NCBI GenBank assembly: GCA_947259315.1
Contig: CAMYLR010000016.1
Location: forward strand, 1-42,053
DNA length: 42,053 bases
Direction: 5' to 3'
Origin: an uncultured Gemmatimonadales bacterium
Lineage (GTDB): Bacteria > Gemmatimonadota > Gemmatimonadetes > JACCXV01 > JAHWKZ01
Of the stretch, positions 1-42,053 are shown one piece after another. The notes beneath the pieces are model-generated. The model was not told where the DNA came from and did not search any database. It saw only the letters and a program-made list of their open reading frames with translations. Every line of letters starts with the position of its first letter. Position 1 is the first letter of the stretch. Both the position numbers and the translations under genes were made by a program.

Positions 1-352
1 ATACCAGGCCGCAGAGGCCGTCCGCTCCCAAGATCGGAAGGTCACGGAGCCGGTTGTTGGTCATGATCCCCATGACGTAGTCGATCGCGTCACCCACCTC
101 GCCCACAATGAGGTCGGCGGTCATCGTATCCGCCACCTTGGTAGTGGCCAGCTTCTCACACCCGTTGGCGCACGCTTTCAGAATATCGCGCTCGGTGATG
201 ATGCCAACCGGCTGGCCGCTCTCATCAACGACGACGAGCGATCCGATATTATGCTCAACCAACCGCTCGACGGCGTCCTGAAGCACGCGCTCGGGTTCGA
301 TAGTGACAACGCTCGGGGTGTCCTTTTGATCAAGAATCGTCTGCACGTTCAT
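1..352 (-). CDS. CBS-domain protein, partial (C-terminus off the left edge)
   Basis: Reading the minus strand from ATG at 352 gives about 117 residues with no stop before the window edge, so the 3' part is missing. The start MNVQTILDQK is followed by a pattern typical of a tandem CBS (Bateman) module: a first CBS unit with SLVVVDESGQPVGIITERDI, then a second beginning VADTMTADLI and continuing RLRDLPILG. CBS pairs usually bind adenine nucleotides and regulate an attached or partner protein; no partner domain is visible here. A strong AGGAGGT lies five bases before the ATG, which supports this start. It sits just upstream of rdgB/rph on their strand's downstream side. Its specific role cannot be told from sequence. 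Confidence 0.85.
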   Translation of the reverse strand, partial: MNVQTILDQKDTPSVVTIEPERVLQDAVERLVEHNIGSLVVVDESGQPVGIITERDILKACANGCEKLATTKVADTMTADLIVGEVGDAIDYVMGIMTNNRLRDLPILGADGLCGLV

Positions 353-422
353 CTACGACCTCCTAGACAGGCCCGTAACCGCAAGTGGATCCTCACATTA
401 TGGGTCACAACGAAGGTAGCGG

Positions 423-1046
423 TCAAACTGACCCGTCACTCATCTCCAGCCAATCGGGGTTCACCTTCAGGAATCGAGCTAAGGCCATGAAAGCCCGAGC
501 TCGGTGGCTCATCTTGTTCTTGAGGCTCAGCGGCAGCTCGGCAAGGGTCTGGTTCCCTTCGCAAGGTTCGAAAACCGGGTCGTACCCAAAGCCCCCCTTT
601 CCGCGTGGCGAATCGGTGATGCGCCCTCGGAGCACACCTTCAAAGACGCGTTTGATCCCGTCCGGCCTGATGATGATGACCGCCGTTCGAAACTCTGCCT
701 GGCGTTGTTCCCCGGCGACGTGGCGCAAGCGGTCGAGTAGCAACTCTACGTTATCACGATAAGTCGCCGTCTCGCCGGCAAACCGCGAAGAATGAACGCC
801 GGGGGCACCGTCGAGTCCATCAACGAAGAGTCCAGTGTCGTCGGCGACCGCGAACTCACCTGTGGCCGCGACAGCCGCTCTCGCTTTGAGCTCCGCATTC
901 TCTTCCAGCGTCTCGCCGGTCTCATCGACCGTCCATTCGGGCACGGTCTCCGTTACCGCCACTAGCTCCACATCGACTCCCGTCAGCAACGGCTCGATCT
1001 CTCGGACTTTGTCGGGGTTGGCGGTCGCTAGGACGAGCCGAGTCAC
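423..1046 (-). CDS. rdgB: dITP/XTP (non-canonical purine NTP) pyrophosphatase, RdgB/HAM1
   Basis: 207 residues, the usual length for the Ham1 family. It hydrolyses ITP, dITP and XTP to the monophosphate plus pyrophosphate, keeping deaminated purines out of DNA and RNA. Family motifs are present: an N-terminal [10 protein letters not shown] (substrate-binding T.N..K..E), [20 protein letters not shown] in the middle, and [11 protein letters not shown] and SHRARA near the C-terminus. The GTG start at 1046 overlaps the rph stop in a GTGA, so the two are translationally coupled. The rph-rdgB pairing is common in bacteria. I see no missing catalytic motif. Confidence 0.95.
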
Positions 1047-1774
1047 ACGCTTAGTGCCGCCTTTTGCAGGCCGATCAACTCTTTGATCCCCGTTGCGCCG
1101 ATCTGCACCAGAGTGTCGAGTACGTCAAGCCCGAATGGCTCACCCTCGGCGGTACCCTGGATCTCGACCACCCGGCTGCTCTCGGTCATGACGAGATTGA
1201 GGTCCACATCCGCGGCTGCGTCCTCGCCGTAACAGAGATCCAGCACCGGGAACTCCCCCACCACCCCGACCGACGTGGCAGCAACAAACTCACGTATCGG
1301 CATCACGTCACCACCCGCCAACGCATCGTAGAGCGCGACCATGGCACCGGTTATCGACGCTGTACGAGTCCCACCGTCAGCCTGGAGGACGTCGCAATCG
1401 ATCCACACCGTTCGCTCGCCGAGCGCCTGCATGTCGACCACACTGCGTAGGCTGCGACCGACCAGTCGTTGGATTTCTTGGGTGCGGCCGCCCAGCCGCC
1501 CGCGTGTCGACTCGCGTGCCTTTCGCGTCTGAGTGGCTCGAGGCAGCATACGATATTCCGCGGTCACCCAACCCTGCCCGCGACCCCTCAGCCACGGAGG
1601 GACCCCGTCCTCGACTGAGGCTGCGCACAGGATACGCGTCTTCCCGGCACTAATGAGGCACGACCCTTCGGCGTAGTCGAGCACGTTGCGCTCGAGCGTC
1701 GTCGACCGCAACTCTGTAGGGCCGCGACCATCCTCACGGGATTCAGCGACCGGGTTGGTGAGGGAATCGACCAT
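1043..1774 (-). CDS. rph: Ribonuclease PH
   Basis: Phosphorolytic 3'-5' exoribonuclease that trims tRNA 3' ends. The frame is open back to 1861, but the family normally begins just before a R.DGR..ELR motif. I therefore take ATG at 1774 ([18 protein letters not shown]), giving 244 residues, close to the family norm. The longer start would run into mlaE. Motifs seen include [20 protein letters not shown], the R-rich stretch [34 protein letters not shown], and the phosphate-site end GTAEGEPF. It is divergent from mlaE, with about 80 bases between starts, and its stop overlaps the rdgB start. No clear Shine-Dalgarno lies at 1774, so the exact start is less sure than the identity. Confidence 0.93.
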
Positions 1775-1854
1775 CGGAACCAAGATATTCTCCAGGACGG
1801 TCTGGCCCAACCCCGCTTGCGATCGCCCCTGTTCGGCTCGTAGGTTGCCATGCC

Positions 1855-2634
1855 GTGACAACTGCCACGCTCACACGGCCGATCAAGACGGCACTCGAGG
1901 AAATCCAGAACCTCTCGATTCTCACCGGTCGCACTGTCTCGGCCTTTGTCCGTCCACCGTTCTACTGGCGAGACACCTGGGTCCAGATGGACGTCATCGG
2001 CGTGCAATCGCTCGTCATCGTCTCACTGACCGGGATCTTCACCGGTATGGTGCTGGCACTGCAATCTGCGGTTCAGCTCTCCGATTTTGGCGCTTCACTC
2101 TTTGTCGGGCAGCTCGTGGCCGCGTCGGTGGTCCGCGAGTTGGGGCCGGTGCTTACAGCGCTTATGGTGGCGGGGCGCGTGGGCTCCGGCATCGCTGCCG
2201 AGCTGGGCTCGATGCGTGTCAGCGAACAGATCGATGCGCTCGAGGCGATGGGCACCGACCCGATCAAGAAGCTCGTCAAACCACGCGTCCAAGCTGGGCT
2301 GGTGATGTTGCCGGCCCTCACGGTGATAACCGACACGATCGCCATCATCGGCGGACAGGTGATCGCCTGGTTGACGCTTAACCAAGGCTTTTCGACGTAC
2401 TGGAATGCGGCCCTGAACGGGCTTTTCTTCAGTGATCTGTTCACCGGCCTGGCCAAGCCCTTTGTATTCGGGTTCATCATCACGATCGTCGCCTGCTACA
2501 TGGGGCTGCGAACCACTGGGGGGACCGAGGGTGTGGGCCGCTCTACAACTCAAGCTGTCGTCGTCGCATCGGTGCTCGTGCTGGCGTCGGACTTCTTTCT
2601 CACCAAGCTCTTTATCGAGATCTTCGGGCATTAG
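1855..2634 (+). CDS. mlaE: MlaE/YrbE-type lipid ABC transporter permease
   Basis: 259 residues with about five hydrophobic segments, the size of MlaE family permeases. These act in the inner membrane with an MlaF ATPase and an MCE protein (MlaD) to move phospholipid between the membranes. The family signature runs [15 protein letters not shown], then [20 protein letters not shown], with EAMGTDP after it. The start is GTG at 1855; an ATG five bases upstream stops after two codons. It is the first gene of mlaE-mlaF-mlaD and is divergent from rph. A weak TTGCGA/TAGGTT pair at 1817-1846 could be its promoter, but I do not rely on it. No mlaB or mlaC is present in the window. Confidence 0.93.
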
Positions 2635-2694
2635 TGGACCGGGCGAGATGAGGTTACTCGGACACCGCTCCCAACGTAGATTGGAAACCAGCTG

Positions 2695-3549
2695 ATGTTT
2701 CGTCGTCGTAACAAGCGCAAGTCGAGCGACCCCAGGGAGCTGGCACCTGATCCTCGGTGGCAGCCACGGCCCGCCTCGGGGCGGGACCGGCCGCCCGACC
2801 CCGACAACCGGATGATCGATCTCGAGGACGTTCACCTGTCGTTTGGTGACAACACCGTCTTGGGTGGCATTTGGCTCGAGGTCGATCGCGGTGAAACGCT
2901 CGTCGTGATGGGTGGCTCGGGTCAGGGCAAGAGTACGATCCTGCGGATCATTCTGGGGTTGCTCGAACCCGACTCGGGGCGGGCCTACGTTCATGGCGTG
3001 AACGTCAGCCACGCTGCACAAGAAGTGCTCGATGAGGTGCGGCGCCAGATCGGGATGGTCTTTCAGGGTGGGGCGCTCTTTGATTCGTTGACGGTGGGTG
3101 ACAACCTGGCGTTTCGACTGCACGAGGAAAAAAAACATGACGAGAACGAGATCGACGATCTGGTCGTGGAGAAGCTCTCGTTCGTCGATCTGGAACCAAA
3201 GGTGGCCAACCTGATGCCAGCTGAGCTATCGGGCGGCATGCGCAAACGGGTCGCTTTGGCACGGGCGATCATGGGGAGTCCGAAGATTGTGTTGTACGAC
3301 GAGCCGACCACTGGTCTCGACCCGATTACCGCGGAAACGATCACCGCGCTGATCAACAAGCTGCGCGATACACAGAGCGTCGCTAGCATCGTGGTAACGC
3401 ATGACATCGGGGCGGCATTGGCCGTTGGGGATCGTTTCGCGATGCTGAAAGATGGTGACATCATTTTCGAGGGCGACGCTGAAGAAGTGCTCGCGACCGA
3501 CAATCCAGACGTGCGGTCGTTTATCGATGCGCGGATGGCCGGCGCATGA
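2695..3549 (+). CDS. mlaF: MlaF-type ABC transporter ATP-binding protein
   Basis: 284 residues. After a charged 40-residue N-terminal tail (RRRNKRKSS), it shows a full ABC ATPase: Walker A GGSGQGKST near residue 80, Q-loop in GMVFQGGALFDSLTV, signature LSGGMRKRVALARA, Walker B IVLYDEPTTGLDP, and an H-loop histidine in VVTHD. SGGMRKR is characteristic of the Mla/Ttg2A subfamily. It powers the MlaE permease. The start lies 60 bases after mlaE, and its TGA overlaps the mlaD ATG in ATGA, so the ATPase and MCE subunit are coupled. The basic N-terminal extension is longer than in E. coli MlaF. Confidence 0.93.
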   Translation: MFRRRNKRKSSDPRELAPDPRWQPRPASGRDRPPDPDNRMIDLEDVHLSFGDNTVLGGIWLEVDRGETLVVMGGSGQGKSTILRIILGLLEPDSGRAYVHGVNVSHAAQEVLDEVRRQIGMVFQGGALFDSLTVGDNLAFRLHEEKKHDENEIDDLVVEKLSFVDLEPKVANLMPAELSGGMRKRVALARAIMGSPKIVLYDEPTTGLDPITAETITALINKLRDTQSVASIVVTHDIGAALAVGDRFAMLKDGDIIFEGDAEEVLATDNPDVRSFIDARMAGA

Positions 3550-4562
3550 GACGCTCACAGTTTCTCACCTGGTCGGAGCTCAAGGTCGGTATCCTGGTCA
3601 CCGTTGGGCTGGCCGTGTTTCTGGTGGCGTTTTTCACGCTCGGTGGTCGGGCCGGCGTTTTTGCTGACAAGTACACGCTGTACACACTGATGCCAGGGGT
3701 GTCGGGGTTGCAGAAGGGTGCCCCGGTGCGATTGGCGGGCGTCGGTGTGGGATCGGTTCGAGCCGTTCAGTTCATCGACGCGGGCAACCGGGACAGTCTG
3801 AATCAAAGGCTGTTGACCGCATACGGCGACTCACTGCGCGATCGAGCAGTAATTATCGAGTTCGATGTCAACCGCTCGGTTCAGGACAAGGTGACGCGAT
3901 CGTCGCGTATCAAGATCGGTACCGTCGGCCTGCTGGGCGACAAGTACCTGGACATCGAGGTCGGCGACCCTCGTCAGCCGGTACTCCAAGAGGCCGATAT
4001 CGTTCTCAACGATGCCCCGATAGACTACGAGGGGTTGATCGCTCGCGCGGCTGAAGGCGTAGAGGAGCTGGTTGGATCGCTCGAGGGGACACGCCAGTTG
4101 ATCGCCAGCGTGAATACCGGGGAGGGCACCCTGGGTCGGCTTATCCATGACCCCCAACTATACGAAGAGTGGCTCAGCCTCTCGCAACGCGGCTCGTCGC
4201 TTCTCGAGAAGGCCCAAACCGGCGACGGAACGCTGCCAGCCCTGCTCAATGACCCGCAGTTGTACGATCAGCTCGTAGCGACAACAACCGACCTGCAAAC
4301 ACTGACGACGAGCATCCGTGAAGGCGAGGGGACGCTCGGCAAGATGGTCCGAGACCCGGAACTATATGACCGTCTCGTACAAACCGTCCGCCAAGGCGAA
4401 CAGCTGATCGCCGAGATGCACGAAGGCGAAGGCACCGTCGCGCGTCTGATTCGCGATCCCACGTTGTATGAGCGCATCGACAAGTTCGTCGTCGATAGCC
4501 AAGAGTTGATGACGGACATCCAGGAGAACCCCAGGAAGTACATCAACTTGAAGGTCTTCTAG
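3546..4562 (+). CDS. mlaD: MlaD-like MCE-domain lipid transport protein with 34-residue repeats
   Basis: 338 residues. One N-terminal membrane anchor (about residues 14-32) is followed by an MCE domain (about 42-140: YTLYTLMPGVSGLQKGAPVR, then IKIGTVGLLGDKYLDIEVG). The MCE domain carries a roughly 20-residue charged insertion at about 80-100. The C-terminal half is a predicted helical rod made of four repeats starting at residues 192, 226, 260 and 294. Each has the form GEGTLG..I.DP.LY. MCE proteins assemble as hexamers that form a lipid conduit across the periplasm; the rod may lengthen that tunnel, which is inference. It ends 11 bases before the convergent lgt stop. Confidence 0.92.
   Translation: MRRSQFLTWSELKVGILVTVGLAVFLVAFFTLGGRAGVFADKYTLYTLMPGVSGLQKGAPVRLAGVGVGSVRAVQFIDAGNRDSLNQRLLTAYGDSLRDRAVIIEFDVNRSVQDKVTRSSRIKIGTVGLLGDKYLDIEVGDPRQPVLQEADIVLNDAPIDYEGLIARAAEGVEELVGSLEGTRQLIASVNTGEGTLGRLIHDPQLYEEWLSLSQRGSSLLEKAQTGDGTLPALLNDPQLYDQLVATTTDLQTLTTSIREGEGTLGKMVRDPELYDRLVQTVRQGEQLIAEMHEGEGTVARLIRDPTLYERIDKFVVDSQELMTDIQENPRKYINLKVF
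4119..4526 (+). repeat. Four 102-bp coding repeats in mlaD (34-residue GEGT..DP.LY units)
   Basis: Translated repeats begin GEGTLGRLIHDPQLY, GDGTLPALLNDPQLY, GEGTLGKMVRDPELY and GEGTVARLIRDPTLY, at residues 192, 226, 260 and 294. The spacing is exactly 34 residues each time. The DNA has diverged, so this is an old protein repeat rather than a recent tandem duplication. Confidence 0.85.
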
Positions 4563-4573
4563 AGGGCTGCCGG

Positions 4574-5200
4574 TCAGCCTGGAGTGGCCGTCTTAGCACT
4601 GCTGAGTACGGGAGTTCGCCGGGCCCAGATCATCCCGACCAAACCAAACGCGATCAAGCCGAGCGAGACTAATTGGGCGTCTGTGAGACCCATCGCGACC
4701 TCGGGGTTGACCCGATAGAACTCCACCCCGAACCGCTCGATGGCAGCCAACACCAGGAAAGAGAAGAACACCATCCCGTCGGGGAGGCCTCTCTTCCGCA
4801 ACCACAACAGGAACCCAAAGATCGGCAGGGTGAGCAGTATCTCGTAGATCTGGGTCGGATGTACGGGCACGTCCGTTGGCGGGCTGCCCTCGGGGAACGC
4901 CACACCCCAACCCACATCGGTTGGATATCCGTAGTCGTCGCCTACGAGAAAACACCCCACGCGACCCAACATGTATCCAACCGGAACCGCGACTGCGCAC
5001 GCGTCGACCGCCTGGCGAAGCGGGTACTTCTTCCACGCCAGCCACCCGAGCACCGCCAAGACGCCACCGATCAGACCGCCGTAGAAGGTGAAACCACCGC
5101 GGCTAAACAGCGTTCCGATCGGATCCTGAGTCAGTTTCCCACCCTGGGCCAGGGAGGAGGTCACGGTGAAGTCGCCAACGCGGAAGAGGATCGGATACAT
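4574..5200 (-). CDS. lgt: Prolipoprotein diacylglyceryl transferase, apparently lacking an N-terminal membrane segment
   Basis: Lgt transfers diacylglycerol from phosphatidylglycerol to the lipobox cysteine of prolipoproteins in the inner membrane. The core is clear: FTFYGGLIGG, GRVGCFLVGDDYGYPTD (the Lgt signature), VHPTQIYE and ERFGVEFYRVN. The length is only 208 residues, where the family usually has 250-290. The true start MYPILFRVGDFTVTS is present, but it is followed directly by SLAQGGKLTQDPIGTLF. The first transmembrane region, with its conserved YG motif, and about 60 residues are missing. The joint coincides with a palindrome at 5142-5154. The frame is kept. Either this copy is defective or the sequence is. 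No clear Shine-Dalgarno precedes the ATG. Confidence 0.88.
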   Translation of the reverse strand: MYPILFRVGDFTVTSSLAQGGKLTQDPIGTLFSRGGFTFYGGLIGGVLAVLGWLAWKKYPLRQAVDACAVAVPVGYMLGRVGCFLVGDDYGYPTDVGWGVAFPEGSPPTDVPVHPTQIYEILLTLPIFGFLLWLRKRGLPDGMVFFSFLVLAAIERFGVEFYRVNPEVAMGLTDAQLVSLGLIAFGLVGMIWARRTPVLSSAKTATPG

Positions 5201-5310
5201 CTACGTTCAATATATGACGTCGGGTGGTGGTCGCGTCATTCCCAACGATATAAAGATGAAGGGGGTGATCTTCTTCACCGCGGACATTCGATTGACCCGT
5301 TTGGCGATAC

Positions 5311-5342
5311 AAAAACGGGCCCGGCTACGTGCCAAGGCCCGT
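5311..5342 (-). terminator. Rho-independent terminator of ssrA
   Basis: On the minus strand, ACGGGCC and GGCCCGT form a stem that extends inward with a bulge to a short ACGTA loop. It is followed by TTTTT. It starts about 10 bases beyond the CCA end of tmRNA, as expected. Confidence 0.8.
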
Positions 5343-5351
5343 GCGTCATTC

Positions 5352-5728
5352 TGGTGGAGGCGGTGGGATTCGAACCCACGTCCGAGAGAGGTGCAATAGA
5401 AACCGCTACAGGCTTAGTCGGCTGATTTGTGTCCCCGAACGGCCTACCGCCGACGCGCTAGCCGCTGGGCAAGCCCCCATGCGGACCGAAGCCCACGTCT
5501 CGCCGTGTCACAGGAGGCCCGTGGCGCGGCCAGCTCACTAAAGTGACGATCCATCCCCCACCGGTGAGCGGCGGTCAGGAGCGGATCGGGCTACGCAGTT
5601 TCGTTACGCAGCCAGCGCGAAGTTATCGTTCGCAGCTATCAGTTTCCCAGGACCGTTTAACGTGAGGACCTGAGCTGCACGACCTGCTGTCTCTACCCCA
5701 TCCTTCCCCGTCGAAGCCTTTCGCCCCC
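5352..5728 (-). ncRNA. ssrA: Transfer-messenger RNA (tmRNA)
   Basis: Single-piece tmRNA of 377 nt that rescues ribosomes stalled on broken mRNA. The 5' end GGGGGCGAAAGGCTTCGACG pairs as a seven-base acceptor stem (one G.U) with CGCCTCC before the ACCA 3' end. The T arm GTGGG-TTCGAAT-CCCAC is intact. The tag frame (5604-5633) encodes ANDNFALAA followed by TAA, preceded by an alanine-like codon GCT in the resume region. This is one residue shorter than the E. coli tag ANDENYALAA and ends in the usual protease signal ALAA. A possible -10 TAGACT lies at 5740-5745. It sits between lgt and groEL on the same strand and has its own terminator. Confidence 0.96.
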
Positions 5729-5800
5729 ACGAGAATGACAGTCTAGAACACTGCATGAAATATACCCCAACGGCCCTAGAAGTGCCCATCTTTACCCACG

Positions 5801-5829
5801 AAAAACGGGGGGCATCGCTGCCCCCCGTT
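5801..5829 (-). terminator. Rho-independent terminator of groES-groEL
   Basis: On the minus strand, AACGGGGGGCA, a GCGA loop and TGCCCCCCGTT form a perfect 11-base stem followed by a run of T. It lies 27 bases after the groEL stop. Confidence 0.92.
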
Positions 5830-5855
5830 CTCCATACAGGCTTGGAAGAGTCGGC

Positions 5856-7496
<1,641 letters not shown>

Positions 7497-7531
7497 CTAC
7501 TAGAAAATCGTGATTGAATACCGGGCCCGCA

Positions 7532-7822
7532 TTAGAGCGTGGCCAGGATGTCGCTGTCCTTGATGATCAACAGCTCTTCGCCGTCCACGGTCACCTCGGT
7601 GCCGGCGTATTTGCTGTACAAGACACGATCACCCTTCTTGACCTCAGGCGTAATCCGCTCGCCGTTGTCGGCGATCTTGCCCGGACCAACGGCCACGACC
7701 TGTCCTTCGTGCGGCTTCTCCTTCGCCGTGTCAGGGATGATGATGCCGCCCTTCTTGGTCTCCTGCTCCTCGAGTGGCTTCACAACCACGCGATCAGCCA
7801 GTGGATTGAGATTCCTACCCAT
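7532..7822 (-). CDS. groES: Co-chaperonin GroES (10 kDa)
   Basis: 96 residues, standard length. It is the heptameric lid of the GroEL cage. It begins [20 protein letters not shown], with the mobile loop region [17 protein letters not shown] and the family ending [24 protein letters not shown] Shine-Dalgarno sits upstream of the ATG. It is first in the operon and preceded by a consensus-like promoter overlapping a CIRCE operator. Confidence 0.97.
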
Positions 7823-7887
7823 CGCTATGCAATCCTCCCGAAAGAGTTTCTCTGCTGAACTTTAGGGTGATTTCACCATCAACGCTG

Positions 7888-7914
7888 TTAGCACTGATGG
7901 TGTGAGAGTGCTAA
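7888..7914 (-). promoter_or_regulatory. CIRCE operator (HrcA binding site) of groESL
   Basis: TTAGCACTG, nine bases, then GAGTGCTAA: the 9-9-9 inverted repeat of CIRCE with a single mismatch (G for C at position 9 of one arm). It lies immediately downstream of the -10 box of the groES promoter, where bound HrcA repressor would block transcription until heat shock. No hrcA gene is in the window. Confidence 0.95.
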
Positions 7915-7916
7915 CA

Positions 7917-7945
7917 AGAATAGTGGAACAACGCTCGTTCGTCAA
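7917..7945 (-). promoter_or_regulatory. Sigma-70 type promoter of groES-groEL
   Basis: On the minus strand, TTGACG (7940-7945) and TATTCT (7917-7922) are separated by exactly 17 bases. The CIRCE operator begins two bases after the -10 box, so repression by HrcA at the transcription start is expected. Confidence 0.8.
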
Positions 7946-8029
7946 GCCCGTTGTTCTGCCGATCTGGCAGATGTATCCTCTCCGCCGCGGCGCTCGGCGC
8001 TGCCATCCTGAACCCCGGAGACGCTGTAC

Positions 8030-9154
8030 ATGCGATTGCTTTTCGTCGGCGATGTGTGTCTCGCCAACATCGACACCAAGACGTTCGCGGTCGATCCCCA
8101 GATCGCCGAGGTGCTAGACGGCGCGGATCTTCGAATCGCCAACCTTGAGTCGCCATTGACGATGTCCGAAGAAAAGGCGCCACACCACCCCATCAACATG
8201 AAAGCAGAACCTCGTGCCAGCCAGATTCTCGACGCGTTCGATGTCTTCTCGCTGGCCAACAATCACATCCTCGATTACGGAGAGATTGGGCTCGCTGACA
8301 CGATCAAATTCCTGCGATCTGAGAACAAGTCGCACTTTGGCGCCGGTCTCGACGAACGGGCCGCAGTGACCCCCCTGTATCTAGACCGGCCTGAGCGCAG
8401 GCTCGCGTTTTTTGGCTTATCGCGTTGGTACCACGCGGGGCCATCCAAAGCCGGCACCGCCCCTGACCGCGTCGGGAAGCTCGAGAGCGAGATACAGAGG
8501 GCCAAGAGAGACAACCGCTTTGTGATCGCCTGTCCTCACTGGAACTACGAATACGTCGATTTCCCATCGCCTGACAGCGCGAGACTCGCGCATCGCCTGA
8601 TAGACGCCGGCGTGGACTTGATCGTGGGATCCCACCCGCATGTCGTTCAGGGATACGAGCGGTATCGGGACAAGCTCATTTTCTACAGCCTGGGCAACTT
8701 CGTATTTCACAATGATGAGCGTGAGCTGGCCGAAGTTTCACAGGTCGCGCAATTCATCAGACCAGGTTCTCTTAACCAGACCTGTATCTTGTCGATCGAG
8801 CTGGACGAGCACGGGGTCGTGGATCACGAACTAATCCCGGTCCACTCGGACAACACAGGGCTCCGGCCTCAGACGCCAGAGCGATCTTCAGCTTTCTTGG
8901 GCAGGATGGAGGCGATTTCCCGGCCGCTGGAGAATCGTGCTGAGCAACGACGGCTCTTCTATCGACAGGCCACTCGGATATCCCAGAAGTCGAGCACCAC
9001 CCTGCTAGTGGTCCTTCGACAACAGGGGCTGCTCAGCTTAATCCGAGTGCTGTTCGGTATCCGGAAGCAGGACTTGAAGATCGTCGCTTACTCGATACTG
9101 CTTCGATTGGGCCTAATGCCAAAGGCCACGTCTTCACGACCAGCCCATGAGTAA
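8030..9154 (+). CDS. CapA-family (poly-gamma-glutamate synthesis type) metallophosphatase-like protein
   Basis: 374 residues. The first about 280 residues match the CapA/PgsA family, a calcineurin-like fold: GDV at 7-9, NLE at 38-40, ANNHILDYG at 76-84, then GSHPHVVQ and YSLGNFVF near residues 203-228. CapA proteins act in capsule polymer production or as surface-linked hydrolases; the substrate is not predictable. The C-terminal about 90 residues (RLFYRQATRIS onward) are a basic, partly hydrophobic extension that I do not recognise. There is no signal peptide, unlike PgsA with its membrane anchor. GGAG lies nine bases before the ATG. The stop overlaps the next gene by eight bases, so the two form an operon. 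Confidence 0.85.
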   Translation: MRLLFVGDVCLANIDTKTFAVDPQIAEVLDGADLRIANLESPLTMSEEKAPHHPINMKAEPRASQILDAFDVFSLANNHILDYGEIGLADTIKFLRSENKSHFGAGLDERAAVTPLYLDRPERRLAFFGLSRWYHAGPSKAGTAPDRVGKLESEIQRAKRDNRFVIACPHWNYEYVDFPSPDSARLAHRLIDAGVDLIVGSHPHVVQGYERYRDKLIFYSLGNFVFHNDERELAEVSQVAQFIRPGSLNQTCILSIELDEHGVVDHELIPVHSDNTGLRPQTPERSSAFLGRMEAISRPLENRAEQRRLFYRQATRISQKSSTTLLVVLRQQGLLSLIRVLFGIRKQDLKIVAYSILLRLGLMPKATSSRPAHE

Positions 9155-10139
9155 GAGATCCCTGTTCACAATCACGTTCCTGGCCGGCTTAGGATTGCTG
9201 ATCGGTTTGCTCGTGTGGCAAGGGCTCGGCACGATCGCGGAGCTTTTTGTCGCAGCAGGATGGCCAATTCTGCTTTTGCCGCTGTTCTTCGTGCCGAACA
9301 TAATCCTGAGCAGCATCGGATGGTGGTTGCTCTTCCGAGCCGAAGCAAGACCCCGCTTACGGACGGTCTCGCGATCGATGTGGGTGGGGTTCGCGATGGA
9401 GGGCCTGCTGCCGCTGGGAGCCCTCGGCGGCAAACTCGTCAGGGTGCGAATGCTGATGCAGCGCGGTGTGCGAGGCGTGGATGGTGCCGCTTCAGTCATC
9501 GCGGACACGACGGTCAACGGTTTGGCTCTGGCCCTTATCGCCCTGGTAGGCGTCACATCACTCGTTTTCCTGAAAGCCGAAGGTCGCTTGGTGCTTTGGG
9601 CGATTGCCGGCACCGGCGCACTGGCTGTGTTGATCGCCGGTATCCTCTACCTCCAGCACTCCGGTGTCATCGGATACGTTGCCAGGATCACGGCCAAGCG
9701 GAGCGAGAAGGCATACGTCCGCGGTCTGGCGCAAAACGCTGAGGAAATCGAGGCCGTTCTCAAACTCCTCTACGCCAAGGTGGGCCGGGTCGTCGTTGCT
9801 GGCCTGCTGAAGTTCGCCGGACACCTCCTGCTGGCGGGTGAAGTGTGGCTAGCGCTCTACCTGATGGGGCAACCTGTTTCTCCGTTGGAGGCGGTCGTGC
9901 TGAGAAGCCTCAACCTGGCGCTCATGTTCGCCGTCGTTCAGCTGGTGCCGCTTGGCTTTGGCGTTCAGGAGGGTGGATACATCGCATTTGGGGCACTGCT
10001 CGGGCTCCCACCGGGTGTGATGCTAGCCGTATCGCTAGCGACGCGAGCCCGGGATCTCATCATCGGCGTTCCGGCGTTGATCAGCTGGCAGTTGTCCGAA
10101 GGTGCGGCCTGGCGCCGCGCGGACCGAGCTACGCCGTAG
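9147..10139 (+). CDS. LPG-synthase-type transmembrane protein (UPF0104/YbhN family)
   Basis: 330 residues with about eight hydrophobic segments, matching the flippase-like membrane domain of lysylphosphatidylglycerol synthases (AglD/YbhN group). Diagnostic parts are the EGLLPLGALGGKLVRVRML loop, the following VIADTTVNGLALALIALVG, and the late VQLVPLGFGVQEGGYIAFG. The soluble aminoacyl-transferase domain of MprF is absent, so this is the membrane part only. Such stand-alone proteins often sit with glycolipid or polysaccharide genes. Here it is coupled to the CapA-like gene, which suggests a shared role in surface lipid or polymer handling (inference). Its 3' end overlaps coaX convergently by 11 bases. 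Confidence 0.8.
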   Translation: MSKRSLFTITFLAGLGLLIGLLVWQGLGTIAELFVAAGWPILLLPLFFVPNIILSSIGWWLLFRAEARPRLRTVSRSMWVGFAMEGLLPLGALGGKLVRVRMLMQRGVRGVDGAASVIADTTVNGLALALIALVGVTSLVFLKAEGRLVLWAIAGTGALAVLIAGILYLQHSGVIGYVARITAKRSEKAYVRGLAQNAEEIEAVLKLLYAKVGRVVVAGLLKFAGHLLLAGEVWLALYLMGQPVSPLEAVVLRSLNLALMFAVVQLVPLGFGVQEGGYIAFGALLGLPPGVMLAVSLATRARDLIIGVPALISWQLSEGAAWRRADRATP

Positions 10140-10908
10140 AGGGTAACAGCCTCTCGTACCCCCAGCCGATCCCCTTCAGCGTCAGGTCGGGGTCGATGAG
10201 ATCGACCGAGCGGCAATCCGGGCCGACAACGCCAGACAATCCCCCGGTGGCGATCACCCGCGCGGTTGGGTCCCACTCTTCGCGGATCCGCGCGACCAGC
10301 CCGTCGACCATCGCTACCGCCCCACCGTAGACACCGATCTGCACGTTGGCGACGGTGGTCTTACCGATAAACGACTGCGGGTGTGAACGCGCAATGCGTG
10401 GCAACAGCGCGGTCGCCCCAGTGAACGTCTCGAACCCGCTTTCGATCCCGGGTGCGATGATGCCGCCCAAGAACGCGCCATCCACGGAGACGACGTCAAA
10501 GTTGGTCGCGGTACCGAAATCGACCACGATCGCCGCCCCAGGGTACCCCAGATGGACAGCCAACGTGTTCGCCACGCGGTCCGGTCCGACCTGGGCGGGT
10601 TCATCTACATCGAGCCGAATTCCAAGCGCAGAAGCGTACCGAAATTCGTGTGGTTCGATCCCGAGGTGCTTCTCGATCGCCTCGGCCAGAAGCGCAGTTA
10701 ATGGTGGTACAACTGAGGCTAGACAGGCCGCCGTCGGAGTGTTGTCCGCATCGTGGCCATCACTCAACAGCGCCCGGAGCAGTGCGCCGACCTCGTCTGG
10801 CGTGCGGTGACGGTTGGATCCGATGCGCCAGCGGCGCACGATCGCGCCACCGCTCTCGCGGATGCCAAGGACAGTGGACGAGTTTCCTATGTCTGCGACG
10901 AGGAGCAT
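10129..10908 (-). CDS. coaX: Type III pantothenate kinase
   Basis: 259 residues. It phosphorylates pantothenate in the first step of coenzyme A synthesis. Acetate/sugar-kinase-like motifs are visible: DIGNSSTVLGI at the N-terminus (phosphate 1 loop), GPDRVANTLA, DFGTATNFDVV (catalytic Asp region) and GGIIAPGIESG. Near the C-terminus, ATGGLSGVVG follows. It is the last gene of the long minus-strand run and lies 15 bases after birA. The coaX-birA-nadC neighbourhood is a common cofactor cluster. It converges with the LPG-type membrane gene. Confidence 0.95.
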   Translation of the reverse strand: MLLVADIGNSSTVLGIRESGGAIVRRWRIGSNRHRTPDEVGALLRALLSDGHDADNTPTAACLASVVPPLTALLAEAIEKHLGIEPHEFRYASALGIRLDVDEPAQVGPDRVANTLAVHLGYPGAAIVVDFGTATNFDVVSVDGAFLGGIIAPGIESGFETFTGATALLPRIARSHPQSFIGKTTVANVQIGVYGGAVAMVDGLVARIREEWDPTARVIATGGLSGVVGPDCRSVDLIDPDLTLKGIGWGYERLLPSTA

Positions 10909-10923
10909 CGGCTCAAGATACCG

Positions 10924-11700
10924 CTAGCCGCCGGCGGCGGCGCGAACCCGATGGGCGTCGCCGCTAGCGAACGTGGTCGTGCCGGTTGCAGTCTCGAGCA
11001 CCAACTCGCCTGAGGCCGTCAAGCCTCTGTATCGACCGGTATAGACCTGACCGGCTGATTCGACCTCCAACTCGACCCCAGACCTCCAAACGTCGCGCTC
11101 CGGCCACCGCGCGAGCATGCCCGGTACCGATGAGGCCCCGCTCTTTAGCACGCCGACCGCAGCTTCGAGCAGCGACTCGGCAACCGCTTTACCACCTGGC
11201 CAATCGGACCACTGATCGACTAGTGCGGTAGCGGTCCCAGCGACGTCTTCGGGAACGACTCGTACGTTGGCGCCAACGCCGATGAGAAGTGCTCCGCGCG
11301 CCGGCCAGCGGGAGGCCAACATACCGGCCCACTTACGGCCCGCGATGTAACCATCGTTAGGCCACTTGCAGCGTGCCGAAGGACCCCCGTGTCCCTCCAC
11401 TGTCTCCGCCCAGGCGAGCTGAAGCGCAGCTAGAAGCGCCGGCGGAAACTCCTCCGAAGGATCAGGCCAGGCGATCGTCGCGTGCAAGTTCCCGCTCGGG
11501 CTCGCCCAGTGTCGACTCTCGCGACCGCGGCCCAGAGATTGTCGTTCAGCGATGTGAATCGCCGGCAGCAGACCTCCATCGGCCCGCGCCACATCCATCG
11601 TCGACGTTACATCCGCGTACGTAACGACCCGGACGCCCAGCTTCTGGCCCAGCCGGCCAGCGCTCAACCCAAGCGGCTCTATCGCCTCTCGATCAGACAT
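10924..11700 (-). CDS. birA: Biotin--[acetyl-CoA-carboxylase] ligase (single-domain BirA)
   Basis: 258 residues from ATG at 11700 (MSDREAIEPLGLSAG). The open frame extends further, but only over nadC. It activates biotin with ATP and attaches it to the carboxyl carrier protein. Motifs are GRGRESRHWASPSGNL (GRGR..R.W.SP.G biotin loop), KWPNDGYIAGRKWAGMLAS and LLIGVGANV. A C-terminal SH3-like piece GRYRGLTASGELVLE follows. There is no N-terminal helix-turn-helix, so it is not a transcriptional repressor. The start lies inside the nadC 3' end (22-base overlap), suggesting coupling. Confidence 0.92.
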   Translation of the reverse strand: MSDREAIEPLGLSAGRLGQKLGVRVVTYADVTSTMDVARADGGLLPAIHIAERQSLGRGRESRHWASPSGNLHATIAWPDPSEEFPPALLAALQLAWAETVEGHGGPSARCKWPNDGYIAGRKWAGMLASRWPARGALLIGVGANVRVVPEDVAGTATALVDQWSDWPGGKAVAESLLEAAVGVLKSGASSVPGMLARWPERDVWRSGVELEVESAGQVYTGRYRGLTASGELVLETATGTTTFASGDAHRVRAAAGG

Positions 11701-12551
11701 GATAAGTCGAGTGCTGGAGCGGAATGCGTGAGCGCACCGACCGAGATCCAATCAACGCCTGTTGTGGCGATCGAACGTACCGTGTCGAGTCGCACGTTAC
11801 CGCTGGCCTCGATCAGAATCGCAGCGTCAGCAGCCCGAATGCGCTCTACTGCGACCCTCAGATCGTCGATTTCGAAGTTGTCGCACATGATACGATTGGG
11901 GCGACTGGCCGATGCCAACGCCGCGTCCACCTCAGCCAATGACGCGACTTCGAGCTCGACCGGTTGACAACCGGTATTGACAGCAGCGACCCGCTCCAGG
12001 GCCGCCGAAATACCACCGGCAGCGGCGAGGTGATTTTCCTTGATCAAGTAGGCGTCGTACAAACCCATGCGGTGATTGTGTCCGCCGCCGGCGGCTACCG
12101 CGGCTTTCTCGAGCATCCTCCAACCGGGTGTGGTCTTCCGGGTGTCAACGATCTTGGCACCCGTCCCGTCGACCGCGTCAACGAACTCGGCGGTAAGGGT
12201 CGCGATGCCAGACAAACGCTGGAGAAAGTTGAGCGCCGTCCGCTCAGCCACCAACAACGAGGCGAACGAGCCGGTGGCAGTCACCACGGCCGTCTCTGAC
12301 TCGACCCGTTGCCCGTCAGCGGTCTCCAGCACGACCGCGACTTCCGAATCGACCTGATGGTACGTCTCGGAGACCGCGCCCAATCCCGCGATCACGCCAC
12401 TCGACCGCGCCACGATTCTGGCTTGACCGACGATGTCTGTGGGAACGGTGGCAGCGGTCGTGACGTCACCCTGACCGACATCTTCCACCAGCGCGATCCG
12501 AACAAACGGCGACCAAGCCGACGACCCCCGGCTCTCTTTGTGATCGCTCAA
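11679..12551 (-). CDS. nadC: Nicotinate-nucleotide pyrophosphorylase (quinolinate phosphoribosyltransferase)
   Basis: Converts quinolinate and PRPP to nicotinate mononucleotide in de novo NAD synthesis. I choose TTG at 12551, which overlaps the uppP stop as TTGA with GAGGGTGG upstream and gives 290 residues, the family length. An ATG at 12602 inside uppP is the alternative. Motifs are LVEDVGQGDVTT at the N-terminus, AERTALNFLQRLSGIAT, DTRKTTPGWRMLEKAA, GGGHNHRMGLYDAYLIKENH, and an end with IEASGNV and ISVGALTHS. All catalytic basic residues of the RKT and HNHR motifs are present. Confidence 0.93.
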   Translation of the reverse strand: MSDHKESRGSSAWSPFVRIALVEDVGQGDVTTAATVPTDIVGQARIVARSSGVIAGLGAVSETYHQVDSEVAVVLETADGQRVESETAVVTATGSFASLLVAERTALNFLQRLSGIATLTAEFVDAVDGTGAKIVDTRKTTPGWRMLEKAAVAAGGGHNHRMGLYDAYLIKENHLAAAGGISAALERVAAVNTGCQPVELEVASLAEVDAALASASRPNRIMCDNFEIDDLRVAVERIRAADAAILIEASGNVRLDTVRSIATTGVDWISVGALTHSAPALDLSCLIERR

Positions 12552-13330
12552 CTCGCCACCCTCAATAAGTACGCGCCAAATGCCACCGCCAGGGTCCAGC
12601 AATAGATGCCAAACCGATCAAAACGACCGACTTGAATGATGCGAAAGACGATCGCCATGGCGATCAACGCGCTGGTAAACGCGGCCGCCGTCCCCCACAC
12701 ATAGGCCGCCGACCCACCGTCGATCGCCGACTGGATGGTGTTCGTCTCGAGGACGACAGCGCCTGCGATCGCCGGCACCGCGAGCAGAAACGCAAACTCG
12801 GCCGCGGCGTACGGGGCGACACCCAACCATAGCGCGGCCACGATCGTGACGCCGGACCGGCTGATGCCCGGCATCAGAGCCACCGCCTGGGCGCAGCCGA
12901 TTATCCAAGCCGCCAACCAGGTAGGCTCGGGCCGTTCCACCGATCTCATGTCGGGTCGTGCCTTGAACCGCAACGACAGCAGCACGGTCCCGGTAACGGC
13001 CAGCGACACCGCCACCGTCAGCGGCGTCTCAAAGGCGCGCTCCACAACACCACGAAAGACGATCGCGGCGATCACAATCGGCATCGTCGCCAGTACCAGC
13101 TTCCCCATGTAGCTGACTTCGGCCCTGAGAATGATCTCGGCCACGCGGTGGCGAAAGTAAAACAACACCGCCAATAATGTGGCGCCGTGAACCGCGATCT
13201 CGAACGGTAATGGTTGCGTATCCAGCCCAAACAGCGTCCGGCCGATGACCAGGTGACCGCTCGAAGAGACAGGCAGGAACTCGGTCAATCCCTGTATGAT
13301 GCCCAACACGAACCCTTGAAGCGCGGTCAT
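12548..13330 (-). CDS. uppP: Undecaprenyl-diphosphatase (BacA/UppP)
   Basis: 260 residues from ATG at 13330 (MTALQGFVLGIIQGLTEF). The longer frame runs into miaA, and this ATG forms an ATGA overlap with its stop. It is an integral membrane phosphatase that recycles undecaprenyl diphosphate for cell-wall synthesis and gives bacitracin resistance. Both active-site motifs are present: QGLTEFLPVSSSGHL and PGISRSGVTIVAALWLG. About eight hydrophobic segments follow the known topology. Confidence 0.95.
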   Translation of the reverse strand: MTALQGFVLGIIQGLTEFLPVSSSGHLVIGRTLFGLDTQPLPFEIAVHGATLLAVLFYFRHRVAEIILRAEVSYMGKLVLATMPIVIAAIVFRGVVERAFETPLTVAVSLAVTGTVLLSLRFKARPDMRSVERPEPTWLAAWIIGCAQAVALMPGISRSGVTIVAALWLGVAPYAAAEFAFLLAVPAIAGAVVLETNTIQSAIDGGSAAYVWGTAAAFTSALIAMAIVFRIIQVGRFDRFGIYCWTLAVAFGAYLLRVAS

Positions 13331-14241
13331 CGTGCGGACTCCCATATGGCAAGCACACTCTCGAACCCGTCGACCGCTGGCGTCGCCCGGTAGTCGCCTT
13401 GGTTGCGGAACCAAGTCTCCTGACGCTTGGCGTAGTGTCGGGTCGCACGATCGATTTCGCGAACAACGTCGTCACGACCGCACTGACCAGCAAAGAACGG
13501 CCACCACTCCTGATAGCCGATCGTGTCGAGACCGGCCGTCTCGGGGCTGAGCCCGGCATCAAAAAACCGCCGTGCTTCAGCCTCCAGACCAAGTTCGAGC
13601 ATCGCGGCCAGGCGTTTCGTGATGCGCTGATGAAGCTCAGTTCGTGGGCGCGTCAACCAAACCGCCACGTGCGGTCGGATCTCATAGATGCCGGTTACTT
13701 GTCTCGACATCGGTTCGCCGGTCAGCAAGTAAACCTCCAGCGCGCGCTCGACCCGCTGGCTATCGTGTGGGTGCAACCGAGCCGCTGTCGCTGGGTCGAC
13801 GGCAGCCAACGCGGTGTGCCGCTCGCGCTCCGGAATGGTTTCGATCCGGGAGCGCGCTCGTGCCCGATCTTCGGTCCCTGATCCTTCATCGAGGGGCTCT
13901 AGCTGACCGGCCAACGCGGCCAAGTAGAACCCCGTGCCACCACACACCACCGCTGTTCGACCGCGTGCCTGGATGTCGATGATCGCACTCTGAGCGTCAC
14001 GTGCATAGTCGGCCGCGCTGTATGCAGCACCGACATCGACAACGTCGACCATGTGATGTGGCACCGCGCGACGTTCATCAGCGGTCGGCTTCGCCGTACC
14101 GATATCGAGGCCACGATAAACCTGGCGTGAATCGGCAATGACGATCTCCCCATTCAGCTCCGAGGCGATCCTGATCGCGACATCGGTCTTCCCGACGGCG
14201 GTGGAACCAGCTATGACGAGGTACGCTGAGTCGGTGTTCAT
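13327..14241 (-). CDS. miaA: tRNA dimethylallyltransferase
   Basis: 304 residues from ATG at 14241. A TTG at 14256 overlapping the mutL stop (TTGA) is an alternative adding five residues. It adds the isopentenyl group to A37 of tRNAs reading UNN codons; MiaB, also encoded here at 31.2 kb, then methylthiolates it. The P-loop GSTAVGKT, DSRQVYRGLDIGTAKP, GGTGFYLAAL and the late TIGYQEWWPFF and KRQETWFRNQ motifs are all present. It lies between mutL and uppP with overlapping ends, echoing the widespread mutL-miaA neighbourhood. Confidence 0.95.
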   Translation of the reverse strand: MNTDSAYLVIAGSTAVGKTDVAIRIASELNGEIVIADSRQVYRGLDIGTAKPTADERRAVPHHMVDVVDVGAAYSAADYARDAQSAIIDIQARGRTAVVCGGTGFYLAALAGQLEPLDEGSGTEDRARARSRIETIPERERHTALAAVDPATAARLHPHDSQRVERALEVYLLTGEPMSRQVTGIYEIRPHVAVWLTRPRTELHQRITKRLAAMLELGLEAEARRFFDAGLSPETAGLDTIGYQEWWPFFAGQCGRDDVVREIDRATRHYAKRQETWFRNQGDYRATPAVDGFESVLAIWESAR

Positions 14242-14252
14242 CCAGTGAACGA

Positions 14253-16034
14253 TCAATGCCGACCGAACTGGCGGTTCAGATCCTCAAGGGCGATCTGCAC
14301 CACTGCCGGGCGGCCGTGCACATCATCATACGGCAGCTCGGTGGCGAACAATCGATCGATGACTTCACCCATCTCGGTCTGTGTTAGTGGTTGGCCGGCT
14401 TTGATCGCTGCCTTGCAGGCGAACAGTCGCGCAACCCGTTCGTGCTGATTCATGTCAGCGCTACCGGCGCCCGGGTCGGACAAGTCATCGAGCAGATCGG
14501 CCAACGCCGTCTCGGCATCGAACGCATGCCGGAATGCCGGAACGGCCGAGATCGCGATCGAGTCACCGCCAAACGGTTCGACCTCGAATCCCAGCCGTTG
14601 GATCAGACCTCGATACGACTCCCAGGTCGCAAACTGCTCGGGCGTCAAGTGCAGTACTGTCGGGAACAACAGGCGCTGGCCGGGACGCGGTTCCTCGCGA
14701 ATGTCCCCGATGACCTCCTCGTAGAGAATGCGCTCATGGGCCGAATGTTGATCGATGAACACGACACCGGTCGTCGTCTGCGCCAGGATATAGCGGTTGT
14801 GGAGTTGCCACACCGACGGCAGCACCTCGCGATCGATAACGTCGGTGGACTCTGCTTCCGGTCCGGTGATCCGACCAGCGATTGCGCCGTCGGCTGCCGG
14901 CGATTCCTCGTCTTGGGGATCCACACTAGGCGCTCGGCGGGGACTCGCGCGGCGTCCAGACAGGAACAACCCCAGCTGCCCCGGATCGGGCGGGCCGGTC
15001 TCGGCCACGCGATCGATGTGGGGTCTCACCGGCCGAGCCGCGACGTGGCCCGCGCCCAGCGCTGCTCGAACAGCTTCCTCCACCGCGTGAGCGACCTGTG
15101 CTCCGGACCGCAGCCGTACTTCGCGCTTCGAAGGATGCACGTTGACGTCAACCTGATTCGGGTCGATCTCGATGAACAGATAAAGGTCGGGCCTGGCCCC
15201 GGCCGGCAGTGTTGAGCGATAGCCGCTTAGTGCAGCACGCACGAGCTCGCTCGCGTCCACCGGTCGCCCGTTTACGAACACGAACTGTCGTCGTCGCCCC
15301 GCACCAGCTGCCGCTGCCCGCTGAACCAGGCCGCGAACGGTCACTGTCGATGCACTGTCACCCATCGGCAGCAGCGTGTTGACGTAAGCAGGTCCGTGCA
15401 ACGAGGTAAGCCGCTCCGGCAATGTGCGCGCAGGCGGGAGATCGAGGATGCCGCGCCGGCCATGAGTTACCCGCCAGCCTACCTCGAGACGGGCGAGCGC
15501 AAGCTCGAGCATCCGCCGCACGTTGTTCGCCTGCTCGGTGCTGTGAGTTTTCAGAAACTTTCGTCTCGCAGGCGTGTTGAAGAACAACCCTCGCACGTCA
15601 ACGGTCGTGCCGCGGCCCCGGGCGATCGGCTCCACGGATGCAATCTCGCCACCGTCCACGCGAATCCGGGTCGCCTCGCCACCACCCTCGGGTGCGGTTT
15701 CGAGCGTCACCCGGCTCACCGCGGCGATCGACGGCAATGCTTCGCCCCGGAAGCCCAGCGTTTCGATCCGATCGAGGTCCCCGGCCGCCTTGATCTTACT
15801 GGTGGCGTGACGTTCAAACGCCTGTACCGCGTCGTCACGTACCATACCAAAGCCGTCGTCCGCCACCGTGATCCTCTCGAGTCCGGCTGATTCGAGCGTG
15901 ATCTCGACCCGGGACGCAGCCGCATCGAGCGCATTGTCGACCAGTTCCTTGACCACCGATGACGGCCGTTCAACGACCTCTCCGGCGGCGATCTTGTTTA
16001 CGACGCCCTCGGGGAGAACGTGTACGCTGGCCAT
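14253..16034 (-). CDS. mutL: DNA mismatch repair protein MutL (endonuclease-motif type)
   Basis: 593 residues from ATG at 16034, which has AGGA just upstream; ATG at 16049 is possible. The N-terminal GHKL ATPase domain shows ELVDNALDA, VADDGFGM, RHATSKI and LGFRGEALPSI. A linker (about 340-400) is followed by a dimerisation domain with DQHSAHERILYEE, which fits the nicking endonuclease motif DQHA(X)2E(X)4E with Ser for Ala. ACKAAIKAGQPL also fits. The last metal motif, usually CPHGRP, reads DVHGRP here, so a Zn-ligand cysteine is replaced. It is probably a nicking MutL of a Dam-independent pathway. It lies 26 bases after the batE stop. Confidence 0.94.
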   Translation of the reverse strand: MASVHVLPEGVVNKIAAGEVVERPSSVVKELVDNALDAAASRVEITLESAGLERITVADDGFGMVRDDAVQAFERHATSKIKAAGDLDRIETLGFRGEALPSIAAVSRVTLETAPEGGGEATRIRVDGGEIASVEPIARGRGTTVDVRGLFFNTPARRKFLKTHSTEQANNVRRMLELALARLEVGWRVTHGRRGILDLPPARTLPERLTSLHGPAYVNTLLPMGDSASTVTVRGLVQRAAAAGAGRRRQFVFVNGRPVDASELVRAALSGYRSTLPAGARPDLYLFIEIDPNQVDVNVHPSKREVRLRSGAQVAHAVEEAVRAALGAGHVAARPVRPHIDRVAETGPPDPGQLGLFLSGRRASPRRAPSVDPQDEESPAADGAIAGRITGPEAESTDVIDREVLPSVWQLHNRYILAQTTTGVVFIDQHSAHERILYEEVIGDIREEPRPGQRLLFPTVLHLTPEQFATWESYRGLIQRLGFEVEPFGGDSIAISAVPAFRHAFDAETALADLLDDLSDPGAGSADMNQHERVARLFACKAAIKAGQPLTQTEMGEVIDRLFATELPYDDVHGRPAVVQIALEDLNRQFGRH

Positions 16035-16060
16035 CACGACATCCTGCATTGTGGGGAGTT

Positions 16061-16792
16061 CTATCGGAGAATCGAATCTAGCCCGCCCAGTCGATCCGCA
16101 GCCACCCACCCGGCGGGAAGATCGGGCGCCTTGACCCGCGCACCCTCGACATTCGACTCGAGTACCCTCACCACGCTGCCTTCACTAACGCTGGCGATCG
16201 GGGGTCCACCCGGTTCCGCCGATAGCGCCAACGTCTCCAGCGCTATGGCTTGGTCTCCTCGGTTGAGCAGCACGCCGTGTCCCGCGGCGACGATACCGAT
16301 CGTGATCGCGACCGCGAGCGCCATGACTCCCAACCGGTTCACCCACCGACGTCGACGACCCACGACGAGCAAACTCACGCCCAACGTATTGGCGACAAGG
16401 AGCAGCGTTAGCACCTCGTCCAGCCGCATCCAGCTCAAGACCTCGGCGAGTGGCGACTCACCATCGGGCGGGTTGCTGAGCTCGACACTCAACTGTTTCA
16501 GATCGCGCCGAATCGCGCGATCACGCGGCGATAGAATGACAGCGCGCCGGTAGTGGAGCAGCGCTTCGCCGCGAGCACCCAGTCGCCACAGCGCGGCCGC
16601 CATATTGGCTTCAAGGTCGGGATCCGCATGCGCGCGGAGGAGGTCACCGTACGTCGCGGCGGCGCGCTCGAAGGCTCCGGCGCGATACGCTTGATTCGCC
16701 GCGTGCCAGCGAGTCACCGGATCCGCGCTCTCTTGCGCCTGAGCGAGAACTACCGAAAGAACGAAGGGTGATAGCAACAACAACGTGGCCAT
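16061..16792 (-). CDS. batE: BatE-like TPR protein with two membrane segments and an SH3-type domain
   Basis: 243 residues from ATG at 16792, where a signal sequence starts (MATLLLLSPFVLSVVLAQAQ). The open frame continues upstream to 17119 with what looks like the end of BatD. After the signal, TPR-like helices (HAANQAYRAGAFERAAATYG, then a repeat around ANMAAALWRLGARGEALLHY) precede two hydrophobic segments (LTLLLVANTLGVSLLVVG and VMALAVAITIGIVAAG). A bacterial SH3 fold follows (VSEGSVVRVLE, WVAADRLGG). This domain order is that of BatE in MoxR-Bat clusters. Its biochemical role is unknown; Bat systems are linked to stress tolerance and envelope function. Confidence 0.75.
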   Translation of the reverse strand: MATLLLLSPFVLSVVLAQAQESADPVTRWHAANQAYRAGAFERAAATYGDLLRAHADPDLEANMAAALWRLGARGEALLHYRRAVILSPRDRAIRRDLKQLSVELSNPPDGESPLAEVLSWMRLDEVLTLLLVANTLGVSLLVVGRRRRWVNRLGVMALAVAITIGIVAAGHGVLLNRGDQAIALETLALSAEPGGPPIASVSEGSVVRVLESNVEGARVKAPDLPAGWVAADRLGGLDSILR

Positions 16793-16798
16793 CGTCCC

Positions 16799-17119
16799 GC
16801 GGCTCGAATCACGGCGCTCGATGCTCAGGATCGCAACCAACCGTTCGAGCGGCGTGACCGCGTCGACCAGTTCCCCACCGCCGTAGGCAGTCGCCTCGAG
16901 AGCGCGGCGGGCCTCGGCGGCTGCCTGAGCGGCACCCGCCGGCCAGTCCCCCTTCCAGGCGATCCGTGCTGATTCAAGGGCCGCGATTCCGCTTCGGGCA
17001 CTGTCGGGATCCCCGGACACGATCGCTTGGCGCGCGTGTTCTAGACCGGCGATCGCCTCTCGCCGGCTAAAGCTGCTTCGCTGCCGACGATTCACCCGAC
17101 CCGCGGCCGCGGCCCCCAA
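16799..17119 (-). other. Displaced C-terminal part of BatD, in frame with batE
   Basis: Translation of this stretch, extended upstream in the same frame, gives a membrane helix (RADYWFALTAPWLAWLGAAA). A charged helical cytoplasmic tail follows (EAIAGLEHARQAIVSGDP to PLERLVAILSIERR). This is the expected C-terminal architecture of BatD, but it is in a different frame from the BatD body at 17125-18435. It runs open into BatE. A frame break near 17130-17225 is the simplest explanation. Confidence 0.6.
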
Positions 17120-17124
17120 CCACG

Positions 17125-18435
17125 CTAGCCATGGCGCCGTGAGCGCAAACCAGTAGTCGGCCCGACCGGCGAGCCCGCGAGGTCGGGGTGCCCGCGGTCG
17201 CCGTGCCGGAACGTCGGTGTCGAAGACGAGGGCACCACTTCTATCTCGCCCAGCGCCAACGTATCCACTCCGTACGCTCCAGCCTTCGGATCGAAGTACA
17301 CGAGCCGCGCTGCGCCCAGGTCGAGTTGACCCGGTACTTGCGGCGATAACAGATAACGAAAGCGGGCCTCGCCGTTCACCGTCCGACGCGCGATCTCGGT
17401 TTTCGTTTCAACGGTCGGAGCCCGAACGACGACATCTGGCCAAGCCGGTAGGACCGGTGCACCGATCGCCGTGGGGTTTCCGACACCACGCACTCTGAGC
17501 TCGAGCTCGATCGGCACCCCCGCCGGGATCGCCGATCGCCCGATCTCGCCTTCGAGCGCATACCGACCCACCGCACCATCGAAACCGGCTGGAGCTTCGC
17601 CCGGCAGTGAGTCAGCAGTCACCACCAATGGATCCGTTTCCAATGTCCGCACACCGGTTCGGCGCCACCATTCGCGAGGGTCGGGTTCGACGATGCGCAC
17701 CGATGCTGAGCGGATCTCGTGCTCGCCGGCGGTCAGCGGAAACAGCGCGTAATGAAAGCGTTGCACCCGATAGGTCCGACCGCCGATTTGCTCGGTGCTC
17801 AGGACCGGTTCGGGATCGAGCTCGATGCGCCAGAATCCGGGCGTGTCGGGTGGATCGTAGTCTGGGCTCTCCGCCAGCGGCGCTCGCGGATCGTGATAGA
17901 AAGCAAACGTCAGCGTCACCTGCTCACCCACGTATGCGTGATCGCGGTCGACTCGCGCGGTGACGAAAAACTGTGGCGGCCCCCCTTCGGTCGGCTCTCC
18001 TTCGCGCCGCCCGAGCCGCCAACCCTCTCCTCGATCGACCACTTCCAGATCGAGAGCTGAAGTGACCAGCGATCGATCCCCGACCCTGACCTCCAGTGGA
18101 GGAATGCGCATCGTACCGGCATCCAAGGGTTGGAGCGTAAACCGGTGCACGATGACACGTCGAACACGAGTCCCCACTACCTGCACCTGAGATGCCCGGC
18201 TACGGCCAACGACGACCGCTGGGAGTCGAGGCAGATCGGGCTCCTCCACGGGTGTCGCGAGAGCAGGCGGCTCGATCTCTACCACCAGATCCACTGTCTC
18301 GCCCAGCGAGATCTGGGATGATTCGAGCCGCGCGGTTACCCTGGCGGACGGGTCATCCTGGGCCGCCGCGTTCGTCGCCGCCGCGAAACTCGTGACCAAA
18401 AGCCAGGCGCCAGCGATGACCGGCTTTGAACTCAC
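17125..18435 (-). CDS. batD: BatD-like secreted/membrane protein, C-terminus out of frame
   Basis: 436 residues starting GTG at 18435, overlapping the batB/C stop as GTGA. The signal peptide MSSKPVIAGAWLLVTSFAAA ends at AAAQDD. It is followed by beta-rich domains with typical BatD phrases: ISLGETVDLVVEIEP, VRRVIVHRFTLQPLDAGT, AYVGEQVTLTFAFYHDP and FRYLLSPQVPGQLDLGAARL. The reading then turns into low-quality sequence (TPTFRHGDRGHPDLAG) and stops without a membrane anchor. The anchor and tail are found in the adjacent frame downstream. Whether this is a real frameshift or an error cannot be decided from the sequence. Function in the Bat complex is not established. Confidence 0.8.
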   Translation of the reverse strand: MSSKPVIAGAWLLVTSFAAATNAAAQDDPSARVTARLESSQISLGETVDLVVEIEPPALATPVEEPDLPRLPAVVVGRSRASQVQVVGTRVRRVIVHRFTLQPLDAGTMRIPPLEVRVGDRSLVTSALDLEVVDRGEGWRLGRREGEPTEGGPPQFFVTARVDRDHAYVGEQVTLTFAFYHDPRAPLAESPDYDPPDTPGFWRIELDPEPVLSTEQIGGRTYRVQRFHYALFPLTAGEHEIRSASVRIVEPDPREWWRRTGVRTLETDPLVVTADSLPGEAPAGFDGAVGRYALEGEIGRSAIPAGVPIELELRVRGVGNPTAIGAPVLPAWPDVVVRAPTVETKTEIARRTVNGEARFRYLLSPQVPGQLDLGAARLVYFDPKAGAYGVDTLALGEIEVVPSSSTPTFRHGDRGHPDLAGSPVGPTTGLRSRRHG

Positions 18436-20111
18436 CAGGCGGGTCGATCCGATCGACGAGCTTGTTCGTTGCCCTCGCCGCGTGCCAGCGCCTCTCGCTC
18501 TTGCGCCGCCAGTGCGTCGAGCAGCCGTTCGGCCTCGCCGCGCGTCATGTTGCGCGGTGAGCCGGCTCCACCGCTCGATGGTGGTTGCATACCCCGGCCG
18601 CCTCCACCAGGGCCACCACCCGCTCCTCCACCCCCACCGGTCGCACCGCCCCCACCACCACCGCCAGCCGCTTGATCCCGGCGGCGGAGCGCCAACTCGA
18701 GATTGTGTTTGGTATCCATGTCATCGGGGTTGCGCAACAAAGACTCGCGGTATGCCGCCACGGTACTGTCCCAGTACCGCTGACTATCGTCCGGATCGGC
18801 GACGTCGATCTCCTCGGCGATCCGAAACCTCCCGTTGCCTGCGTTGTACCATGCCTCGGAGGCCCGTCCACGCGTGCCGGCGGTGCGCGCCGCTACGGCG
18901 TGGCTGCCAGTCGCTTCTCGAAACTCGCCAAGTCGATACGCCGCGTTGCCGCGATTGTACGCATCCTCTGGCTTGGCATCCGCTGCGCGGTCGATCTGAC
19001 GCCACGTTGTCAGTGCGTCGCTATATCGTCCTTCTTCGTACATCTCCTCGGGTCCGCTCGCTCGGCCCATCGCTAGCGCCAAGACCGCTGCCACCATCAC
19101 GGTCGCCGGCTTCGGCCGCCAACTGATCGCGCCGAACCCGAGCAACGTCTCCAACCCGAGGGCGATCAGGGCTATGACTAGCGGCCACCGATACCGGTCT
19201 GCGCGGCGCTGGGACTCGCGTCCGATCGAGCGACCGGTATCGAGTGCCTGCAGCCGACCGATCAAGGCAGGCAGATCCCCATCGCCCGCTTCAAGCGCGA
19301 TAAACCGCCCGCCGGTCTCGTCCGCCACCCGTTCGAGCTTTTCTCTATCGAGCCGTGAAATCACTGGCTGGCCGCGGTCCTCGACCCACCGATCTGTACC
19401 AGCTGGTATCCGTGCGCCATCATCGGTACCGATGCCGATCACGTTGATCTCGATACCGCGTCCGCGTGCCGCGCGTGCGACCGATTCCAACCCACCGCTG
19501 TGATCTTCGCCGTCGGATAGCAAGACGATCGTTCGCCCGGGTGCGTTGTCAGGGGGGAAGGCATCGAGTGCCGACCCGAGTGCCCGACCCAGATCCGTGC
19601 TCGGGTCACTAACCCAATCCGGACCGACAGACGACAAATAGAGATCGATCGCCGCGGCATCACGCGTCAACGGGACGACGAGTGCGGCCTCGCCAGCGAA
19701 AATCGCCAATCCGCTCTCGGCGGTCGGCAGGGTAGCCAGTATCTGCCGGATGGCGAGCTTTGCGCGCTCGAGTCGGCTCGGCTCGACGTCTGTGGCCAAC
19801 ATGGAGCGCGAAACATCAAGCGCGAACACGACCTCCTGTCCCACCGGCAACGGCGCGACACGTTCGGTACCCCAGCGGGGCCCGGCGACCGCTAACACGA
19901 GCGTCGTCAACGACAATACGAGCAATACGCCACGCACCTGTCGACGCCTGGCCGGCAGCGGTTGCGTTCGACCCCGAACGGGCGCTTCCGAGAACGCGTC
20001 GAGCGCGCGCTGACGCCGATTGAATGACCACACGATGGTGGCGATAACGACGGGCACCAGCATCAGCGCCATCAACCACTCGGGTCGTGACCAATCGACG
20101 GCATCAAACAT
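18432..20111 (-). CDS. batB: BatB/BatC fusion: VWA domain, TPR helices, glycine-rich linker
   Basis: 559 residues from ATG at 20111 (MFDAVDWSRPEWLMAL). This start forms TGATG with the batA stop; longer starts lie inside batA. Two N-terminal membrane segments flank a short basic loop. Next come a von Willebrand A domain with intact MIDAS (DVSRSM, then TDLGRA and LLSDGED) and a third membrane segment. A TPR stretch (YNRGNAAYRLGEFREA, WYNAGNGRFRIA, THKHNLELAL-like) ends in an almost pure Gly tract and a charged tail. BatB and BatC are separate genes in many species and fused here. The VWA domain probably binds a metal-dependent partner at the outer face of the inner membrane. Confidence 0.88.
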   Translation of the reverse strand: MFDAVDWSRPEWLMALMLVPVVIATIVWSFNRRQRALDAFSEAPVRGRTQPLPARRRQVRGVLLVLSLTTLVLAVAGPRWGTERVAPLPVGQEVVFALDVSRSMLATDVEPSRLERAKLAIRQILATLPTAESGLAIFAGEAALVVPLTRDAAAIDLYLSSVGPDWVSDPSTDLGRALGSALDAFPPDNAPGRTIVLLSDGEDHSGGLESVARAARGRGIEINVIGIGTDDGARIPAGTDRWVEDRGQPVISRLDREKLERVADETGGRFIALEAGDGDLPALIGRLQALDTGRSIGRESQRRADRYRWPLVIALIALGLETLLGFGAISWRPKPATVMVAAVLALAMGRASGPEEMYEEGRYSDALTTWRQIDRAADAKPEDAYNRGNAAYRLGEFREATGSHAVAARTAGTRGRASEAWYNAGNGRFRIAEEIDVADPDDSQRYWDSTVAAYRESLLRNPDDMDTKHNLELALRRRDQAAGGGGGGGATGGGGGAGGGPGGGGRGMQPPSSGGAGSPRNMTRGEAERLLDALAAQEREALARGEGNEQARRSDRPAW

Positions 20112-21121
20112 CACGGAAGCCTCCGGAACAGGGTCGCGCGCAGCGCACCCTCGAGCATCACCAAACCCAGCGTGGGGATCAAGAACCACAAGTATCGATC
20201 GAGACGCACGACCGGCCGACGACCAGTCAGGGGTGACCGCTCGAGCCGATCGATCTCGGCATACACCTGATTCAAGGCTTGCGGATCAGTGGCCCGGTAG
20301 TATCGGCCTCCGGTGCGCGTCGCGATCTGTTGCAGTGTCTCCTCGTCTATGCGTACTACGACGCGGACATAACGTCGGCCGAACCGTGGGTCTTCGAGCA
20401 AGTACGGCGCCTCCCCGGTCGTGCCGACACCGATCGTGTAGACGCGTACGCCGATAGCGCGAGCGGTTTCAGCAGCGGTGAGCGGATCCACCTGACCGGC
20501 GTTGTTGACGCCATCGGTCAACAGGATCGCGACCTTGCTTCGAGCGTCCGAGGCGCGGAGGCGGTTGACCGACGTGGCGAGCGCGGTACCGATGGCGGTC
20601 CCCTCAGCGAGGCCGCCTATTCTCACCCGACCGATCGCTTCGGCGAGCGCACCGTGATCGAGCGTAAGCGGCGTCTGGGTCACCGCTTGGCCGGCAAACG
20701 TCACCAGCCCGATGCGGTCCGACGACCGACCCCCGATGAAATCGGCGGCTGCCTGTTTGGCCACTTCAAGCCGGTTCCGAGGTTGGAAGTCTTCAGCCTT
20801 CATGCTTCCTGACGCGTCGATCGCCATCACGATGTCGACCCCTGACGTCGTGAGTGGCTTGCCGGCAGCCAACTCCTGTGGTCGCGCCATCGCAACCACG
20901 CACCCGATGAACGCCAGCGTCCGCAGCAGCGATGGAACCGCTCGCAATCGCTGTCGCCAGCTCTGGGGCAATGCGCCAACAGTCGCCAGAGCGGGTAGGA
21001 CGAGTGCTCGCCGCCGGTTCCGGCGTTGCCAATACCAAGCCAACGGCAACGCTATCAGAAGCAGCAGCCACGCCGGGCTGGCGAGCGTCCAGTTCCCAAA
21101 GCTCAGCGGTACGGGGTTCAC
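20111..21121 (-). CDS. batA: BatA-like VWA-domain membrane protein
   Basis: 336 residues from GTG at 21121, which overlaps the upstream stop as GTGA. The open frame extends to 21304 but only across the neighbour. Domain order is the BatA/BatB type: an N-terminal helix (PAWLLLLIALPLAWYWQRR) and a second helix (SLLRTLAFIGCVVAMARP). A VWA domain then has MIDAS residues in DASGSMKAEDF and LLTDGVNNAGQ, and a C-terminal helix (LWFLIPTLGLVMLEGAL) closes the protein. It is paralogous to batB next door. The pair of VWA proteins is typical for aerotolerance (Bat) clusters. Confidence 0.88.
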   Translation of the reverse strand: MNPVPLSFGNWTLASPAWLLLLIALPLAWYWQRRNRRRALVLPALATVGALPQSWRQRLRAVPSLLRTLAFIGCVVAMARPQELAAGKPLTTSGVDIVMAIDASGSMKAEDFQPRNRLEVAKQAAADFIGGRSSDRIGLVTFAGQAVTQTPLTLDHGALAEAIGRVRIGGLAEGTAIGTALATSVNRLRASDARSKVAILLTDGVNNAGQVDPLTAAETARAIGVRVYTIGVGTTGEAPYLLEDPRFGRRYVRVVVRIDEETLQQIATRTGGRYYRATDPQALNQVYAEIDRLERSPLTGRRPVVRLDRYLWFLIPTLGLVMLEGALRATLFRRLP

Positions 21122-22065
21122 GATGCCGCCTCCTCGGCCTCGAGGATCTCGGGGGGCTGCCGCGTCTGCACAAGCCGATCGACGCACTCGAGTCCGGTGC
21201 GCGCCAGTCGCGGCACTTCGCCAGGTTCGGGCGCGAGGCGTGCAAACTTGACCAGATCGACAGCTGACAGCAGCGAGGCCAGCGCAGGACGAATCGGCCG
21301 CCAACGCTCGGGCAGCGTAGGCAGCAACTCGAACGTGGTCCGCTCTCTAGCCGAGACCGCCCACCCATCGGTCAAGTACACGCGCACGATCTCGCCGATC
21401 TCTGCCGCTGCGACGATGCGACGACCGGGAGACGGTGGTTCCTGCTGCAACGACTCGAGCTGCCGTCGCGCGATCTGGTAAGCGTCCGGACGCACCTGCG
21501 GGAGCTCATCAATTTGACCACGTCGACGCCACCACCACCAAGCGAGCAGCGCGAGTGCAATCAACAGGCCGAGCAGAATCCAAAACCACAGTGAGATTCC
21601 ACCGCTAACCCATAGCGGCTTGATGTCCGCCAACAGGGTATCTCCGGGCGCCAATACGGAAGCCACCTGTATCGTGTCGGCGTAGACCGGCACGCGCAGG
21701 GTGTCGCCTTCGGCTGTTGCAACACCCGCCCTGACGGTTGGCAACACGAAAGGTCCGGGACGGAACAGCGCCACTCTGAGCCTCAGCTGACCGTCTTGGC
21801 GAGCACTCTCCAAGACTGCGAGCTCGGGATGCTCGCCGTACGCCTCAACCAGTGTCTCGGGCAACAAGTAGTGCCCACGGGGGCCGCTCGTCTGGACGGT
21901 AACCCAGACCGCATCGCCGACGGTCAGGCTGTCGCCCGCTGTGCTTGCGGTCGGCGTGTCCGGCACCACTTGGATGCGAACCGCCGCCGAGTCGGCTTCC
22001 TGCGCAACCAGTGTGACCGGCTGGACAACCACCGCCAACGCCAAGACCAGCCGCCGCAACTTCAT
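21118..22065 (-). CDS. BatX-like membrane protein of the MoxR-Bat cluster
   Basis: 315 residues. A signal peptide (MKLRRLVLALAVVVQPVTLVA) is followed by a beta-rich extracytoplasmic domain (SLTVGDAVWVTVQTSGPRGH, RPGPFVLPTVRAGVA). One membrane helix (LWFWILLGLLIALALLAWWWW) and a cytoplasmic helical tail (REQLESL-like, GEIVRVYLTDGWAVSARERT) follow. The tail resembles the DUF4381 type found between DUF58 and VWA genes in MoxR clusters. It looks like a short relative of BatD. ATG at 22065 overlaps the DUF58 stop as ATGA. Function unknown; the position suggests it is a fixed member of the complex. Confidence 0.7.
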   Translation of the reverse strand: MKLRRLVLALAVVVQPVTLVAQEADSAAVRIQVVPDTPTASTAGDSLTVGDAVWVTVQTSGPRGHYLLPETLVEAYGEHPELAVLESARQDGQLRLRVALFRPGPFVLPTVRAGVATAEGDTLRVPVYADTIQVASVLAPGDTLLADIKPLWVSGGISLWFWILLGLLIALALLAWWWWRRRGQIDELPQVRPDAYQIARRQLESLQQEPPSPGRRIVAAAEIGEIVRVYLTDGWAVSARERTTFELLPTLPERWRPIRPALASLLSAVDLVKFARLAPEPGEVPRLARTGLECVDRLVQTRQPPEILEAEEAAS

Positions 22066-22964
22066 CGTTTCTGCGTCCTCAGTGGTCGTCCGCGCCGGCG
22101 CTCGCGGCGTTCAAAGAACCGCCTCAACGGCTGGACGTAGTCGGCCAGAGTGTCGATTGGCACCATATCCACACCTGCTTTTTGGAACATCCGCGTGCGA
22201 TCGGTCTCCACCCGCTCGGCCGCGGAAGCGTACGCCTCCCGAACGCGCGGCGAACCGGTATCGAGCCAACGACGGGCCCCGGTCTCCGGTTCGACGACTT
22301 CGATCAGTCCCACGTCGGGCAGCTCGTGATCGCGGCGATCGGAGAGCGTCAGCGCCACCACGTCATGTCGAACCGCCAAGGCTGCCAGCGCCCGCTCGTA
22401 ACCGATATCGAGAAAATCCGATAGCAAGAAGATCACGCTCCGGCGATGAAGCACCCGCGAGAGAAACTCGAGCGCACCCACCAGGTCCGTACCGCGGGCC
22501 GGAGGATCGAACGACAGGATATCGCGGACCAACCGCAGCACGTGGGTTTTTCCCTTGCGCGGTGGGATGTACCGCTCGATGCCCTCGGCAAACAACAGGG
22601 CCCCCGCGCGATCGTTGTTGCGATTCGCGGCCAACCCGAGAACAGCTCCAATCTCGGCCGCGCGCTCGCGCTTTAGCGCGCCCTGTGTTCCGAATCGTGT
22701 CGAGGCACTGCCGTCGACCGCCAGGATCACCGTCAACTCACGTTCCTCGACGAATTGCTTGACGTACGGAGTGCCACGCCGCGCGGTCACGTTCCAGTCG
22801 ATTGCCCGTACGTCATCTCCGGGTTGGTACTCGCGCACATCGGAAAACTCCACCCCGCGCCCCTTGAAGACGCTGGTGTACTCTCCCGAGAAAATGTCGT
22901 TAACGAGATGTCGGGTTTGGATCTCTAGCAGCCGGACCGTCTTGGCCAGCTCCGAGACGCTCAC
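22062..22964 (-). CDS. DUF58 (VWA-like) protein of the MoxR-Bat cluster
   Basis: 300 residues, cytoplasmic. DUF58 hallmarks are GRGVEFSDVREYQPGDDVRA, IDWNVTARRGTPYVKQF and a degenerate MIDAS in VILAVDGSASTRFG, with LLSDFLD later. DUF58 proteins nearly always follow a moxR gene and are thought to be clients or partners of the AAA+ ATPase. GTG at 22964 overlaps the moxR stop (GTGA) and its own stop overlaps the BatX-like start (ATGA). The C-terminus is very basic (RRFFERRERRRGRP). Confidence 0.92.
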   Translation of the reverse strand: MSVSELAKTVRLLEIQTRHLVNDIFSGEYTSVFKGRGVEFSDVREYQPGDDVRAIDWNVTARRGTPYVKQFVEERELTVILAVDGSASTRFGTQGALKRERAAEIGAVLGLAANRNNDRAGALLFAEGIERYIPPRKGKTHVLRLVRDILSFDPPARGTDLVGALEFLSRVLHRRSVIFLLSDFLDIGYERALAALAVRHDVVALTLSDRRDHELPDVGLIEVVEPETGARRWLDTGSPRVREAYASAAERVETDRTRMFQKAGVDMVPIDTLADYVQPLRRFFERRERRRGRPLRTQKR

Positions 22965-23887
22965 GGCACGTCGAGGTGCTCCAGCAACCGGTCCAGGACG
23001 GAGTCGGGATCGACTTCTTCCGCCTCCGCCTCATAGGTCAGCAGGAGCCGGTGCCGCAAGACATCACGCGCGACGGCCTTTACGTCGTCCGGGACCACGT
23101 AGCCACGACCGTTCAAGAAGGCGCGTGCTTTGGCGGCCTTTGTAAGGAATATCCCGGCTCGGGGCGAGCCACCGAACGCGATCCACGGCTCGAGATCCTC
23201 GAGCCCAAAACGAGTCGGGTGACGGGTCGCCTCGACCAAGTCGAGGATGTAGCTGAGGACCTTGTCATCGACGTATAGGCCGGCGACCACCTCGCGGGCG
23301 TGCAAGATCTGCTGGGGTCCGATCACCGGGCGCACATCGGGTGTTTCGATGGCTGTCATCCGCTCGATGATTTGGCGCTCGTCGTCGCGTTCAGGATATC
23401 CGACTCGAAGCTTGAGCATAAACCGATCGACTTGCGCCTCTGGCAACGGATATGTGCCCTCGTGTTCGATCGGGTTTTGAGTAGCAAGTACCAAAAACGG
23501 GGCCTCGAGATGGTAGGTGGTCTCGCCAAGCGTAACCTGTTTCTCCTGCATCGCCTCGAGCAACGCTGACTGCACCTTCGCCGGTGCGCGGTTGATCTCG
23601 TCCGCTAGCAGAAGGTTGGTGAATACTGGTCCACGGTGGACATCGAACTCGCCACGTTGGGGGTGATAGATCGTCGTGCCGACCAGATCGGCTGGTAGCA
23701 GATCGGGCGTGAACTGGATGCGTTGAAAATCACAATCGACGGCACCGGCCAACGATCGGACAGCGAGTGTCTTGGCTAGGCCCGGAACTCCCTCGAGCAG
23801 TACGTGACCATCGGCCAGCAAACCGATCAACAGTCCGTCCAGCAATGCGCGCTGCCCTACGACGACCCGCGCGATCTCCTCCAACAA
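22961..23887 (-). CDS. MoxR-family AAA+ ATPase
   Basis: 308 residues. AAA+ chaperone-like ATPase presumed to act on VWA proteins encoded downstream. Walker A GVPGLAKT at 33-40, Walker B LLLADEINRAP, sensor 1 in LVLATQNPIEHEGTYPLPEA and the MoxR phrase QVDRFMLKL are all present. The first usable start is TTG at 23887; in frame upstream there is a stop at about 23930 and no ATG or GTG. The protein therefore begins close to the conserved IARVVVGQ, slightly shorter than most MoxR proteins. It opens the 13-gene minus-strand run. About 100 bases separate it from the end of comEC. Confidence 0.92.
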   Translation of the reverse strand: MLEEIARVVVGQRALLDGLLIGLLADGHVLLEGVPGLAKTLAVRSLAGAVDCDFQRIQFTPDLLPADLVGTTIYHPQRGEFDVHRGPVFTNLLLADEINRAPAKVQSALLEAMQEKQVTLGETTYHLEAPFLVLATQNPIEHEGTYPLPEAQVDRFMLKLRVGYPERDDERQIIERMTAIETPDVRPVIGPQQILHAREVVAGLYVDDKVLSYILDLVEATRHPTRFGLEDLEPWIAFGGSPRAGIFLTKAAKARAFLNGRGYVVPDDVKAVARDVLRHRLLLTYEAEAEEVDPDSVLDRLLEHLDVP

Positions 23888-23984
23888 GGTTGAAGCGAAC
23901 GCATTCTCGCGAGCGATCCATGCGTCCTCTCAATACCGGTGCAGCCGCGTCAAAGTTCCGGCGCCGCGGCGTATCCTGCCGAGG

Positions 23985-26324
23985 TCAACGAAGATAGAGA
24001 GTCGCCGATTCCACACGCCACCCACCCGAAACACACCGCGCGGTGACCGTCCCCAGTCGATCCGTACGATAGACGTCGACATCGGCTCGATCGAGGCGCT
24101 CTAAGACCTCAACGTGTGGATGCCCGTGGCGGTTGAGTGCGCTCACCGAGACGACCGCGGCGATTGGTTTCACACGAGCGAGCCAACCCGTCGTGGTCGA
24201 GTGCCGGCTGCCATGGTGGCCAACGTGGAGCAGACCCGCCCGCAACGAGTCACCGAGGGTCGTCGCCAGCGCCGCCTCGGCTCGCGCGCCGATGTCCCCG
24301 GTCAGGAGGACGCGACATCCAGCGTAACTCATCAAGAGAACAATCGATGCGTCGTTGGCACTCGTCGCCGACCCAAACCGATCGCTCGGGACCCAGTCAT
24401 TCTGGGGATGAAGGACATCTACTTTGACCGCTCCTTGCTGCAAGTGATCAGGGGCTCTGAGTTGGACCGCCGTAGTTGCGGGGTGACTCCCGACCGTAGC
24501 CAGCAACCGTATGTAGGCCGGGTTGTCGCCGAGGGCTGCGGCGCTCCCCCACCGATCGACTCGCACTCCGTCGATAACAGTCGCCGCGCCACCCACGTGG
24601 TCGAGATCTGGGTGCGTCGAAATCAGCCATCGCAGGCGGTCGATCCCCTGGGCTCGGAGGTATGGCAATACGACGCTCCGCCCCGCATCGCCGCTCGGGT
24701 ACGCGGGCCCAGCGTCTACCAGCCACGTCGCTCCGTCTGGAAAGCGAATCACGATCGCGTCACCCTGCCCGACGTTGAGCCAGGTCACTTCCAGACCCTC
24801 GATTGGCTGTCGATGACCGCCCAGAGATAGCGCCACGATCACGGCTCCCACACCCCACCCGGCAAGCGGCTGATCTCGCAGAAGCAGCACAGCCGCAACG
24901 ATCAACCCGGCAAGCAGGACGATGGGCCAGGTCCCGGGGCCCGGCACCCACACCGAGAAAAGCGACGCCACACCAACTATCGTGACCTCCAACAGCGCAA
25001 GCGCCAGCGATGCCGTGGTGGCGAGCGGGCCGGCCACCTGTCCCAAACCCAACGCGTCGGCGATCAGCGCGAGCCAAGCGAGCGGCAGCCCGACCGCTGC
25101 GAGCGGGACCGCCACCGGATTCACGAGGAACCCAGCCGGCGCCACCCAGCCGAACGCGCTCGCTTGAACCGGCAGCGTACCCAAGCTCGCGGCGCCGGTC
25201 GCCACGACCGAGGTGACGATTCCGCGCTGAACCGTAGCCAACGCACCGCGAGTACGCCGGGTTCGGAGAGCGCGCCCAGCCCCCATACCCCAAATCAGTA
25301 AACCAGCCACGGCGCTGAACGAGAGCGCGAAACCGAGATCGAACAGATCCAGCGGGCGCCACGCGAGCATCGCAACTGCAGCCAACCCCCACACTTGCCA
25401 CATCGACACCTTCCGCTCGGCTGCGCGAGCCCACAGAAGCGACGCGGTCATCGTGGCGGCGCGAATCACCGAGGGCCGCCCACCAACCAACATGGCGTAT
25501 CCGACCAAGATCAGCGTGGCTGCGCTCGCACGGCGACCCGGGCCCCACCCTATGAGACCGAGGCCAAATGCCAACAGCCAGGCCAGAAAACCGACGTGCA
25601 GCCCCGAGACCGCCAGTAGGTGCAAAGCGCCAGACGCCGCAAACCCATCGACGAGCGCGGGTGGCAGATCCGTACGATCGCCGAGCAACAATGCGGTCAC
25701 TAGAGGCGCCAATCGGGCGCCAAAACGGGCGACGATGCGCTCGCGAAGGTGCCGCTCGCTGGTCGCCAAGAGCGGTACCCGGTCGGACGATCGTTCGATC
25801 AGCTCGAACTCGGTCAAGGTCGCGCGGCGGCGTTGACGGGCTAGACCTGGGGGTGGGTAGCCGCCGCGCCGATTGACGCGCAACGGTTCGGCTCGCAGCT
25901 GACCGATGATGCTCCACTGCTCACCAACTCTGGGCGCAAGTTCGCCGGTCCACCACCAACGGAGACCGGCGCCCCGGCACGGCCGCATGCTGCAGCTAAG
26001 CACGTCGCCCCGCACGTGCCATCTTTGATCGCCACCCGGCAATACCGACGTCAATCTCACGATCGCCGTGACTTGAGCCTCTCGACCGTCAGCCGCCATC
26101 TCAGCCCACGCTGCGGTGTCTACGCGAGCACGATCGGTAACGATCACCAGTCGAACACCGATAGCGACCGCGATGATCACCCAAACGGCGACCTGTGACC
26201 CGACCCGACGGTTCGCCCCGACCCGACGTACGGCTACCACCGCCAAGATGATCAGGGTTGCTGCCCCGACAAGCGCGTGCACGTACGCGGTCCCGAGTCC
26301 CGCCAACCCTAGGGCCACCGCCAC
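23985..26324 (-). CDS. comEC: ComEC/Rec2 DNA uptake channel protein
   Basis: 779 residues, full length. It transports single-stranded DNA across the inner membrane in natural transformation. Domains in order are N-terminal helices and an OB-like DUF4131 domain (about 70-170) and the Competence domain with many helices (LLLGDRTDLPPALVDGFAAS, then GALHLLAVSGLHVGF). A metallo-beta-lactamase domain ends the protein (WLNVGQGDAIVI, STHPDLDHVGG, VLLTGDIG, HVGHHGSRHS). Metal-binding residues of the MBL domain look intact. The first start is GTG at 26324. The 230 bases upstream show no other gene. No other competence gene is in the window. Confidence 0.94.
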   Translation of the reverse strand: MAVALGLAGLGTAYVHALVGAATLIILAVVAVRRVGANRRVGSQVAVWVIIAVAIGVRLVIVTDRARVDTAAWAEMAADGREAQVTAIVRLTSVLPGGDQRWHVRGDVLSCSMRPCRGAGLRWWWTGELAPRVGEQWSIIGQLRAEPLRVNRRGGYPPPGLARQRRRATLTEFELIERSSDRVPLLATSERHLRERIVARFGARLAPLVTALLLGDRTDLPPALVDGFAASGALHLLAVSGLHVGFLAWLLAFGLGLIGWGPGRRASAATLILVGYAMLVGGRPSVIRAATMTASLLWARAAERKVSMWQVWGLAAVAMLAWRPLDLFDLGFALSFSAVAGLLIWGMGAGRALRTRRTRGALATVQRGIVTSVVATGAASLGTLPVQASAFGWVAPAGFLVNPVAVPLAAVGLPLAWLALIADALGLGQVAGPLATTASLALALLEVTIVGVASLFSVWVPGPGTWPIVLLAGLIVAAVLLLRDQPLAGWGVGAVIVALSLGGHRQPIEGLEVTWLNVGQGDAIVIRFPDGATWLVDAGPAYPSGDAGRSVVLPYLRAQGIDRLRWLISTHPDLDHVGGAATVIDGVRVDRWGSAAALGDNPAYIRLLATVGSHPATTAVQLRAPDHLQQGAVKVDVLHPQNDWVPSDRFGSATSANDASIVLLMSYAGCRVLLTGDIGARAEAALATTLGDSLRAGLLHVGHHGSRHSTTTGWLARVKPIAAVVSVSALNRHGHPHVEVLERLDRADVDVYRTDRLGTVTARCVSGGWRVESATLYLR

Positions 26325-26557
26325 GAACGCAGCTGGAGCCAGCGCTAAGCGGTCGAGTCTACGCGGCTGCTCGAAGGAGCGATTCTGAGACTTGCCAGTG
26401 ATCGCAGCGGTGGGAAGCGGCGCGGCATCGTCGGCCGACCGTCACAACTCTTGAGGGTCGCCACGATGGTGTGCGTCAAAGATCAGGGCACTGAAGCATC
26501 GCCATGGAGTCAACCCGAGCAACAGCAAGCCGTGGGCCGGGTCGAGTGGTCGCCCTG

Positions 26558-28717
26558 TCAGTCGACGATGGTAAACGTCCGCGACTGGCGCACGGACCGA
26601 TCGCTGGCCTTTCGATCGGTCAGGGTGACATCGAGCGTGTAGCTGCCAGGTGCTAGCTCCTGGGTATCAAACGACAGGTACTCGGCAGCAACGTCACTGG
26701 CCGAGCCTTTGCGTTCGAATGACAGGGTGATCGCCTCGGGCTCCTCGCTCACGCCGACCAATCCCCTTACAGCCTCGAAAAGTCGTCGGACGGCGCCACG
26801 ATCGAGCGCTGTTGAGCGGACCGTATAGTCGACTCGAAACTCCGAGCCCCCCGCATCATCGACGCCCAGATTGTATATCTCGTAGTAGAGAAACAGCGGT
26901 TGACCGCGCAAGAAGGTGCGAGATGGGAGAGGCAGTACGGTGTGACCGTTCCGATCGAATCGCGGGCTATCTCCACCCGTCGTCACCTGTGCCGCCAGCA
27001 CTATATCCGACAACCCAAGCGCTCCATCAACGAAATCCCTCACACCTGACCCTCGGTCGTCGATCTGCAAGGCAAAGTGGTATCTCCCGGGCATCATGCG
27101 GACACGAAAGAAATCCAGGATGAATGACTCGGCCGACCCGGCTGCCGCTGCCGGACGGACGCCAGTCACGTACTCCATCTCTTCAACGCGGCGAGTGATC
27201 TCGCGCCACCCTTCGTCATAGATCGCCAGCCCTTTTCTATATCGAACACCGCCGGAATCCGTCATCGGCGTGGCGAAGTACACGACCAACTCCGTCTCGG
27301 CTCCCGGAAGCGCGAAATTCGCGGGCGCATGATCCACCGGAAGACGAACCGCTGGCTCGAACGCGTACGAATCGGACGAGAGTGCCAGCGCCCGGTCGCG
27401 ATCGATGCGATCGATCACTCTGTCGACGTCCCAGGCTCGCAAGCCGCCGGGAGCGAAATGCGCCCGACCCATCGGCGTGGTTGGCAAATCGCTATAGATG
27501 CAATCGTTCCCCAGGAACTCGGCCCGCTCACCAAAGCTGCGCGGCCGCCGGAAATTCACCGCAAATGACTTCTGTTCACCCGCCTCCGGACGGCGGTAAT
27601 ACCAGAACCCACACTCATCGCGCCCGACACCTCCCTGCGTATCCGGCTTGCCATGACGCAAGTACAGCTCGGCTCGATCGTCCATCGGCCGATCCTGAAA
27701 GCGAATGGCAAGTGTCGGGCGTCCAAACCCGGTCGCGTTAATCGCCAACAGTTTCTCGAGCCCCCACGCCTTTTTGAGCCGCAGCGAGAAACGGGCGAAG
27801 CGGGCTCGTTCCTGTTGCTCGACCCATCGCTCGTTGACCGGGCTAAACGGCAGCGGATCGCGCTCGTTCCACCAACCGGATAGAACGTCCCGTTTCTGCT
27901 GCAGCGACCACGCGTCCCAATTCGAGCGGTCTCCTTCCGACAGCAGCGGCTCGAGGTCGCGATAGAACGGTTCGATATCCTCGTCTCGACGCGCCTCTGC
28001 CAACCCTCGGCGGTACGCTCGCCAACCGTCCTCGGGGTTTCCGAGCGCCTCAGATATGACACCCTCATAGTATTGAATACGAGATACATACGCCGACGTG
28101 TTCATGTGTCGCCTGAGGCGAGTCACCTCCGCACGAGCAGCCTCATACTCACCGGCTTCGTAAAGCACGTCGATCCGTCGGAGGGCTAGCTCGGGATCGT
28201 ACGATCGAGCCAGATGCTGATCGAAGATCTGAGCCACTACCTGAGAGTCCGTGGGATCCAGATAGAACCGATGCCAGCGTTCGAACGCATCGCGATAGAA
28301 GGGGTCGCGCTTGAAGACCTCCTGAAAAGCCCGTCGAGCGCGGTTCTCAGCGTCCATACCATCGATCTGGATGTTCAGATCCGCGAGGTCATACCAGGCA
28401 TCGATCGGATCAGGGTCGGCGGCCAGTGACCGCTCGAGCGCTCGGCGTGCATCGAACCGTCGATTGTCGAGCGCCAGGTACGAGCGCGCCAGGGCCCGAT
28501 AGCCAGAAGCCTGTGGGTACCCCTCCTTCAAGGCTTGCTCAAACACCCCGGAGGCCTTCCACGCATCGCCGGCGGCCAGTAGTCGCTCAGCCTTCGCGAA
28601 CGTCAGTTCACCGGCTGTCTCTTGAATGATGCTGGCGTGGGCGGTCGGTGCAAACGAAATCAGCGCCCAGAAGATCAAGCTCGTGCCAGGGATTTGTGGC
28701 TGGACCGATCCGATCAA
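26558..28717 (-). CDS. Secreted TPR protein with GWxTD-type domain (copy 2)
   Basis: 719 residues. TTG at 28717 overlaps the upstream paralogue's stop as TTGA. It has a signal peptide ([17 protein letters not shown]) and TPR-like helices to about residue 260 ([33 protein letters not shown]). A GWxTD-type region follows ([42 protein letters not shown]). The C-terminal beta-rich domains end RTFTIVD. GWxTD proteins are widespread in Acidobacteria and Gemmatimonadota and have no established function. The literal GWxTD motif is not present; assignment rests on the ERDP..P.NE and Y..HGKPD blocks. It is clearly paralogous to the next gene. Confidence 0.75.
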
Positions 28718-30924
28718 TCGACGATCGAGAATGCCGCGGTGCGTTCAGTGATCCGATCGAAGAATGCGTGATCGGTGATCACAACCTCGAGCGTGTACGT
28801 GCCCGCCGGTAAGGCGGCGGCGTCAAACGAAAGATGCTCCGGCCAAGCGCGCCCTCCGAAATGTGGACCGCGGCGCTCGAAAGAAAACGTGATCGCTTCC
28901 GGTTCTTCGCGCACCCCAACCAATCCCCGCAGGCTCCCAAAAAACCGCTCGAGCGCGTTGCGGTCCAACTTATCGGCACGAATCGTATAGTCGACGCGAA
29001 ACTCGACCTCGCGGTCGTCGTTGGCCTGCAGGTTGTACACCTCGAAGTACAGATAGAGCGGTTGCTCGCGAAGGAATCGGTGCGATGGCAAGGGAACGAT
29101 CATGCGTCCGTAACGCTGGAACCGGGCTACACCCCCACCCTCGACGATCTCGGCAGACAGCAGGAGGTCCGAGATATCGAGCCCCGTCGGCGAGAAGTGT
29201 CGAACCCGAACGGTGCCCTTCTTGACCCCCACGGCATCGCCCTGGAGGTCGTCGACTTGCAGTGCATAATGGTATGTCCCCGGGCTCATACGGACGCGAA
29301 ACAGATCGACCAGGTACCACTCGCCAAGTTTCTCCTCGTTCTCTATGGCGCGTGTGACGACGGCTCGCATGTCCTCAGACTGGCGAGTGATCTCGCGCCA
29401 ATCCGCGTCATAGAGAACCAATCCCTTTCGGTATCGGGAGCGATTGCCTCGCACTTCGATCTCTGGCACCGGCACCGCGAAATAGAAAACGACATCGGTG
29501 TCGGTACGGAAGTACGAAAAATTGGCGGGCGTCAAATCGACCGGCATCCTGTGCTCGATTCGATGATCGTACGTATCGATCGCCAGGCCAACATTCATGT
29601 CACGGAGCGCGTGTTCTTGCGCCCGCGCCAGATCGTTACCGGTTAACCCTCCAGCCGCGAAGTACTCCAGCGCGAGCGGGGTCGATGGAATTGTGGTGAA
29701 GTTGCAGTCATTACCAAAGAAGATGCCCCGCGCCCCGACCATCAAGTCGTCGCCGTCAGAGAAGTTGACGCCCATCTCTCCATTCGGGAGGCCTTCTCGG
29801 TCGTAGAACCAGAAGCCGCACTCGTCGCGACCCACGCCAGCAGTTTCATCGGGCTCCCCGTGCCGCAGAAAGAACGCCCCGCGATCGTCGAGAGCGCGAC
29901 CGTCCAAGCGGATCGCGACCGCTGGCATTCCGCTGTCACGCCCACCGAGCTCGACGAGCTTTTCCTTGCTGATCGGCTTCTTCCACTGATACGATTCGCG
30001 AGCCACCCGGATTCGCTGCTGCTGCTCGACCCATCGCTCGTTGAGATCGCTGAACGGGAGTGGATCACGCGCGTTCCAGAACCCCTCGACGAACGCTCGG
30101 CGCCGTTCCAAGGGCCAACCCGGCCATGCCATCCGCTCGCGATCCGAGAGTAGGGGTTGAATGTCTCGAAAGTACGGCTCGAGGTCGTCCTCGGTCACTC
30201 CGAACGCAAGACCGTTGAAGTAGTAGCCAGCTCCTTGCTCCAATTCACCGAGCGCCGCCAATACGACCCCGGACAGATGTGATAACCGGGCCAGATAACG
30301 CTCCTGGCGGACGCGCCGACGAAACTCTTCGATCGCCTCCCAGGCGGTCTTGTACTCGCCGGCGTCGGTCAGGACGTCGATTCGCCTGAGCGCCAAATCG
30401 GGGTCGAAATCGCTCTTCAGATGGTTCTCGAAGATCTTTGCCACCTCACGCGAATCCCCCGGATCGAGGTACATCCGCCCCCATCGCTCGTACCCATCGC
30501 GATAGTACGGATCCAACCGGAAAACCTCTTGTAACGCCTTGCGCGCACGGGGGTCGGAGTCACCGCCCTCCAGACGCAGGTTCACGTCGGCTAGCCGGTA
30601 CCATGTTTCGATGTCATCGGGTTCCGCTCTTAGCGACCGCTCGAGCGCTTCGCGAGCAAAAAACAGACGATTGTCGAGCGCTAGATAGGCATCAGCGACA
30701 GCTCGGTAACCCGGTCCGGCGGGGTAACCCTCGCGCACCGCACGCTCGAAGTACTCGCGCGCGTCCCATGCGTCACCGGATGCCATCGCCGCTTCGCCCG
30801 CCGAGAAGCTCGTCTCACCGTGACTTTGGGCCTGTCCTTTGGCCACACAGAACAGGGCCAGGACCGAAGCGATCACTGCGATCGAGAAAGGGCTCGTGCC
30901 CAGCGGACGAACTGACGATACCAT
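28714..30924 (-). CDS. Secreted TPR protein with GWxTD-type domain (copy 1)
   Basis: 736 residues. The signal peptide is [20 protein letters not shown], ending [11 protein letters not shown]-like helices run to about residue 260, then [30 protein letters not shown] and [11 protein letters not shown]. The beta-rich C-terminal part includes [38 protein letters not shown] and [17 protein letters not shown], and ends AAFSIVD. It aligns along its whole length with its downstream neighbour (same blocks, same Cys pair around ECGFW and GNDC), so this is a tandem duplication followed by divergence. The ATG follows a short AT-rich leader. Predicted exported; partner and function unknown. Confidence 0.77.
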
Positions 30925-30934
30925 CCCTATAAAC

Positions 30935-30964
30935 TATAAATGCTTCACCGGCTCAGCCGTTCAA
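30935..30964 (-). promoter_or_regulatory. Possible promoter of the GWxTD gene pair
   Basis: On the minus strand, TTGAAC (30959-30964) and TTTATA (30935-30940) are 18 bases apart. TATAGT three bases further on is an alternative -10. It overlaps the end of the lapA-like gene and would give a very short leader before the ATG at 30924. The AT-rich stretch stands out in this GC-rich DNA, but the match is moderate. Confidence 0.35.
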
Positions 30965-31233
30965 TCACCGCCTCGCTCGCGCTCGAGCTGGCGAACCCGT
31001 CTGGCCAACCGCGCGTTCTCCGCCCTGGCCGCAAGGTCACCCGGAAGACCGAGCAAGAACATCGCCAGAAGGCCCAAGCCGATCCCCGCGTAAACGGCCA
31101 CGACCGCATCGACCTTCCAGCGCCATAGTCCGAAGGTAAACGCGATCGGCTGACCGCGATTATAGAGGGCGAACAGAAACAACACTGTCAACACCACCAG
31201 CGCGAGCCCCAGCGCAGCTCGCGGTCGCGTCAT
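30961..31233 (-). CDS. LapA-domain (DUF1049) small membrane protein
   Basis: 90 residues from ATG at 31233 (MTRPRAALGLALVVLTVLFL), which lies just after the miaB stop. The longer frame would overlap miaB. Two hydrophobic helices (residues 6-24 and about 41-62) are separated by a short loop NRGQPIAFTFGLWRWKVDA. A coiled-coil-like charged tail (AENARLARRVRQLERERG) follows. This is the layout of LapA/YciS proteins, which in enterobacteria help LPS assembly with LapB. No lapB is nearby, so the role here is only suggested. Confidence 0.75.
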   Translation of the reverse strand: MTRPRAALGLALVVLTVLFLFALYNRGQPIAFTFGLWRWKVDAVVAVYAGIGLGLLAMFLLGLPGDLAARAENARLARRVRQLERERGGD

Positions 31234-31249
31234 TGGCCGTTCACCGCTT

Positions 31250-32608
31250 TCAACCGGCGATGATGTTGAGCTCGCCCCGATATCGGCCAACCGGACATGG
31301 CTCTCCTACTGGTTCCGCGTGCAGCGTGAATCCTGAGAAACCACCAATCGCAACTAAGACGATCTCTCCGATCATCTCCTCACTGCCCGGGAAGACAACC
31401 GTCTCGCGGTGTTCTGTCCAGCCCGAAAGCAAGCCTCGCCCACGCCGAGCCGCACGTTGCACGAGCACCGGCTGGGTCGTGCCCACTTTTTCCAGGAGGT
31501 ACGCCGCTCCGATCGAGCGCTGCAACTCGTTCAGACACTCGAGTCGCTCCTGTGCCACCGCCCTCGGAACGACCTCATCGGTCAGGTCGATCGCGGGCGT
31601 GTGCGGCCGGGGTGAGTACATGAAGATGTACGCGGAGTTGTACCGTGTGTGCGTCATCAAGTCGAGAGTGGCCTCGAAGTCAGCTTCTGTCTCTCCCGGG
31701 AACCCAACGATGATATCGGTCGACAGGGCGCAGTGTGGGATTCGGTCGCGCAGCATGTCGATCTGACGACTGTAGGACTCGCGAGTGTACTCCCGCTTCA
31801 TCGCCTTCAACACTCGATTAGAGCCCGATTGAACCGGTAGGTGAACGTGATTCATGATGTTGTCGTGCCCAGCGATCGTGTCGACCAGCTTCTCGGTAAA
31901 ATCCCAAGGATGGCTGGTCGTGAAGCGCACCCGAGCGAGGCTGGGTACCGCGGCCACTGCCGTCAGCAAATCGGGAAAATCAGCCCCTCCATCGTGGTAC
32001 GAATTGACGTTCTGACCGAGCAAGGTTACTTCCTGGGCGCCATCCGCTACCGATGTCTCGACCTCCTCAACGACGCTCTCAAGGGTACGACACTTCTCGC
32101 GACCGCGAGTGAACGGCACGATGCAGTATGAGCAAAACTTGTCACAGCCACGCATGATGGTGATCCAGGCCGCGAACTTCTCCAACCGATAGGGTTTGAG
32201 ATTCTCGTAATGCTCGCTCCGGTTAAAACGGTCGTAGACAACCCGCTCGCCGCCTTCAACACGTGCCAGGATCTCGGGCAGCTGTCTGTACGAGTCGGGG
32301 CCAACAACGAAGTCGACATATGTGGCCCTGTCGAGCAACTCGCGACCTAGCTCTTTAGCCACGCAGCCAGCGACGCCGAGTCGCACTTCAGGCCGGCTCT
32401 GTTTGTAACGATTGAGCTGACCGATACGCCCTATAACGCGTTGCTCAGCATGTTCCCGGATGGCACACGTGTTGACGATCAGTACGTCGGCTTGGTCGGG
32501 TTCGGGCACGCGACGGTGACCGTCGTGCTTGAGAACACCGCCCATGAGCTCGGTGTCAGCGACGTTCATCTGACACCCGTACGTTTCGATGTAGTAGTTG
32601 AGCTGCAT
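31250..32608 (-). CDS. miaB: tRNA-2-methylthio-N6-dimethylallyladenosine synthase
   Basis: 452 residues from ATG at 32608 (MQLNYYIETYGCQMNVADTE). The upstream open frame has no family similarity. It is a radical-SAM enzyme that methylthiolates i6A37 made by MiaA. The N-terminal cluster cysteines sit in YGCQMN, NTCAIRE and AGCVA. The radical SAM motif RGCDKFCSYCIVPFTRGRE supplies CxxxCxxC, and a TRAM domain (GRGLLSGWTEHRETVVFPG) ends the protein. It is 10 bases after the rhodanese gene and 16 before the lapA-like start. Confidence 0.95.
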   Translation of the reverse strand: MQLNYYIETYGCQMNVADTELMGGVLKHDGHRRVPEPDQADVLIVNTCAIREHAEQRVIGRIGQLNRYKQSRPEVRLGVAGCVAKELGRELLDRATYVDFVVGPDSYRQLPEILARVEGGERVVYDRFNRSEHYENLKPYRLEKFAAWITIMRGCDKFCSYCIVPFTRGREKCRTLESVVEEVETSVADGAQEVTLLGQNVNSYHDGGADFPDLLTAVAAVPSLARVRFTTSHPWDFTEKLVDTIAGHDNIMNHVHLPVQSGSNRVLKAMKREYTRESYSRQIDMLRDRIPHCALSTDIIVGFPGETEADFEATLDLMTHTRYNSAYIFMYSPRPHTPAIDLTDEVVPRAVAQERLECLNELQRSIGAAYLLEKVGTTQPVLVQRAARRGRGLLSGWTEHRETVVFPGSEEMIGEIVLVAIGGFSGFTLHAEPVGEPCPVGRYRGELNIIAG

Positions 32609-32618
32609 TCTCGGCCAG

Positions 32619-33089
32619 CTAGTTATCGTCGGGGGTACCGATCTCGGTCGGATAACCGGCCGCCTTCCACCCCTGGAGACCGGCCCGCATGTCATAAACC
32701 TCTGAATAACCCAGGCTCTCCAGCGATTGGTATGCGTACTGGGAGATTGGGCAGTCGTGGTCGGAGCAGTACACGACGATCCGAGCGCTCCGCTGTGGTA
32801 ACCTAGCACCGGGGCGGATATCAACGTACGGGATGTTGACCGCGCCCGGAAGATGCTCTTGTCCGAATTGCACCGCATCGCGTGCGTCGACGAGGACAAA
32901 CGGCGCGCCCTCCTCTTGCCACCCGCGCACTCGTTCCGGAGTGACGATCAGAATCCCGGCTTCAACCTCGGGCGCAGGGACCGACGCGGGCAATGTCTCG
33001 ACGAGCTCTTCCGCGTTGCGATCCCCCGTTTCTTCGGCACCACACGCGATCGCCAAGAGAAGTACCATGGACACCCCTCGGTGGCTCAC
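32619..33089 (-). CDS. Exported rhodanese-domain protein, probable lipoprotein
   Basis: 156 residues from GTG at 33089, overlapping the metE stop as GTGA; ATG at 33068 is an alternative. The N-terminus MVLLLAIACGAEE looks like a short lipoprotein signal with the cysteine of LAIAC as lipidation site. A rhodanese fold follows (FVLVDARDAVQFGQEHLPGA, then NIPYVDI). The active-site cysteine is in VVYCSDHDC, and a conserved end reads GLQGWKAAGYP. Sulfurtransferase activity in the envelope is plausible. A second Cys four residues after the active one could make a disulfide. Being between metE and miaB hints at sulfur metabolism, but this is inference. Confidence 0.82.
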   Translation of the reverse strand: MSHRGVSMVLLLAIACGAEETGDRNAEELVETLPASVPAPEVEAGILIVTPERVRGWQEEGAPFVLVDARDAVQFGQEHLPGAVNIPYVDIRPGARLPQRSARIVVYCSDHDCPISQYAYQSLESLGYSEVYDMRAGLQGWKAAGYPTEIGTPDDN

Positions 33090-35392
33090 GCCGTTACTCC
33101 CGCCTCGGCTCGGACCACGTGAGCAGCGGCCACCATATTCTCCAGCGCCGGGATGACCTCGTCGTACTTCCGCGTCTTCAATCCACAGTCAGGGTTGACC
33201 CAGAGCCGATCGATCGGTAGGACCCGCATCGACGCCCGAATCATATCCGCCAGCTCGTCAATTGGTGGCACGCGCGGAGAGTGGATGTCGTAGACACCGG
33301 GGCCGATGTCTCGTCCATAGTCGACGTCACGGAAAACCTCGAGGAGCTCTTCATCCGAGCGAGCATTCTCGATTAGCAATACATCCGCGTCCATGCGGGC
33401 GATGTGCTCGATGAAGTCGTTAAACTCGGAGTAGCACATGTGAGTGTGGATCTGGGTTTCAGGCCGCACGCCACCGGTCGTCACGCGGAACGCGGCGACC
33501 GCCCAGCGCAAGTACTCGTTCCAACCATCGCTCCGAAGCGGCAGCCCCTCACGCAATGCGGGCTCATCGACTTGGATCACCCTCGCCCCGGCCGCCTCCA
33601 GATCTTGCACCTCGTCACGAATCGCAAGTGCGAGCTGAAAGCACGTCTCCGAGCGCGGTTGATCATCACGCACAAACGACCACTGGAGCATCGTCACGGG
33701 CCCAGTCAACATCCCCTTGATCGGGCGATCCGTGCACGACTGGGCGAACTCCCACCAGCGAACGGTCATCGGCTCCGGGCGATGGACATCCCCAAACAGA
33801 AGCGGCGGTTTGACATAACGTGAGCCGAATGACTGCACCCATCCAAAGCGAGTAAACGCGTAGCCGTCCATGCGCTCCCCGAAGTACTCGACCATGTCGT
33901 TGCGCTCGAACTCCCCGTGCACGGGCACATCGATGCCCATCTCTTCCTGGAGCTTGATCGCCCGGCGGACCTCGCCCTCAAGAAAGGAGTCGTAATCGGG
34001 CCGCGACACCTCGTCACGCAGGAACTTCCGGCGCTGTACGCGAACTTCTGGGTGCTGCGGGAAGGAACCGATAACTGTGGTCGGCAACGCGGGCAAGCCC
34101 AGCTGCTCGCGCTGCACCCCGCGTCGCTGCTCAAAGCCAACCTCTCGACTGACCGTGTCCACATCCAGCGCGTCCATCCGCTCCCGCACGTGGCGACTTT
34201 GGGTCCGATCAGAGGTGCGGCGCGTCTCGAGCGCCGCCTGGTTCGTGGCCAGAGCGCCGGCGACCGCCTCCCGTCCCTCGTTGACGGCCCGCGTCAGCGT
34301 CGCGATCTCGGCCAGCTTTTCGCTCGCAAATGCCAACCAGCTCTTGAGCTCTGTGTCGAGCCCCGTCTCGCGCCCGGCTTCGATCGGAACGTGCAGCAGC
34401 GAACACGACGCGCCAACCATGAGTTGGTCCGCCGACACCATCGACTGGAGGTCCTCCAGCAACTCGAGGCTCGCTGACAAGTCGTTGATCCAGACGTTCC
34501 GACCATCCACAACCCCAGCTACCAAATGCTTGTCGCTTGGAAACCCGTGCTCGCGCATGAGCGCCAAGTTCTCTGGGCCACGAACAAAGTCGAGCCCGAT
34601 CGCGGCGACTGGCAGCCGAGTGAGCGTCGCATAAGCCTCGCCAACATGATCGAAGTACGTCTGCACTATCAATCGTGTATCACCGGCGACTTCGGCCAAA
34701 CGACGATATGCCCGCTCGAGAGCGGCTATCTCGGCCGCCGAGCGATTCTCCACGAAACACGGTTCATCGAGTTGTACCCACTCCGCACCCATCGCAGCCA
34801 GCCTGCCGATTACCTCGGCATACACCTCGACCAACGAGTCCAAGTGGCTTTCCAGCGGTTCTGCCTCAGTTTCCCGTGGCTTCCCGAGAATCAAATAGCT
34901 GACCGGACCGACCAACACGGGGCGGGTCGTTATCCCCAGCTCGCGGGCCTCAGCGAATTCGTCCAGCGGTTTGGTCGACGCCATCCGGAACTTCTGATCC
35001 GGGACGAACTCGGGGACGATGTAGTGATAGTTGGTGTCAAACCACTTCGTCATCTCCATCGCGTGAACGTCGAGCCCTTCGCGCTGCGCGCCCCGGGCCA
35101 TCGCGAAGTACGTATCGAGATCGACCTGTTCACCGTCCCAGCGGTAGCGCTCTGGCACCGCGCCCACCATCGCCGTCGCGTCCAGGACTTGGTCGTATAG
35201 GGAGAAACTGTTCGAGGGGATCAGCTCTATCCCGGCCTTGCGTTGCTCCTCCCACTGCTCACGGCGCAGTCGGGAACAGACCGCCTGCAGTTCGTCGGCG
35301 CTCACTTTCCCGGCCCAATAGCCTTCAGTCGCCCGCTTGAGCTCGCGATCACGCCCGATGCGAGGGAATCCGAGATTGACAGACAGAGCCAT
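33086..35392 (-). CDS. metE: Cobalamin-independent methionine synthase
   Basis: 768 residues, the usual length. It transfers the methyl group of 5-methyltetrahydrofolate polyglutamate to homocysteine. ATG at 35392 is preceded by AGGTGG at five bases, so I prefer it to GTG at 35401. The N-terminal barrel begins [20 protein letters not shown]. The C-terminal barrel carries the zinc ligands in [10 protein letters not shown] and [11 protein letters not shown], with [12 protein letters not shown] between. Homocysteine-site [12 protein letters not shown] is also present. No cobalamin or SAM riboswitch is apparent in the short upstream gap to the FTR1 gene (about 65 bases). Confidence 0.96.
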
Positions 35393-35457
35393 CAGTACCA
35401 CCTGGATTGAAATGTCAAATGTCCTGTTCGAACCAACCTATGAAGCTATTTGTCAGC

Positions 35458-36273
35458 TTATTTCTGAGCAACGGTGGTCGATGTTCCGACCACCGCCCTG
35501 GCGCGCTTCCAACCCATCAGGATTACGACGCCAGCGACGATCGCCAGTCCCAGCAAGACGAGCTGTGCGACCATCGTCTCGACGGTCGGGTAGATCCCAA
35601 GCGAACCGATCCGCGGGCCATTCAACAAAACGGTCTCGGATATCCAACCGGCTTCCTGCAGCTCATGGACTCCGCGACCGGCGAATACAAACGCCAAGTA
35701 ATAGAGCAACAGGCCGGTCAGCGTGAACAGCGGTCGAATCGGCAACCGGGCCCCGTAGCGAAGGACCGCTGCGCCGATCGCTATCATCACGACCGCGCCG
35801 GCGGCGATACCGCTCCACATCGGGAATCCAGCACCAATACCGGCCAGGGCCCGGTAGAACAGCACCGTCTCCGCGCCCTCCCGGTAGACAGCGAGAAACG
35901 CCACCCCACCCATCGCCCAGCGGCTATCCGCGTTGATCGTACGATCCTGCAAATACCCCATCCATCGTGCTACCTGGAGCTTCGACAACAACCAATATGA
36001 GACATAGAAGAGTACCGCCGAGGCCAGGAGCATCGTCACGCCCTCGATCGCTTCCTGATCGGCTTCGGTGAGATGGAGAACCCGATCGACCGTGATGGCG
36101 GTCGCGATACTCACTACGATCGCCGCCGCGGCGCCCTGCCAAATCGCACGAACGCTGTGATGAGAACCGGCTTTGGCTGCCGCCGCTGCCAAGGCGGTGC
36201 AGATCAACAACGCCTCAAGGCCCTCCCGGACGAGGATGCCGAAAGAGTTCAGGAACACCGACCCAGAGGCCAC
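35458..36273 (-). CDS. FTR1-family iron permease
   Basis: 271 residues from GTG at 36273. Seven or so membrane helices carry two REXXE iron motifs: LVREGLEALLI near the N-terminus and VYREGAETVLF in the middle, as in Ftr1/EfeU high-affinity iron transporters. The frame is open upstream and encodes a signal-like SLTFCLILTGFAEGAQA. The only candidate start giving this peptide is an ATT at 36339 with AGGGAG seven bases before it, so the mature N-terminus may be longer. No oxidase or EfeO/EfeB partner lies nearby. The stop is 65 bases before metE. Substrate Fe is inferred from the family. Confidence 0.9.
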   Translation of the reverse strand: MASGSVFLNSFGILVREGLEALLICTALAAAAAKAGSHHSVRAIWQGAAAAIVVSIATAITVDRVLHLTEADQEAIEGVTMLLASAVLFYVSYWLLSKLQVARWMGYLQDRTINADSRWAMGGVAFLAVYREGAETVLFYRALAGIGAGFPMWSGIAAGAVVMIAIGAAVLRYGARLPIRPLFTLTGLLLYYLAFVFAGRGVHELQEAGWISETVLLNGPRIGSLGIYPTVETMVAQLVLLGLAIVAGVVILMGWKRARAVVGTSTTVAQK

Positions 36274-36328
36274 CGCATCGGCCTGCGCGCCCTCGGCGAA
36301 ACCGGTGAGGATCAGGCAAAACGTCAGG

Positions 36329-36844
36329 CTATTGAGAATCGGTTTCTCCCTGCCCGCTCAACCACTCCTGCACGAGGTCCGTATCCTGGGAACCTTCGGG
36401 GGCGAGCTCGAGGAACCGTGTCCAAGCGGTCCGGGCACGTGCGGTGTCGGCGAGCCCATCGCGGGCCATTACGCCCTCGACGAAATAGAGCTCGGGGCGA
36501 TCGGGGCCTAGCCGCTGAGCCTCGGTCAGCTCGCGATCGGCGTCCTCCCACCGCCCCTGGGCCATGAGCGAAACCGCCAAGTCGCCGCGTGGCCCGGGTG
36601 CCGACGGGGCAAGCGCGACCGCCGACCGGAAGTACCTCTCGGCAGTGGCCGGGTCACCTTGATCGAGCGCCTGAACGCCGAGCTGAATGTACTCCTGGAT
36701 TCCGACAGTGTGTGGCGCGCCGTCCGTCGCCTCCGGTGACGACGGATCCGATCCGCCCCCAACCAAGCTCCCCGCCACGAAGCCCAGCGTCATGGTGACG
36801 AACGAGATCGCCACTACGACTTTGAGATCGACACGCCGGCTCAA
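36329..36844 (-). CDS. Membrane-anchored TPR protein
   Basis: 171 residues from TTG at 36844, which overlaps the mtgA stop as TTGA; GTG at 36862 is possible. One N-terminal helix (KVVVAISFVTMTLGFVAGSL) is followed by a Gly/Ser linker. TPR repeats come next (YIQLGVQALDQGDPATAERY, PRGDLAVSLMAQGRWEDADR, YFVEGVMARDGLADTARARTA). Periplasmic by topology. It lies between mtgA and the FTR1 gene with overlapping ends on both sides. This suggests a coupled unit, but I cannot name its partner. Confidence 0.75.
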   Translation of the reverse strand: MSRRVDLKVVVAISFVTMTLGFVAGSLVGGGSDPSSPEATDGAPHTVGIQEYIQLGVQALDQGDPATAERYFRSAVALAPSAPGPRGDLAVSLMAQGRWEDADRELTEAQRLGPDRPELYFVEGVMARDGLADTARARTAWTRFLELAPEGSQDTDLVQEWLSGQGETDSQ

Positions 36845-37683
36845 GGGCGCTCGGATGGCCACTCGATCGACTCGGCCGGACGTCGAATCGGTGCTCGCGA
36901 TGGCTCCGTGATCGGTTGTTCCGGTGAACGGTCCCACCGTTCCATCCGATCGAGGATGCGCTCCTGTCGACGGCGAAGACCCCGCGTCTCGCGAGCGGGG
37001 TTGGCCGTGCGTGGGGCTGGCAGTGTGGCCGCCAACAGGGCTGCCTGTTGTTGCGTCACCTGCGACACAGGTCGACCAAAGTAGGTTTGTGATGCCGCTT
37101 CCACACCAAAGATCCCCGGCCCCCATTCGGCCACGTTGAGGTACAACTCGAGAATACGGTCTTTCGAGAGTATAGCCTCCATTCCAACCGTAATCACGGC
37201 CTCACGCAGCTTTCGAATCGCATTCCGGGATGGAGACAGGTACAGACTCCGAGCAGCTTGTTGAGTGATCGTCGATGCGCCGCGCAACTGTCCGCCACGT
37301 CTCCACCTGTCCCAGGCCGACCGGATCTCCTCGTAATCGAACCCAGAGTGATCATAGAATCGGCTGTCTTCTCCGATCAGGACAGCGCGCGCGAGGTGCG
37401 GTGGCACTGTTTCGAGCGGCGCCCATTCGTAGCGTGGATCCCACACACGACCCTCGTCCGCAGCTTCACGCGCACGATGGATCATAATAGAGGTGCGCTC
37501 GGGCGTGCGGTACCGATGCCATGCTATCGCGGGCAAGTGAACCACAGCCGAAGCGACGATCCAAAACGGTACTGCGACAGCGACGAACGCGATCCACAAG
37601 ACCCGTCTGAAGAGACGCGAGAAACCACTCGCTCCGGAGCTCGACACCCCAACACAATGGGATCTCACGGCCGCGCGCGCCAC
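36841..37683 (-). CDS. mtgA: Monofunctional biosynthetic peptidoglycan transglycosylase (GT51)
   Basis: 280 residues. It polymerises lipid II glycan strands without a transpeptidase domain. An N-terminal helix (WIAFVAVAVPFWIVASAVV) precedes the GT51 domain. Its motifs are intact: EDSRFYDHSGFDYEEI (catalytic Glu), GASTITQQAARSLYLS, KLREAVITVGMEAILSKDRI, LELYLNVAEWGPGIFGVEAA and AALLAATLPAP. The tail after about residue 235 is Arg/Pro-rich and probably disordered. The start at 37683 (GTG) could be a few codons later. It is divergent from the LVIVD protein gene. Confidence 0.9.
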   Translation of the reverse strand: MARAAVRSHCVGVSSSGASGFSRLFRRVLWIAFVAVAVPFWIVASAVVHLPAIAWHRYRTPERTSIMIHRAREAADEGRVWDPRYEWAPLETVPPHLARAVLIGEDSRFYDHSGFDYEEIRSAWDRWRRGGQLRGASTITQQAARSLYLSPSRNAIRKLREAVITVGMEAILSKDRILELYLNVAEWGPGIFGVEAASQTYFGRPVSQVTQQQAALLAATLPAPRTANPARETRGLRRRQERILDRMERWDRSPEQPITEPSRAPIRRPAESIEWPSERP

Positions 37684-37773
37684 ATCTCGACGTCCCCTCG
37701 GTTACCGGATAGCTTATCGACCGCCGCTTTCCTCACATCAACTGCTGCAATTGTAATCTCGAGGTGAAAACAG

Positions 37774-39937
37774 ATGCTACGCCATTCGCTCATCGTCCTC
37801 ATCGCGATGGCTGCCGGGTTGACTCTTACGAGTCACGCCAGCGCCCAAGACGCGCCGACGGTCCCCGCCGGCTTCACCCCCTATCAGCTGATCGGTGAGG
37901 GGATAAACGCGCCGCCAATGCCGTTCAAGATCGAGGGCGACAAGATCACCACGCCTGAAGGCCCGGGAACATTCGTGCGTGTGACCGACAGCCAGGTGAC
38001 CGATGATCGGGCGCGGATGGAGTTCGACACGCCGTTTGGTCCTGGCCGTTTCATCGGTACGCGCGACGGAGACACGCTGGCCGGGCTCTGGTTCAGCCTC
38101 GGCGAGGAGGCTCGATTCGTACTGCCGGTGGCACTCGTGCCGGTCGGTCAGCAACCCCGGGTCAAGCCGAGCTTCGAGATGTTCCGCTCTGCACCCGGCA
38201 TCTCGAGAGTCGAGGTCGTACCAAATAACATCACCCTCGACTCGGAACAATCTCAGCGCTTCGTCGCCCGCGCCTACGACGAAGCCGGTAGCGAGATCGC
38301 CGATAGCGACGTCGAATGGTTCTCGTTGGGTGGGACGATCAACGAGGCCGGCGACTTCGTAGGCATGAACGCCGGTGAGAGAGTCGTCGTTGCGGTCGTG
38401 AGCAACGCCATCGGTACGGCTGCGGTCACGATATCCAGCCCAAGGATCGAGTCGATCAGCGTCTACACCGATGTGCCGTCACGACTCGCGGTTGGCAGCC
38501 GGGTGCCGCTCGAGATCGATGCCCTCAATTCGATTCATCGCTGGGTCTTGGATCCCGCTGTCCAAGTCGTCTCAAGCGCACCGGACGTGATCATGGTTGA
38601 TGCTCACACGCTGGTCGCGCAATCACCGGGTCGGGCAACTGTCACCGTCAGCGCCGACGACGCGGCGACGGAGTACAACATCTCTGTCGTAGCCGGGCCT
38701 GGGGGTCCGTTGTCGATCGGTGGCGTGCCCAGCGGAGTCATCCGCACTGGAGATGTGGTCAAGCTCACGTTGACCGAGGATCATGCGCATCCGGTCTGGT
38801 CGGTAGCTCAGGCCGGCGCCGAGGCATACTCCGACGGCTCGTTCGTGGCTGAGCGGCCGGGTCGTTATACGGTTGTCGCGGTGTTGGGCGACCGCGTCGC
38901 AACGGCGTCGATCGAAGCGGTCGAGCGTGGAGTGTCGGGCCGGATCCACATAAACGGCCACGGACCCGGCCAACCCGGTGCTGACAGACGAGCAGGAGTT
39001 CGACGCCCGCGTCGTAAACGACGTCAAGGTGTCGGAGGATGGCCGGTGGTTGGTCGCGACGCGCGAGGGGGCAACTAACAGGCGCAACGGGATTCTGGTG
39101 TTCTCGCTCCAGGATCCGGCTCGGCCTGAGTTGGTGAGCGAATACACCGAGACCTTGACCGCCGGCGTCCACAACGTCTTCTGGGTCGGAGATCTCGTCT
39201 ATGCGGTCAATGATGGCACCAACGATCTGCACATCATCGATCTCTCCGATCCTGCCCGTCCGCGCGAGGTCGGCCGCTGGGGTCTCCCCGTCGTCGGTCG
39301 CTCGTTGCACGATGTTTGGGTGCAGGATGGCATGGCTTACGTCTCGTACATGAACGACGGACTCGTCATTCTCGATGTTGGCGGTGGGGATCAGGGTGGG
39401 ACCCCCGAGGCGCCAGTGCAGGTGAGCCGGATCTTCTATCCGGGCGGACCGACGCACTCGGCGATCCGCCATCGGAACTACGTCTTCGTGGGCGACGAAG
39501 ACTTCAGCCTTCAAGGCACTACCCCCGGCGTTCCGGGGTTGGACAACGACCCCCGCGGTCCAGTGCACGTCGTCGACGTGACTGATCCAGCCAACCCGAG
39601 GTACGTGGCCAAGTATGAGGTGCCCGAGGCGGGAGCGCATAACTTCTGGGTCGATGATGACGTGTTGTACATCGGCTATTACCAGGGTGGTATCCGCGTC
39701 GTGGATGTGAGTGGCGAGTTGCGAGGTGATCTCTACGCACAGGGCCGCGAGATCACCTACTTCCTGCCGGCGGCCGGACCCGAAGACGCGCGGCTTCCGT
39801 TCGCGCCAAATGTGTGGGGTGTGTTCCCGATGTTCGGTGACGGTTGGTCGCCGGTTGGTGATGTGTTCTACGCGACCGACTACAACTCAGGGCTGTGGAC
39901 GTTCACGGTCGAGCTTCCCGAGAAGCCGATCTCATAA
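37774..39937 (+). pseudogene. Secreted Ig-like/LVIVD-repeat protein gene with an internal deletion and frame change
   Basis: The first frame (37774-39078) has GAGGTG before ATG, then signal peptide MLRHSLIVLIAMAAGLTLTS. A beta domain and bacterial Ig-like domains follow (VVPNNITLDSEQSQRFVARA, GGTINEAGDFVGMNAGERVV), then SGRIHINGHG. From about 38,960 the homologous reading moves one frame over. TDPANPVLTDEQEF, then VVNDVKVSEDGRWLVATREG and LVIVD beta-propeller repeats, run to 39937 (GTHNVFWV-like, VVGRSLHDVWVQDGMAYVS, EVPEAGAHNFWVDDDVLYIG). Such proteins normally have a further propeller blade between the GHG motif and the DPANPV motif. About 40-50 codons therefore seem lost, not in a multiple of three. 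As given, it cannot make a full protein. Confidence 0.75.
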
Positions 39938-39969
39938 CCCAAGGCCCATGACCGACCCGAGGTGACGCT

Positions 39970-39999
39970 CGGCGCTCGACCTCAGAGCGTCGAGCGCCG
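39970..39999 (+). terminator. Hairpin after the LVIVD gene, probable terminator
   Basis: CGGCGCTCGAC, an eight-base loop (CTCAGAGC), then GTCGAGCGCCG: a perfect 11-base stem. It is followed by CCTTTCC, a weak T-tract. It starts 33 bases after the LVIVD stop and just before the methyltransferase ATG. Confidence 0.6.
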
Positions 40000-40011
40000 C
40001 CTTTCCAAAAG

Positions 40012-40689
40012 ATGCCCGACCAAGACAAGGTCTACCAGGACGTTTACCTCAAAGGCCGCGTTGTCCGTCACGGCACGCGGAGCTCCGAAGAGCGCTACCA
40101 GGCGGTCGCCCAAGTCCTTCAGCGCTATCGTCGCCCGTTCACCGTGCTCGATATCGGCGCCAACCAAGGTTACTTCAGCTTTCGCATCGCTCACGAGTTC
40201 GACGCCATCTGCGTAATGATCGAAAAGCAAGCGGCACTGCTCGAAAACTGCAGAAAGAACGAGAGCAACCGAGTGGTTTTGCTCCAACACGCGATAAGCG
40301 CTGGCGAGCTAATGCGCTTGAGTCACACCGAGCATTTCGACGTCGTCCTCGCCCTCAACGTGATCCATCACTTTCGTTTGCGCTGGCGTACGGCTGCGCA
40401 CGCCATCCTCGATTTGGGTGATGCCGCCATCATCGAGAGTCCACCCAACAACGACACCGGGTCGCGCGGGAAATGGATCCGTAGGCCCATCAATCGATTT
40501 CTCGAATCGATGCCGCATAAGGTGATCGCCGAAACCGAACGCCGTAGAGATCGACCGATTATGAGCAAGATGCGGCTGTACGAGCGCGAAGGCATCAGAG
40601 AGAGATCGTCGGTCCCAGTCTCGAGGGCTGCGCACGGTATCAGCCTCGATACCTTTGACCTGCTCGGCGGTGTCTATCCCGAGCGCAAC
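40012..40689 (+). CDS. SAM-dependent methyltransferase, 3' end replaced at a join
   Basis: About 226 residues are methyltransferase-like: the SAM-binding motif VLDIGANQGYFSFRIA near residue 45, an acidic strand end MIEKQAALLENC, then FDVVLALNVIHHF and IIESPPNN. The part ending GISLDTFDLLGGVYP fits the C-terminal region of FkbM-like methyltransferases. The open frame continues to 40851, but from about 40,690 the protein reads as the end of MutT. The natural C-terminus is therefore missing. No good Shine-Dalgarno precedes the ATG. The substrate is unknown; the LVIVD neighbour gives no hint. Confidence 0.7.
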
Positions 40690-40695
40690 GTTTTA
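40665..40695 (+). other. Probable chimeric junction between two genomes
   Basis: To the left, the frame reads methyltransferase (GISLDTFDLLGGVYP). To the right it reads MutT (VLLDTWLVQGFHGE). The YPERN codons in between fit both families, so short shared sequence may have mediated the join. Everything to the right is a gammaproteobacterial-type gene set on strands expected for the mutT/zapD/coaE locus. Confidence 0.75.
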
Positions 40696-40851
40696 CTCGA
40701 TACCTGGCTGGTTCAGGGCTTTCACGGCGAAGTCACCGCCTGTGAGCAGCAGGCGCTGAAATGGATTGCCGTGGATGAAATAGAAAACTACCGGTTTCCG
40801 CCGGCAGACCTGCCAATTCTGGACCTCATAAGACGCAACGCGAGAGCATGA
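40690..40851 (+). CDS. mutT: C-terminal fragment of MutT (8-oxo-dGTP diphosphatase)
   Basis: 53 residues: VLLDTWLVQGFHGE, EQQALKWIAVDEI, YRFPPADLPILDLI. This is the end of the Nudix enzyme MutT, matching the family pattern LLDVW..F.GE...E.Q...W......FP.AN.PI. The Nudix box itself (GX5EX7REUXEEXGU) would lie upstream and is absent, replaced by methyltransferase sequence, so the fragment cannot be catalytic. It converges on zapD and overlaps its 3' end by 26 bases. The E. coli locus has mutT facing yacG-zapD-coaE; yacG is not seen here. Confidence 0.8.
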   Translation, partial: VLLDTWLVQGFHGEVTACEQQALKWIAVDEIENYRFPPADLPILDLIRRNARA

Positions 40852-41599
40852 ACTCGACGTTCTGCTTGACCTGCGAGGGCGGCGCGTCGTTCGACTCCGC
40901 ACGCATGAAACGCACCGAATAGCGATGTTTGCCAGCGCTGATTTCAGGGTATATCTGGCTGCCCGACTCGATACCGATGCGAATCAACTGGGTGGGCTGC
41001 TTGGTGTCCAGCGGTTTTTGATAAAAACCGTTTTCGGCGATAACCGGCTTGCCGACGGCGCTGTCACGAATCGCCTGCAGGATTAACTCGATCACTTCCT
41101 CCAGTTTGCAATAAGGTTTGGCCCACTCCTGCAGATCAGCCACGCGCTGTTCGTGATCACGATTGAGCCAGAAACGCAGCTGCGGTAAATCGAAATCGCA
41201 GGATCCACCCGGAATCGACGTGCGCTGCTTGATCGCGAGTAGAAAATCGTTACGCTTCAGATGTTCGCCGAGTTTACCGTCGAGATGGTGCATGCGATCG
41301 AGCGCGGTCGATTGCCGCGACAATACCAGGTCGAGCTTGGAATGATCGATTTCCTGGTGCTCGGCCAGGGCCTTCAGCGCGCCGATCTGGCGCTCGAGCT
41401 CTTTCATCAACTCCTGTTTCAGATCGCCTCGCTCGAGCAGCGAAGTCAGCTCCAGTATCGTCAACAGCGCGCTGTAAGCGCTCCAGTCGCCTTTCAGGTT
41501 TTCGAAGTAGTGAAACCGCTTCATCAATGTTTCCACGCGCAGACACATGCGAATGCGCTCGTTCAGCGGTTGTTCGAAAGTTTGATACCTGGATGACAT
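40826..41599 (-). CDS. zapD: Cell division protein ZapD (FtsZ-associated)
   Basis: 257 residues, normal length. ZapD cross-links FtsZ filaments at midcell. It begins MSSRYQTFEQPLNERIRMCL, with the N-terminal helical part (RVETLMKRFHYF, WSAYSALLTILELTSLLERG) and typical C-terminal phrases CDFDLPQLRFWLNRD, RDSAVGKPVIAENGFYQKPL and QLIRIGI. It ends in VEFMLSRCVL. The family is essentially restricted to Gammaproteobacteria and some Betaproteobacteria, out of place beside the Gemmatimonadota-like DNA. It lies downstream of coaE with an AT-rich 78-base gap holding a likely promoter. Confidence 0.95.
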   Translation of the reverse strand: MSSRYQTFEQPLNERIRMCLRVETLMKRFHYFENLKGDWSAYSALLTILELTSLLERGDLKQELMKELERQIGALKALAEHQEIDHSKLDLVLSRQSTALDRMHHLDGKLGEHLKRNDFLLAIKQRTSIPGGSCDFDLPQLRFWLNRDHEQRVADLQEWAKPYCKLEEVIELILQAIRDSAVGKPVIAENGFYQKPLDTKQPTQLIRIGIESGSQIYPEISAGKHRYSVRFMRAESNDAPPSQVKQNVEFMLSRCVL

Positions 41600-41625
41600 T
41601 AGATTTATTTCTGCGAAACCCTTAA

Positions 41626-41631
41626 ATTATA
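41626..41631 (-). promoter_or_regulatory. Likely -10 box for zapD
   Basis: A perfect TATAAT on the minus strand lies 27 bases before the zapD ATG, in the AT-rich gap between coaE and zapD. No good -35 match is found at 17 bases. Confidence 0.45.
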
Positions 41632-41677
41632 GCTGAAAAACAATGGCTTATTGTGGCTTCTGCCCCTGCCCGCGGGT

Positions 41678-42053
41678 CTAGCCGGCGGCGGCGCGCTGCA
41701 AGTATAACCGATGCAGGGCGTCAACCTGGGATTCGAGGTCGCTATCGTCTTCGCGATTGTCGATAATATCGTGCGCACGCGCCAGGCGCTCGGCGTTCTG
41801 CATTTGCTGGTCGAGCATTTTTTGCGCCAGCGCGGTATCGATGTTGTCGCGTTTGATCAGGCGCTCGATCTGACGCTCGGCCGGACAATCGACCACCAGG
41901 ATACGATCGACCAGCGACTGAAAGTTGGTTTCGAACAGCAATGGCACCACTACCAGCACGTAGTCGGCCTGACGGCACTTCTGGATGGCTTCGTGGCTGC
42001 GCTGGAATATCAGCGGGTGCAGCATGGTTTCGAGCCAGGTTTTGGCGTCGTGA
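41678..42053 (-). CDS. coaE: Dephospho-CoA kinase, partial (N-terminus off the right edge)
   Basis: About 125 C-terminal residues. The frame is open to the edge: KTWLETMLHPLIFQRSHEAI precedes the core. It phosphorylates dephospho-CoA in the last step of CoA synthesis. Motifs seen are the LETMLHPLI helix, YVLVVVPLLFET (the VPLLFE signature) and DRILVVDCPAERQIERLIKR (lid region). The P-loop would be outside the window. The coaE-zapD order matches the gammaproteobacterial locus. Confidence 0.93.
   Translation of the reverse strand, partial: HDAKTWLETMLHPLIFQRSHEAIQKCRQADYVLVVVPLLFETNFQSLVDRILVVDCPAERQIERLIKRDNIDTALAQKMLDQQMQNAERLARAHDIIDNREDDSDLESQVDALHRLYLQRAAAG

Follow-up and report, generated by a model that had tools for sequence, protein, structure and literature searches.

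The window analysed here, 42,053 nucleotides assigned to an uncultured bacterium of the Gemmatimonadales, comprises bases 1-42053 of a 46,463-base contig (G000:C16), and close to its right-hand end lies an open frame in which a methyltransferase is joined to the tail of a MutT protein, next to a gene for ZapD. The question raised by this locus is whether such a gene is a real fusion, the trace of a transfer between bacteria, or the product of a wrong join between two genomes. The contig is very probably an intra-contig assembly chimera of DNA from two unrelated bacteria.

The frame at 40012-40851 on the forward strand is open for 279 codons. Its residues 1-221 form a class I methyltransferase, recognized by Pfam as Methyltransf_25 at residues 45-129 (31.1 bits, with the cut-off at 27), and are in frame with the last 58 residues of a gammaproteobacterial MutT. 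NCBIfam places a MutT/Nudix C-terminus at residues 215 or 221 to 275 (PRK08999, E=7e-12; MutT, E=3e-7; PRK10546 is also among the matches), and the solved MutT-type structures 2rrk, 3r03 and 1mut match this tail as well. In a profile built from nine gammaproteobacterial MutTs, positions 87-143 of 150 align to residues 222-278 with 81 bits, the match starting exactly at YPERN (residue 222, base 40675). The C-terminal homology is thus present, while the Nudix box, which lies before position 87 of the profile, is missing; Pfam NUDIX was not found in the frame but was found in the MutT of a relative. These searches confirm the preliminary description of the frame as a methyltransferase followed by a MutT C-terminus that lacks the Nudix box, except that the tail, put at about 50 residues, is 58 residues long.

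A genuine fusion protein with a function of its own, as the 279 uninterrupted codons might suggest, is exceedingly improbable. Its MutT part is devoid of the catalytic Nudix box, and the genes downstream are the native neighbours of gammaproteobacterial mutT in their native order. Independent genomes with the same methyltransferase-MutT arrangement, named beforehand as evidence that would speak against a wrong join, were looked for, and none was found in any other genome searched, including 394 genomes of the class and nine gammaproteobacterial genomes. The fusion protein, a methyltransferase core with a MutT remnant lacking the catalytic motif, is most likely made by no cell.

The genes to the right of the frame are gammaproteobacterial. 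The ZapD domain is full-length (PF07072 positions 1-210 of 210, cut-off passed), and the protein is 68-82% identical to those of 16 Gammaproteobacteria that have been seen only in assemblies of metagenomes or symbionts, among them the Olavius algarvensis Gamma 3 endosymbiont, with Methylophaga next at 40-44%. In a maximum-likelihood tree the window ZapD falls inside this group of 17, which has a support of 97/97, its place within the group being unsettled. The gene order to the right of the join is mutT', zapD, coaE, pilD (type IV leader peptidase), pilC and pilB, to around 46,290. The window ends at 42053 because a run of 73 N begins there (42,054-42,126), and this run separates the two halves of coaE, the N-terminal part of which is found beyond the window at G000:C16:42126-42305. 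Since the five relatives compared have 34 bases fewer in the interval that spans the gap, as judged by the alignment ends, the 73 N stand for about 39 real bases, and the run is a scaffold gap of estimated length and not masking. A frameshift is also present near the C-terminus of pilB (G000:C16 around 44,625-44,636, near 44,630; L007 6626-6636) when compared with 91%-identical relatives. Together with the gap in coaE, it suggests that the gammaproteobacterial source was thinly covered.

The same order and orientation, argJ-mutT-zapD-coaE-pilD-pilC-pilB, is found in many uncultured marine Gammaproteobacteria, namely Olavius algarvensis Gamma 3 and its relatives (L011-L026), with 66-82% DNA identity from 40,675 to around 46,290 and only the N gap interrupting the alignment. 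The alignments start at 40674 or 40675 in L011, L014, L015, L018, L020, L021, L022, L024 and L025; at least seven of these loci are independent, and they are collinear with the contig to the end of this range where they are long enough. The foreign segment is therefore collinear with intact loci of a single gammaproteobacterial family over all of the approximately 5.6 kb that can be aligned. In the relatives mutT is complete, with its Nudix box, and argJ lies on its far side, which shows that the window mutT is cut in the middle of the gene. Unlike the relatives' locus, that of the contig lacks the Nudix-bearing N-terminal part of mutT, carries a methyltransferase in the place of argJ, and has its coaE broken by the gap and its pilB frameshifted. 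The arrangement of zapD and coaE on the opposite strand, recognized earlier as that of gammaproteobacterial mutT loci, is borne out by the Pfam scores and by this collinearity. The join had been expected within 40,600-40,750, and both the alignment starts and the protein homology place it inside that range (Table 1). The switch itself, assigned to 40600-42053, is correctly located but not limited to that interval, as the foreign part runs past the window to the end of the contig at 46,463.

Table 1. Features on both sides of the join (positions of the window)
Feature	Position	Strand	Evidence or remark
Host part of the contig, ending with the LVIVD-repeat gene and a terminator-like hairpin	1..40005		Synteny, composition
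LVIVD-repeat gene	38978-39937	+	Last gene of the host part
Residues 1-221 of the chimeric frame: methyltransferase, probably without its native C-terminal end; source genome uncertain	40012..40674	+	Pfam Methyltransf_25
Breakpoint between the two genomes	40668..40675		Starts of DNA alignments and of protein homology
MutT tail of 58 residues, gammaproteobacterial, lacking the Nudix box	40675..40851	+	NCBIfam PRK08999/MutT; profile of nine MutTs
zapD, gammaproteobacterial	40826..41599	-	Pfam ZapD, 238 bits
coaE, C-terminal part, gammaproteobacterial	41678..42052	-	Pfam CoaE, 104 bits

Composition, which the preliminary description proposed to compare across the join, changes there too. The fall in GC is modest, from about 61-63% to 56%. 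For an order-4 Markov log-likelihood ratio, contigs C3 and C11 served to train the host model and seven relatives the gammaproteobacterial one. The ratio is around +0.04 per base on the host side, where each of the 119 test windows of 1-39,900 has a positive value; from 40,501 onward all windows, up to the contig end, have a negative one. Two lineages with distinct relatives and distinct composition thus meet at one point. No long shared k-mer that could explain a false join was found: the rest of the genome gave only chance-level matches of 14-29 bases. When a word shared at the join was used to look for the contig in which the host sequence really continues, nothing above chance level emerged.

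The left-hand part of the contig belongs to the host. The stretch 20,700-36,170 is syntenic with contigs C235, C133 and C99 of a genome of the same genus (G001) at 77-84% DNA identity; more distant members of the family show synteny as well, at lower identity. The possibility that the whole contig is foreign to the bin, for which there was some ground in that the genus mate's best match to the LVIVD-repeat gene is the orthologue of a paralogue on contig C11, is ruled out by this synteny. Contig C99 of the genus mate, where the native neighbour might have been seen, stops short of the join. The host part closes with a terminator-like hairpin read from the sequence at around 39970-40005 (GGCGCTCGAC/GTCGAGCGCC, then TTT).

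The overlapping frames 37774-39078 and 38978-39937 are matched, both in the genus mate (G001:C29) and in the G000:C11 paralogue, by a single long gene that ends in LVIVD repeats. The window copy is short by about 101 bases at 38961-38965, where its frame is broken; the copy may be a pseudogene, or a second misassembly may lie here, 1.7 kb away from the join of the two genomes.

ZapD is foreign to the host lineage, as had been suspected. No match was found in 100 relatives of the host, nor in any of the 394 other genomes of the sample from its phylum, in a search that detected the E. coli protein as a control, and a native ZapD in this lineage is rejected on these grounds. The host also possesses an intact coaE of its own on contig C3.

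The origin of the methyltransferase piece is less clear. When the halves of the frame were searched separately, as had been advised, the MutT tail led to the Gammaproteobacteria, while for the methyltransferase half nothing closely related emerged from 394 genomes of the class, from nine gammaproteobacterial genomes, or from viral contigs, plasmids and phages. Its natural C-terminus, sought in relatives, could not be located for the same reason. The best match is weak, 31.6% identity over 78% to the gp16-type methyltransferase of Omegavirus, a Mycobacterium phage in which this gene adjoins a kinase gene; WbdD is matched with E=0.001. The piece thus shares the core of class I SAM-dependent methyltransferases such as these, but differs from known members in having no close homolog and in probably missing its natural C-terminus.

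The Markov score of 40012-40674 is near zero, lower than in any of the 119 host windows of equal length and higher than in 97% of held-out gammaproteobacterial windows. The piece either came to the host from another organism as an acquired gene or represents a third source. The second option amounts to a variant of the assembly chimera with three sources, namely the host to around 40,005, a third-party methyltransferase at 40,012-40,674, and then the gammaproteobacterium. It is unlikely, although it would account for both the low score and the lack of close relatives among the 394 class and nine gammaproteobacterial genomes, since a gene that the host had picked up from a phage or from some other bacterium would give the same picture, 660 bases are short for a composition test, and inclusion of the intergenic stretch (39938-40674) brings the score into the host range.

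The same foreign-looking composition of the methyltransferase, which could mark a variable region, and the contiguity of sequence across the join might also be taken to indicate a recent horizontal transfer, in which a gammaproteobacterial fragment of at least 5.8 kb integrated into a host methyltransferase gene with a real in-frame junction. This is quite improbable. The fragment shows no return to host sequence before the contig ends and is present in no sampled relative of the host; neither host sequence on both sides nor occurrence among the relatives is thus observed, ZapD being absent from all 394 other genomes of the phylum sample. It carries housekeeping genes, zapD and a coaE already present in the host, its gammaproteobacterial composition is unameliorated, and its genes, none of which is a mobility gene, are all native neighbours at the gammaproteobacterial locus. 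Slightly less probable still is a recent inter-phylum transfer of the mutT'-zapD-coaE-pil fragment into the host chromosome that created an expressed methyltransferase-MutT fusion. Nothing was found that favours a real transfer over misassembly.

The assembly chimera is favoured because the foreign segment starts in the middle of a gene, keeps its native order and composition, duplicates a host gene, and does not give way to host sequence again. In this metagenome-type assembly, the assembler would have joined the end of the host sequence, inside the methyltransferase gene, to a fragment of a co-occurring marine gammaproteobacterium, which begins inside mutT and, as far as the contig end, includes zapD, coaE, pilD, pilC and pilB. 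The reading frames on the two sides would have agreed by chance, so that the open frame survived. Such an agreement has a chance of about one in three beforehand and needs no selection.

An origin of the join during assembly, and not in a living cell, is further favoured by the nature of the contig, a scaffold with an estimated gap, and by the pilB frameshift, which fits a thinly covered source. Several points count against it: the junction lies in contiguous bases and not at a run of N, no long k-mer shared between the two sides was found to account for a false join, and the stated contamination of the bin is low (0.94%, at 95.8% completeness), yet one such fragment would hardly shift that figure. 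The earlier proposal of a chimeric contig with an accidental in-frame join agrees with all of the indirect tests, namely the mid-gene start, the collinearity, the composition, the absence of ZapD from the lineage and the host coaE elsewhere.

Misassembly across genomes, giving rise to chimeric contigs, is a recognised source of error in metagenome-assembled genomes according to the authors of GUNC (PMC8201837). It is relatively rare, rarer than mis-binning (PMC8201837), which also counts against a chimera here. Chimeric contigs of the type described there likewise combine genes from two distant lineages, which meet at a single breakpoint (PMC8201837); in the window, unlike in these, the breakpoint falls within an open frame and creates what looks like a fusion gene.

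Both the apparent methyltransferase-MutT fusion and the ZapD gene seemingly carried by the host are almost certainly artefacts and not biology. The locus provides a clean, mappable example of a misassembly that passes the standard bin checks, although it generates a fusion gene and makes ZapD seem present in a phylum whose sampled genomes lack it. The last 5.8 kb of the contig should be taken out, and claims of ZapD, type IV pilus genes or a methyltransferase-MutT fusion for the host lineage that rest on this segment should be dropped. The fusion is of value as a caution, and otherwise does not represent real biology.
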